A DNA stretch of 41,355 nucleotides from Candidatus Peregrinibacteria bacterium (GTDB lineage Bacteria > Patescibacteriota > Gracilibacteria > CAIRYL01 > GCA-016699755). Under the pieces are notes generated by a model, which was not told where the DNA came from, made no database searches, and was given only the letters and a program-made list of their open reading frames with translations. The DNA is taken from positions 1 through 41,355 of the forward strand of contig JANTGK010000008.1 of the NCBI GenBank assembly GCA_024762935.1, in the 5' to 3' direction. The position numbers and the translations under genes are program-made. Each line of letters opens with the position of its first letter. Position 1 is the first letter of the stretch. This document shows, in pieces, positions 1-41,355 of this stretch.

Positions 1-97
1 GTCCTCATCGCATCGCTGGTTAGCCCTTTACAGGATTAGCCAATCAATCCGATTCGTAACGTCGTTTCACTCCGTCCTCATCGCATCGCTGGTTAGC
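1..97. repeat. Two copies of a 24-bp direct repeat, period 73 bp
   Basis: Bases 1-24 and 74-97 are identical and start 73 bases apart. The second copy is followed at once by the tRNA-like 3' end at 102-117. The first copy starts at the first base of the window, so the array may continue outside it. I see no open reading frame that convincingly uses this DNA. The repeat may explain why the sequence ends here (assembly break), which is an inference. Confidence 0.8.
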
Positions 98-117
98 AAT
101 TCTGACCCCGGCCACCA
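92..117 (+). pseudogene. tRNA 3'-end remnant (T-arm 3' strand, acceptor strand, CCA)
   Basis: Bases 98-117 read like the last 20 bases of a tRNA gene: AATT (end of a T-loop), CTGAC (T-stem 3' strand, 102-106), CCCGGCC (acceptor 3' strand, 107-113), discriminator A and CCA (115-117). GTTAG at 92-96 could pair with CTGAC, but the loop would have five bases instead of seven. No matching GGCCGGG acceptor 5' strand is present between position 1 and this point. I therefore call it a fragment, perhaps an attachment-site scar. A chance match or a strongly altered tRNA is possible. Confidence 0.4.
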
Positions 118-139
118 GCTTTCGTTTGGTGCGTATTCT

Positions 140-168
140 CGTTAAGTGTGCCCCGCGTAGCCTTAACG
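140..168. repeat. Small inverted repeat
   Basis: CGTTAAG at 140-146 is the exact reverse complement of CTTAACG at 162-168, with a 15-base GC-rich loop. It lies between the tRNA-like fragment and the end of the TraC-like gene. It has no U-tract, so it does not look like an intrinsic terminator. Confidence 0.45.
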
Positions 169-239
169 AAGAGGGATAATAATTCACACAGAATATACCT
201 GTATAAAAGGGGTATTTTTCTCTTTCTTCAATACTCTTC

Positions 240-944
240 TTACATAGGGAGCACGTCTTGACCAGATACATTTTTTAATTTTTGGTTTCTTGATGTTCCG
301 GGATTATATATTTGATAGAAGAGTTCAACAATTTCATTGGTGCTGAGTTCATCAACTCTCAGTCCACAACCCTCTAGCCCAGCACGAACGACGTTGACCC
401 GTTGAGTAAGTTTTTTTCGAAGTTTTTCAAATTCCCTATGGCGAATTCGAATATTTCCTAAGCTATCTTCAGGACTAAGTGAATGCGAGAACTTTTGAAA
501 AAGAGAAAGATCTCGTGCTCGTGATGGATCATGAGGAACGACAACATAAAAATTCTTTTCCATAATATCTGCATATTCTACGAGTTTTTTAATATACTCC
601 ATGTATTCAAGAGTTTGTTTTCGCATAAGAGGGCTTTCTTGTTTTTTTGCAATGATATTGAGATTGTCCATATACATATCAATATCAAGTTTTCGTGATC
701 GCACAAGAATCTGAATAGGGAAAGTAATCGTATTTAAGAATCCTTGATATGCGTAGATTAACGCATTCTGTTCATCGGAAGATTTTAGGTTGAAATTTAC
801 TGATGAGGTTTTTAAGATGGCGCGAACACCTCCATTTTTGAGGACAAGTGTATTGTCTCGGATTTCTGCGATAGGCAGGAATCGTTGCGTACTGGCTGTT
901 GTTTGGGTTTTTTTCTGATGAACAGATTGACTCTTATCAGGCAT
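240..944 (-). CDS. TraC-like protein of a type IV secretion-like apparatus
   Basis: A 234-residue protein that starts 15 bases after the PrgI-like gene on the same strand. After a basic, polar N-terminus of about 20 residues, it has the pattern of the N-terminal, non-ATPase part of VirB4/TraC proteins: the segment FLPIAEIRDNTLVLKNGGVR near residues 22-41, then alternating beta strands and charged helices ending in a conserved-looking ELFYQIYNPG block near 205-215. No Walker A motif is present, so it is not the ATPase itself. In CPR genomes this short TraC-like protein usually sits between PrgI and a separate VirB4 ATPase gene. Here the downstream side is a repeat region and the window edge, so the ATPase is not visible. 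Probable role: cytoplasmic-face part of a DNA/protein transfer or pilus-like machine. Confidence 0.7.
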   Translation of the reverse strand: MPDKSQSVHQKKTQTTASTQRFLPIAEIRDNTLVLKNGGVRAILKTSSVNFNLKSSDEQNALIYAYQGFLNTITFPIQILVRSRKLDIDMYMDNLNIIAKKQESPLMRKQTLEYMEYIKKLVEYADIMEKNFYVVVPHDPSRARDLSLFQKFSHSLSPEDSLGNIRIRHREFEKLRKKLTQRVNVVRAGLEGCGLRVDELSTNEIVELFYQIYNPGTSRNQKLKNVSGQDVLPM

Positions 945-959
945 GAGAGATAAAAAGTG

Positions 960-1634
960 TTATTTAATTTTTGCAAGTTTGTCTTTGTGTGTCTCTGGAA
1001 CGATAGGCTTCTGCTGGGTGTTGATTTCTGTGGCACTGAGAGGTATGGAGTCTCCACGAATAGCCTTAATTTTTTCTTCTTCTTGTATTTTTTCTAATCG
1101 AGCAAAATGTCGAAGACTGTCTTCTTCGTGCAAAGCAGCTGAAGCGAGTTCGTGATCCTTTGCCTGTTCGATTTGTATATTTTTTTTGCTCTCACCAAGT
1201 ATTTCAGATGTATCAAGCACTTTTGTGAGCTCTTCAAGGTTATTTACTTTCCCTTCCTTTTTGAGTTGAGCATCTTGTTTGGATTCTTTTTTCTCTTCTT
1301 TTTTGATGGCAGTTGGACTTTGGTAGAGAAACTGAGTAGATTGTCTTTTATCCCATACTCGTTGTCTGGGCAGGACCATTGCTTCAATCATAAGAAGAAA
1401 CCATTTTACAAATGAAATACCTCTGATTTCAACAAATGCAATAAGAATAGTAATCAGAGAAGTGATTCCTACTGGTGGTCCCCATACTTCTATATAATGG
1501 TATTTTGCAAGAGTGATATAAAAAACGTATGCTAATCCACCGCCGATTCCAATGATAATCAGCTGCTTCATTGTTATTGGTCCGATAATAGTATCTTCCA
1601 CTTCGACATTCTGTGGAATCTTGTATTGAAGCAT
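960..1634 (-). CDS. PrgI family membrane protein with long charged tail
   Basis: A 224-residue protein. Residues 1-90 match the PrgI family: a short amphipathic N-terminus (MLQYKIPQNVEVEDTIIGP), two transmembrane helices at about 23-43 and 50-70, then a basic segment (PRQRVWDKRQ). PrgI proteins accompany VirB4/TraC-type secretion ATPases in Gram-positive conjugation systems and in many CPR genomes. Residues 100-224 form a hydrophilic, Lys/Glu-rich tail that probably forms helix or coiled coil; this part is longer than a minimal PrgI. It is the first gene of a two-gene unit with the TraC-like gene and has a good promoter at 1657-1685. An overlapping ORF in another frame at the same start is a shadow. 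Confidence 0.75.
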   Translation of the reverse strand: MLQYKIPQNVEVEDTIIGPITMKQLIIIGIGGGLAYVFYITLAKYHYIEVWGPPVGITSLITILIAFVEIRGISFVKWFLLMIEAMVLPRQRVWDKRQSTQFLYQSPTAIKKEEKKESKQDAQLKKEGKVNNLEELTKVLDTSEILGESKKNIQIEQAKDHELASAALHEEDSLRHFARLEKIQEEEKIKAIRGDSIPLSATEINTQQKPIVPETHKDKLAKIK

Positions 1635-1656
1635 AGGGTGAGGAGTATTTCATGTC

Positions 1657-1685
1657 ATTATACCTATTTTTGTCTCTTAAATCAA
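1657..1685 (-). promoter_or_regulatory. Promoter of the PrgI/TraC-like unit
   Basis: On the minus strand: -35 TTGATT (1685-1680), a 17-base spacer, -10 TATAAT (1662-1657, perfect consensus). The expected transcription start near 1650 leaves about 16 bases before the ATG at 1634. No Shine-Dalgarno sequence is visible in that leader. Confidence 0.6.
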
Positions 1686-1748
1686 TTTTTGTAACTTTCT
1701 CTATCTCTCATGAAAAGGTTCTTGTTTTTTTGGAGTAAGAACTTTCCT

Positions 1749-2555
1749 CTACAGTGTTGTTCCACTCCATTTCCAGTATATATTTGCATCAAAGGATGAA
1801 AGAGCTGCTTCACCATTTTTTTTATCTGAGAAAAATCCATATATTGCTGATCCCGAACCAGAAAGTCCTGCCTGAATTGCTCCTTGGTCTTTTAGTTTCT
1901 GTATTCCTTGTTGTATTTCTGGATACTCATAAAAAATAACAGATTCAAAATCGTTTCCATTTTTTATCTGTGTTCCTTTTTTGTCCCATTGTTGGTAGGC
2001 CCATGCAGTAGAGATGAGAACTTTTTTTTGCTGAACGATAATCAAGTGGCGAGAAGGAAGCTCTAGAAGAGGAGTGATTGTTTCTCCGGTATCACTGACT
2101 ATGGCTCTCTTTGTATTTTGTAAAAAGAACGGAATATCTGATCCAAGTGATACTCCTATTGTTTGAATGTCAGGAGTATTGTTAGGGGTGAGCATGGAAA
2201 GACCTTGGAGTACGCCAGCTGCATCTGAGCTCCCGCCTCCCAATCCGGCTCCACTGGGAATATTTTTTATGAGAGTGATCTTTACTTGAATATTTGGGTG
2301 TATCGAGAAAAATTTTTTTGCTGCCTGAAAGACAAGATTTGTTTCATCTCCTGGAACATCAAAAGCATTTGGATTTTTGAGTGTAAAGGTGATTTGAGGA
2401 GCATGTTCATTCTCAGTTTTCTCTATGATGAGGTTGTCAGCGAGACTAATTTTTTGCATTTGTGTTGTTATCTTATGGAGATTATTTTTTTGAATGGGCC
2501 CAATGGTGAGGTTGTGATTTACTTTTGCTGGACAAGATATCTCTATTTTTTTCAT
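1749..2555 (-). CDS. ispE: 4-diphosphocytidyl-2-C-methyl-D-erythritol kinase
   Basis: A GHMP-superfamily kinase of 268 residues that phosphorylates CDP-methylerythritol in the MEP isoprenoid pathway. Visible landmarks: the N-terminal PAKVN motif with its Lys, the ATP-binding loop IPSGAGLGGGSSDAAGVL near residues 98-115, the catalytic-Asp motif SDIPFFL, and the C-terminal AGLSGSGSAIYGFF glycine-rich motif. The usual RxDGYHEL segment is replaced by a diverged NNLHKI, keeping the His. The ATG at 2555 overlaps the ispDF stop as ATGA; another in-frame ATG lies at 2561. It is translationally coupled to ispDF. Length is slightly below the usual 280-290. Confidence 0.88.
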   Translation of the reverse strand: MKKIEISCPAKVNHNLTIGPIQKNNLHKITTQMQKISLADNLIIEKTENEHAPQITFTLKNPNAFDVPGDETNLVFQAAKKFFSIHPNIQVKITLIKNIPSGAGLGGGSSDAAGVLQGLSMLTPNNTPDIQTIGVSLGSDIPFFLQNTKRAIVSDTGETITPLLELPSRHLIIVQQKKVLISTAWAYQQWDKKGTQIKNGNDFESVIFYEYPEIQQGIQKLKDQGAIQAGLSGSGSAIYGFFSDKKNGEAALSSFDANIYWKWSGTTL

Positions 2556-3694
2556 GTGCATGTGAGGGTAACGGTCGCAAATACTCCTATTCCCTTTCCT
2601 TGTCCGATTGCTGTTAGTTTTTCTCCACTCGTAACGGTTATTCCTACTTGGGAGGGGTGAATAGTACAGAGCTGAGCAATTGTCTTTTTCATTTTTGAAA
2701 AATATTTTTCAAGTTTTGGTTTTCCTGCCTCAATGGCAATGGAGATATTATGAATATACCCATTTTTGAGGGAAGAGTGAGAAAGGATTTTTTTTAAATA
2801 TTCTCCAGAATTTATAATTCCATTTTTACACATCTTATCTGAAAAAAGAGAGAGTGAACCTTCTCCTAATGCTGATGATATTGCATTTGTCAGTGCATGG
2901 AGAACAGCATCTCCATCAGAATTTCCTTTGAGTTTTGGGGATTTAGGAATAGAAACCCCTCCGAGAATGAGTGTTCCCGAATCAGAAAATCGGTGACTGT
3001 CTTGCCCGATTCCTATTCGAAGATATTGATCAGGAGTGAGAATTTTTTTCATATACTGAAGATCTTGAGGATGTGTGATTTTTCGGTTTTTCCAACTTGC
3101 CGCTTCTATTTGTGGATGCACCCCTGCTCTCTCAGCAATGCAGAGGTCATCAGTAGGAACTTCTCCTGTATAAGATGATTGCTGAATGTTTAGGTTTTTG
3201 ATTCCTTCTTGGAAAACCTTCGTTTGTATTGCTTGTGGTGTTTCCATTTCGAAGAGATCTTCTCGACAGACAGTACCTTGGTTTTTTTTTCTGAGTGTGG
3301 AAGTAATTTTTCTCCCTACACCAGCTGCACCATATGTATTTGCGCTCTGAATGACTCTGGTAATCTCTTGTTCGGTTACTCCTGGATTTGCTCCATTGTG
3401 GAATATAAGAGTAGTAGCACCTTGTTTTTGTGCCTGACAAAAACCAATGTAGGCACTTTTAAATCTGGTCTCTCCTCCGGGAACAATAGTGAGTACTTGC
3501 GGATGTTTTTTTATTTCTCTAAAGGCTTCTTTGTTTTTTGTGTTCGCTACAATAATAACTCCATCGACATCTTGATGGGAAAGAAACGTTTCAATGCTCC
3601 ACATGAATATTGGCTTTCCATTAAGATTCTCTGTAATTTTGTCTTTTCCGAATCGAGATCCTTTTCCGCCGGCAAGAATAATGGCTATATTCAT
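2552..3694 (-). CDS. ispDF: Bifunctional IspD-IspF (MEP cytidylyltransferase / MECDP synthase)
   Basis: A 380-residue fusion for steps 3 and 5 of the MEP pathway. Residues 1-220 are IspD: the nucleotide-binding AGGKGSRFGKDK loop, VCREDLFEMETPQA (Arg and TPQ kept) and the WKNRKITHPQDL Lys motif. Residues 224-380 are IspF: the metal ligands GQDSH (Asp, His) and SDGDAVLHAL (His) are present. Oddities: the IspD motif normally HDAARP reads HNGANP, and the IspF segment normally ALGDIG..FPDTDP is replaced by ALGEGSLSLFSD. The C-terminal TTTExLGFxGRGEG motif reads TSGEKLTAIGQGKG. Core catalytic ligands are kept but substrate loops have diverged. It shares an overlapping operon with ispE. A simple IspD or IspF alone is ruled out by the two-domain length. 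Confidence 0.88.
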   Translation of the reverse strand: MNIAIILAGGKGSRFGKDKITENLNGKPIFMWSIETFLSHQDVDGVIIVANTKNKEAFREIKKHPQVLTIVPGGETRFKSAYIGFCQAQKQGATTLIFHNGANPGVTEQEITRVIQSANTYGAAGVGRKITSTLRKKNQGTVCREDLFEMETPQAIQTKVFQEGIKNLNIQQSSYTGEVPTDDLCIAERAGVHPQIEAASWKNRKITHPQDLQYMKKILTPDQYLRIGIGQDSHRFSDSGTLILGGVSIPKSPKLKGNSDGDAVLHALTNAISSALGEGSLSLFSDKMCKNGIINSGEYLKKILSHSSLKNGYIHNISIAIEAGKPKLEKYFSKMKKTIAQLCTIHPSQVGITVTSGEKLTAIGQGKGIGVFATVTLTCT

Positions 3695-3702
3695 TTTTTC
3701 CC

Positions 3703-3711
3703 ATTATCTCA
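3703..3711 (-). promoter_or_regulatory. Extended -10 promoter candidate for ispDF
   Basis: The minus strand reads TGAGATAAT, an extended -10 (TG, one base, GATAAT), 8 bases before the ATG at 3694. No good -35 box is visible. The same block occurs before the antiporter gene (6520-6528) with shared flanks (GAATAA on the far side). The transcript would be leaderless or almost so. Confidence 0.35.
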
Positions 3712-3739
3712 TGATTATTCTGTTTTGGGGAGTCTTCAT

Positions 3740-3769
3740 TTGTCTTTTTCTCCTTTTTTCCTCTAAAAT
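3740..3769 (+). promoter_or_regulatory. Promoter candidate for metG
   Basis: TTGTCT (3740-3745), an 18-base spacer, TAAAAT (3764-3769). The expected start near 3776 leaves about 14 bases before the metG ATG at 3790. The match is moderate. Confidence 0.3.
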
Positions 3770-3789
3770 TTGACTGATTTTATAGATTT

Positions 3790-5250
3790 ATGTCAAAAAA
3801 TATTCTTGTCACTACTTCTATTGCGTATGTAAATGGAGAGCCACATGTAGGCTTTGCCATGGAACTCATTCAAGCAGATGCTTATGCACGTTGGAATCGG
3901 AATCGAGGAAATCATGTTTTTTTTCTTACTGGAACCGATGAGCATGGAAGTAAGATATTTCGTACTGCACAGGAGCAAGGACTAACAGCTCAAGAGCTTA
4001 CTGATAAAAATTCTCAAAAATTTCAGAACTTGGCGAAAATTCTTAATATTTCGAATGATGATTTTATTCGCACGACTGAAAAACGCCACAAAAAAGGGGC
4101 TCAACAGATTTGGGCTCGGATTAATGATCATGGTGACCTTGTTCGAAAAGAATTTGAAGGACTCTATTGTGTTGGTTGTGAAACATTCGTAACAGAAAAA
4201 GAGTTGGTAAATGGCAATTGTGCCCACCATCTCAAACCACCTGAGGTTGTGACAGAAGAAAATATTTTCTTTCGCCTTTCTCAGTATTCTGAAAAAATTT
4301 CTGCTCTCATAGAATCCGGTACACTAAAGATTCAGCCAGATTTTAGAAAAAATGAAATCCTTCAATTGGCAAAGGAGGGCCTCAAAGATGTTTCTTTTTC
4401 ACGACCTCGCAGTACATTACCGTGGGGGGTTGATGTTCCCAATGATGATACTCAGGTGATGTATGTGTGGTGTGATGCATTGAGTAATTATATTACTGCT
4501 GTTGGTTTTGGAACAAATGATCAGTGGAAGAAATATTGGGAAGAAGGAGAGGTGGTTCATTTTATAGGGAAAGACATTCTTCGTTTTCATGCTGGTATTT
4601 GGCCAGCAATGCTGTTGTCTGCTCAACTTCCTATTCCTACAAAAATCTGTGTTCACGGGTTTTTAACAAGTGAGGGACACAAAATGAGTAAGAGTCTTGG
4701 GAATATAATAGATCCTTTTCAAGTTGTTGATGCCCACGGAGGGAATTCAGATCCACTCCGTTTTTTCCTTCTCTCAGAAGTTCCTTTTGGGCGTGATGCT
4801 GATTACTCGAAGAAGAGGTTCCTTGAGATTTATAATGCGAAGCTTGCCAATGGTCTCGGAAATCTCCTCTCTCGCGTATTGACTCTTTCTCAAAAAGCGG
4901 GAGGAGTTGATTGTCCTGCAGAGGCAAAAAATCCTCAAATGAAGGAGCTTTTGTTGAATGTATCAAAAAAAATAGATTCACATATGCAAAAATGTGAGTT
5001 TCATCATGCTCTTTCAGATATTTTTGAAATTATAGAATTTTTAAATCTTGATATAGACCATAAAAAACCTTGGATATCGATGAAGCAGGATCCTACTTCT
5101 GCAAATGAATCTATCGCTGATTGGCTCCTGGCTCTCGTAATCGTTGCCCAAGAAATAGAGCCTTTTCTCCCTGAAACTTCAAAAAAAATGAATGCAGCCA
5201 TCACTTCTGGTGAGCCAGTTGTTTTATTTCCGAGGATGAATACAAACTAG
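3790..5250 (+). CDS. metG: Methionyl-tRNA synthetase
   Basis: A 486-residue class I aminoacyl-tRNA synthetase charging tRNA-Met. The HIGH-equivalent is HVGF at residues 19-22 (within EPHVGFA), followed by the GTDEHG signature. A one-knuckle zinc motif has CVGC at 127-130 and CAHH from residue 144. The KMSKS loop is at 298-302 (GHKMSKSLGN). An alpha-helical anticodon-binding domain fills the C-terminal third. There is no C-terminal EMAP/Trbp111 tRNA-binding domain, so it is the short form. The start is the first ATG directly before the conserved TTSIAYVNG segment. It ends 10 bases before the convergent end of the antiporter gene, with no obvious terminator between. Confidence 0.95.
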   Translation: MSKNILVTTSIAYVNGEPHVGFAMELIQADAYARWNRNRGNHVFFLTGTDEHGSKIFRTAQEQGLTAQELTDKNSQKFQNLAKILNISNDDFIRTTEKRHKKGAQQIWARINDHGDLVRKEFEGLYCVGCETFVTEKELVNGNCAHHLKPPEVVTEENIFFRLSQYSEKISALIESGTLKIQPDFRKNEILQLAKEGLKDVSFSRPRSTLPWGVDVPNDDTQVMYVWCDALSNYITAVGFGTNDQWKKYWEEGEVVHFIGKDILRFHAGIWPAMLLSAQLPIPTKICVHGFLTSEGHKMSKSLGNIIDPFQVVDAHGGNSDPLRFFLLSEVPFGRDADYSKKRFLEIYNAKLANGLGNLLSRVLTLSQKAGGVDCPAEAKNPQMKELLLNVSKKIDSHMQKCEFHHALSDIFEIIEFLNLDIDHKKPWISMKQDPTSANESIADWLLALVIVAQEIEPFLPETSKKMNAAITSGEPVVLFPRMNTN

Positions 5251-5260
5251 TGTAGATTTT

Positions 5261-6514
5261 TTATTCCAGTGAAGGAAATAAGGTCTCTTTGTTTTCTTGT
5301 TTCTCTCCTTTTCCTTTGGTATTTATGGCCATGAGGAGAAAGGGCATGAGAAGTGTTGCTAAAAATGCAATTTCTACTACAGCAGAAAAGAGTTCAAGAG
5401 GAAGGATGCCGCGTTCAAAGCCGACTCCTGCTACAATAATTTCGGTTCCTCCTCTTCCAATCATACCTACTCCTGTAAGGGCTGAGTCTCGGTTGTTAAA
5501 TTTCCCCAGAAATTTAGCAGCAAAACCTGATCCAGTAATCTGTGTAACAATCACTGTCATGAAAAGCAAGAATAAGAGAAGAGGATTTTCCTGAAGAATT
5601 TCAAAGGAGATAGTCATCCCCACATATACAAAAAATATTGGACCCATAAAGGAATAGGAAATTCCAAAAAATCGATCCTCAATTTTTCGAAAAACGGTTC
5701 GTCGATTTATTTCTTCTCGTACGAACATTCCGCCAAGGTAGGCTCCGAGAATAATGTGAAGCCCAATCCATTCGGCAAAAAGTCCGAAGGTAAGAGCAAT
5801 AATAAGGGCAAAAGTAAAGCCTTTTCCACCAACGGTATTCAGAAATTTGGCAAATCGAGGAAGAATCATCTGTCCCAAAATCAGTGTTCCCACAAAAAAG
5901 AGCATAACTTTTGTGAGGATAAAGAGGAACATTGGAAGTGAAATTTGTCCGCCATCTCCCATGGCCATAATTATAGAAATAACAATAAATAGGAGGAGCT
6001 CATTGGCAACAGATGCACCAAGAACGGTATGTCCAATTTGATTTTTATTGAGATTGAATTTTCGAAATACAGAGACAATAACAGGAATAGAGTTGAGTGA
6101 TAATACAGCAGACATAAAGAGTGTTATGACGAGTGAATATTGAAAGTAGCTGAGAATAAGATAGCTTAATGAGAAGAGGGGAATGATTCCTCCAAGACAC
6201 ACATAGATTGATATTTTTGCTCGGCTATACAGTTCCCGAGCGTTGGTGTCTAGTCCTGCATGGAACATGAGAAAAAATACTCCAAGGTTTGCGAGGACAT
6301 GAATCACTTCTGTATCTGAACTAAACCCAAGAAATGCGGGTCCGAGAATAACTCCTGCAAGTATTTCACCAAGTACTCGGGGGAGCCCTATTCGTTGTAC
6401 GATTCGTCCAGATATCCACACCATTGCCATCATAATGAGAAGAATCTCAAAAATCTTATCTCCATCGTGAGTGTTGGAAGCGAATCCCGAAAAGAAGTCA
6501 GTAAAAAATTCCAT
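5261..6514 (-). CDS. CPA2-family cation:proton antiporter (Kef/NapA-like)
   Basis: A 417-residue integral membrane protein with about 12-13 hydrophobic helices. The block LPRVLGEILAGVILGP near residues 44-59 and the GVFFLMFHAGLDTN block near 78-91 are typical of the Na+/H+ exchanger domain of monovalent cation:proton antiporter-2 proteins. A late GVGMIGRGGTEIIVAGVG segment is also typical. No RCK/TrkA-N regulatory domain follows; the protein ends in a short charged tail. Likely role: exchange of Na+ or K+ for H+ across the cell membrane, helping pH and ion balance. The exact ion cannot be told from sequence. Transcribed divergently from the ArsC-family gene. Confidence 0.85.
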   Translation of the reverse strand: MEFFTDFFSGFASNTHDGDKIFEILLIMMAMVWISGRIVQRIGLPRVLGEILAGVILGPAFLGFSSDTEVIHVLANLGVFFLMFHAGLDTNARELYSRAKISIYVCLGGIIPLFSLSYLILSYFQYSLVITLFMSAVLSLNSIPVIVSVFRKFNLNKNQIGHTVLGASVANELLLFIVISIIMAMGDGGQISLPMFLFILTKVMLFFVGTLILGQMILPRFAKFLNTVGGKGFTFALIIALTFGLFAEWIGLHIILGAYLGGMFVREEINRRTVFRKIEDRFFGISYSFMGPIFFVYVGMTISFEILQENPLLLFLLFMTVIVTQITGSGFAAKFLGKFNNRDSALTGVGMIGRGGTEIIVAGVGFERGILPLELFSAVVEIAFLATLLMPFLLMAINTKGKGEKQENKETLFPSLE

Positions 6515-6519
6515 ATGAA

Positions 6520-6528
6520 ATTATCTCA
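6520..6528 (-). promoter_or_regulatory. Extended -10 promoter candidate for the antiporter gene
   Basis: The minus strand reads TGAGATAAT, ending 5 bases before the ATG at 6514. It is embedded in a 12-bp palindrome ATCTCATGAGAT (6523-6534). The same TGAGATAAT lies in front of ispDF. No convincing -35 box is seen. Confidence 0.35.
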
Positions 6529-6618
6529 TGAGATTATTCCTTTTTTTTCATGTTTTTTCCACCTTCTTTTTCCTTTTTTTGTGAATAAATAACAAAAAAT
6601 GATTTCTCTTCTTCCTCT

Positions 6619-6647
6619 TTGAGAAAGTATGATATGTTTTTTATGAT
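6619..6647 (+). promoter_or_regulatory. Promoter of the ArsC-family gene
   Basis: TTGAGA (6619-6624), a 17-base spacer, TATGAT (6642-6647). The expected start at about 6654 is only some 6 bases before the ATG at 6660, so the messenger would be essentially leaderless. Confidence 0.5.
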
Positions 6648-6659
6648 TTTTAAAAAAAT

Positions 6660-7007
6660 ATGTATGTCATTTGGCACAATCCTCGATGTCGGAAATCACG
6701 TGAGGCTCTTGCAATTTTAAAAGAAGCAAAAGTAGATTTTGAGATTCGAGAATACCTGAAAAATCCCCCCAGTAGAGAAGAACTGGCACATGTGTGTTCT
6801 CTTCTTCACAAAAAACCTATTGAAATCACTCGTACAAAACAAGCGGAGTTTCGGGAGCTTGGACTCACAAAAACTGATTCGGATGAAAAAATATTAAATG
6901 CTCTTGTTTCGACTCCACAACTTATTGAAAGAGCCTTAGTATTAAAAGATGATGAGGCAGCAGCGCTTGGTCGTCCTCCCGAGAATATACGACATCTTTT
7001 TTCATAG
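6660..7007 (+). CDS. arsC: ArsC-family thioredoxin-fold reductase (arsenate reductase-like)
   Basis: A 115-residue ArsC/Spx-superfamily protein. The N-terminus MYVIWHNPRCRKSREAL carries the single active-site Cys of glutaredoxin-coupled arsenate reductases (NPxC). The three arginines that hold the oxyanion in E. coli ArsC appear to be kept: ITRTKQAEFREL near residues 55-66, IERALVL near 88-94, and LGRPPENI near 104-111. Length fits (115-140). The likely reaction is arsenate to arsenite with a glutaredoxin. No arsB, acr3 or arsR gene is nearby, so a different small-molecule or redox role is possible. The start is fixed by the beta strand that must precede the Cys. Confidence 0.8.
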   Translation: MYVIWHNPRCRKSREALAILKEAKVDFEIREYLKNPPSREELAHVCSLLHKKPIEITRTKQAEFRELGLTKTDSDEKILNALVSTPQLIERALVLKDDEAAALGRPPENIRHLFS

Positions 7008-7039
7008 CAGAAAAAGGTGAACTATAAAGATCATATATT

Positions 7040-7067
7040 TTGTTTTCTGAAAAATTTTCGGCATACT
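7040..7067 (+). promoter_or_regulatory. Promoter candidate for metK
   Basis: TTGTTT (7040-7045), a 16-base spacer, CATACT (7062-7067). The expected start near 7074 leaves about 12 bases before the ATG at 7087. The match is moderate, and no SAM riboswitch-like structure fits in the 79-base gap. Confidence 0.3.
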
Positions 7068-7086
7068 TCTTTCATATTTAGAAAAT

Positions 7087-8220
7087 ATGAGCTATTTATT
7101 TACATCTGAGTCTGTGACTTGTGGACATCCCGATAAAATTTGTGATCAGATTTCTGATGCTATTGTCGATGAGGCATTAAGACAGGATTCAAATTCACGT
7201 GTAGCTGTCGAAACAGCAGTGAAAACAGGAATGGTAGTGGTTTTTGGAGAAATGCGGACAAAAGCTTGGGTCGATGTAGAGCAGATTGTTCGGAAAGTAG
7301 TCAAAGATATTGGATATACCCGGGCAAAGTTTGGTTTTGATTTTGAATCAGTTGCGGTTCTTTCAAGTATCGGGCAGCAGAGTGCAGAAATTGCTGCAGG
7401 GGTTGATAAATCGAACAATCATGAACTCGGAGCAGGAGATCAGGGAATGATGTTTGGATATGCATGTAAAGAGACAAAACAGTATATGCCTCTTCCAATT
7501 ATGCTTTCTCATAAACTGACAAAAAAACTCGAAGAAGTACGAAGGGGGGAAGGTTCAAAATTCTTTCGCCCTGATGGAAAATCTCAAGTGACCGTTGAAT
7601 ATAATGATGACGGGAGTTTTAAAAGAGTTCATACAGTTGTTCTTTCAACGCAGCATAGTCCAGATATTGCTCTTGCTGATCTTCAAGAAAAAGTAAAAAC
7701 ACTGGTCATTCTTCCTGTTCTTGGAGAATTAGTAGATCATGAAACGATTTATCATATAAATCCAACAGGAAGCTTTACTGTTGGTGGTCCTCAAGGAGAT
7801 GCTGGTCTGACTGGTCGGAAGATTATTGTTGATACCTATGGAGGAAGTTGTCCACACGGAGGAGGAGCATTTTCTGGAAAAGATCCGACAAAAGTAGATC
7901 GCACGGGTGCATATGCTGCACGTCATGTTGCGAAAAATATTGTAGCAGCTGGATTAGCAGAAAAATGTCAGGTACAAATTTCATATGCCATTGGGGTTGC
8001 AGATCCAGTATCTATTCATGTGGAATGCTTTGGAACAGGGGTAAAAAGTGATCGTGATATGGAAGATCTTATTCAAAAACATTGGGACCTTCGTCCGGCA
8101 GCAATTATTTCCCACTTTAATCTTTTGAATCCTCTCTATCTCAAGACTGCTTCAGGAGGACATTTTGGTCGAGAAGAGTTTCCATGGGAAAAATTAGATA
8201 AAGTATCACTTATTTCGTGA
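7087..8220 (+). CDS. metK: S-adenosylmethionine synthetase
   Basis: A 377-residue enzyme making S-adenosylmethionine from methionine and ATP. Visible family motifs: the N-terminal [20 protein letters not shown] block with the ATP-contacting His and Asp, [12 protein letters not shown] near residues 116-127, the C-terminal-domain signature [20 protein letters not shown] near 259-278, and the AYGVADP-like IGVADP. Length matches the family (380-400). SAM made here would feed RlmN (8746-9792) and QueA (23136-24170) encoded in the same window. A promoter candidate is at 7040-7067. Confidence 0.96.
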
Positions 8221-8278
8221 AAAATGAGATTCCACAGCATTTAGAATACTGAGAAGATTATTTTTTACTACTGGAAAC

Positions 8279-8722
8279 ATGCGTATTGAGCGAAAATATT
8301 GGCCTGTTTGGATGCTTGTCGTGGCTATGTTTTTTTCATGGTCAGCATGGGGTATTGTCTTCAATAAGATGTCTCCCTTTGTTTCACCTGGGATTGCCAT
8401 TCCTATGTTTTACCTCACAATAGTATTATCGATTTCACTTACTTTTTTCACATTTGATGTTTTGTTTCGCCTTGCTTTTTTCCCTAGGCAAACGGTTCTT
8501 TTTCATACATACGCATCATTACGACAAGGGGCTATTGTTGGATTGGTTTTTTTGGGAATCTTGGTTTTTTTACAATATCAAATCTTGACGTGGTGGATTG
8601 GAGGAATGATTTCTGCAATGGGATTATTAATAGAGGCCTTTTTTTGGAGTCAGGGAAAGAAGAAGAGAGCATCTCACCATGAAAATGATACTTCTGACGA
8701 GACCCAAGGAATGGGTTTTTAG
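8279..8722 (+). CDS. Small four-helix membrane protein, unknown function
   Basis: A 147-residue protein with four predicted transmembrane helices at about 8-30, 40-62, 82-102 and 104-124, each rich in Phe/Trp/Ile. A hydrophilic C-terminal tail contains basic (GKKKRA) and acidic (ENDTSDE) clusters. I do not recognise a family. Similar small membrane proteins are common in CPR genomes. It lies 58 bases after metK on the same strand and may be cotranscribed. The start at 8279 gives a two-residue-basic N-terminus (MRIERKYW) suited to insertion with the N-terminus inside. Confidence 0.7.
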   Translation: MRIERKYWPVWMLVVAMFFSWSAWGIVFNKMSPFVSPGIAIPMFYLTIVLSISLTFFTFDVLFRLAFFPRQTVLFHTYASLRQGAIVGLVFLGILVFLQYQILTWWIGGMISAMGLLIEAFFWSQGKKKRASHHENDTSDETQGMGF

Positions 8723-8745
8723 AAAAAGATATAAAAATGTACCCC

Positions 8746-9792
8746 CTACTCTCTTCCTGCTAATTGGCCACAAGCACCACCCATATCTTGCCCATAAATA
8801 GCGCGTATTGTACTGGTGATTCCATAATTTTTCTCTAGGTATTGTTGCATATTTCGAATACTCGAAATATCAGGTTTTGTGTATTTTATACGACTTGGTC
8901 CCGGATTCCAGGGTATAAAATTCATGTGGGCATTACGATGTTTGAGGAGATTTCCAAGAGCATCCATTTGTTCTTTTGTGTCATTGACACCAGGGAGAAC
9001 AGTCCATTCATAAAATATTCGACGACCAGTTTTTTGTTCAAATGTATCGAGAGCGCTGAAGAGTTTTTTGAGTGAAAATCCTTTGTTCATAGGGACAATT
9101 TGGTCTCGTACTTCATCTGTTGCGGCATGGAGTGAGACAGCAAGATTGGGGAGTCGTGGGAGTTGAAGAAATTTTGGAATATTCACAGCAATACCTACGG
9201 TAGAGAGAGTGATATGTCGGACACCCATATTCATCGCCTCGGGAGATTCAAAAATTTCTATGGCTTTTGCAACATTTTCAAAATTAAGGAGTGGTTCTCC
9301 CATTCCCATAAAAACAATATTTCGAATACGAAATTCTGGTTCTGCAAGGGCGATATTCCATTTTTTATTTGGATTATTTTTTTGCCATCTGGTCTTGAGT
9401 TCTTGTGCAAAAAATAAAGCTTGTTCAACAATTTCTCGGTCGGTTAGGTGTCGAGTAAAACCAAGGTTTCCTGTTGAGCAAAAACTACAATCAGCGGCAC
9501 ATCCGACTTGACTTGAAACACAGACAGTATTTCTTCCGGAGTGTTTCATTAGTACTGCTTCAGCTCTTTTTCCATCGGGGAATTTGATGAGAATCTTTTC
9601 TGTATCTGGGGATGCTTTATGTGAAATGACTTCAAAAGACCGAAAAGGAGTATCTTTTTTAAGCGTGTCTCGTTGCTTTTTTGAAAAGACGGTTATTTCA
9701 TCAAAACTCCCAACAAATTCCTTAAAAAGAGCGTGCCGTAATTGTTTCGTTCGAAATTGAGGTTCATCAGAAAGCCAAGAATCACAGTACAT
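8746..9792 (-). CDS. rlmN: 23S rRNA A2503 / tRNA A37 C2-methyltransferase
   Basis: A 348-residue radical-SAM enzyme. The cluster-binding CxxxCxxC appears as GCAADCSFC near residues 97-105, preceded by the VCVSSQ Cys that resolves intermediates in E. coli RlmN (Cys118 there). The second catalytic Cys (Cys355 in E. coli) lies in GGACGQLAG at the C-terminus. NIVFMGMGEPLLNF and ITLSTVGI are further RlmN hallmarks. It starts five bases after lysA ends, so the two form an operon-like pair. Cfr, the C8-methylating resistance relative, shares these motifs, but this protein reads as a plain RlmN. Confidence 0.93.
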   Translation of the reverse strand: MYCDSWLSDEPQFRTKQLRHALFKEFVGSFDEITVFSKKQRDTLKKDTPFRSFEVISHKASPDTEKILIKFPDGKRAEAVLMKHSGRNTVCVSSQVGCAADCSFCSTGNLGFTRHLTDREIVEQALFFAQELKTRWQKNNPNKKWNIALAEPEFRIRNIVFMGMGEPLLNFENVAKAIEIFESPEAMNMGVRHITLSTVGIAVNIPKFLQLPRLPNLAVSLHAATDEVRDQIVPMNKGFSLKKLFSALDTFEQKTGRRIFYEWTVLPGVNDTKEQMDALGNLLKHRNAHMNFIPWNPGPSRIKYTKPDISSIRNMQQYLEKNYGITSTIRAIYGQDMGGACGQLAGRE

Positions 9793-9797
9793 TCGTA

Positions 9798-11027
9798 TTA
9801 AAAAATAAGTGTTGAAAAGTAGTCCTCCAGTGTTTCTGGTCGACGAATACGCTGGGTCGTTCCATCAGTTCGAAGAAGAATTTCTTGTGCTCTGAGTTTT
9901 CCATTGTAATTAAAACCCATGGCTCTTCCATGCGCTCCCGTGTCATGAATAACGACAAGGTCTCCTTGTTTTGAGACAGGAAGTTCTCGGTCAATGGCAA
10001 ATTTGTCATTATTTTCACAAAGGGATCCGACGACATCAACAATTTCTGTCTTTTTCTCATCGTTTGCAATAGATATGTGATGATACGCATTGTACATGCC
10101 AGGTCTCATGAGATCTGCCATACTGGAATCGAGAACGACATATTTTTTATAAATATCCTTCCGTGATACAACTTTTGAAATAAGCCAGCCTGTTGGGCCA
10201 GTGAGCCATCTTCCGATTTCCATAAATAATTTTGGTTGGTGCTCAGGGAAAGCATTTATAAAAATTTTTTGTATGTTCTTTGCTATGTTTTCAATATTCA
10301 GCTCCTCCTCCTCTTCTCTGTATGGAATACCAAAACCTCCACCAATATTTATAAATTCTAAATCAATATCAAGTTCTGATTTGAGTTCTTTTGCAATATC
10401 AGTGAGAAGAGTCGTTGTTTCGGGAAAATAATGTTCATCCAGTATATTTGAGCCAGTCATGGTGTGTATTCCAAATCGTTTTGCCCCAAGTGCTTTAGCT
10501 TTTTTGTACGCCGGAATCACTTGATCAAGAGTGATACCAAATTTTGCATCTACAGGATTTCCAATGATTGTATTTCCAGTCTTTTTGTTCCCAGGGTTAA
10601 TTCGAAAACAAATCAGTTCCGGGAAAGAACATCCAGATGCGCTAAGGTTATCAAGGAGAGAAATATCATCTACATTGATAATGGCTCCCATTTCTTGTGC
10701 TTTTCGAAATTCTTCTGGTTTTGTTCCATTTGAAGAGAACATAATATTTTCTCCAGTTATGCCAAGTTTTTCACAAAGAACAAGCTCAGCAATACTGGAG
10801 GCATCCATTCCGAACCCATAATCTCGAAAGAGTTCCATAATTTTTGGCGTGGGCGTTGCTTTTATGGCAAAAAATTCTTGAAAGCCTGTGAAACAGTCAA
10901 ATGCTTTACGGAGCAGAGTTGCTCGATGATGTATTTCTTTTTCTGAATAGAGATAAAAAGGTGTTCCATACTGTTGAGAAATTTCTTCTAGTTTTTTTTG
11001 GGGGCAGGGGAGAGACTTTTTAGGCAT
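9798..11027 (-). CDS. lysA: Diaminopimelate decarboxylase (fold-III PLP enzyme)
   Basis: A 409-residue protein of the LysA/ornithine decarboxylase fold-III family. The PLP lysine is in FFAIKATPTPKI near residues 50-61. The phosphate-binding glycine loop is FINIGGGFGIPYR near 221-233. The second-subunit active-site Cys is in SLCENNDKFA (usually CESxD) near 333-342. DTGAHGRAMGFNYNG is the conserved C-terminal segment with the Tyr. Predicted reaction: meso-diaminopimelate to L-lysine. No other lysine-pathway gene is in the window, so substrate specificity could differ (other amino-acid decarboxylases share the fold). It is followed immediately by rlmN. Confidence 0.85.
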   Translation of the reverse strand: MPKKSLPCPQKKLEEISQQYGTPFYLYSEKEIHHRATLLRKAFDCFTGFQEFFAIKATPTPKIMELFRDYGFGMDASSIAELVLCEKLGITGENIMFSSNGTKPEEFRKAQEMGAIINVDDISLLDNLSASGCSFPELICFRINPGNKKTGNTIIGNPVDAKFGITLDQVIPAYKKAKALGAKRFGIHTMTGSNILDEHYFPETTTLLTDIAKELKSELDIDLEFINIGGGFGIPYREEEEELNIENIAKNIQKIFINAFPEHQPKLFMEIGRWLTGPTGWLISKVVSRKDIYKKYVVLDSSMADLMRPGMYNAYHHISIANDEKKTEIVDVVGSLCENNDKFAIDRELPVSKQGDLVVIHDTGAHGRAMGFNYNGKLRAQEILLRTDGTTQRIRRPETLEDYFSTLIF

Positions 11028-11109
11028 ATCGAAGGAAATAATCCAGAAAATTCTCGCTGTTTTTTACTGGATTTGCAAGAATATTGATTGATGTATGAGA
11101 AATAAGATT

Positions 11110-12225
11110 ATGAATAAAACTATAAAAACAGTTGCCATCGATGGTCGTATGTGGGGAGCGGGTTTTACTGGTATTGGAAATTATGTTCGTGAAATTTCTC
11201 AGCGACTCTTTCTTTTAGAGCCAAATAAAACGTTTGTTCTCTTTGTTTCTTCTCAGCAGGCAAAAATAATTTCTGTTCCAGCAAATGTGAAGATTGTTAT
11301 TGCGGATGAACCCATTTATTCCATTGCTGAACAAACTTCTTTTCGAAAGAAGCTCCTTCAAGAGAAAGGAGATATGACGTGGTTTCCTCATTTTAATGTT
11401 CCCCTTTTTTTTAATAGGCCTTTTGTTGCTACCATTCATGATTTAACTATTATTACGTATCCAGGAAAAAAAATGAGCAGATTTTGGCATAAAATAGCGT
11501 ATTCACTTGTTCTTCGTCACGCTCTCAAAAAAGCAAAAAAAATTATCACTGTTTCTCAGTATACAAAAAAAGAGGTTCTTGCCTATCAGAAAATGAATCC
11601 CGAACATATTTTTTCTATTTGGAATGGTGTTGATCAGGGTCGATATTCAAATCCGAGTATGGAGAAAATACAACACTTCAGAAAGGAGTTTTCTCTTCCG
11701 TTTTTTTTAATTACTGGTGTATGGCGAGAACATAAAAATATTCCCAATGCGATTCGCGCTTTTGATCTCTACCGGAAACATGGAGGAAAAGGGAGTCTTG
11801 TTATTACTGGTCGACCTGACCCATTTTATCCAGAGGTGAGAGACTTAGCAGAATCCTCAGATTTTTCTCGAGACATTCATTTGACTGGTTTTTTACCAGA
11901 AGACGATATGCCATCACTCTTTTCTGCTGCAGATGTACTGCTTTTTCCGAGTTTGGCAGAGGGGTTTGGCTTACCTGCAGTAGAAGCTATGGCTGCGGGA
12001 ACACCGGTTATTACCAGTAATCGATCATGTCTTCCTGAAATCTGCTCAAATGCAGCTCTATATTTTGACCCATTTCAGCCTGAAGACATAGCCTTAAAAA
12101 TGATAGATGCACTGGAAGAAAAAATAATTTCAAAAATCGTTCCCGAGGGAAAGAAGCGATCAAAAATATTTTCATGGGACACGGCGGCAAAAAAAACAGC
12201 AGGTGCTCTTTTTTCTTCTTCTTGA
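11110..12225 (+). CDS. GT4-family glycosyltransferase
   Basis: A GT-B fold glycosyltransferase of 371 residues (376 if the ATG at 11095 is used). N-terminal domain: VAIDGRMWGAGFTGIGNYV, the usual acceptor-side glycine loop, and the VATIHDLTIITYPG strand. C-terminal donor domain: ITGVWREHKNIPNAIRAF, VITGRPDP, and the EGFGLPAVEAMAAGTPVITS motif with the E-x7-E pair that binds the nucleotide-sugar. It ends with a typical DP-x6-A helix. It most likely transfers a hexose, often mannose-like in relatives, to a surface glycan or glycolipid; the sugar cannot be read from sequence. I prefer 11110 because the short leader AAATAAG lies before it. The next gene follows after 2 bases. Confidence 0.87.
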   Translation: MNKTIKTVAIDGRMWGAGFTGIGNYVREISQRLFLLEPNKTFVLFVSSQQAKIISVPANVKIVIADEPIYSIAEQTSFRKKLLQEKGDMTWFPHFNVPLFFNRPFVATIHDLTIITYPGKKMSRFWHKIAYSLVLRHALKKAKKIITVSQYTKKEVLAYQKMNPEHIFSIWNGVDQGRYSNPSMEKIQHFRKEFSLPFFLITGVWREHKNIPNAIRAFDLYRKHGGKGSLVITGRPDPFYPEVRDLAESSDFSRDIHLTGFLPEDDMPSLFSAADVLLFPSLAEGFGLPAVEAMAAGTPVITSNRSCLPEICSNAALYFDPFQPEDIALKMIDALEEKIISKIVPEGKKRSKIFSWDTAAKKTAGALFSSS

Positions 12226-12227
12226 TT

Positions 12228-12566
12228 ATGAAAAAACTTGAAGGAAAAGAAATTCTTCTATCGGCGGCACGAATGAATCTTCTCTCAAATGCAAAAGCAT
12301 CACATGTGCTGCAAGAGGCAGAAAAACTTCTTCAGGAGAGTATCGGAAAAGATTTCTCTTGGAGAATCAAGAGCTGGAAAAATGGCATTATCTATATGAG
12401 TGCTGAACATTCTGTGGGGTCTCAAAAAATATACTCTGCTTCTGAAGATCTCTTAGAAAATCTTCGAGAACGATTTCCAAACTATCAGTTTCGTGAGATT
12501 CGAATAGAGGTAGATATTCTTTCTGCTCAATCAAAAACTCCATCACTCTTGAATAAACCTATATAG
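12228..12566 (+). CDS. Small protein, possibly DciA/DUF721-like
   Basis: A 112-residue protein starting two bases after the glycosyltransferase stop, so probably translationally coupled. The first half is helical. The second half has a beta strand (GIIYMSAEHSV), a helix (SASEDLLENLRERF) and another strand (FREIRIEV). That order resembles DUF721/DciA proteins, which load the replicative helicase, and many CPR genomes have short versions. The resemblance is by pattern only and no diagnostic residue is available. It could be an unrelated conserved small protein. Confidence 0.55.
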   Translation: MKKLEGKEILLSAARMNLLSNAKASHVLQEAEKLLQESIGKDFSWRIKSWKNGIIYMSAEHSVGSQKIYSASEDLLENLRERFPNYQFREIRIEVDILSAQSKTPSLLNKPI

Positions 12567-12709
12567 TTTTACAGAGTGATATACACAAATTATTATTATA
12601 TTTTTAGTATATCTAAGTGAATATTGTATAATTTATGTCAAATTGTTAAGAAAATTGACCGACAGTCATAAATTTGGAACACTTTCGTTGATACTATTTT
12701 ACCCCTTAT

Positions 12710-13486
12710 ATGAAAAAATATCTTTCGTTTCTCTTTCTGTTTCTTTTGGCAGGGTGTGCTACACCAGGTGACACTCCGCCAGATAATGCTGATGAATTTC
12801 CACCAGATTATATTGTTTCTCTTAATCAAGACGAAGTAACAAGTACAGAAGAGGGAAGTTCTTCAGATGAAGCGGGCGTCGATGCTCAATCAGCTGATAC
12901 ACAAGATGATCTTTTCTCTTGTCGGGAGCAGAATGCAGAAAATTCCTTAGAGATTGATGCTTTAAAGAAAAAAATGGCTGCCTGCCAAAAAGAATTGACA
13001 GAAAAATTAGATACCGAGACAACAACTCCAACTGTTACAGGAATGAAGCCTTCTCATCTTCAGCTTATTCGTGATGCCATTTTAAACTCAGAACAAAAAG
13101 AGTATCCATTTAAGACGTGTGGGCAGATGGGAACCTTTATCCGAAATAGCTGGTATGATTCCTTTACTCGGCAACTCGCACAAGCAAAAATTAGATTTTC
13201 AAATGGATTCATTGAAGCAGAAGATCTTTTTGGGGGGTGTCAGAGTACTGAAGGAAAAATGGTCTTCTTTCTTGGGGCAGAGCGTGGCGAGGATATCACT
13301 TTTTTCTTAGTGAAATTTGATACTGCAAATAAAGTTTTAGAACCAGCACTTATGCTTGATGATGCTTCATCAGCGGTAGTAACAGAATTTGGAAAACGCG
13401 AGGGGCCTTATGTAAAGTTTCCATCAGATGATGGACGCCTTTTTCGGTATTACTATGATGCAAACGTTGTAGTAGAGGCTCCATAA
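12710..13486 (+). CDS. Secreted lipoprotein, unknown function
   Basis: A 258-residue protein with a lipoprotein signal: Lys-Lys, a hydrophobic stretch, and lipobox LAGC with Cys16. Residues 17-65 are an acidic, Ser/Thr-rich linker. Residues 68-105 contain a heptad-like, charged segment with two cysteines. Residues 115-258 look like a compact alpha/beta domain with further cysteines (TCGQMG, GGCQST). I do not recognise the domain. The stop overlaps the next gene's ATG by one base (TAATG), so it is coupled to the VanX-type dipeptidase. A cell-envelope role is the most that context supports. The upstream gap 12567-12709 is AT-rich with a TATAAT at about 12628 but no clear promoter for this gene. 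Confidence 0.75.
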   Translation: MKKYLSFLFLFLLAGCATPGDTPPDNADEFPPDYIVSLNQDEVTSTEEGSSSDEAGVDAQSADTQDDLFSCREQNAENSLEIDALKKKMAACQKELTEKLDTETTTPTVTGMKPSHLQLIRDAILNSEQKEYPFKTCGQMGTFIRNSWYDSFTRQLAQAKIRFSNGFIEAEDLFGGCQSTEGKMVFFLGAERGEDITFFLVKFDTANKVLEPALMLDDASSAVVTEFGKREGPYVKFPSDDGRLFRYYYDANVVVEAP

Positions 13487-14070
13487 TGCCTCTTCCTGCT
13501 ACAAGGGGGGAGCTCATAGACTGTCAAAGGGCAGGGTTTCTGACTTCCCCAAAATATTTTCAATGGGAACTCCCTGGAGCGAGGGATGAAATACTTCTTC
13601 GTCCACATGTTGTCGAAAAACTACAACAGGCAGAAAAAAAACTCCCCAATCCCCTCCGGTTTTTATTGTGGGATGGGTTTCGCTGTCTTGAAACTCAGCA
13701 GTTCCTGTATGACGATTTATTTACTCGATGGAGAGCACTCTTCCCCTTGCTTTCGGAAGAAAAAATTAGAAAAAAAATGGTTGGTTTTGTAGCCGTTCCG
13801 AGTGATAATCCAGATTCACCCAGTCCACACATAACGGGCTCAGCAATCGATATGACTCTTTTTGATACAAAGACAGGTATGCCCCTTGAAATGGGAACAG
13901 ATTTTGACGATTTTACTGACGCTGCTTTTTCTGATTATTTTATAACGCATACACCAGAAAATATTGTTGAAGAACGGGCAAAAAATAGTAGGCTTCTTCT
14001 AAAAAATATCATGACTTCTGTAGGTTTTTTGGAAAATAAAAAGGAATGGTGGCACTTTGAAATTTCCTAA
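13486..14070 (+). CDS. D-alanyl-D-alanine dipeptidase (VanX/DdpX family, peptidase M15D)
   Basis: A 194-residue zinc peptidase. The metal motif SxHxxGxAxD is seen as SPHITGSAID with ligands His115 and Asp122. The second motif ExWHxxE is seen as EWWHFE, with catalytic Glu187 and ligand His190. The Arg of DGFRC near residue 67 matches the VanX transition-state Arg. The length fits VanX (about 200). It should hydrolyse the D-Ala-D-Ala dipeptide. No signal peptide is visible, so the site may be cytoplasmic. No vanA/H-like ligase genes are nearby, so peptidoglycan turnover or D-Ala recovery is more likely than glycopeptide resistance. One-base overlap with the preceding lipoprotein gene. Confidence 0.88.
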   Translation: MPLPATRGELIDCQRAGFLTSPKYFQWELPGARDEILLRPHVVEKLQQAEKKLPNPLRFLLWDGFRCLETQQFLYDDLFTRWRALFPLLSEEKIRKKMVGFVAVPSDNPDSPSPHITGSAIDMTLFDTKTGMPLEMGTDFDDFTDAAFSDYFITHTPENIVEERAKNSRLLLKNIMTSVGFLENKKEWWHFEIS

Positions 14071-14092
14071 CGGGTACTGTATGCCAGTTTTC

Positions 14093-14121
14093 TTGTATTT
14101 TCTCATACTAAATGATATACT
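14093..14121 (+). promoter_or_regulatory. Promoter of the 1838-residue surface protein gene
   Basis: TTGTAT (14093-14098), a 17-base spacer, TATACT (14116-14121), with an extended -10 TG at 14113-14114. The expected start near 14128 leaves a leader of about 83 bases, much longer than the other leaders in this window, before the ATG at 14211. GAGAGG directly abuts that ATG. Confidence 0.55.
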
Positions 14122-14210
14122 ATAAGGATAAGAGAACTTTTCTCCCTGATGTTCAAAAAAATAAAAAATAAAATACCGCAAAAAATTCTTTCCTCTTTCT
14201 TTCCGAGAGG

Positions 14211-17200
14211 ATGAATATTTTTTCTGTGCAGAACATTTGGCAGAAGATTTGGATGACGAGTGTATATGCTCTCGTTATTGCTACTATCTTACTGAGTTTT
14301 CCACTTGGAGGGAGAGGGGCTGGAGAATATGTCTTTACGTCTAATACAGTCTATCTGACACAGGGGCAGGCTATTTCTTTGAGCTCAGAAAATAGTGGTG
14401 AGAGTGCTAGTTATAATATTGTCGCCTCACTTTCTACACCAACAGGAGGGCAAGTAAATCAGGTAGTGGTCGAAGGGGTGACCATTACAGCTGGAGAGGC
14501 ACCAGTTCAAGTGATAGCAGGATATGATTTTGGCATACATGGGGGAGTCCTAACAGTTGATGTTACTCCGGTGGCAGGGAAATATGGTATAGCAAATCTT
14601 ACTTTTGATCTCGCTGGCACTGGAACTGGGTTTCAATCAATAGAAATAGATACTCGTATTTCAGAAACAGGAAATATAGTGTCCGGGCAACGGTATGGGA
14701 AAGATGCCTATGGTGGTCTTCTTGATTTTGATGCTCCAGGTGCTGGTAAAGTTGCAGTAACAAATACACATGTGACGGGACTTATTTGGTCAGAAAGTTT
14801 TGGCTGGATTGATCTTCAGCCACCTGGTGGAGGAGTAACACATACTTCTGACGGGACAAACGAAGCCCTTGATGGGTTTGCTTGGAATGATGATCTCGGT
14901 TGGATTGATTTTGGTCAAATTGATGGATCAGGAGGAGTGTACATAGATAGTGCTGGGTATTTTCAAGGAACGGCATGGTCGGAAAACTTTGGTTACCTGA
15001 GTTTTGGTGATAGCATGGCTCTCGATCCGACACCAGACAGTCTTCCTACTACTGTAATCGACTCTACTCAGTGGGCAAAGACTTCATGGTCAGCAGGGAA
15101 TTCTTCAGCTCCGACTATTGTACAAGTAGATCCGGTAGATCTTACTAATTTTTCGAGCAGAACTCCCACTTTTTCATTTCATATTGAAGATGCTGATTCT
15201 TGGAATAAGGTCGGATATACCATTAATGTGAATAAAAAGAATGCACTCAACCAGTGGGATTCATATAAATTCGAAACACATCTTGCGAATCTGAGTGTCA
15301 ATGCTACTGGAGAAAATTACACACACACATTTGCAACTGATTTTGTTCCTGGGCAATACCAATGGGAAATGTGGGCGTATGATGAGGGTGGTCTTTGGTC
15401 AGAAACGACTGGTTTTTTGGAATTTACTATTTTAAACGGAGCTCCAACAGTTTCACTTGATTCTCCTGCAGATGCATCGACAATTACTTTTGGAAATCGA
15501 CGTCCTCAGGTGTCTTTTACCATTACAGAGCCAGATGGAGATAAAATTCAGTATCGAGTAGAGTTTTCTGAGGAATCAGATTTTTCAACTATTCTTCAGC
15601 AATCATCTCCCTTGTCTGGATACCTCGATGCAGGTTCTTATTCGTATACACCATCTACAAATCTCCCTGCTGGAACAATTTATTGGAGAGTCGTGGTGAC
15701 AGATGTATTCGGAGCGTCAGTTGCTACTCCTGTAGAGTATTCATTTGTGATTCAAAATGAATTACCAACTATTTCAAATATTTCTCTGCGAGATAATGCA
15801 AATGCAATTATTCCAAATGCAGGAGTAACGTACGATACAACCCCTACCATTCAATGGGAGAGTCAGGATAATGATGGTGTCACAATGGATACATACATAG
15901 AAGTATATGAAGATCCTGGTGTTGGATCTCGAGATCCAAGTGTTGATACTCTCGCCACTGTCAATAGTGTTCCTGCTTCACTTTCATTTCCTCATAATGC
16001 AGGATTACAGGAGCGTGATATTGGACCATTTGCAGCTGGTGATTATTACTATCGGATTCGGACAAAAGATTCTGATGATGACTATAGTGCATGGGCAATA
16101 GACCCCTATCAATCTTTTACTGTTGAGGCGAGAACAGAATTTGGAAATGTGGGAACTGCGAATATTAAGGGGCTCTACCCAAATTCTATGATGGATGACT
16201 CCCATGATGTTCCTCTGTCAGCAACTCCAGGGGCCGGTTATACTGATGTTGATTCTTCGAATAATCGATCTGTTTGGAATAAAACTGTTGGATGGATTGA
16301 TATGAACCCAGTTGGTGGAGGGGTGGTGGTAAAGAATAAAAAACTGCAGGGATATGCATGGAGTGATACCCTTGGGTGGATACGAATGAATTCAGAGGCA
16401 TTTGATACAAATATTGGTATTACTGATTCAGGAGGAAATCCTATTGGGGCGGATGCCATTACGTATGGTGTGTCAAACAACGATGGAAACCTAACGGGAA
16501 AAGCGCTCATAGAAAGTACCGGAAATTTTCTCTATTTTGATGAGCAATCATATATTGATGATTTCCCAGCAGCAGGTCCCATCGGAACAAACTCAGAGAT
16601 TAACGTAGATATTCTCTGTGATGACAATTACAAAGGTCATTTTACTGGGTGGGGATATGCACCAGATACAGGTTGGATTGCCTTTGGTCGTCAAGCACTT
16701 ATTGATTCGGGGTACACAGCCAATGAAGCGGCTGATTATTTTTCTATGACGGAATGGAGTTGTCCAATAGCAAGTGGTCCGGTTCTTGAATCGAACAATG
16801 TGTATACACTCTTTGCTGCACAAAATACCGAAGATAAATCATTTTCTATTGCTCACAAAAATACAGAGGCCTTTTCTGGAGATCTTGTTTGCTCGAGTAA
16901 CGATGGATCTCAAGGAACAGAAGTAAATATTCAAAAAATGAATGCTGATGGAACTGTTGATACAGGGGTGAGCTTTTCTGATGGAGTTGATTTTTCTGTG
17001 GGATGTACCAATAAAAATGGTGATATTGATGGAAGAATATGGCTAACCATAGATAAAAGCAGTACTCTTTTACGAACCCCTGGACTCTATCGTATTGTCG
17101 GAGATGTTGGTGATGGAAATGGCGAAACCACTGCTTTCCCTGAACATACACCAGATGAAGGGCATAATTTTGTGGCTGATTCAGAGAATCCTGGTGCAAA

Positions 17201-19727
17201 TTCAAATGATGAATATATTATTCAGATAGTTGCCGGAGTACCAGATATGTCACATGCAAATACAATAGAGTATACCAAACTTGATAGTATTGGTATTTAT
17301 GGCGAGAATAGTGATGGACGAAGTCAGAATGACCCCCTTATTGCTGATGGAGATGACACTATGCGTCTTAACTTTACCCTCTATGATGTCTTTGGGAACA
17401 TCGTGAAAAAGGAATACAAATATGAAAACAATACGTATGAGTCTTTGAAAACTCCAGAGATGCGCGTCATCTTTTGGGATGAAGTCCTGCTCGATCAGGT
17501 TGAAAACAATGGAATTTCTGGTGAAGCAGTAACAATTAGTGGGGCTGCTCTTGATGGCGGGGCACCATTTTCAAATGATGGTATTCATCATAGTGTAGAA
17601 TTTGTCAATGGAAGTGTCGTTCCGACTGTACTGACTGAAGTTTCATCGATTGCTCCTTCAAACACATATAATTATCAAGTAAAGATTGCTCAAATTGAGG
17701 CAACGGTAACGCAAGATATAGATTCCCTTGATTTTTCTGATGTCGGACAAACAGATGCTCTTGCGAATGGAAAAAAAGTGTACATTCCGGCAGAGCCTGT
17801 TATTACATTTAGTCCGATTATTGCAGCCAATCTTGTGAATTTTGATGTATTTGCAGGGCAGGTGGTCAATACAACAGCAACTTTTTCTGTTGTGCTTACC
17901 AATGAGAGTGATCAGGTAGACATTGATACCTATGATTGGATGGGTATTGCTCGTTCACGAATGCCCGGATCTCTGCAAGGACTTCGAACATATGAATCAA
18001 CAACGCTAGAAAGTACAACGCCTTCATTTACGACAGCTATAAATGATCACTGGCAAGAAATAGCAAGTGTTGCTGCTGCTGGAACTTTTACAGGAGGTAT
18101 TACTGCGGGCCAATTTCCTCTTACTCTTGATGGAAAGATAAATACCGGTACGGATGAAATTAAGGTCTTTGAGAACAAATTTCCTCCTCTTGCGGCGGGA
18201 GATACATATGATTTTTTCTTTCATGCTATACCAAAAAATGAGCCTGGAGATGATGAAATGGCAGAATTTTTACATTATTTTGCTTTTCAACTTGCCGGAG
18301 CACAAGCAGGAAAAACCATAAAATTTCCTCTTCAAACCGCATCGAGCTCAGATCTTGGAACCAGTATAAAACTCTCTATTGCTGGTTCGACTCATGGTGA
18401 TGAATTTGATGAGTCTATTCTCGTGAGTGAGGGGGTAACAGATGAATATAGTTCTGTTGGTCAGATTTATGATCGACAAGAAATTCGAAAAATCATGTAT
18501 GAGAATTATCGTTCTATTACTGGTTTGCGACAACCAAAACCTCTTATTCCAGATGCAAATCTTAATGAAGTGAAAGCTCTCTCTACATGGACTGATTTGA
18601 ACACCGAAAGAAATACAACTCCTATTGCAGAACAATATCGAAGTCTTCTGAATGGAAAGGTGGTGTGGTATGAACGTGATGATACCCATGGGTCACTGAC
18701 AATTGACCTTGGAGATGATACAGAGAATCCATTTGATACTCCTTTCATCATTCCGCCTGATCAAGGACCAATTACTCTTATTGTACGAGGAGGAAATATC
18801 TATATTCGTGACAACATTTTTGTTGGGAAGGGAAGCAACCTTGGAATTGTTGTTTTGAGTTCTCGGAAAAATTCTTCTACAGGAACAGAAGGAAATATAT
18901 TTATCGATCCGTCCGTTACACATTTAGAAGGAGTATTCTATGCAGATGGTTCTCTTCTTTCTGCCGATGATATCGATGAGAGTAACCCCGAAACACCACC
19001 ACTTGTGCCTGATGGGATTATTACAGAAAATGAGATTTTTGATGGATTTTCAGTACCTCTTGTTGAGGAGAAATTTTCGAATCAACTCTTCATTAAAGGA
19101 AGTATTGTCTCACAGAATACAGCAGGAACACTCTCAAAAGTACACGGAGTAGTGGTGTTGCCAAACGAAATATGGCTTCCGGAAGAGTGTCCTACGCTTG
19201 ATGGGTCGGCGGAGACATGTAATGAATCTGCTGAGCAAGAAAAAGCAGCGAAACGCTATGATCTCGAATTTATGCGTCGCTTTATGCTCAGGAATGTTTT
19301 TGATGACACCGATGATGATGGTATTAAAGACTCTGCTGACTGTGATCAGACGCCACCTGCTTCAATAAGTTACGGGGCTTGTGTTGATACTGCTGGAGAT
19401 GGAAATTATTATAATAGTTCGTGTGAGACGGCCTATCATACACCAAAAAGTCAGGATGATATGCCAGAAGGATGTAAACGAAGTGTGACCAAAAAGATAT
19501 CACCTGATGCTGGACATTGTGCTGTTGGAACACCATGGTGTACTGACAAGGAAAATGATTCACCATTCACTCTTACAGGGTGTGGCGATATTAGTGCCTT
19601 ATGTACTTCAGACGGTGTACTTGATAATCCAAAAATGGGTGCAGCGGTTATTGTTGAGTTTGATCCAAAAGTGAAAAAGATTACCCCAGTGGGAATGAAT
19701 CTTCCTCCAGTTGTGAATTTCCAATAG
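14211..19727 (+). CDS. Very large secreted multidomain surface protein with GWI repeats and Ig-like/FN3 domains
   Basis: An 1838-residue protein. N-terminus: signal/anchor helix at about 15-37. Six short tryptophan repeats of the form WSxxxGWIxx occur in two groups (near residues 190-260 and 685-820). Between them lie about three fibronectin-III/Ig-like domains (about 300-400, 412-510, 518-640). Residues 890-1450 are beta-rich and Asp/Asn/Gly-rich. Residues 1520-1640 contain a repeated beta pattern (GGNIYIRDNIFVGKGSN, GNIFIDPSV, EGVFYADGSLL, QLFIKGSIVSQNT) suggesting a bactofilin- or beta-helix-like fold, closed by YDLEFMRRFML; this pattern recurs in large CPR surface proteins. Near 1697, DDTDDDGIKDSADCD is a calcium-binding thrombospondin-type-3-like loop. 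There is no C-terminal anchor or dockerin. Function unknown; probably surface or extracellular structural/adhesion. Confidence 0.85.
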   Translation: MNIFSVQNIWQKIWMTSVYALVIATILLSFPLGGRGAGEYVFTSNTVYLTQGQAISLSSENSGESASYNIVASLSTPTGGQVNQVVVEGVTITAGEAPVQVIAGYDFGIHGGVLTVDVTPVAGKYGIANLTFDLAGTGTGFQSIEIDTRISETGNIVSGQRYGKDAYGGLLDFDAPGAGKVAVTNTHVTGLIWSESFGWIDLQPPGGGVTHTSDGTNEALDGFAWNDDLGWIDFGQIDGSGGVYIDSAGYFQGTAWSENFGYLSFGDSMALDPTPDSLPTTVIDSTQWAKTSWSAGNSSAPTIVQVDPVDLTNFSSRTPTFSFHIEDADSWNKVGYTINVNKKNALNQWDSYKFETHLANLSVNATGENYTHTFATDFVPGQYQWEMWAYDEGGLWSETTGFLEFTILNGAPTVSLDSPADASTITFGNRRPQVSFTITEPDGDKIQYRVEFSEESDFSTILQQSSPLSGYLDAGSYSYTPSTNLPAGTIYWRVVVTDVFGASVATPVEYSFVIQNELPTISNISLRDNANAIIPNAGVTYDTTPTIQWESQDNDGVTMDTYIEVYEDPGVGSRDPSVDTLATVNSVPASLSFPHNAGLQERDIGPFAAGDYYYRIRTKDSDDDYSAWAIDPYQSFTVEARTEFGNVGTANIKGLYPNSMMDDSHDVPLSATPGAGYTDVDSSNNRSVWNKTVGWIDMNPVGGGVVVKNKKLQGYAWSDTLGWIRMNSEAFDTNIGITDSGGNPIGADAITYGVSNNDGNLTGKALIESTGNFLYFDEQSYIDDFPAAGPIGTNSEINVDILCDDNYKGHFTGWGYAPDTGWIAFGRQALIDSGYTANEAADYFSMTEWSCPIASGPVLESNNVYTLFAAQNTEDKSFSIAHKNTEAFSGDLVCSSNDGSQGTEVNIQKMNADGTVDTGVSFSDGVDFSVGCTNKNGDIDGRIWLTIDKSSTLLRTPGLYRIVGDVGDGNGETTAFPEHTPDEGHNFVADSENPGANSNDEYIIQIVAGVPDMSHANTIEYTKLDSIGIYGENSDGRSQNDPLIADGDDTMRLNFTLYDVFGNIVKKEYKYENNTYESLKTPEMRVIFWDEVLLDQVENNGISGEAVTISGAALDGGAPFSNDGIHHSVEFVNGSVVPTVLTEVSSIAPSNTYNYQVKIAQIEATVTQDIDSLDFSDVGQTDALANGKKVYIPAEPVITFSPIIAANLVNFDVFAGQVVNTTATFSVVLTNESDQVDIDTYDWMGIARSRMPGSLQGLRTYESTTLESTTPSFTTAINDHWQEIASVAAAGTFTGGITAGQFPLTLDGKINTGTDEIKVFENKFPPLAAGDTYDFFFHAIPKNEPGDDEMAEFLHYFAFQLAGAQAGKTIKFPLQTASSSDLGTSIKLSIAGSTHGDEFDESILVSEGVTDEYSSVGQIYDRQEIRKIMYENYRSITGLRQPKPLIPDANLNEVKALSTWTDLNTERNTTPIAEQYRSLLNGKVVWYERDDTHGSLTIDLGDDTENPFDTPFIIPPDQGPITLIVRGGNIYIRDNIFVGKGSNLGIVVLSSRKNSSTGTEGNIFIDPSVTHLEGVFYADGSLLSADDIDESNPETPPLVPDGIITENEIFDGFSVPLVEEKFSNQLFIKGSIVSQNTAGTLSKVHGVVVLPNEIWLPEECPTLDGSAETCNESAEQEKAAKRYDLEFMRRFMLRNVFDDTDDDGIKDSADCDQTPPASISYGACVDTAGDGNYYNSSCETAYHTPKSQDDMPEGCKRSVTKKISPDAGHCAVGTPWCTDKENDSPFTLTGCGDISALCTSDGVLDNPKMGAAVIVEFDPKVKKITPVGMNLPPVVNFQ

Positions 19728-19757
19728 GAGATTTCTTTCCCTTTGTTTTCCATTTTG

Positions 19758-19778
19758 CAGCTGACTCATCGTCAGCTG
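19758..19778 (+). terminator. Hairpin after the large surface gene, weak terminator
   Basis: CAGCTGAC (19758-19765) pairs perfectly with GTCAGCTG (19771-19778) across a five-base loop, 30 bases after the stop codon of the surface protein gene. Only a weak U-rich tail (TTTCATGTCTT) follows. It lies in the convergent gap between this gene and pgk and could stop transcription from the plus side. Confidence 0.4.
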
Positions 19779-19875
19779 TTTCATGTCTTATCAATTGGCT
19801 AAAAGCTCGTAGCCGGTGGCTATCTGTTTTCTTCCATATTCTCTATTCTCATAGATTCAGCCAAAGATGAATCTC

Positions 19876-21039
19876 TTACTCCAGTGCTTTAATTCCTGGA
19901 AGTTCCTTTCCTTCCAAAAACTCAAGCATGGCTCCACCTCCAGTAGAGAGATGAAAAAATGAATCTTCTGCATATCCAAATTTTGAAATAGCTTCAAGAG
20001 TATCACCTCCTCCAAGAATAGATTTTCCTGTCATATTTGCTGTAGCATCGGCAAGAATTTTTGTTCCGTTTTCAAAGGGCTTCATTTCAAAGAGTCCAAC
20101 GGGGCCATTCCAAACAAGCATTCCGGAAGATGTTATTTTTTCTGCATATTTTTTTGCTGTTTTTTCTCCAATATCAAGAATTTTGTCGTCACTCTCAATT
20201 TCACCGATGCCTACATTTTTTGCCGTTGCGTTTTCTGATACCTCTTTTGAGGTAACAGCATCTTCTGGAAGAAAAACACTGCAGAGATTTTTTTCTGCTT
20301 TTTCAAGAATAGAACGAGCTGTTTCGATTTCCGTGGCTTCAAAGAGTGAATCTCCAATGTTTTTTCCTTGTGCAGCTAAAAAAGTATTAGCGATCCCCCC
20401 TCCAACGAGAATGGCATCAGCAATATCAACAAAAGTCTTGAGGACACCGATTTTTGTCTTCATTTTTGCTCCTCCTACCATGAGGCTAAGTGGTCTCTCG
20501 GGGTCTTTCATAACTTGAGAAAGGACTTTTATTTCTCGTTCCAAAAGAAGTCCTGCTGCATGTGGGAGGAGTCCAGCCGCACCAACAGTACTCGCATGTG
20601 ATCTATGGGCTGTTCCAAAAGCATCATTAATAAAAATATCACATCCTCGTGCCAGAGCCCCTGCAAAGAGGGTGCTATTTTCTGTTTCCTCAGGAAAAAA
20701 TCTTGTATTCTGGAGGACAATGATGTCTCCTGGAGTCAGATTTTTATTGTCGAGGGGGTTGGTAAAAAACCGAACTGGTTTTCCGAGAAGTTCAGAGAGT
20801 TTTTCGGCAGCAGGACGAAGTGAATATTTGATATTTGGCTGACCGCCTGGTCTTCCGAGATGACTACATATCGCAAGGGATCCGCCAGCATTGAGAATTT
20901 TTTCTATAGTAGGGATTGTTTTTCTTATTCGAGTTTCGTCCGAAACCATTCCATTTTTCATGGGAACATTAAAGTCAGCCCGAAGCAGTACACGTTTTCC
21001 GGCCAGTTCCGAATCTGACATCTGAGAGAGGAATTGCAT
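19876..21039 (-). CDS. pgk: Phosphoglycerate kinase
   Basis: A 387-residue glycolytic enzyme: 1,3-bisphosphoglycerate + ADP to 3-phosphoglycerate + ATP. Motifs: RVLLRADFNVPM near the N-terminus, SHLGRPGG, the basic-patch HRSHAST, VGGAKMKTKIGVL, and the C-terminal ATP-site GGGDTLEAI and STGGGAMLEFLEG. I start at the ATG at 21039 (MQFLSQMSDSELAGK). The frame stays open for 35 more codons upstream, but that part is hydrophobic/basic and unlike any PGK N-terminus. The ATG at 21021 is another option. The family's usual length is 390-400. Convergent with the large surface gene. Confidence 0.96.
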   Translation of the reverse strand: MQFLSQMSDSELAGKRVLLRADFNVPMKNGMVSDETRIRKTIPTIEKILNAGGSLAICSHLGRPGGQPNIKYSLRPAAEKLSELLGKPVRFFTNPLDNKNLTPGDIIVLQNTRFFPEETENSTLFAGALARGCDIFINDAFGTAHRSHASTVGAAGLLPHAAGLLLEREIKVLSQVMKDPERPLSLMVGGAKMKTKIGVLKTFVDIADAILVGGGIANTFLAAQGKNIGDSLFEATEIETARSILEKAEKNLCSVFLPEDAVTSKEVSENATAKNVGIGEIESDDKILDIGEKTAKKYAEKITSSGMLVWNGPVGLFEMKPFENGTKILADATANMTGKSILGGGDTLEAISKFGYAEDSFFHLSTGGGAMLEFLEGKELPGIKALE

Positions 21040-21164
21040 TGGTATAGGAAAGAGGAAAGAAATGATGAAAGAGTTTATAGAGAAACTTTTTCCAAAGAGA
21101 GTATGACGTAAAAAGAACCTTTTTCGGAAGTTTATTTTTATCACTTGACCTTATTTTACTTTTT

Positions 21165-21194
21165 TTGCGAAAATGCTCTGGCAGTTTTTATAAA
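21165..21194 (+). promoter_or_regulatory. Promoter of tRNA-Leu
   Basis: TTGCGA (21165-21170), an 18-base spacer, TATAAA (21189-21194). The -10 box ends 8 bases before the first base of the tRNA (21203), so transcription should begin at about 21201-21202, leaving almost no 5' leader. Confidence 0.45.
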
Positions 21195-21202
21195 TCTGTT
21201 CC

Positions 21203-21289
21203 GCCATGGTGGCGAAATTGGTAGACGCGCGGGACTCAAAATCTCGTTTCCCTCGGGAAGTGTGGGTTCGATTCCCACCCGTGGCACCA
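21203..21289 (+). tRNA. tRNA-Leu (anticodon CAA)
   Basis: An 87-base class II tRNA. Acceptor GCCATGG (21203-21209) pairs with CCGTGGC (21279-21285), including one G-T pair; discriminator A and an encoded CCA end at 21289. The D-arm has GCGAAATTGGTAGACGCG, typical of leucine tRNAs. The anticodon stem CGGGA/TCTCG closes the loop CTCAAAA, giving anticodon CAA (reads UUG). The long variable arm is TTCCC-TC-GGGAA. The T-arm GTGGG-TTCGATT-CCCAC is regular. No intron. Confidence 0.96.
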
Positions 21290-21340
21290 GCCTCTGTTCT
21301 CTCTGTAACTCTGGCTGACATGGCTTTCTCATCTTGTAAT

Positions 21341-21385
21341 AATGGGATTTGCCACACAAAATCGATGATAAAATTCAATCCCATT
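21341..21385 (+). promoter_or_regulatory. Inverted repeat in the rplY leader, possible attenuator or terminator
   Basis: AATGGGATT (21341-21349) is the exact complement of AATCCCATT (21377-21385) across a 27-base loop. It is followed by a U-rich run (CTTTCTTTTTTATCTTT) that ends at the rplY ATG (21403). It could end the tRNA transcript or control rplY. A weak promoter-like pair (TTGTAA at 21334, CAAAAT at 21357) overlaps it. Confidence 0.35.
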
Positions 21386-21402
21386 CTTTCTTTTTTATCT
21401 TT

Positions 21403-22041
21403 ATGCAAACGGTATTATCAGCAGAAAAATATGAGGCTGGAGCGGCAAAAATGGTGCGTGCTGCTGGCAAAGTTCCTGCGGTTATTTATGGACATGGTCA
21501 AGAGACAAAAAATATTTCTGTTGATAAACAGGACTTCCGGCGTGCATTTCGAAAAGTTGGAAAAGCAACACTTTTAGAAATAGATTTTTCAGGAGAAAAA
21601 ATTCCTACTCTTGTTCATATCGTTGATGTACATCCCATATCTGGTGATCCTGTTCATATTGATTTCTATGCAGTGAGCATGAATGAAGAGGTGTCTGCGG
21701 TAGTACCAGTACAGTTTACTGGTGTATCTGATGCGGTAAAGCTTCTTGGTGGTACACTAACCATTATGCATGATCAGATTAATATTAAATGTCTTCCAAA
21801 ATATCTTATTCGATCTGTTGAAATGAGCATCGAAGGTCTCGCAACTCTCAGTGACACGATTACTGTTAGTGATATTCCTTTTCCAAAAAATATAACAGTT
21901 CTCGATTCTCCAGATACTGTTGTAGCTGGTGTTTCAGCACCACGTGTAGCTTCTGAGGAGGAGGCAGCAGAAGAGGCTGAAGCAGAAGAAAAGAAAGAAG
22001 AGGCTGCTGCTGAGGCTGCAGAAGAAAAAAAAGAGGAATAG
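21403..22041 (+). CDS. rplY: Ribosomal protein bL25, long (CTC/TL5) form
   Basis: A 212-residue 5S-rRNA-binding large-subunit protein. The N-terminal L25 domain covers residues 1-90, with GKVPAVIYGHGQETKNISVD and the HVDVHP-like HIVDVHPISGDPVHIDFYAV block. The C-terminal CTC-type beta domain spans 95-180 (VPVQFTGVSDAVKLLGG, SIEGLATLSDTITVSDIP). The last 30 residues are an extreme Glu/Ala/Lys tail typical of CPR bL25. I start at ATG 21403 (MQTVLSAEKYEAG). The frame is open 18 codons further upstream but that stretch is not L25-like. It lies downstream of tRNA-Leu on the same strand. Confidence 0.93.
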   Translation: MQTVLSAEKYEAGAAKMVRAAGKVPAVIYGHGQETKNISVDKQDFRRAFRKVGKATLLEIDFSGEKIPTLVHIVDVHPISGDPVHIDFYAVSMNEEVSAVVPVQFTGVSDAVKLLGGTLTIMHDQINIKCLPKYLIRSVEMSIEGLATLSDTITVSDIPFPKNITVLDSPDTVVAGVSAPRVASEEEAAEEAEAEEKKEEAAAEAAEEKKEE

Positions 22042-22054
22042 TTTTCTGTTCTGA

Positions 22055-23149
22055 ATGCAAATCCGATCATTTTTTTTCGTATACTTTACTCTTGCAGTAT
22101 TTCTCCTAGTCGGAACTGCGGGATTTATCGTGTTTGGTCAAAAAAAAACATCTCATCATCTTGTTGCGGAACCGAGTCATGAAAAAAAACTTATTCACCC
22201 TCTTTTAGCAGGAGAGGTGAGATTGCCGCATGAAATTATCTCTCTGCAGGGCGTTGGGAATCCGCCAGTCATCAACACATCTCTTCTTACAGGACAAGAG
22301 AGAGAAAAAAATAATGAGGAGATTATTCTTGGAGTCATGATAGACGAAGCGATGCAAGCTCGTGAATTTTTTACAGGAATTGAATCTGCAAAAGTGATAT
22401 TCGAAATACCTGCTGAGGGTGGTATTCCACGTCTAATGGCTCTTTTTTCATCTGATGACCTTCCTCCCTTGGTGGGTCCTGTACGGAGTGCTCGACCATA
22501 TTTTGTTTCTTTAGCCGAAAGTATTGCCTCTGCATATGTTCATGCAGGAGGAAGCCCAAAATCTCTTGAGATGCTTTTTGCAAGTAGCATGGTGAATATA
22601 GATGAGCATGAACCCGATACTCGATTTATTCGTGATGAAAGTATTTCTCGTCCTCATAATCTTTTTGTCATTCCACAAAAAGCAGTAGAACAAGTGCATG
22701 ATGTTTCGAAAAAACAACCTCTTTTTCAATACTCAGAGACTCTTGCTGGTGAGGCAAAAAAAGCAGATTTTTTGAAGGTTTCTTTCTCAACACAAAGGCA
22801 TGATGTTCGCTGGGTGTATGATTCGGAATCAAATTGTTATGTTCGGAATCAAGAATATGAGTCATCTTCTCTCTGTCCAGAGAATGTGGTGGTTCTTGTT
22901 TCGGAAATGTGGCGCATTGAGGGGGATGAAAAAAAGAGGATTAATGTTCAAATAACAGGATCGGGTCCTGCTGTGATTCTTCGTGATGGGAAGAGGGTAT
23001 CAGGTCAATGGAGACGAAATCCAAAGGGAACATTTTCTTTTTATGATGAGCAAGAAAAGACAATCTCTCTTCAAAGGGGAACGACGTTTATCGAAATAAT
23101 CGACTCATCTAAAAAATATAGTTTTATCAATACCAGTGAGGACAAGTGA
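22055..23149 (+). CDS. DUF3048 (YerB-like) secreted or membrane-anchored protein
   Basis: A 364-residue protein with an N-terminal hydrophobic helix at residues 7-28 (signal anchor, no lipobox Cys) and the DUF3048 pattern: LGVMIDEAMQAREFFTGIES near 95-115, AKVIFEIPAEGGIPRLMALF, GPVRSARPYF near 146-155, and AYVHAGGSP. The C-terminal half carries the second DUF3048 part (RWVYDSESNCYVR; VSGQWRRNPKG). The family is named after Bacillus subtilis YerB, a lipoprotein; its molecular role is not established to my knowledge. It starts 13 bases after rplY and overlaps queA by 14 bases. Confidence 0.88.
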   Translation: MQIRSFFFVYFTLAVFLLVGTAGFIVFGQKKTSHHLVAEPSHEKKLIHPLLAGEVRLPHEIISLQGVGNPPVINTSLLTGQEREKNNEEIILGVMIDEAMQAREFFTGIESAKVIFEIPAEGGIPRLMALFSSDDLPPLVGPVRSARPYFVSLAESIASAYVHAGGSPKSLEMLFASSMVNIDEHEPDTRFIRDESISRPHNLFVIPQKAVEQVHDVSKKQPLFQYSETLAGEAKKADFLKVSFSTQRHDVRWVYDSESNCYVRNQEYESSSLCPENVVVLVSEMWRIEGDEKKRINVQITGSGPAVILRDGKRVSGQWRRNPKGTFSFYDEQEKTISLQRGTTFIEIIDSSKKYSFINTSEDK

Positions 23150-24170
23150 TTTTGATTTTTTCCTTCCTGAGGATCTTATTGCTCAGAAACCTTTGGAGTA
23201 TCGTGATGCTGCAAGGCTTCTTTTTGCAAATCGATCTAATCAGGTCTTAGAACATAAGAATTTTTCTGATATCGAGGATTTGTTTGGAGAGAATGATGTT
23301 CTGGTCTTTAATAAGAGTCGTGTTCTTCCGGCTCGAGTATTACTTGATGCAAAGACAGAGATTTTTTTGAGTGAACCCATTTCAGATAACCGTTGGAAGT
23401 GTCTTATTCGACCGGGGAAAAAATTTCAAGAAGGAGCCTCATTTTCCTTTGATGATGGTTCTACTGCAACAGTCGTATCTGTTGAGCATGATGGATTACG
23501 TGTTATCGAGTTTGCACCAAAAAAAGGGACCCTTATTGAATTTCTTGAGAGGTTTGGTCAGATACCTCTCCCTCCGTACATAAAACGTCAACCAAATGTA
23601 TCTGACTCCGATCGCTACCAGACAGTGTATGCAGAAGATTCAGGTTCTGTGGCAGCTCCAACAGCAGGTCTCCATTTTACTGATGAGATTCTTCAGAAAC
23701 TTCAAAAAAAAGGGGTCCAGACTGAGTTTATCACTCTTCATGTGGGAATGGGGACTTTTTCGCCAGTAAAAACAGAAAATATAGAAGATCACTATATGCA
23801 CTCTGAGTTTTATGAAATAGATTCTCCTGTTGCTCAGCGTTTAAACACAGCAAAGAAAAGCGAAAAAAAAATTACTGCTATTGGAAGCACTTCTCTTCGA
23901 AGTCTCGAATCTGCTGCAGATGGTACAGGTTTTCTTTCAGCGTTATCTGGGAAAACAGATATCTTCTTATATCCACCTGCACAGTTTTCTTTTGTAGATC
24001 ATTTTTTTACAAATTTTCATCTTCCAAAAAGCACTCTTCTCATGCTTCTTGCTGCTTTTGCTGCTCCGGGAAAAACGAATGGTCGAGATTTTGTTATGAA
24101 CGCATACCATGAAGCGGTGACGAAGAAATATAGGTTTTTTTCATATGGTGATGCGAGCTTGTGGTGGTAG
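23136..24170 (+). CDS. queA: S-adenosylmethionine:tRNA ribosyltransferase-isomerase
   Basis: A 344-residue enzyme that moves the ribosyl part of SAM onto 7-aminomethyl-7-deazaguanine in tRNA to form epoxyqueuosine. Motifs: the N-terminal TSDFDFFLPEDLIAQKPLEYRD segment, DVLVFNKSRVLPAR near 52-65, GQIPLPPYIKR, the YQTVYAEDSGSVAAPTAGLHFT block, THVGMGTF-like LHVGMGTFSPV, and the C-terminal FHLPKSTLLMLLAAF. The start is GTG at 23136, overlapping the DUF3048 gene by 14 bases; it gives exactly the family N-terminus. No other queuosine gene is in the window. Confidence 0.95.
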   Translation: MRTSDFDFFLPEDLIAQKPLEYRDAARLLFANRSNQVLEHKNFSDIEDLFGENDVLVFNKSRVLPARVLLDAKTEIFLSEPISDNRWKCLIRPGKKFQEGASFSFDDGSTATVVSVEHDGLRVIEFAPKKGTLIEFLERFGQIPLPPYIKRQPNVSDSDRYQTVYAEDSGSVAAPTAGLHFTDEILQKLQKKGVQTEFITLHVGMGTFSPVKTENIEDHYMHSEFYEIDSPVAQRLNTAKKSEKKITAIGSTSLRSLESAADGTGFLSALSGKTDIFLYPPAQFSFVDHFFTNFHLPKSTLLMLLAAFAAPGKTNGRDFVMNAYHEAVTKKYRFFSYGDASLWW

Positions 24171-24351
24171 AGGTCAATGAATAATAAACAATGAACAATT
24201 ACGAATGAAGAAGGTTGCAAAGCTACAGAGTGACAAAGATACAAAGCTGTAAGCGATAAACTATGAGCCAATAGCAAAGAAGAATGCTTCACAAAAATAA
24301 ATACGTCACTCGCTTGTCCTGAGCAAGGGGAAGGTGAGCAGGGATTTTTCT
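24171..24351. other. Non-coding gap with degenerate intergenic sequence
   Basis: 181 bases between the convergent ends of queA and the small membrane-protein gene. I see no gene. An 18-base stretch at 24224-24241 matches 15 of 18 bases of 39065-39082 in another intergenic gap, suggesting a worn dispersed element. A short CTTG/CAAG hairpin near 24313-24328 is too weak to call a terminator. Confidence 0.5.
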
Positions 24352-24573
24352 CTAATCTTTTATCTGTAATCGTTCTTCTTTCTTTCCCTTTTTCTTTTCC
24401 TGTCTTTTTTCGTCCCAAACGACAAATCCAATAATTACTATTCCTATTACTCCTGCACTAATTGTAAGGGGATGGAGGTTGATAGTGGCAAAAATATTTT
24501 TTCCTCGAGAAATTCCCATAATAATAAAGGGGGCAATCATTAGGAGCGCTAAAGTGATACATTTTTTACACAT
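24352..24573 (-). CDS. Small membrane protein, unknown function
   Basis: A 73-residue protein starting MCKKC, with two hydrophobic helices (about 6-24 and 36-54) and a very basic, Lys/Glu-rich C-terminal tail (DEKRQEKKKGKKEE). The upstream in-frame GTG at 24597 would place the first codons inside the hairpin at 24592-24635, so I prefer the ATG at 24573. It is the last gene of the minus-strand surface cluster, but the hairpin separates it from the rest. No family is recognised; the CxxC at residues 2-5 is notable in such a short protein. Confidence 0.5.
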   Translation of the reverse strand: MCKKCITLALLMIAPFIIMGISRGKNIFATINLHPLTISAGVIGIVIIGFVVWDEKRQEKKKGKKEERLQIKD

Positions 24574-24591
24574 GGAAGTTTTTTTCTCTTG

Positions 24592-24635
24592 AATCACTTC
24601 ATCAGGGTGTTAATCACTCCTGTGATGAAGTGATT
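24592..24635 (-). repeat. 13-bp perfect inverted repeat between two cluster genes
   Basis: AATCACTTCATCA (24592-24604) pairs perfectly with TGATGAAGTGATT (24623-24635) across an 18-base loop. It lies 13 bases after the stop of the acidic membrane protein gene and 18 bases before the next gene's ATG. Neither strand has a clean U-tract after it, so it may be an RNA-stability or processing hairpin rather than a terminator. On the minus strand the loop contains AGGAG. Confidence 0.6.
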
Positions 24636-24648
24636 ATTTCCCCCCGCT

Positions 24649-25419
24649 TTATTTTTGAAATCTTTTTCGTGCAAAAAAAGCAGCAAATCCTGAAAAGGCG
24701 AGAACAGGAAGAAGTGGTAATCCTGTTCCAGGGCTCTCTTCTGCTGCGCTATGAAGTTGTTCAGCAGTAGCGAGCCGAGCGAGTTGAATAGGATCTACTG
24801 TTTCTCCGGTATGCGTATTTATGGGAAAATCATTTATTTCGGTAATTACTTCTGTTCCTGGTGTTTGAACGATTTCTTCTTCTGTATCGAGGATTACCTC
24901 AGGATCTGTAAATTCTATATCGGCAATCTTCTTTGTGGGGTTGGGTGTTTGAGGTTCATCGGAGGCTACTGTTTTGGGTATGGTTGGCTGTACCACGGTT
25001 TCTACTGGTTGAGTCTCTTCAGCTATAGGATGAGTGACTTCAGGTTGAATAGGGTCTATATCGATTTCAGTACCTTCTTCACCATCTGCGGTAACCTCGG
25101 GAACATTGATTTCTACTGGTTCTGCTATCAATTCATCACCATCCGCAAAGTTGGCATTTTCTACGACAGGCATGTATATTTCTTCATTTTGTGAAGAATC
25201 AGAAGTATTGAGTCCCAAAAAAGCAGAATAATTTTTAGAGTCATTTCCCGAAAAGAGAAATGGTGCTGCTCCAATGAGTATGAGAAATACTCCGACACTC
25301 GCGAGTGCGAGAGCTATTTTTCTATTTCGTGCAGACTCTGGCTGATCTGTAGATGATGTATCTCTCTTGTCCTGAGGAGATTTTTTATTATCAGTGACTG
25401 TTGTCCATTGATTTTTCAT
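24649..25419 (-). CDS. Acidic surface protein anchored at both ends
   Basis: A 256-residue protein. A hydrophilic N-terminus (1-33) is followed by a transmembrane helix at about 34-56. A long spacer (60-225) is rich in Glu, Asp, Pro, Thr and Val, reads as disordered and carries strong negative charge. The C-terminus has a short GTGLP-containing motif, a second helix (about 233-250) and a basic tail (ARKRFQK), resembling tripartite C-terminal sorting signals although it is not LPXTG. The spacer should lie outside the cell. It follows the cohesin/FN3 gene by 24 bases. No domain is recognised. It may be a membrane-proximal spacer or docking partner of the cohesin-dockerin proteins encoded upstream; this is an inference from position. 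Confidence 0.7.
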   Translation of the reverse strand: MKNQWTTVTDNKKSPQDKRDTSSTDQPESARNRKIALALASVGVFLILIGAAPFLFSGNDSKNYSAFLGLNTSDSSQNEEIYMPVVENANFADGDELIAEPVEINVPEVTADGEEGTEIDIDPIQPEVTHPIAEETQPVETVVQPTIPKTVASDEPQTPNPTKKIADIEFTDPEVILDTEEEIVQTPGTEVITEINDFPINTHTGETVDPIQLARLATAEQLHSAAEESPGTGLPLLPVLAFSGFAAFFARKRFQK

Positions 25420-25443
25420 GTTTGTATAAAGAGAAAAAAGGTT

Positions 25444-26610
25444 TTATTTGCGACGAAAAGCGTATCCGAACAGTGCAAGCCCCATGCTAATAATCATAAA
25501 AAAGAGAATATGTTCGGGGCCGGAATCAACCGTTTTATCTGCATTTTCCATGTCGATATCTTTTGGTGTTTTATTTTCTGTTATTGCAGAAGTATCTGAA
25601 TGATCTATTTTTTGTGCATTTGGATCTCCTGTAAAACCATGACTTTCACTACCAGGAAGTCCAACGGTTACAAATACTTCATTTGAATATTCACTTTCTT
25701 GATCAATTTGATCATAAGCTTTTATAGCAAAGAAATATTTTTCTCCAGATGGAAGGTTTGGGAAAAGAGCAAAATTTGTCTTTCCAACATCTCTTCTTCT
25801 GAGGTAATACCCACTTTTTTGGCTGTAGTAGAGGTAGTATCCAGCAATATTAGGATCCTCGTTAATTGGCCAAATAAGTCGAACATTTCCTTGGTCATCT
25901 GTTTGGATTCGAAGTCCTACTGGCTGTTCTAGAGCAGAGCTATTTTTGATTGGGGCGATTACTCCCCCTGTTTGGCTTCCTCCAATGTCAACCCTAGGGA
26001 GAACGGCTCCTCCCACAGGTGGCACAGTACTATTTTGACTAGGAATTCCAAAAATGAGTGGTTTTGGCTCTTCTTTTAGTCTATTTTCTGCTGTAATCCC
26101 ACTCGTAAAAAAGATTCCCGTATCACCAAGTTCAGTATGTTGATAATTAATGAATTTGAGGCTTGCTCCACTCGTAAGGGGTTGAAGAGTGAGAGTTGCT
26201 ACATGAAACTTTTCATTACTTTTTGAGCCTCCAGTAAGAGAAAGTCCAATATTTACGGTTCCTTCGTTTTCATCTATGGTGTTTGAAAAAGGCTCTGGAA
26301 ACGTAAAGTCTGAATCTTCAATATTAATATCTTTTACGAGCAGTGTTTTACTGTCAAATTTTAGTTTTGCATGAACAGAGGTGACCATTTCTCTTTTTGG
26401 GTTGTCGATGACGAGGTCAATAAGCATTGGCTCCCCCGTAAAATGAGAAACAACAAACTCTTCTTGCTCCTCTGGAATATCAGGAACACACGTTGGGTCT
26501 GAATCTTCGCAGTGGAATTGAAATGTGAATTGGAGATGATCTGATGAGGCAAAAGTTGTCCCGGAAAAGAGAAGGAAAACGCCGATCACGAGAATACTAA
26601 GGCGCTTCAT
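25444..26610 (-). CDS. Membrane-anchored cohesin-like / fibronectin-III surface protein
   Basis: A 388-residue protein with a signal peptide at 1-21 (ending TFASS). Residues about 58-175 have the cohesin-like pattern: LIDLVIDNPKREMVTSVHAK (first strands), LKFDSKTLLV, a Gly/Ser loop with VNIGLSL, then VATLTLQPL. Residues about 227-315 form a fibronectin type III domain (VRLIWPINEDPNIAGYYLYY; FFAIKAYDQIDQESEYSNEV). A low-complexity linker leads to SGPEHI, a transmembrane helix at about 365-383 and the basic end FRRK, so the cohesin would be displayed at the membrane. It overlaps the preceding lipoprotein gene by 4 bases (ATGA). It has no dockerin and no catalytic domain. Likely role: membrane-side receptor for a dockerin-bearing protein of the same operon. 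Confidence 0.78.
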   Translation of the reverse strand: MKRLSILVIGVFLLFSGTTFASSDHLQFTFQFHCEDSDPTCVPDIPEEQEEFVVSHFTGEPMLIDLVIDNPKREMVTSVHAKLKFDSKTLLVKDINIEDSDFTFPEPFSNTIDENEGTVNIGLSLTGGSKSNEKFHVATLTLQPLTSGASLKFINYQHTELGDTGIFFTSGITAENRLKEEPKPLIFGIPSQNSTVPPVGGAVLPRVDIGGSQTGGVIAPIKNSSALEQPVGLRIQTDDQGNVRLIWPINEDPNIAGYYLYYSQKSGYYLRRRDVGKTNFALFPNLPSGEKYFFAIKAYDQIDQESEYSNEVFVTVGLPGSESHGFTGDPNAQKIDHSDTSAITENKTPKDIDMENADKTVDSGPEHILFFMIISMGLALFGYAFRRK

Positions 26611-27248
26611 GATTGTGGTGAAAGAGGAAGGGTCGGAACCGAAGGCTCCAAGAGGATGTCGCGAAACATGTTGTCTCCTACTTTTTCAAAGACAACAGTT
26701 TTTTTACTGGATCCAAATCCGTAAAAGTCGATTGATGTAAATGACGGTTTTATTCGAGAGAACGTAATCAGTGCAATTGTTATTTCTTTCTCAGTAGAAA
26801 CACTTCCATCAGATGTTGAAATGCCAATTTTCGCTAATCCATTTTGATGATCAAAGGTATTTTCTCCAGGGGCAGTAACCGAAAATGGTGAATTTTTTGG
26901 GATAGTAATAGATTTTCCAGAAAGAATATCAGGATGAAAAGCAAGGAAACTTCTGACAGCGGATATTTCTTTTTGTTGTGGATTATGAAGGATGAGCTTT
27001 GTAACGACTTCTGAGCGCGTGTCTTTTTCAGTGACAAGTTCTAATGAGGCACTTCTTTGATTATCTATATCTTTCTTTCGAGAATTAGTAATCATAGAAA
27101 CAAGACGACTTTCTGTTTCTGACTCTTCTTTTGAGGGGGCACTTTTTGTCTCTGAGTGTGAATTTGGTGATGAGAGAGGTTTCTCTTGTGATGTTGCACA
27201 AGAAGAGAGAAGAAGAGTGATTCCGATCAAGAGGAATAATTTTTTCAT
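26607..27248 (-). CDS. Cohesin-like lipoprotein
   Basis: A 213-residue lipoprotein: Lys-Lys, a hydrophobic stretch, and lipobox LSSC with Cys17. A Ser/Glu-rich linker covers residues 18-60. Residues about 65-190 show a cohesin-like beta pattern: VVTKLILHNPQQKEISAVRS, FLAFHPDILSG, LAKIGISTSDGSVS, ITIALITFSRI, parallel to the domain in the next gene (LIDLVIDNP..., VNIGLSLTGG..., VATLTLQPL). The stop/start overlaps on both sides are 4 bases (27245-27248 and 26607-26610), so translation is coupled to the giant gene and to the anchored cohesin gene. The cohesin assignment rests on strand pattern and neighbours; another Ig-like fold is possible. Confidence 0.7.
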   Translation of the reverse strand: MKKLFLLIGITLLLSSCATSQEKPLSSPNSHSETKSAPSKEESETESRLVSMITNSRKKDIDNQRSASLELVTEKDTRSEVVTKLILHNPQQKEISAVRSFLAFHPDILSGKSITIPKNSPFSVTAPGENTFDHQNGLAKIGISTSDGSVSTEKEITIALITFSRIKPSFTSIDFYGFGSSKKTVVFEKVGDNMFRDILLEPSVPTLPLSPQS

Positions 27249-30200
27249 TGAAAGTTCGGATAAAATGTATTTGGCATGACTGGCTCATCTTCGATGGGAG
27301 CTGTCCTTTTCTCTTTTTTAGGCTTCAGTATATCTAAGAAGGTCGTTTTTTCTGGGTTTTCTTCTGGCGGATTCATGTCTGTTGGATTATCTTTGGCATC
27401 GGTGTCTTCAGGGATTTTTTTATTCAAATCGACACTTTCAGAAAACCTTGGTGTTCGATCTGCAACAGTTTCATAGGTGAGTCCATACTGTTGTGCGAAG
27501 ACGGAAAAGTCTAAAAAGTCTACTTTGCCATCTTTGTTAAAGTCTGAATCGGGAAGATTCTTTCCATTTGATCCATACTGTTGTGCGAAGACGGAAAAGT
27601 CTAAAAAGTCTACTTGGAGGTCATCATTAAAGTCTGCATTGAGAAATGGATTTTGAATAAAAACATTTGAACTTGCGGCACCAGTTGTTACGCCTAGTGG
27701 AACTTCGCCATCTTCTGTATTGGCGTAGTTTTCTTTTATTTCTGTTGAGGCAACAACGGTGTTCGTGACCATTCCTTCTGAGATGGCAACAAATCGTGTG
27801 AGGAATGTGTATGTTTGCCCAGGCCCGAATGAGGGGATAAGACAATCAATCTGAGAGACATCATTCTGGCAAGAAAATGATCCTAATGGCTCTACTTCAA
27901 GGAGTTTTATAAGCTGCTGAGGAAAATCATCAGTAATGGACACATTTTGAAACATCTGACCTTCAGTTCTATTGGTAATGGAGATGCGAAATTCAATTTC
28001 TTCATTTATTCCCATATCGACCTTGTTTGGTGTTTTTTTGATTAAAAATGGATTTCCAGGGTCGATAACAGCCACATTGGCACTGGAGACACTGAGTGTT
28101 TTGTCTTCACTGATAGCAGAAATAGTATTTGTAGCGAGACCAGGTGAGATTGCCTTAAATTTTCCTACCATAGTGTAGTCAGCTCCAGGTGGAATCTCAT
28201 CAATGACACACTGTATTTCTGACTCATCATTTCCACATGAGAACGCATCTGATGTATTTATTTCAAGTACTTGAATGATATCGCTCGAGAATGTGTCGAG
28301 AAGAACGACATCGTGGAGTGCTTTTTTATTATTTTCATTACTGATGTGGATGGTGAATTCTACATTTTCTTCAAGACTTGCTATCTCTTTGTCTACTGTT
28401 TTTGTGATAACAAATGGATTTTTTCCATAACTAGAAAATGCTGAAAATGTCTTTATATCAGTTCCTTTTCTCAGTTTTTTTCCGGTGTAATCAATAAGAT
28501 CTGTTGCCCGAAGGATATAGACAGATTCAGGAACCTGGACACCAGTAGAGAGGGTAATGGTATGGTCATTTTTAAATTGTGCCCCACGTACAGGGAGCAC
28601 CTTCCCTGACCCTTTTGCGGTAATGCTGAAGTTTGCTCCATCAGTGAGAAGGCTTGAAAATCGAAGTGGCTTTCGGAAGACGACTTCAATAGCATTTGGG
28701 CTAACGGAGGTCACCTTTTCTATCTCAAAGAAGAGCTTTCGTTCATGAATAGTTGGAACAGTGAAACTCGCTTGGTTATCCGTTTGTCGGATTTGTCTGA
28801 GTCCAAGCTGTTCAGCGTCAGCAAAGAGTGTAAATCGGTCTCCTTCATTCATATAATTTGTTCGAAGGGTTACTACTTGTCCATCAGTTCTAATATCGAT
28901 GTCTTTTATAGGGAGATGTGTGTAGATATCATTAAAGAACGAAAGAGTAAATGCATCACTTCTTATCTTATCGGGATTAACAGAAGAACTGAAAAAAGCT
29001 TGCACTTCATTTTTTTCTGTTGCTACGGCAGAGACAAGATGGGGAAGATCTTGTAGAGCGAGCGGAAGGGTACCATCGCTCACAAAAATAGGAACTTCAG
29101 CTTCAGCTTTTCGACCATCAGTATCGGTTGCTACTACCGAGATAAAATATGGATTCTGACTTGCGGGAACATCTTTTCGAACGGTGAGGTCTGGAAGATA
29201 GAACCACCTTCCTCTGCTTCCTTCTGAAACAGATGGAATCATACATCCAAAGGTATCTGTTGAAACACATCCTGGTACGGTAATAGGGTCTCCCTCAACG
29301 GGGGGATCCTTTTGATCTTCTTCTCCTTCTTCTTTGTCATCTTTTGCGGGTGTAGCACCATCAGCAATGGTAAAATCTTTCTGTATACAAACTCGTTCAT
29401 TATTTATCCAATAACATCCATCATCAATAATTTCTTCAGCTCTTGCTGTTGGAAAAAGGGAAGCCTGAGGAGCTGGTATTTTTTTCCCACCATCAGTTGT
29501 GTTGAGTTGTTCTTGCAAGAGTTCTTCTTTCTTTTTTTTCTCTGCATCCTCTTCTTGTTTAATATCTGTTATTATTTTTTCTTTGATGAGTCTATTATTT
29601 TCCTCTGGAGTAATGTGTCGGAGTATTGTTCCAAGGTTTGCAGTGACATGGGTAATAGGGGCGTCTCCTTCCTCGACAAAGACGTACAGTGTTCCTCTTG
29701 CATCTTGGTCATTTAAGAAGGTCCGCGGGTTCGTATATGATCGATCAGCAGGAATAGTCGGACTATCTCCAGATGTGTCTGGTGTCGAGACATGAAAACG
29801 AAATCCAGTTTCGGTCACATTTCCATCAATGTCTGTTGCAGAAACAGTAAGGGTTCTGAATCCAGGGATAACTGATCGAGGGATAGTTAGTTTTTCTGTT
29901 GCATACCACGCCCCTGTTCCTTCGATTTGACCTTTGGTCATTTCCAAAGGAGGTAGTCCAATGGGTGCGAGGTTTACCGAAACAGAAACAATATCTTCAT
30001 GTCCATTTGGATCTGTTGCTTTTGCAAAGACCTGAAATTCGGTTTTATTGTCATTTGGGATGGAATGTTTTGGTGAGACAAAAATATCATTTTCATTTAT
30101 TTGAGGTGATCCGGTCGAGTCTCTCGCAATCCGAAGAGTAATTTCTCCAACTGCTTCTGTTCCTTCACGGTCTATGGCAGTAAGAGGAAGAGTATAGACT

Positions 30201-33200
30201 CCTTCTGGTACCCAGTTAGGAATTTTATATGGATCACTCTGATACCAAATTTTGTTTCCAAATATGGTAACAGCATGAGCTTTAGGAATGAGAAAATCGA
30301 GTGCTCTCATAAGTGCCTGTCCATCAGTGTTTTGAAGGTAAATATTACAATCACGCCATTGAGAATTTGGTTTGTTGGCTTCTCCAACACAGGTAGATGT
30401 TGGTTTTTTGTGCCACTGTTTTTCTTGACGATAGAGGTAACATTCACCCCACTCCTCATCTTGTTCCCAGTCAGCTGTGCTGCATTCTCCACCAGTACAG
30501 TCTCGTCTCTCCTCAGGTTTTTTTCCGACCTCAAGACATTCTATTCCAGGTTTAAGTTCTACTGAACGCATTTGTACTCCCAGAACACAATCTGTCCACG
30601 GTTCAATAACATAATCGTTCCGTGAGCATTCTCGGTCTTCTTGAATTTCGTCAAGTGGCTGGAGAACGATAATTCCAAGTCCTACTTGGGAGGCATCAAG
30701 GACAACACGAGAAACATTGATTCCTCCATCTTCATCTGAGATTTCAACCTGAAATGTTACTTCTGTTTCATCTCCGGGAGAGACCTGGTCAGGAGCTGCA
30801 GTCGCATTTTCAATAACGGGAGGAAGACTCGATTCGAGATCTCGATTTACAAGAAGTGTGACAACACCAGTTCCGGTTCTTCCGGTCTTATTCTCAACAG
30901 TGATAGGAATTTCTGTGGCCTCTTTTGATGTTGGGATAGTGCTCGGAACGGTAATCTCTCGTTTGTACCAAGCCATTCCATCTATAAAAGCCATATCATT
31001 GACTTTTTTGATAATCGCACCACCCTCATCCCAGCGATCGGGATCAGAAGTAGAAGTTTCTTCAAGGTGATGAAGTGAAAGTGAAACAGCAGCTGGTCCT
31101 CCTATTCCTCGGAGATCAGCAGTGACCTTTTCAATATCTGAGACTCCTCGTGGATCTTTGATTCGAACCCAAAGGGTGCTTGATGTGACACCATCATTGG
31201 GAACCCGATATGGCATTGCATATGATTCCTCTGAGAGTACGAGAGGAGCCATCTGCGCTTCTATTTCTGAATTGATGACGGTAACTGCATTTGGTAGTCT
31301 GCTCTCATCACCAGCTGGAGAAACGACGACAATATCATAGGAATCCATTTTAAGATCCTCTGGCGTTTCAATATTGAGCTGAGTATCAGAGATAAAAGTT
31401 GTAGGAAGGGTTTGGTTTCCTATCCTGACAATACTGTTTTCTGGAAAGTGAACCCCTATTATGGTTACTTGTGTTTTTTCTCCGATTTGAACCTCTTTTG
31501 GCGAGAGAGATACAGCTCGCATCTGCTCTTGAGAATATCCGACAAACCCTCGACTATTCGGAATCCCTAGTGTTTCTCCGTAGGCACTACGAACGCTTTC
31601 GGGGAGGACAACAGCAGAATAGGATTGTTTTTGTTTCTGAACTTGTGTCACAAGAGTAATACTATTGCCTTTTCCTTCGGCAGAAATAATCTTTAGTTTT
31701 CTGGGGAGTTCTGCAGTATCTTTTGTCCAGATTTGAAATTGAAGAGGCGAGAAAGTTTTTGCTTCGATTTCTTCAGAGAATGTCAACACAACAGTGTCTG
31801 GAGATGTCGCTTCTGCTGATTCAAGTCCAAAATCCCAGGGAGTAAAGAAACTTCCTTGTCCAATAAATGATTCGATATTTCCAATAAGACTTATAGCAGC
31901 ATTTCCGTCACGGTTTGATTTAATGCTTCCTGGTCGTATGGTCATGACATAATTTCTTCCAGCAACGGTTCGTACATTGTGAAAAATAATACTCGTGTGA
32001 TCTGGTGAGATTTCAAAAAATGTCTCAGAAGTAATAAGGTTTTGGCTTCTTCCTTGCTCAGTAATGCTAAAAGCATCAAGGACAATCGAACTTCCGAGTA
32101 CAGGAGTGTCAAAAGTGACTTCGACAACATCTGGTTTTCGAGCAGAAATATTGTCGATTACAGGACCATCAGAGTTATACCCAAAAGGGGTAAAGCGAGC
32201 GATATTGAGAGAGAGTAGTTCACCCGCAGTTGATTTTGGATCATGAATGTTGCTTGCCTTATTAATGGTGAGCCAACTGCTTCCACCAAGAATCGCTTGA
32301 GAACTTGTATGAAGAGTAACATTCTTTCCACCAGACTGATTGGCTGCCAAAACCGTCAATCCTTCTATATGGAAATCTTCTGCTTCGATAGATTCGGGAT
32401 TAACCGGTTCCGTGAAGCCGATTACTACAGAGGTGTCTGAGGTTGCTTGTACATTTTGAATCTGGAATCGGCTGATGGGGTATTGTAATGGGAATCCCTG
32501 AAAGAACATATAGTTATGATCAGGAGAAAGAGTACCAGCAATATTTCCAGTGATATGTTCCTGAAGTTCTACTGAATAGAGCTCATCAGGAATCATGGTT
32601 GTAAGATTCCGTATGATAATACTGTTGCCATCAACCTCAAATTCAGTCGAGCTATTTTTTAGTCGAGGAGTAAAAGTAATATCAGTAAGGTCAGCAGCAA
32701 TAATATTATCAGAAAATATGAGTCGTATACTGCTTGATGAGAGAGGGATACTATCAATAAGACGGAGTGAGCTTACCGGACTTGTGAGAATAGTTCCAGA
32801 ATCGACATTCACAGGTACCAAGCCAAGGGTAAAGGTATTGACGGTATCCATTTTTCGAATCGAAAGGGGAATACTCTCTCCGAATGGAACATTATCATGA
32901 ACAAGGAATCGTAAAGCGAGAAGAGGGTCACTAAAATCAAGATTTACTCCATCTAGTGAGCCAGTAGCACCGAGGATTCCTATGTGATTTTGCAGGGAGT
33001 CTTCTGTAATAAATGCAAAACCCGCGTCTTCAAGGGGAGTTCCTACTGTTTCATATCCAAGAAAATCCATTTTAGACTCTGGATATTCCAAGTCGAACAT
33101 AAAACCAGCAATATCTTGTTGTGTGCCTGATCGAAGAAGAATAACTCTTTCCTCTCCTGGTTTTGCCAAAATATCATCTTCAAAGTAAAACTCACCGGTA

Positions 33201-33805
33201 AATTGTTGTTGGAGATTTGGATTTTTCGGATCTCCTACTCGGATTATACCGCTTTGAATGGAGCTGAGGGTATAGCTCTGAAGAATAGCACTGTCATAGA
33301 CAATTTCTACATTTGAAAGTGTGATAGGTATCTCATCACCGAGTTCAGTATTTTCTCGGATAGAGAACATAATATTGAGAAGATCTCCATCAGTAGGGAC
33401 AGATAGCCCGGTAGCTCCTCCTGTCCAGACAGCAACTTGAGCAGTATTGCTCATGGGGTCATTGGTAACGGTGATATCAAAGTCGGTATTCTCAAATATG
33501 GTCTCATCAAGAACGGCTCCTAAAAATTCAACTTTTTCTTTTGGCCATGAAAAGTCGAAATAGATGCCCATCAAATCATCTCTTGCAAAAAGTGGAAAAT
33601 CATCTCCTGCACGGACGACAATCTCACCATTTTCGCCAGGGTTTGCAATAAAATCATTTGGAATAAACACCTGCTCACTACTCGTCTGTTGTGTATGCGT
33701 AAAGAGACTCGCTGAGAAAAATTTTTCAGAGAGACCTACAAAAAATGATATCACGAGGAAAGCGAGGATCAATAGGCCGAAAAAGAATCCTTTTTTATTC
33801 TTCAT
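27245..33805 (-). CDS. Giant surface protein with N-terminal cohesins and C-terminal dockerin
   Basis: A 2186-residue secreted protein. Signal peptide at 1-33. Two cohesin-like domains at about 45-192 and 200-340 (each begins IANPGE/LAKPGE, with GIYFDFSWPKEKVEFLG and GFMFDLEYPESKMDFLG). About four SbsA/Big-type Ig-like modules lie at 343-760 and an IPT/TIG domain at 761-846. Further Ig-like modules include a Cys-rich thrombospondin-1-like insert at about 1052-1153 and a Lys/Glu coiled segment at about 1398-1437. Two DUF11 domains are at about 1800-1915 and 1920-2030. A type-I dockerin lies at about 2055-2112, with two calcium loops DFNDDLQVDFLD and DFNKDGKVDFLD, each followed by FSVFAQQYG. 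A Pro/Lys-rich tail covers 2113-2186. No hydrolase or SLH domain seen. Role inferred: scaffold or fibre that can bind and be bound. Overlaps by 4 bases with both neighbouring genes. Confidence 0.85.
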   Translation of the reverse strand: MKNKKGFFFGLLILAFLVISFFVGLSEKFFSASLFTHTQQTSSEQVFIPNDFIANPGENGEIVVRAGDDFPLFARDDLMGIYFDFSWPKEKVEFLGAVLDETIFENTDFDITVTNDPMSNTAQVAVWTGGATGLSVPTDGDLLNIMFSIRENTELGDEIPITLSNVEIVYDSAILQSYTLSSIQSGIIRVGDPKNPNLQQQFTGEFYFEDDILAKPGEERVILLRSGTQQDIAGFMFDLEYPESKMDFLGYETVGTPLEDAGFAFITEDSLQNHIGILGATGSLDGVNLDFSDPLLALRFLVHDNVPFGESIPLSIRKMDTVNTFTLGLVPVNVDSGTILTSPVSSLRLIDSIPLSSSSIRLIFSDNIIAADLTDITFTPRLKNSSTEFEVDGNSIIIRNLTTMIPDELYSVELQEHITGNIAGTLSPDHNYMFFQGFPLQYPISRFQIQNVQATSDTSVVIGFTEPVNPESIEAEDFHIEGLTVLAANQSGGKNVTLHTSSQAILGGSSWLTINKASNIHDPKSTAGELLSLNIARFTPFGYNSDGPVIDNISARKPDVVEVTFDTPVLGSSIVLDAFSITEQGRSQNLITSETFFEISPDHTSIIFHNVRTVAGRNYVMTIRPGSIKSNRDGNAAISLIGNIESFIGQGSFFTPWDFGLESAEATSPDTVVLTFSEEIEAKTFSPLQFQIWTKDTAELPRKLKIISAEGKGNSITLVTQVQKQKQSYSAVVLPESVRSAYGETLGIPNSRGFVGYSQEQMRAVSLSPKEVQIGEKTQVTIIGVHFPENSIVRIGNQTLPTTFISDTQLNIETPEDLKMDSYDIVVVSPAGDESRLPNAVTVINSEIEAQMAPLVLSEESYAMPYRVPNDGVTSSTLWVRIKDPRGVSDIEKVTADLRGIGGPAAVSLSLHHLEETSTSDPDRWDEGGAIIKKVNDMAFIDGMAWYKREITVPSTIPTSKEATEIPITVENKTGRTGTGVVTLLVNRDLESSLPPVIENATAAPDQVSPGDETEVTFQVEISDEDGGINVSRVVLDASQVGLGIIVLQPLDEIQEDRECSRNDYVIEPWTDCVLGVQMRSVELKPGIECLEVGKKPEERRDCTGGECSTADWEQDEEWGECYLYRQEKQWHKKPTSTCVGEANKPNSQWRDCNIYLQNTDGQALMRALDFLIPKAHAVTIFGNKIWYQSDPYKIPNWVPEGVYTLPLTAIDREGTEAVGEITLRIARDSTGSPQINENDIFVSPKHSIPNDNKTEFQVFAKATDPNGHEDIVSVSVNLAPIGLPPLEMTKGQIEGTGAWYATEKLTIPRSVIPGFRTLTVSATDIDGNVTETGFRFHVSTPDTSGDSPTIPADRSYTNPRTFLNDQDARGTLYVFVEEGDAPITHVTANLGTILRHITPEENNRLIKEKIITDIKQEEDAEKKKKEELLQEQLNTTDGGKKIPAPQASLFPTARAEEIIDDGCYWINNERVCIQKDFTIADGATPAKDDKEEGEEDQKDPPVEGDPITVPGCVSTDTFGCMIPSVSEGSRGRWFYLPDLTVRKDVPASQNPYFISVVATDTDGRKAEAEVPIFVSDGTLPLALQDLPHLVSAVATEKNEVQAFFSSSVNPDKIRSDAFTLSFFNDIYTHLPIKDIDIRTDGQVVTLRTNYMNEGDRFTLFADAEQLGLRQIRQTDNQASFTVPTIHERKLFFEIEKVTSVSPNAIEVVFRKPLRFSSLLTDGANFSITAKGSGKVLPVRGAQFKNDHTITLSTGVQVPESVYILRATDLIDYTGKKLRKGTDIKTFSAFSSYGKNPFVITKTVDKEIASLEENVEFTIHISNENNKKALHDVVLLDTFSSDIIQVLEINTSDAFSCGNDESEIQCVIDEIPPGADYTMVGKFKAISPGLATNTISAISEDKTLSVSSANVAVIDPGNPFLIKKTPNKVDMGINEEIEFRISITNRTEGQMFQNVSITDDFPQQLIKLLEVEPLGSFSCQNDVSQIDCLIPSFGPGQTYTFLTRFVAISEGMVTNTVVASTEIKENYANTEDGEVPLGVTTGAASSNVFIQNPFLNADFNDDLQVDFLDFSVFAQQYGSNGKNLPDSDFNKDGKVDFLDFSVFAQQYGLTYETVADRTPRFSESVDLNKKIPEDTDAKDNPTDMNPPEENPEKTTFLDILKPKKEKRTAPIEDEPVMPNTFYPNFQ
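27482..27615 (-). repeat. 44-bp perfect direct repeat inside the dockerin
   Basis: Bases 27482-27525 and 27572-27615 are identical over 44 bases, 90 bases (30 codons) apart. They encode the shared VDFLDFSVFAQQYG part of the two dockerin calcium-binding halves. The lack of synonymous differences points to recent duplication or gene conversion. Confidence 0.95.
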
Positions 33806-36318
33806 TTCAGATAGTTTTTAAGAAGGGTACGAAATTCAACCATAAAATCACGAATGCTAATGCCATTGAGACCATCATGGTCAAGTGCGAGTTCCTGAAG
33901 GCTTGATGCGGTCGTGTTTCCACTAATGATCCGCATGGTTAAAACAGCATCAACAAGATCAACTGATTCGTTGAGGTCTGCATCTCCAGAAATCGGATCT
34001 CCAATATAGAGGGGGAGGACTGCTTGTACAGAGTTTTTTAGAGCAAGTCCGTTCGCATTTCGAACGGTAAGTTCTAATGTATGTTTTCCTTGTGTAATAT
34101 CATCAAGAAGTGGAATAAAGAAGGGGATTTGCAAGAGAACAGTTTTCTTTTCTTTATTTTCAGCAATGATATTCTCTGGAAGGATTTCAATGGAAAAGTG
34201 TTGCACATCTGCTGGAATGCTTTCGGGAGTATCGTAGCTACCACGAATAAGGTTGAGTTCTATGTCTCCAATATTTTCGAGAGTTCCAAAGTGACGAAGT
34301 CGAACAAAAAGAGTGTCAGAAGTTCCTTTTGCAAATCCCTGATTCCCAGCTGTTCGAATAGAATCGATATATGGGACGGGGTCACCAATAAGAATACTGA
34401 TTTCATCTGAAATTATTTCTGTAAATTTCTGAGTAATATTACTCTCTCCAGGGAATGCGATTTTTTCCAATACTTTTGCACGAATAGAAAATGTTCCTGT
34501 CGCTAGTGGCTCTAATATTCCTTGTGATATATTTCCTTCGCTAGAATTTGATGTCCATGCACCACCGTTGTAGCTAAATTCCCATGTGATTCCATCTTCG
34601 GTATTTGCCCGAAGAGATCCATCAGCATAGGTATTTTCGGCAGTAAGAGTGACATGATCTGCTTGAGGAAGCTCCAGAACGTTGGTAAATGGATTTCCAG
34701 ATTCATCAAGAATTGTAATTTTATCGAGTGCAGGAGGGAGGACGTGAATAGTTATATTTCTAATATTATTATTTTCATCAAACATCTGAAGGAGTGCTGT
34801 TCCTTCATTCTCTGTAGATTCAAAAACAACAGAATCTTTGTCGTAGCAGATCATTCCGATACCAGAGTCGTCACATGGAAGATTGGTCGTGACATCTCGG
34901 AGTATGCCAAGGGATTTGTCTTCAAGAAACCAGTTGAATACTCCATCTCCTCCAAGACCAGAAAAGATGATTCGATTATATTTTGCACGAACGTTGTAAC
35001 CGGCCTCTTCAGCTCCTACAGAAATGGGGTTGGAATACGTCATTGTGTCTGTTCCTCCTCCAGTTCGCACGGGGAAATTCTGTACTATATTTCCATCGAT
35101 ATCTGTTCCGGTGTTGATATCACTAATGACCTTTATCGTCACGGCATTACTGGTAACACCATTATATGTAGCGGTAATATTTGCTATTCCTGCTTGGGTT
35201 GTAGTGAGGACATTCCCGCCAAGAGTTCCAATGTTTTGGTAATTGAAAAAATTTGCCGTATCTGTGACGTCTTGTTCATTTGCAAAAAGATAAGAAGCGA
35301 TGACCGTAAAGAGGCATTGCTGTCCAATGAGGGTATTTCTCCCTTCACAACTGCTGCTCAGACGAAGAGATTCTATTTCTGAATCAACCACTTTTACGCT
35401 GGCACCAGTGCTCCCTTCTGCAGATTCAGCACTTGAGAGTGTAAGCGTATTTGCTGCTGTTCCAGACTGAATTCCTCGGTATGTGGTCAGTATTGTTTCT
35501 GTCGCACCGGGGGCGAGACTCAGCATGTTACATCTGATTTCACTGACATCATTTTGACAATTAAGCCCAGCACTTTCCTGAACACTGAGGAGCTGAAGAT
35601 TATTTTCTGGAAAATCATTAACAACATTGATATCGGTCAATACTTGAGCATCAGTTCTGTTTTGAATAGAGATATTAAAGTTTACTTCTTCACCGACTTC
35701 TATTATTGGCTTATTGGGTTCTATTGAAACAAGAAAAAGATTTCCCGGGTCTGCAATAATGATACTCGATGAAACCGCAGCAGTATTTGTATCTTGATCT
35801 GTTACAGTAGCGATGTTTGTTGCTGTTCCTGGTGCAAGGGCAGTAAATTCTGCGGTAACAGAAGCACTTTCTCCTTCATCAAGACTGAGCATATTACATC
35901 GGATCTCAGTAGCATCGATAATACAATTAAATCCAGTGGCTGCTGTAATAGCATTTGCTTGTAAAAAAGTTTCTGGAAAATCATCGACCAGAAGTATGTT
36001 GTTGACGGCAAGGGGTACCGGAGGAAGATCTGGTGGTGCCGATGGATCTTCTGTACTTTTGTTGGTAACAGTAATGGTATAAGAAACCGTCTCACCGACA
36101 TCTACTGTTGTTTTATCAGGAGATTTCGTAATGAGAAGAGCGCCAGAGTCTGCCAAGAGGTTTACAGAATTTGTAGTGGTATAGCTTAGTCCGGTGTTTT
36201 CATCTTCAATAGTTATATTACTGAGTATAGAACTCTCAGCTTTTGAAGAGAGAGAGTTTCCTAGAAATATAATACTTGGAAGTATGAGAAGTGCCGAAAG
36301 AAGGAGTGTTTTTTTCAT
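33802..36318 (-). CDS. Secreted DUF11 / Ig-like protein with C-terminal dockerin-like module
   Basis: An 838-residue protein with a signal peptide at 1-27 (ending SKAES). Two DUF11 (conserved repeat) domains lie at about 56-190 and 194-312, each starting with a SPDK/EPNK...VGETVSYTITV-type strand and each with a Cys pair (CIIDATEIRC, CQNDVSEIRC). A bacterial Ig-like (Big-type) domain at about 314-400 carries two further cysteines; more beta-rich modules extend to about 770. The C-terminus (about 778-838) is dockerin-like. Its first half has the calcium loop DADLNESVDLVD followed by a helix. Its second half (LDHDGLNGISIRDF) is degenerate at loop position 5. It overlaps the giant gene by 4 bases. 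Role inferred: dockerin-bearing partner for one of the cohesins encoded in the same operon. Confidence 0.8.
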   Translation of the reverse strand: MKKTLLLSALLILPSIIFLGNSLSSKAESSILSNITIEDENTGLSYTTTNSVNLLADSGALLITKSPDKTTVDVGETVSYTITVTNKSTEDPSAPPDLPPVPLAVNNILLVDDFPETFLQANAITAATGFNCIIDATEIRCNMLSLDEGESASVTAEFTALAPGTATNIATVTDQDTNTAAVSSSIIIADPGNLFLVSIEPNKPIIEVGEEVNFNISIQNRTDAQVLTDINVVNDFPENNLQLLSVQESAGLNCQNDVSEIRCNMLSLAPGATETILTTYRGIQSGTAANTLTLSSAESAEGSTGASVKVVDSEIESLRLSSSCEGRNTLIGQQCLFTVIASYLFANEQDVTDTANFFNYQNIGTLGGNVLTTTQAGIANITATYNGVTSNAVTIKVISDINTGTDIDGNIVQNFPVRTGGGTDTMTYSNPISVGAEEAGYNVRAKYNRIIFSGLGGDGVFNWFLEDKSLGILRDVTTNLPCDDSGIGMICYDKDSVVFESTENEGTALLQMFDENNNIRNITIHVLPPALDKITILDESGNPFTNVLELPQADHVTLTAENTYADGSLRANTEDGITWEFSYNGGAWTSNSSEGNISQGILEPLATGTFSIRAKVLEKIAFPGESNITQKFTEIISDEISILIGDPVPYIDSIRTAGNQGFAKGTSDTLFVRLRHFGTLENIGDIELNLIRGSYDTPESIPADVQHFSIEILPENIIAENKEKKTVLLQIPFFIPLLDDITQGKHTLELTVRNANGLALKNSVQAVLPLYIGDPISGDADLNESVDLVDAVLTMRIISGNTTASSLQELALDHDGLNGISIRDFMVEFRTLLKNYLK

Positions 36319-36348
36319 ATGTATTTTTTGTTTTTTTGGAGTTATCTC

Positions 36349-36918
36349 TTAAGGACTGAGACTCTCTTTTTTGGTTCGAAGGAGAACACCACTTGTTTGG
36401 AAAAATGATCCACTAAATGTTATCGGTTGTTGGAATGTTCCATCAAAAATCATGGTAAAGAGAGGTTCTTGGCTGGCAACAACAGGTGTATACGAACCAG
36501 CTGTAATAGAGAAAGGGTGGTAGTAGACGATTGGTTTATCTGTTTCTATGCCATCAAGCTCAGCAGTAAACCCCGTTGGGGTGACGACTTCCACGAGCTT
36601 CATTGTTTCTGGGAGATTCATTTCAAGAGTAACGGTGTCGACTATGTCTGCTTTACTCACATTATTCAGAAAAACAGGGATACGAATACCAGTCTCTGTT
36701 TTTTGTATTTGTGCAGATGAGAGAGTGATTTCTCCTGGAAAATTATTTGCTTTGAGAGAAATATTTTTTTGACCAAATGTATGTGCTGGAGAAGAGATTT
36801 CTTTCTGTGGTGTTTGCACAGGAGCTGTTTCTGATGGCACACCCTGTGGTGCAGTGCAGCCAGTCAGGACAGCAATACAAATGGTAACACCTGCTCCGTT
36901 GATTATATGATTTTTCAT
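36349..36918 (-). CDS. Cohesin-like lipoprotein, first gene of the surface operon
   Basis: A 189-residue lipoprotein with lipobox LTGC (Cys21). After a Pro/Thr/Ser linker, residues about 50-180 have a cohesin-like strand order: GEITLSSAQIQ, GIRIPVFLNNVSKADIVDTV, LEMNLPETMKLVEVV, SITAGSY, PLFTMIFDGTF, ITFSGSFFQTSGVLL. I start at the ATG at 36918. The frame is open 15 codons further, but the promoter at 36954-36983 overlaps that extension, and the lipoprotein signal begins at MKNHI. Thirty bases separate it from the dockerin-like gene downstream. Probable role: lipid-anchored receptor that holds dockerin-bearing proteins at the membrane (inference). Confidence 0.72.
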   Translation of the reverse strand: MKNHIINGAGVTICIAVLTGCTAPQGVPSETAPVQTPQKEISSPAHTFGQKNISLKANNFPGEITLSSAQIQKTETGIRIPVFLNNVSKADIVDTVTLEMNLPETMKLVEVVTPTGFTAELDGIETDKPIVYYHPFSITAGSYTPVVASQEPLFTMIFDGTFQQPITFSGSFFQTSGVLLRTKKESLSP

Positions 36919-36953
36919 ATACTTCTTTTTCGAAAAAACAAATTTTTCATAAG

Positions 36954-36983
36954 ATTGTAGCATTTCAGGGTCCTCTGGAGCAA
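36954..36983 (-). promoter_or_regulatory. Promoter of the cohesin-dockerin operon
   Basis: Minus strand: TTGCTC (36983-36978), an 18-base spacer, TACAAT (36959-36954), with an extended -10 TG one base before it. The expected start near 36947 leaves about 29 bases before the ATG at 36918, with a weak AAGAAG ahead of that start. Confidence 0.5.
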
Positions 36984-37190
36984 CGAACTCCTCTTGACTT
37001 ATGCAGAGAATACTATGAACAATAAATTGCTCAAAATGACTTTGTCTTCATATGACAACAACATTTGATTCTTTTTTTGATTCTTTTTTTACTATATATA
37101 TTTCACTCTTTTTTTCCCTACATACTCTCAAAAAGAGAAAAAAAAGTATTGCCTCTTCTCTTGTGACGAATGATGAGGGCAGAACTCGTA

Positions 37191-37412
37191 TTAGAGTTCG
37201 ATATCAAGTGCAGAGAGATTCCCTGTAACAGCATCAAGACCATTGAGTACTGTCGGAAGAAAAAGGAGGGCCCCAAGAATTGGGAGGAGGAGCATGACAA
37301 TGGTTATAATGGCGTTTATGAGTATATATTTTCTTGTTTTATTTACAGCAATATATATAGCATCAATCTTTTTTTCTGCTGTAAGAAGTCGGTTGAGAAT
37401 TTCTTGATCCAT
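37191..37412 (-). CDS. Small single-helix membrane protein
   Basis: A 73-residue protein. Residues 1-27 form a charged, heptad-like helix (MDQEILNRLLTAEKKIDAIY). Residues 30-55 are strongly hydrophobic, with one or two closely spaced membrane segments, and the last 17 residues are polar. I do not recognise a named family. It follows the NSS symporter gene by 11 bases on the same strand, so it may be an accessory subunit or simply cotranscribed. The 227-base gap after it (36964-37190) holds T-rich tracts but no gene. Confidence 0.6.
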   Translation of the reverse strand: MDQEILNRLLTAEKKIDAIYIAVNKTRKYILINAIITIVMLLLPILGALLFLPTVLNGLDAVTGNLSALDIEL

Positions 37413-37423
37413 GTACTTTTGGT

Positions 37424-38908
37424 TTATATTTTACTTTTCCAATGTCGTCCGATGATACCCATGATAACGGCAGCAAGGAGAATAAATGTTGCAGGAAATA
37501 CACCATAAGTAATAATGGCATCAGAAGAATATCCTCGGTATGGGTGAGAGAAGTCTTGCATTAGATTCCACGCGAGAATGCTTCCAAGAACAATCGGGAG
37601 AACTATTTTTCCATATGGAAAAATCCATTTTCCGGTTTTTCGATTGTTGTGTTCATTTATAAAATTGTAGAGATTTTTTGATCCAAAAATCCACACGCTG
37701 ATAAGCACCTCAATAAATGCAATGAGAACTATTCCATATTCAACGGTAAAGTGATCCATAATATCCAGGAAGAATATTCCTTTTGATCCTGTGTACGGAA
37801 TACTGAGGGCAAAACAAACACTACAAGCGACAAGTGCCAAGACTCCATAACTCAGTTTTGGAATGTATCTTGTAATGGTAGCAATAATGGTCTTAATCCA
37901 GAGAGCAATGGTGAGTACGGAGAGAATTAAGAGTGAGGCAAAGAACATAATCGCCAGTGCATTATAAGGGGTTGGTATCTGTTCGAGTGCTTCAGAGAAA
38001 ATAACAAATGAAATACCGGGGTTTGATACAAAGACTTCTTCTACGGGAAGATTATATTTTTGTGCCATGAGTCCAATTGTGGAGTACATGACGATTCCTA
38101 CAATAAGTGCAGTAAGTGCATTTCCGATAATAATGGCTTTTCCCACTCGCATAAGACTTACTTTTTTTTGGAGGATGCTCGCATAGGGGAACATGATCCC
38201 AAAGCCAATCATAAGGCTAAAGAGGCTGTGTGATATGGCAGATGACCAAATAGAGGGGTTGGCAAGTTTGAGCCAATCAATCATAAAAAATTCTTTCAAT
38301 CCTTCTCCCGAATTCTGAAAAAAGAGTCCATAAATAGCAATGGAGAAGAGGCATATAAAAGGGAGCGGAGTAAAATAAGTAATGACTCGTGCGAGGGTAC
38401 GAGTTCCTTTTCTTAGGAGAAACCAAATAGAAGCCCATATAGCAAGGGATCCGATAAACAGATGAAGAATAATTTTTTCATCTGTTTGATACCGAAGAAC
38501 CATGTCATAAAAGAATGTTTTTGCATCGCCGTTCCATGACATGTCAGATGCCGTCGCCAGAAAGCTTCCCGCCCAACTCATAACAATGGAGCTGTAACTA
38601 ATAATAACGAGCAGTATGAGAATAGACCAATATCCGACAAATCGGAATGTTCCTGAAGGACTGATAGATGCCAGTGCTCCTGGTGCGTGGAGTTCTGTCT
38701 TTCTTCCAAGCGCCATTTCGATGAGGAGGAGTGGGAGGCCAACAAAAAAAAGTGAAATAATATAGGCAACAAAAAACTCTCCACCACTATTCTCATATGC
38801 AATAGCTGGATACCTCCATATATTTCCGATCCCTGCTCCGAAAGCAATGGCAACGAGAATAAAAGAAGTTGAGCTGGGCCAGGCCTTTAGCTGTTCAGGA
38901 TGTTTCAT
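37424..38908 (-). CDS. NSS-family sodium-dependent amino acid/neurotransmitter symporter
   Basis: A 494-residue LeuT-fold transporter with about 11-12 membrane helices. The family signature is in helix 1 and the following loop: AFGAGIGNIWRYPAIAYENSG near residues 23-43, with the unwound Gly-rich stretch that binds sodium and substrate, then GLPLLLIEMALGR at the end of helix 2. YGIVLIAFIEVLISVW is a late helix typical of SLC6 homologues. I start at the ATG at 38908; an in-frame start at 38944 lies inside the promoter. It probably imports an amino acid with Na+, useful for a cell with little amino-acid synthesis. The substrate is not predictable. Confidence 0.9.
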   Translation of the reverse strand: MKHPEQLKAWPSSTSFILVAIAFGAGIGNIWRYPAIAYENSGGEFFVAYIISLFFVGLPLLLIEMALGRKTELHAPGALASISPSGTFRFVGYWSILILLVIISYSSIVMSWAGSFLATASDMSWNGDAKTFFYDMVLRYQTDEKIILHLFIGSLAIWASIWFLLRKGTRTLARVITYFTPLPFICLFSIAIYGLFFQNSGEGLKEFFMIDWLKLANPSIWSSAISHSLFSLMIGFGIMFPYASILQKKVSLMRVGKAIIIGNALTALIVGIVMYSTIGLMAQKYNLPVEEVFVSNPGISFVIFSEALEQIPTPYNALAIMFFASLLILSVLTIALWIKTIIATITRYIPKLSYGVLALVACSVCFALSIPYTGSKGIFFLDIMDHFTVEYGIVLIAFIEVLISVWIFGSKNLYNFINEHNNRKTGKWIFPYGKIVLPIVLGSILAWNLMQDFSHPYRGYSSDAIITYGVFPATFILLAAVIMGIIGRHWKSKI

Positions 38909-38915
38909 TCCAGTA

Positions 38916-38944
38916 AATATACACTTTTTTTGATAAAGAAACAA
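38916..38944 (-). promoter_or_regulatory. Promoter of the NSS symporter gene
   Basis: Minus strand: TTGTTT (38944-38939), a 17-base spacer, TATATT (38921-38916). The -10 box ends 7 bases before the ATG at 38908, so the transcript would be leaderless. Confidence 0.5.
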
Positions 38945-39314
38945 TATGAATAAGGAAAGATGCAGAGGTGCAAGGGATGATGAAATGCAGAAGAAAAGGA
39001 GAACTAATTTTTAATTTTAAATTCTAAATTTTAAAATAAATCTCAATTTTTAATGTTATAAAGGTACAGAGACGCAAAGATATAAGTTATGAAAAGAATT
39101 TTAAATGTGAAATGTAGGCTAACACTAAACGCTCCCGTCTTTGCGAGAAATGAGTTTTTACAAGTGGGGAGACTTGTAAAAATGAATGACCCCGCAGGGC
39201 CTTTTCACTCGGGGCAGGCAGACGAAATCCAGACAGAACATAATACAATAACCACATGGAGAAGCTTTCATGTGTCTTCTTTTTGGTTTTAAAAAGGAAC
39301 ACACATCTTTTTAC

Positions 39315-39343
39315 GTGATTTTTTCTTTATTTTCCCCTATAAT
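39315..39343 (+). promoter_or_regulatory. Promoter candidate for clpP
   Basis: Perfect TATAAT at 39338-39343, with only a poor -35 (GTGATT, 39315-39320) at 17 bases. The predicted start near 39350 would exclude the ATG at 39342 and favour the one at 39369. Confidence 0.4.
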
Positions 39344-39368
39344 GGTCCGGAAATTTATCCAATACAAA

Positions 39369-40004
39369 ATGTATGCAAATTTAACTTCCCAGTATACTGG
39401 ACAGAGTGGAAAGAATTCTCATCAGGCTTCAGGGCTTATTCCTACAGTAATCGATAAGACACCTACTGGAGAACGAGCCTACGATATTTATTCTCGCCTT
39501 CTAGAAGATAGAATTATATTTTTAGGGAGCGCTATTAATGATGCCGTTGCTAATACTGTTATTGCACAGCTTTTATTTCTTGAAAAAAAAGATCCAAAAA
39601 AAGATGTAACCCTTTATATTAATTCACCTGGGGGAAGTGTTTCTTCAACTCTTGCCATGATCGATACGATGAATCTTATTAAACCAAATGTTGCTACGGT
39701 GTGTATTGGAATTGCTGCGAGTGGGGGAGCACTTACTCTTGTTCACGGAGCAAAAGGAAAACGATTTTGTCTTCCGCATGCAGAGGTCATGATTCATCAG
39801 CCACTTGGTGGAGCAGAAGGGCAGGCTACAGATATTGCTATTGCTGCGAAACATATCATCAAAACAAAAGATCTACTAAATGAAATGCTCGCAAAACAAA
39901 CCGGTCAGCCACTCAAAAAAGTAAAAGATGATACCGAACGAGATAATTTTATGAATGCAAAAGAGGCCAAAAAATATGGACTCGTTGATGAAATCATAGG
40001 ATAA
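39369..40004 (+). CDS. clpP: ATP-dependent Clp protease proteolytic subunit
   Basis: A 211-residue serine peptidase of the ClpP family. The start [11 protein letters not shown] leads into [31 protein letters not shown], the standard ClpP N-terminus. Catalytic Ser is in [11 protein letters not shown], His in [10 protein letters not shown] and Asp in TERDNFM. The oxyanion-side motif YINSPGGSV is intact. The residue after the catalytic Ser is Gly where most ClpP have Met (AASMGA). I choose ATG 39369 because the TATAAT at 39338-39343 overlaps the ATG at 39342. No ClpX or ClpC gene is in the window. Confidence 0.94.
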
Positions 40005-40037
40005 GAATCCTACTTTCTCTCTTTTGAGTATTGTTTG

Positions 40038-40415
40038 TTAGTATTTGTCGTCATTTGCGACATTGAGTTTTTGTAGCTGTATACGAGTATTTTCAGTAAT
40101 TTCTGTAGCTATTTTTTCCTGACTATATCTGGTGTATTCATCAGCGCGAATAAGATATTGTTGGTTACTAATTTCAGCAATGCTGATAGGGTCAAAAGCA
40201 ATTTTTAGTACACCTTCTGCAAACCCTTTTTTTCCAACATTCTCTATTTTTCCCTCTGCGTTAGGATCAAACCGAATGTATTCAACCCCGTCTATAGTTT
40301 CTCTTTTTCCAGTCCACTCAATGGCTTTTTCATAAACATGGATTTGATCTACAGAAATAATATGTGTGAAATCCTGTTGAGTGTCGAGTTTTGATTGTTG
40401 TGCTACTTCATTCAT
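40038..40415 (-). CDS. Hypothetical protein
   Basis: A 125-residue soluble, mixed alpha/beta protein with no signal peptide or membrane helix. It has an acidic-polar N-terminus, a beta-rich middle (IEWTGKRETIDGVEYIRFDP) and a C-terminal helix rich in Glu, Arg and Thr (DEYTRYSQEKIATEITENTR). No family recognised. A longer reading from a TTG at 40463 is unlikely, because that TTG is the start of a TTGACA -35 box. It is convergent with clpP (33-base gap). Presence of a promoter and absence of frame breaks support a real gene. Confidence 0.6.
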   Translation of the reverse strand: MNEVAQQSKLDTQQDFTHIISVDQIHVYEKAIEWTGKRETIDGVEYIRFDPNAEGKIENVGKKGFAEGVLKIAFDPISIAEISNQQYLIRADEYTRYSQEKIATEITENTRIQLQKLNVANDDKY

Positions 40416-40433
40416 AGGTCGTGGAAACAGAGG

Positions 40434-40463
40434 TATAATTTCTCTAATTGCAGAATTTGTCAA
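40434..40463 (-). promoter_or_regulatory. Promoter of the hypothetical gene
   Basis: Minus strand: perfect TTGACA (40463-40458), an 18-base spacer, ATTATA (40439-40434; TTATAC one base later is an alternative). The expected start near 40427 leaves about 12 bases before the ATG at 40415. Confidence 0.45.
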
Positions 40464-40537
40464 GAACTCCTAGTCTCTATTTCATAAAGGGGAGGTATTT
40501 CTTTCTTAAATTTTGCGTGTCATTGATGAAGTTTTTT

Positions 40538-40572
40538 AAAAAACCGGATGAGAGTGTTTCTCATCCGGTTTT
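40538..40572 (-). terminator. Intrinsic terminator of the RCC1-repeat gene
   Basis: A 14-bp perfect stem (40540-40553 with 40559-40572, core CCGGATGAGA/TCTCATCCGG) and a five-base loop. On the minus strand it is followed by a run of six T. It lies 30 bases after the stop of the gene that ends at 40602. A second small palindrome (GGTTCTT/AAGAACC, 40574-40589) sits just upstream of it. Confidence 0.8.
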
Positions 40573-40601
40573 AGGTTCTTTTAAGAACCCCACACCTAGA
40601 C

Positions 40602-41355
40602 CTATCGAATCTGCTTGAGGGTTTTATGTCCATTACTGCTGGACTCCATTTCAAGGCAGTATCCACCGTAGAACCTATCCTGGTGAGTTCTCCATTTTTG
40701 AGGAATAAAAATTCGGTATTTTCCATTTGCAGGAAGAGTCATTGACATTTCTTGAGAGAGAGTGCCTGTTACAGTTTTTTTAAATCGTACATCTCTGATG
40801 CGGTCATTAACTCTCATCTTTACTGCATTACCATTACTGATGCCTTCATAATCAGGATCGACCGTCATCCGAAGAGTGACTTGTTCATGTGCTGATCCAG
40901 AAAAAGTGAATACATCTCTGTCTCCTCCATAGCCAAGAGTGGTACAAACTGTTTGTTCACCTGATGATGCTTCACACGCATCACCAACTCCATCGTTATC
41001 AGCATCTGCTTGCCACTGATTTGGTACTGCAGGGCAGTTATCTGTATTATCAGGTACGTTGTCGTTATCACTATCTAATGGTGTACCAGTGATTACAGGA
41101 ATAAGTGATTTGCTTCCTCCTCCTCCATTTCCGAGTTGTCCAAACCAATCTTCTCCCCAGCAATATACATCTCCATTTGATCGGTATCCGCAGCTATGAT
41201 TCATTTCACTTCCAATACTGGCCCAATCCGTATATCCACCGGCAACTTCCGTTGGTACAAGGCGTTGAGTGGTGGTTCCATCACCGACTCGACCGGAGTC
41301 ATTTTTACCCCAGCAGTATCCTTGTCCATTTGCTCGTACTCCACAAGAGTAATGA
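40602..41355 (-). CDS. RCC1-repeat / thrombospondin type 3 secreted protein, 5'-truncated by the window edge
   Basis: About 250 C-terminal residues are visible; the frame is open to the last base of the window. First come RCC1-like propeller repeats: HYSCGVRANGQGYCWGKNDSG and, 50 residues later, MNHSCGYRSNGDVYCWGEDW with GQLGNG. Next is a thrombospondin type 3 calcium-binding segment (DSDNDNVPDNTDNCP, DADNDGVGDACE). The last 115 residues form a beta domain like bacterial pre-peptidase/PPC C-terminal domains (DRDVFTFSGSAHEQVTLRM; GKYRIFIPQ). The internal ATG at 41204 is not the real start because the repeat pattern runs through it. It is probably an extracellular, calcium-stabilised binding protein. 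No C-terminal anchor seen. Confidence 0.85.
   Translation of the reverse strand, partial: HYSCGVRANGQGYCWGKNDSGRVGDGTTTQRLVPTEVAGGYTDWASIGSEMNHSCGYRSNGDVYCWGEDWFGQLGNGGGGSKSLIPVITGTPLDSDNDNVPDNTDNCPAVPNQWQADADNDGVGDACEASSGEQTVCTTLGYGGDRDVFTFSGSAHEQVTLRMTVDPDYEGISNGNAVKMRVNDRIRDVRFKKTVTGTLSQEMSMTLPANGKYRIFIPQKWRTHQDRFYGGYCLEMESSSNGHKTLKQIR

Follow-up and report, generated by a model that had tools for sequence, protein, structure and literature searches.

A conserved cohesin-dockerin operon of Candidatus Peregrinibacteria, a probable enzyme-free cell-surface assembly

What do cohesin and dockerin modules, the plug-and-socket parts of complexes that digest cellulose, build when none of the proteins that carry them is an enzyme? 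This question is raised by a gene cluster in the window analysed here, a stretch of 41,355 nucleotides from a tiny uncultured Candidatus Peregrinibacteria bacterium (contig JANTGK010000008.1), which a first-pass annotation, made from the sequence alone, had described as a non-catalytic surface system of a probable CPR bacterium. Alignment of the largest protein of the cluster agreed with CPR membership, as its relatives were Candidatus Gracilibacteria and Peregrinibacteria.

Gene content and layout of the operon

ORF analysis bore out the annotated run of seven consecutive minus-strand genes (24352-36963), which code for exported proteins, and the four-base overlaps at three junctions, of which there were exactly three: 33802-33805 (B/giant), 27245-27248 (giant/D) and 26607-26610 (D/E). 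The non-overlapping junctions were gaps of 30, 24 and 51 bp. The genes, in order of transcription, are:

36349..36918, minus strand: gene A, lipoprotein (lipobox LTGC), beta-rich
33802..36318, minus strand: gene B, secreted, 838 aa
27245..33805, minus strand: giant protein, 2186 aa
26607..27248, minus strand: gene D, lipoprotein (lipobox LSSC; Pfam), single cohesin domain
25444..26610, minus strand: gene E, signal peptide, cohesin, fn3, C-terminal hydrophobic segment with basic end (..SGPEHILFFMIISMGLALFGYAFRRK)
24649..25419, minus strand: gene F, N-terminal Trp motif, TM, Glu/Pro-rich region, NTHT motif, C-terminal hydrophobic segment
24352..24597, minus strand: gene G, 81 aa, two predicted TM helices

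The start of gene A is an internal ATG chosen in the first-pass annotation, and the ORF itself runs to 36963. A promoter that had been placed at the operon head did not hold up, as 24 sigma-70-like sites were found versus 28.7 expected from shuffles, none of which preceded gene A on the minus strand. No known domain was found in gene F by Pfam scan, and its position 3' of E was conserved. Gene G was not recognised in the compared loci, and it is doubtful that it belongs to the operon.

The claimed lack of any glycoside hydrolase, peptidase or carbohydrate-binding module (CBM) was upheld by Pfam scans of the operon, in which all seven proteins were free of CBMs, and neither Pfam nor PDB sequence profiles revealed a hydrolase domain in the giant. 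Hydrolases, peptidases and CBMs were also absent from 16 dockerin proteins of relatives. No dockerin-bearing carbohydrate-active enzyme was detected in the genome, the giant and B being the sole dockerin proteins found there.

Cohesins, dockerins and anchors

The giant consists of an N-terminal hydrophobic anchor, two cohesins, Big_5, TIG and other Ig-like repeats, two DUF11 domains, a dockerin and an acidic/proline-rich tail. Gene B encodes a signal peptide, two DUF11 domains, an Ig-like middle, an X-like pre-dockerin module and a C-terminal dockerin. Their main modules are:

33811..33990, minus strand: gene B dockerin, first loop canonical, second atypical (DHDGLNGISIRD, Leu at position 5)
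33218..33673, minus strand: giant first cohesin-like domain, residues 45-196, 27% identity to the second domain
32768..33199, minus strand: giant second cohesin domain, residues 203-346, AlphaFold pLDDT 86.5, pTM 0.81
27743..28417, minus strand: giant two DUF11 domains, residues 1797-2021, 34% identity to those of gene B
27446..27637, minus strand: giant dockerin, two canonical calcium loops (DFNDDLQVDFLD, DFNKDGKVDFLD)

Four cohesin-like proteins had been proposed, and profiles or predicted structure supported this for E, D and the N-terminus of the giant, whereas lipoprotein A lacked such support. The E cohesin matched Pfam PF00963 (E = 4.4e-4), with orthologues of E in relatives scoring above the cut-off, and the D cohesin aligned to the E family in hhalign at 99.9% (E = 1.3e-35). 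The second domain of the giant was predicted to be a cohesin; all 50 of its listed Foldseek matches in the PDB were cohesins (best E = 1.6e-9), of which the best were CaCohA2, ScaB cohesin 6, OlpA and CipA, and the Archaeoglobus cohesin 2xdh was also among the matches listed. The concern that the domains might not be of cohesin fold was thus answered by predicted structure for the giant and by profile for E and D. When the giant N-terminal set was used as an alignment, it gave a profile-profile match of 91-95% to cohesins of the class; the set had no direct match to E-family cohesins (hhalign 2-12%), and the E-family profile found nothing in the giant N-terminus as a single sequence (hhalign). 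The operon cohesins are divergent, with ~15% identity to solved cohesins. Gene A had no Pfam match, and 8 further genomes of the order yielded no convincing homologue; in hhalign against the D and E families it gave nothing past the lipoprotein signal. Its single-sequence model was of low confidence (pLDDT 59.6), and the cohesin-like structure 2jh2 ranked high among matches to that model (prob 1.00) yet was weak (E = 0.013, TM 0.4), so that a cohesin-like fold in gene A is possible but unproven.

Both of the C-terminal dockerins that had been reported were recovered, in the giant and in gene B, although the second loop of B is atypical. The giant carries the two calcium-binding F-hand loops of type I dockerins (PF00404), scored E = 5.8e-4 in Pfam on the protein and 1.3e-5, above the cut-off, in the genome scan, and had the GH48 dockerin 2y3n_B as its best PDB profile match (E = 1.8e-5). 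The gene B dockerin was sub-threshold in Pfam (E = 0.10); it aligned end to end with the C-termini of relatives' dockerin proteins, whose Pfam scores lay above or just below the cut-off. In a scan of this 95.8%-complete genome, cohesin and dockerin matches were confined to the operon, and these modules are therefore most likely partners of each other.

The giant looks membrane-anchored via its N-terminus, judging from its hydrophobic segment, with the cohesins near this anchor and the dockerin ~1700 residues away near the C-terminus. E and F have hydrophobic tails at the C-terminus. Sortase-like tails ([T/S/N]GP or VPGETG, followed by a hydrophobic stretch and a basic end) were found and two sortases are encoded in the genome; the E and F tails did not match NCBIfam LPXTG profiles. 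Sortase possibly contributes to anchoring of the assembly.

Conservation across the Gracilibacteria class

The order (dockerin protein)-giant-D-E-F was found in genomes G001, G362, G419, G413, G444 and G391 and in a genome in which TGA encodes Gly, and the order (dockerin protein)-giant-lipoprotein cohesin-cohesin/fn3/TM-tailed protein recurred across the class. The objection that the locus has no conserved synteny was refuted because gene order was kept across the class and across the genetic-code boundary. A large sister family (f6) has a minimal pair, a membrane-tethered dockerin of ~108 aa and a cohesin protein, and in most of 20 loci the gene for the TM-tethered dockerin immediately precedes E on the 5' side; the gene after E in this family resembled gene F in layout and position only, and profile homology between them was not found. 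In another branch, cohesin and dockerin are fused into one chain, and chains with both modules amounted to 39 ORFs (redundant by locus) of at least three architectures. Such chains include the LTD-cohesin-dockerin proteins of other Gracilibacteria families (L080-L099), which usually adjoin a cohesin-like TM protein and which differ from the present operon in being ~500 aa with a lamin-tail domain and in having neither a giant nor a lipoprotein cohesin.

PF00963 and PF00404 co-occurred in genomes of the class (54/73 vs 41/169; odds ratio 8.9, uncorrected for kinship). In one family (f154) the genes were scattered over contigs, and strict linkage is therefore not universal. The giants of two relatives (f11 and L104) retain a single dockerin loop. 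Judged by these sequence comparisons, gene order and cohesin/dockerin co-occurrence exceed chance. The class-wide recurring core appears to be a dockerin protein with an E-type cohesin protein, to which the giant and D were added in some lineages.

Proposed assembly and alternative readings

Given cohesin and dockerin modules without enzymes, and their recurrence in distant relatives mostly in the same order, the gene set probably builds a cell-surface structure and not a digestive one. Domain profiles and structural models point, with a probability of about 0.62, to a conserved, non-enzymatic, calcium-dependent surface assembly joined by cohesin-dockerin bonds. We infer its binding, polymer form and role as follows. 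D and E, possibly with F, would serve as cell-surface sockets, and the giant would be a long Ig-like rod with its N-terminus fixed, whose distal dockerin would dock on D, on E or on a further giant by way of their cohesins, while remaining cohesins would take B as a side subunit. Anchoring would be by lipid, membrane and possibly sortase. Proteins bearing the two module types at opposite ends would link to each other; since both modules share one chain, giants could in principle form loops or chains, and these may make up a coat or fibre, whether on a single cell or from one cell to its neighbours.

The first-pass annotation had cast lipid and membrane cohesins as bases and dockerin proteins as bricks. 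D and E do display cohesins. The giant departs from this scheme, since with its cohesins, its dockerin and its apparent N-terminal membrane anchor it would be both base and brick, and the scheme also needs change because the dockerin of the f6 family is itself membrane-tethered. A bolder proposal, which we make only tentatively, is that a self-linking, enzyme-free coat or cell-cell adhesion system was ancestral to much of Gracilibacteria and was kept through the change of genetic code, with membrane-anchored rods, cohesin at the base and dockerin at the tip, that polymerise on cells or bridge them.

A different role, which we consider rather unlikely, is that of an attachment organelle in which the giant and B act as adhesins towards a host or partner cell, the cohesin-dockerin bonds having no role beyond holding them on the surface. 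Adhesin-typical Ig, DUF11, fn3, TSP_3 and EGF-type domains in the dockerin proteins favour this role, as does the case of a Saccharibacteria epibiont, among whose essential envelope proteins is one with a dockerin domain, for which host glycans were proposed as the target (PMC10633639). In Omnitrophota, giant non-cellulosomal dockerin proteins were likewise proposed as adhesins (PMC10066038). Neither a hypervariable tip nor a domain recognisable as ligand-binding was found, however. This reading is compatible with the surface assembly and differs from it in role, not architecture.

A reading in which the proteins lack cohesin-dockerin contacts, the dockerin-like EF-loops being structural modules stabilised by calcium and the cohesin-like domains ordinary beta-sandwiches, is improbable. 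In relatives, EF-hand-like loops do also take the form of TSP_3-type calcium repeats, the cohesin matches are remote and the giants with one remaining loop would suit such a view, but it is at odds with the f6 family, where E is paired directly with a dockerin-only protein, with the genome-level co-occurrence of the two Pfam domains and with the structural matches listed, which were mostly dockerin-binding cohesins.

Non-cellulosomal cohesin and dockerin modules were reportedly described by Peer et al. in 2009. Like the Archaeoglobus cohesin (2xdh), the present modules lie outside cellulose degraders; here, in place of isolated modules, their genes form an operon conserved class-wide. Some cohesin-like modules elsewhere have no known dockerin partner.

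The cellulosomes of Clostridium, Acetivibrio and Ruminococcus (type I-III) share with this operon the cohesin fold, the Dockerin_1 module, surface-anchored cohesins and an X-like module ahead of a dockerin, here that of gene B. They differ in that the operon lacks enzymes and CBMs, carries its cohesins singly or in pairs on a chain, and includes a lipoprotein cohesin and a giant with both cohesin and dockerin, and in that dockerins of relatives are membrane-tethered. A cellulosome reading was rejected because no enzyme of any sort was found. That the cohesin proteins might be scaffoldins recruiting secreted hydrolases encoded elsewhere is very hard to sustain, although the module types are those of cellulosomes and although a Shapirobacterales (CPR) genome with cohesin and dockerin genes, reported as expressed, was so interpreted (PMC9123182), given that neither the operon nor the 16 dockerin proteins of relatives held a hydrolase, peptidase or CBM, that both dockerin proteins detected in this genome are non-catalytic, that cohesins are single or double and not in long arrays, and that the f6 dockerin protein is a TM segment and a dockerin with nothing more. 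The Shapirobacterales resemble the present organism as CPR bacteria with both module types; the passage that reports their genes gives no gene order or architecture.

The divergent putative cohesin-dockerin pairs of this locus are a supply for protein engineering. In CPR metagenomes, the presence of cohesins and dockerins has been taken as evidence of cellulosomes (e.g. PMC9123182). For one CPR class, the present locus speaks instead for a role as components of a surface structure free of enzymes, and the degree of conservation suggests an important envelope or attachment function. With a concrete set of proteins for expression and binding tests, how an uncultured group builds its cell surface would become directly testable.

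The operon and its source genome

The first-pass annotation described an enzyme-free cohesin-dockerin surface operon, and that description is largely right. Seven minus-strand ORFs for exported proteins lie in a row (24352-36963), with exact 4-bp overlaps at three junctions, as originally read. In 5' to 3' order the genes are:

A, minus strand, lipoprotein
B, minus strand, 838 aa
giant, minus strand, 2186 aa
D, minus strand, lipoprotein, 213 aa
E, minus strand, 388 aa
F, 24649-25419, minus strand, 256 aa
G, minus strand, 81 aa

The source genome is 1.376 Mb (completeness 95.8%), and the window is one entire contig of 41,355 bp in the standard code; TGA encodes glycine in some genomes of the class. 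Its nearest named relatives are Candidatus Gracilibacteria bacterium McD1.9 (G001), from the same family, and, from the same order, uncultured Candidatus Peregrinibacteria KTt_bin-1341; judging from these, the organism most likely belongs to the Gracilibacteria/Peregrinibacteria lineage of the CPR. The same contig also encodes a second very large exported protein (14211-19727; 1838 aa), Ig-like and without cohesin or dockerin, downstream of an M15 peptidase gene, and an ORF truncated by the contig end (40602-41354) whose repeat, HYSCGVRANGQGYCWGKNDSGRVGDGTT, appears RCC1-like by eye.

Cohesins, dockerins and the absence of enzymes

In Pfam, B and the giant matched DUF11, the giant additionally matched TIG and Dockerin_1, and E matched Cohesin and fn3, both below cut-off. 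Orthologues of E exceeded the Pfam cohesin cut-off (8.8e-7 in G001, 8.4e-12 in G362), and 133 columns of the D-family profile aligned to the cohesin of the E family at a probability of 99.9%. The N-terminal alignment of the giants matched the class cohesin profile at 91-95%, cf. a weak 2-12% against the E family. When the PDB was searched by sequence with this domain, 10 of the 11 chains returned were cohesins (best E 0.0016). The predicted structure of the giant's second domain (pLDDT 86.5, pTM 0.81) had cohesins as all 50 of the 50 PDB matches listed, the best being CaCohA2 (E 1.6e-9, TM ~0.7). Three of the four proposed cohesin proteins (D, E and the giant) are thus supported, and A is a possible fourth. 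Its single-sequence model (pLDDT 59.6) had the cohesin-like module 2jh2 as second match (probability 1.00, but E 0.013 and TM 0.40), and the order yielded no convincing homologue of A.

Both proposed C-terminal dockerin proteins were borne out. The giant dockerin has two canonical loops, and the best PDB match of the giants' profile was a cellulosomal GH48 dockerin (E 1.8e-5). Six dockerin proteins, drawn from five related genomes of which one reads TGA as Gly, have ends that align to the last 190 residues of B; this stretch of B consists of a conserved ~130-residue module followed by a dockerin, with Leu at position 5 of its second loop, as in two relatives. The pairing of module and dockerin appears to resemble the X-dockerin dyad, a feature of type II cellulosomal dockerins. 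Genome-wide, PF00963 matched E alone and PF00404 the giant and B alone; since these matches are confined to the operon, the binding partners are probably products of the same operon.

A CPR cohesin/dockerin case has been interpreted as a cellulosome in one report (PMC9123182). Here, Pfam found no catalytic domain in the seven operon proteins and no hydrolase, peptidase or CBM in 16 putative dockerin proteins of relatives (a few scored as dockerins by a class-built model only, not Pfam), which contained dockerin, Big_2, TSP_3, EGF-like and other small domains. A PDB search with the giant profile likewise returned no enzyme catalytic domain, so the hydrolase domain that the first-pass annotation had named as evidence against its claim was seen in the giant by neither method. 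Given this lack of enzymes, a cellulosome is unlikely.

Conservation across the class

Homologues of the giant occurred in 8 of the 9 genomes of the order and were rare further out, where a whole-protein search matched 2 of 380 phylum genomes, one being the source genome. Locus maps showed that the gene order, which the first-pass annotation had proposed to look for in relatives, recurs far more widely than that search suggests:

G001: giant-D-E-F
G362, G419, G413, G444 and G391 (relatives' genomes): dockerin protein-giant-D-E-F
G424: giant-D-E
G448: dockerin protein-giant-D-E
L104:7068-17041, Candidatus Gracilibacteria PL25b_bin.48: five ORFs, dockerin protein-giant-D-E-F
L120-L139, family f6, e.g. 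L128:5608-7626: minimal unit of two genes, a ~104-aa TM-tethered dockerin and then a VPGETG-tailed cohesin-fn3 protein

At L104, TGA=Gly (code 25) was needed to open four of the five genes, and lipoprotein D was open under both codes. In family f154 the set was spread over contigs (in G388, one contig carries dockerin proteins-giant-D and a second carries E-F). Across the 20 family-f6 loci, the gene for an E-type cohesin-fn3 protein comes immediately after that for a ~104-146-aa protein with one TM segment and a dockerin (the dockerin ORF was not detected in a few), and a gene for a TM protein of F-like layout comes next; the dockerin-cohesin unit is probably the simplest cohesin-dockerin pair. 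Families f5, f8, f9 and f167 encode a ~500-aa lamin-tail/cohesin/dockerin protein, and the next gene is usually that of a cohesin-like TM protein of ~250 aa. Cohesin matches were present in 54 of 73 dockerin-positive vs 41 of 169 dockerin-negative class genomes (odds ratio 8.9, p 8e-13, uncorrected for shared ancestry and treating the smaller genome sample as nested in the larger).

Gene neighbours were also observed. The gene after the family-f6 cohesin protein (L128:7623-8681) has sub-cut-off cupredoxin-like Pfam matches (E 1.2e-4), which may point to a copper site or be an artefact of a beta-sandwich. Cohesin/giant loci at L061:8640-17213, L088:1-1639 and L092:13184-15442 adjoin pseudopilin-like genes (GFTLVE motif), the first with a gene resembling, by eye, a pilus or secretion ATPase; these may reflect an export or pilus link, or chance.

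Anchoring and proposed assembly

A and D carry lipoboxes. At the C-termini of E and F lies a hydrophobic segment with a basic tail, and in most proteins of the E and F families [T/S/N]GP stands before it (VPGETG in family f6). No LPXTG profile match was found on these tails; they resemble a sortase signal, and the two sortases of the source genome are consistent with putative sortase anchoring. Because giants begin with a long hydrophobic segment, behind 35-85 polar residues in several family-f11 genomes, an uncleaved N-terminal membrane anchor is suggested. A short LFxADL-like motif right outside the N-terminal hydrophobic segment recurs among giants, F proteins and the dockerin proteins of family f11 (23 of 87 system proteins vs 15 of 352 others, a redundant set) and is a possible processing or docking signal. 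Aligned F proteins also share an N-terminal Trp-x-Thr motif and an invariant NTHT before the C-terminal hydrophobic segment.

No description of this locus was found by full-text searching outside subscription journals; an account of five complete Peribacteria genomes stressed large exported proteins and sortase, leaving cohesin/dockerin unmentioned (PMC4736985). Host adhesion has been proposed for dockerin proteins of another CPR lineage (PMC10633639) and of Omnitrophota (PMC10066038).

The first-pass annotation pictured lipid- and membrane-bound cohesins as bases and dockerin proteins as bricks, which is plausible, with the giant recast as a chain that is itself anchored and carries both partners. 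In the simplest reading, membrane-level cohesins (D, E and the giant N-terminus) would take the dockerins of long or secreted chains (the giant tip and B). With cohesin and dockerin on one chain, as in 39 ORFs across the class (redundant by locus), the giant could link into chains or loops, and the assembly may take the form of a fibre, a coat or a cell-cell bridge.

Follow-up and report, generated by a model that had tools for sequence, protein, structure and literature searches.

The closest described counterparts of the protein reported here are cohesin and dockerin proteins of cellulosomal and non-cellulosomal origin. Cellulosomal primary scaffoldins of the CipA/ScaA type carry, in one chain, cohesins together with a dockerin for the cohesins of separate anchoring proteins (excerpts of PMC12484212). 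For the type II dockerin DocCel48 of B. cellulosolvens, whose complex with CohScaA11 is available as PDB entry 2y3n, mutation of Met17 and Phe27 abolished binding (PMC8063739, accessible sections). A module consisting of a cohesin followed by Fn3 is known from C. perfringens (2w1n), and in ANME archaea, outside the cellulosomal context, individual proteins combine several cohesins with one dockerin (PMC9012536, accessible sections). Within the accessible text of the open-licence literature on cohesins and dockerins in CPR, Peregrinibacteria, Gracilibacteria and Patescibacteria we found no cluster of the kind presented below, and the available portions of PMC9177762 and PMC11573180 contain no description of one; the same kind of material on non-cellulosomal, adaptor, head-to-tail and single-repeat cases yielded no natural self-polymer.

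The DNA analyzed here, the window, is a stretch of 41,355 nucleotides from a Candidatus Peregrinibacteria bacterium. Peregrinibacteria and Gracilibacteria have small genomes and few or no cultures. The gene cluster in the window is a concrete, testable candidate for their surface machinery in contact with other cells. An earlier note on the window had pointed to a protein of 2186 residues, referred to as BIG in the following, with cohesins at the N-terminus and a dockerin at the C-terminus, and had proposed that it could polymerize head to tail. We confirm this architecture and favor another mode of pairing: at a probability of about 0.5, the sequence comparisons suggest that BIG is a scaffoldin-like surface stalk in a heterotypic complex, with its dockerin held chiefly by the cohesin of a neighboring lipoprotein.

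Gene Cluster and Modular Architecture of BIG

BIG lies within a run of six tightly spaced genes on the minus strand (Table 1), and the extent given for its open reading frame in the earlier note, 27245–33805, is exact. The outer gaps of the run measure 30 and 24 bp, and at each of the three junctions in the middle the neighboring genes share 4 bp, so the run reads as one transcription unit. Both terminal module types of BIG were recovered by profile, model or Pfam, and Pfam also finds the DUF11 and Ig-like modules that had been suggested for the shaft. DUF11 is called in two stretches, the best of which covers residues 1922–2022, and the DUF11 pair matches positions 35431–36141 in the upstream gene, UP, with an E value of 3.4e-37. 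With two cohesins and a dockerin in one chain, BIG has the module combination of a scaffoldin. Pfam and NCBIfam scans of the six proteins of the run returned no carbohydrate-binding module (CBM), no dockerin-bearing hydrolase or other enzyme domain and no SLH domain, and because cellulose-related modules are lacking we do not file the run as a cellulosome despite its scaffoldin-like layout.

Table 1. Features of the gene run and of the modules of BIG in the window.
Feature	Position	Strand	Evidence or remark
Putative lipoprotein upstream of UP	36349..36963	-	Pfam none
UP, 838-aa DUF11 protein	33802..36318	-	overlaps BIG by 4 bp
UP, class-U dockerin at the C-terminus	33814..33996	-	missed by Pfam; profile A8 (8 rows, the window's own UP dockerin among them), E 1.9e-23
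BIG: membrane segment, two cohesins, Ig-like/TIG/DUF11 shaft, class-B dockerin	27245..33805	-	
BIG, hydrophobic segment, residues 7-25	33731..33787	-	hydropathy over 19 residues, 2.81; either a signal peptide or a signal anchor
BIG, cohesin 1, residues 41-192	33230..33685	-	profile built without the window
BIG, cohesin 2, residues 202-349	32759..33202	-	profile and AlphaFold2 model
BIG, TIG domain, residues 766-827	31325..31510	-	Pfam E 1.2e-7
BIG, Ig-like core, residues 1171-1410	29576..30295	-	conserved, family marker
BIG, DUF11 pair, residues 1797-2021	27743..28417	-	Pfam DUF11
BIG, C-terminal dockerin of class B with two F-hand repeats, residues 2052-2113	27467..27652	-	
Cohesin lipoprotein	26607..27248	-	overlaps BIG by 4 bp; lipobox (Pfam LPAM_1), AlphaFold2
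Coh-Fn3: cohesin, fn3, C-terminal membrane segment	25444..26610	-	overlaps lipoprotein by 4 bp; Pfam, profile
Last gene of the run, N- and C-terminal membrane segments	24649..25419	-	place kept in relatives

Two Classes of Cohesins

A Pfam scan of BIG called no cohesin, and cohesin 2 scanned alone matched none of the families. This Pfam-only verdict is overturned by a profile, an alignment scan and a structural model. A profile built exclusively from other genomes recovers cohesin 1 with an E value of 1.5e-24 and cohesin 2 with 2.9e-17, and three of the 11 rows in an alignment of homologous domains match PF00963 (best E 4.2e-5). The AlphaFold2 model of cohesin 2 (pLDDT 87.2) has cohesins as all of its best 38 PDB matches and superimposes on the ScaB cohesin of A. 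cellulolyticus with a Z score of 15.3 (135 residues aligned, 2.2 Å). Similarly, the model of the lipoprotein encoded next to BIG (26607–27248) aligns with a C. perfringens cohesin (Z 15.1, 130 residues, 2.3 Å), and the C. perfringens entry 2w1n is among the PDB matches of both models. As modeled, BIG cohesin 2 and the lipoprotein thus have the nine-strand jelly-roll fold of cohesins. When aligned with each other, the two cohesins of BIG share 26% identity.

The earlier note had listed three further cohesins in the neighborhood. The lipoprotein and the Coh-Fn3 protein proved to be such: the latter (25444–26610) scores with Pfam Cohesin at E 4.4e-4 (20.9 bits, below the cut-off of 24.1) and with a cohesin profile built without the window at E 8e-29, and homologues match PF00963 with E values down to 4.2e-5 and 5.3e-6. 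The third, placed at 36349–36918, did not hold: Pfam finds no cohesin in the putative lipoprotein upstream of UP, the profile match is weak (E 0.038), and its assignment as a cohesin is unsupported. PDB sequence searches with whole BIG and with the profiles of Coh-Fn3 and of the lipoprotein returned chance, Fn3 or weak dockerin matches and no cohesin. N-terminal cohesins occur in the UP proteins of some relatives; the UP protein of the window has none there, the profile giving weak matches only.

Profile comparisons divide these cohesins into two classes. The first unites the lipoprotein with Coh-Fn3 (hhalign probability 99.95), the second BIG with cohesins at the N-terminus of the UP proteins in some relatives (98.9), and between the classes the probability is 0.2–34. 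When conservation was compared over the same 14 genomes, counting columns of 80% or more as conserved, the BIG cohesins had a mean identity of 0.25 and 8 conserved columns, the lipoprotein cohesin 0.36 and 23, and the Coh-Fn3 cohesin 0.43 and 31. The BIG cohesins are therefore the least conserved and fastest-diverging of the three types.

Two Classes of Dockerins

The dockerin of BIG is found by Pfam (Dockerin_1, PF00404) at residues 2057–2102 with an E value of 5.8e-4 in the protein scan; in the genome scan it scores 26.3 bits against a cut-off of 22.9 and is the only dockerin that Pfam finds in the genome. Two near-identical F-hand repeats of the calcium-binding type are legible in the sequence, as expected for a PF00404 dockerin. 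UP ends in a second dockerin, copies of which in relatives match PF00404. The earlier note had named the dockerin recognition residues as a means of deciding on the partner, and their comparison separates two classes, B (BIG) and U (UP), that differ at positions 10 and 20. A pattern search for class-B repeats gave 63 raw matches, 31 of which are in register, the others having been set aside by hand; all 31 in-register repeats, from 22 proteins, combine F at position 10 with either Y or F at position 20. Of 23 class-U matches, 20 show L, M or I at the first of these positions and three an aromatic residue at the second, one out-of-register match of 24 being omitted from both counts. The closest PDB sequence to the class-B dockerin is DocCel48 (2y3n, E 5.3e-7), and class-B positions 10 and 20 correspond to the Met17 and Phe27 of that protein.

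Motifs similar to the BIG repeats were also seen in records from Gemmatimonadota, Latescibacterota, Planctomycetota and DPANN archaea.

The window BIG has two F-hand repeats, while 13 of the 22 BIG proteins have a single one. This frequency of single repeats counts against the heterotypic reading and speaks for a different function, in which the C-terminal repeats would be a calcium-binding end cap or a sorting element that binds no cohesin. The repeat motif also resembles ordinary EF-hands, and the similar motifs in the groups just named fit such a general role. Nevertheless, we consider an end cap quite unlikely, since a dockerin is the closest PDB sequence, both recognition positions are invariantly aromatic and cohesin genes adjoin BIG.

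Candidate Cohesin Partners of the BIG Dockerin

The presence of two cohesin and two dockerin classes in the same kind of run leans toward partners other than BIG itself. In the heterotypic reading, the class-B dockerin with its aromatic recognition residues would be gripped by a cohesin outside BIG, for which the lipid-anchored one of the adjoining gene (26607–27248) is the most likely candidate. The cohesins of BIG would then be free to receive another dockerin, for example that of UP. Instead of a homopolymer, a heterotypic surface complex dependent on calcium would result. We infer that such a complex may serve adhesion or host contact.

The direct rival is the head-to-tail arrangement of the earlier note, in which the dockerin of one BIG binds the cohesins of the next, giving a fibre or, if all copies remain anchored in the membrane, a lateral mesh or a structure that zips sister cells together. 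Cohesins and dockerin do reside in one BIG chain, and the BIG cohesins are without another assigned partner. Against this arrangement, the BIG cohesins change fastest while the dockerin recognition positions are invariant, a combination that a conserved partner fits better. Furthermore, separate cohesin genes adjoin and co-occur with BIG, and known scaffoldins use their C-terminal dockerin to attach to another protein (PMC12484212, in the excerpts cited above). Self-polymerization is on balance unlikely. To the same question belongs the genome G001, which is from the window's own family and is 99% complete with 1% contamination. It retains the BIG cohesin, the lipoprotein and Coh-Fn3 and has a single detected dockerin place, on BIG, on which PF00404 and the class-B and class-U profiles agree; its BIG has five DUF11 stretches, and UP has perhaps been absorbed into it. 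The dockerin of this BIG, as the sole one detected, would have to serve the remaining cohesin functions, BIG's own included. That only a single dockerin was detected in a genome with three cohesin proteins counts against lipoprotein docking and favors the self-polymer, an argument that a divergent unseen dockerin or an assembly gap would void. That in at least some relatives BIG forms a calcium-dependent homopolymer, as a surface mesh or cell-to-cell zipper, appears improbable to us. Self-pairing, if true, would be an unusual natural use of cohesin-dockerin chemistry; we know of no description of such a use.

Distribution in Related Genomes

BIG matches 15 of 40 near relatives, its own genome counted, and two of these 15 have an in-frame TGA within the match, consistent with the Gracilibacteria code. 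Named records with this kind of locus are from Peregrinibacteria, Gracilibacteria and the "Patescibacteria group." The core of the gene run is conserved across Peregrinibacteria/Gracilibacteria, and the order UP, BIG, lipoprotein, Coh-Fn3 and last gene is repeated in many fetched loci. In the locus L074 of a relative, a single natural chain of 1164 aa carries both cohesin and dockerin modules.

Presence was scored across 288 genomes belonging to the class, with sets compiled by hand from profile matches. The BIG core was found in 29 genomes, 26 of which were kept (the other three had E values above 1e-14); the class-B dockerin was found in 32, within BIG in 25 and outside it in seven, which were not counted for presence. 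One genome has a partly masked BIG, so that its dockerin could not be judged. The lipoprotein/Coh-Fn3 cohesin profile matches 83 of the 288 genomes and PF00404 matches 84. The lipoprotein (25 genomes) and BIG (26 genomes) have 23 genomes in common (n = 288, Fisher 1.3e-28), and this tracking leans toward a partner other than BIG itself. One of the two genomes with the lipoprotein and without BIG (G088) carries, upstream of the lipoprotein gene, a fragment of BIG that includes the dockerin, on a contig that is probably the same as locus L095. Co-occurrence alone cannot distinguish the lipoprotein from the BIG cohesin, which is always present with the dockerin.

Several genomes count against lipoprotein docking. 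In three genomes of one related genus (G004, G005, and G008) the lipoprotein does not adjoin BIG, the BIG gene standing alone and the lipoprotein elsewhere in the genome, and in G007, G019, and G122 BIG is present and the lipoprotein was not detected. Of these, G007 and G019 possess Coh-Fn3 as well as BIG, which would suit promiscuous docking: the class-B dockerin would bind the lipoprotein as well as the Coh-Fn3 cohesin, and either membrane protein could hold BIG. The close relationship of the two cohesins and the conserved stretches that they have in common point in the same direction. However, Coh-Fn3 is present in many genomes without BIG, where its neighbors are small dockerins devoid of the class-B aromatics, and we regard promiscuity as rather unlikely.

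Small dockerins of this kind are found in one family (f5), in which BIG occurs in one of 56 cohesin-bearing genomes. In 29 of the 56, according to an adjacency list also compiled by hand, the gene immediately upstream of Coh-Fn3 encodes a PF00404 dockerin. Among 13 such loci that were fetched, 11 have an open reading frame of 104–145 aa with a hydrophobic segment and a dockerin, and two of six fetched loci without a Pfam dockerin match still show a small dockerin frame. The aromatic residues of class B are lacking in these small dockerins. The stand-alone dockerin beside Coh-Fn3 makes pairing between separate genes a recurrent pattern, and because Coh-Fn3 is found next to non-aromatic dockerins, often without BIG, its cognate is probably a dockerin of the class-U kind. 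With Coh-Fn3 probably taken by class U, the remaining partners for class B are the lipoprotein and BIG itself.

Membrane Attachment and Geometry

A crude hydropathy test places an N-terminal hydrophobic segment over threshold in 12 of 19 BIG proteins, with at most 39 residues before it. Some of the BIG proteins below threshold have a longer polar N-terminal stretch as judged by eye, and in these relatives it looks as if the anchor comes after a long cytoplasmic segment. Taken together, the N-termini favor an uncleaved membrane anchor. In some relatives a gene for a YidC/Oxa1-type insertase opens the cluster (Pfam 60KD_IMP in two of three tested), consistent with membrane insertion.

A probable anchor at the N-terminus stands against stringing BIG into a free fibre; tail-to-head binding with all copies anchored would rather produce a mesh or link one cell to another. 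The geometry also bears on the heterotypic complex favored here, as an anchored BIG could dock its far end to the lipoprotein only by looping back or by reaching a second cell.

Comparison With Known Systems

The apparatus, conserved and compact, comprises a giant stalk and its own membrane-anchored cohesins; one family has a minimal version consisting of dockerin plus cohesin. Being small and probably soluble, the modules should allow their pairing to be measured without culturing the organism. Among known proteins, BIG resembles those of ANME archaea in that cohesins and a dockerin are combined in one non-cellulosomal chain, but the ANME proteins have other domains and belong to another phylum, and the accessible sections of PMC9012536 describe no conserved cluster of the order found here. 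The class-B dockerin is akin to that of the B. cellulosolvens CohScaA11-DocCel48 pair in having hydrophobic recognition residues at its positions 10 and 20 (PMC8063739, accessible sections), with F and Y where DocCel48 has Met and Phe. The protein encoded at 25444–26610 has the same succession of cohesin and Fn3 as C. perfringens 2w1n, yet the latter is part of a glycoside hydrolase, whereas the former is a small membrane-anchored protein. Finally, cellulosomal primary scaffoldins of the CipA/ScaA type share with BIG the layout of cohesins and a dockerin in one chain. They differ in that the scans of the BIG run found neither a CBM nor a glycoside hydrolase nor an SLH domain, that the shaft of BIG is built of Ig and DUF11 modules, and that a lipoprotein and a membrane protein are the candidates for anchoring, in an organism of the Peregrinibacteria type.

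Dockerin repeats and reduced loci

BIG, the 2186-residue surface protein with two N-terminal cohesins, ends in a class-B dockerin; of 22 BIG proteins compared, 13 have a dockerin that is reduced to one F-hand repeat. Dockerin-like motifs also occur outside Peregrinibacteria, in records of Gemmatimonadota, Latescibacterota, Planctomycetota, Verrucomicrobia and DPANN archaea (among loci L054-L112). A reduced form of the cohesin-dockerin system is present in family f5, where BIG is nearly absent from the genomes that bear a cohesin of the Coh-Fn3 type (Coh-Fn3 being the membrane-anchored cohesin-Fn3 protein): in loci L113-L129, a dockerin gene, whose product of about 104-145 residues carries a hydrophobic segment, lies immediately 5' of the Coh-Fn3 gene, and in several of these loci a gene with two membrane segments follows downstream. 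The downstream gene product of one f5 genome has a weak cupredoxin-like match.

Features and their locations
Feature	Location	Strand
BIG, one-repeat class-B dockerin	L037, L043, L044, L045, L091, L100, L102, L103 and others	
Dockerin/Coh-Fn3 pair (f5 example)	L113:1372-3140	
Cupredoxin-like match	L115:3324-4499	
Multi-membrane-segment gene 5' of UP	L091:539-1546; L100:722-1798; L102:3115-4200	
Juxtamembrane motif, BIG	window 33700-33730	
Last gene of the run	window 24649-25419	-
Coh-Fn3	window 25444-26610	-
1838-residue protein, weak Ig-like matches (Pfam)	window 14211-19727	+
Thrombospondin type 3 and RCC1-type repeats	window 40602-41204	

Membrane-associated features

When the multi-membrane-segment gene 5' of UP, the DUF11 protein encoded directly upstream of BIG, was tested in three loci against the YidC/Oxa1 insertase family (PF02096), two of the three copies matched, one of them above the cut-off, and these matches suggest that the cluster may own a dedicated insertase. 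The 1838-residue protein is a candidate for a further giant surface protein.

A juxtamembrane motif, roughly [FL]x[AG][DSNA][LI], recurs after the N-terminal hydrophobic segment of BIG and of the BIG, UP and last-gene proteins of relatives; it possibly acts as a site for processing or sorting. In alignments, the C-termini of the last-gene and Coh-Fn3 families combine a GP- or TG-containing motif, a hydrophobic stretch and a basic tail, an arrangement that resembles a sorting signal.
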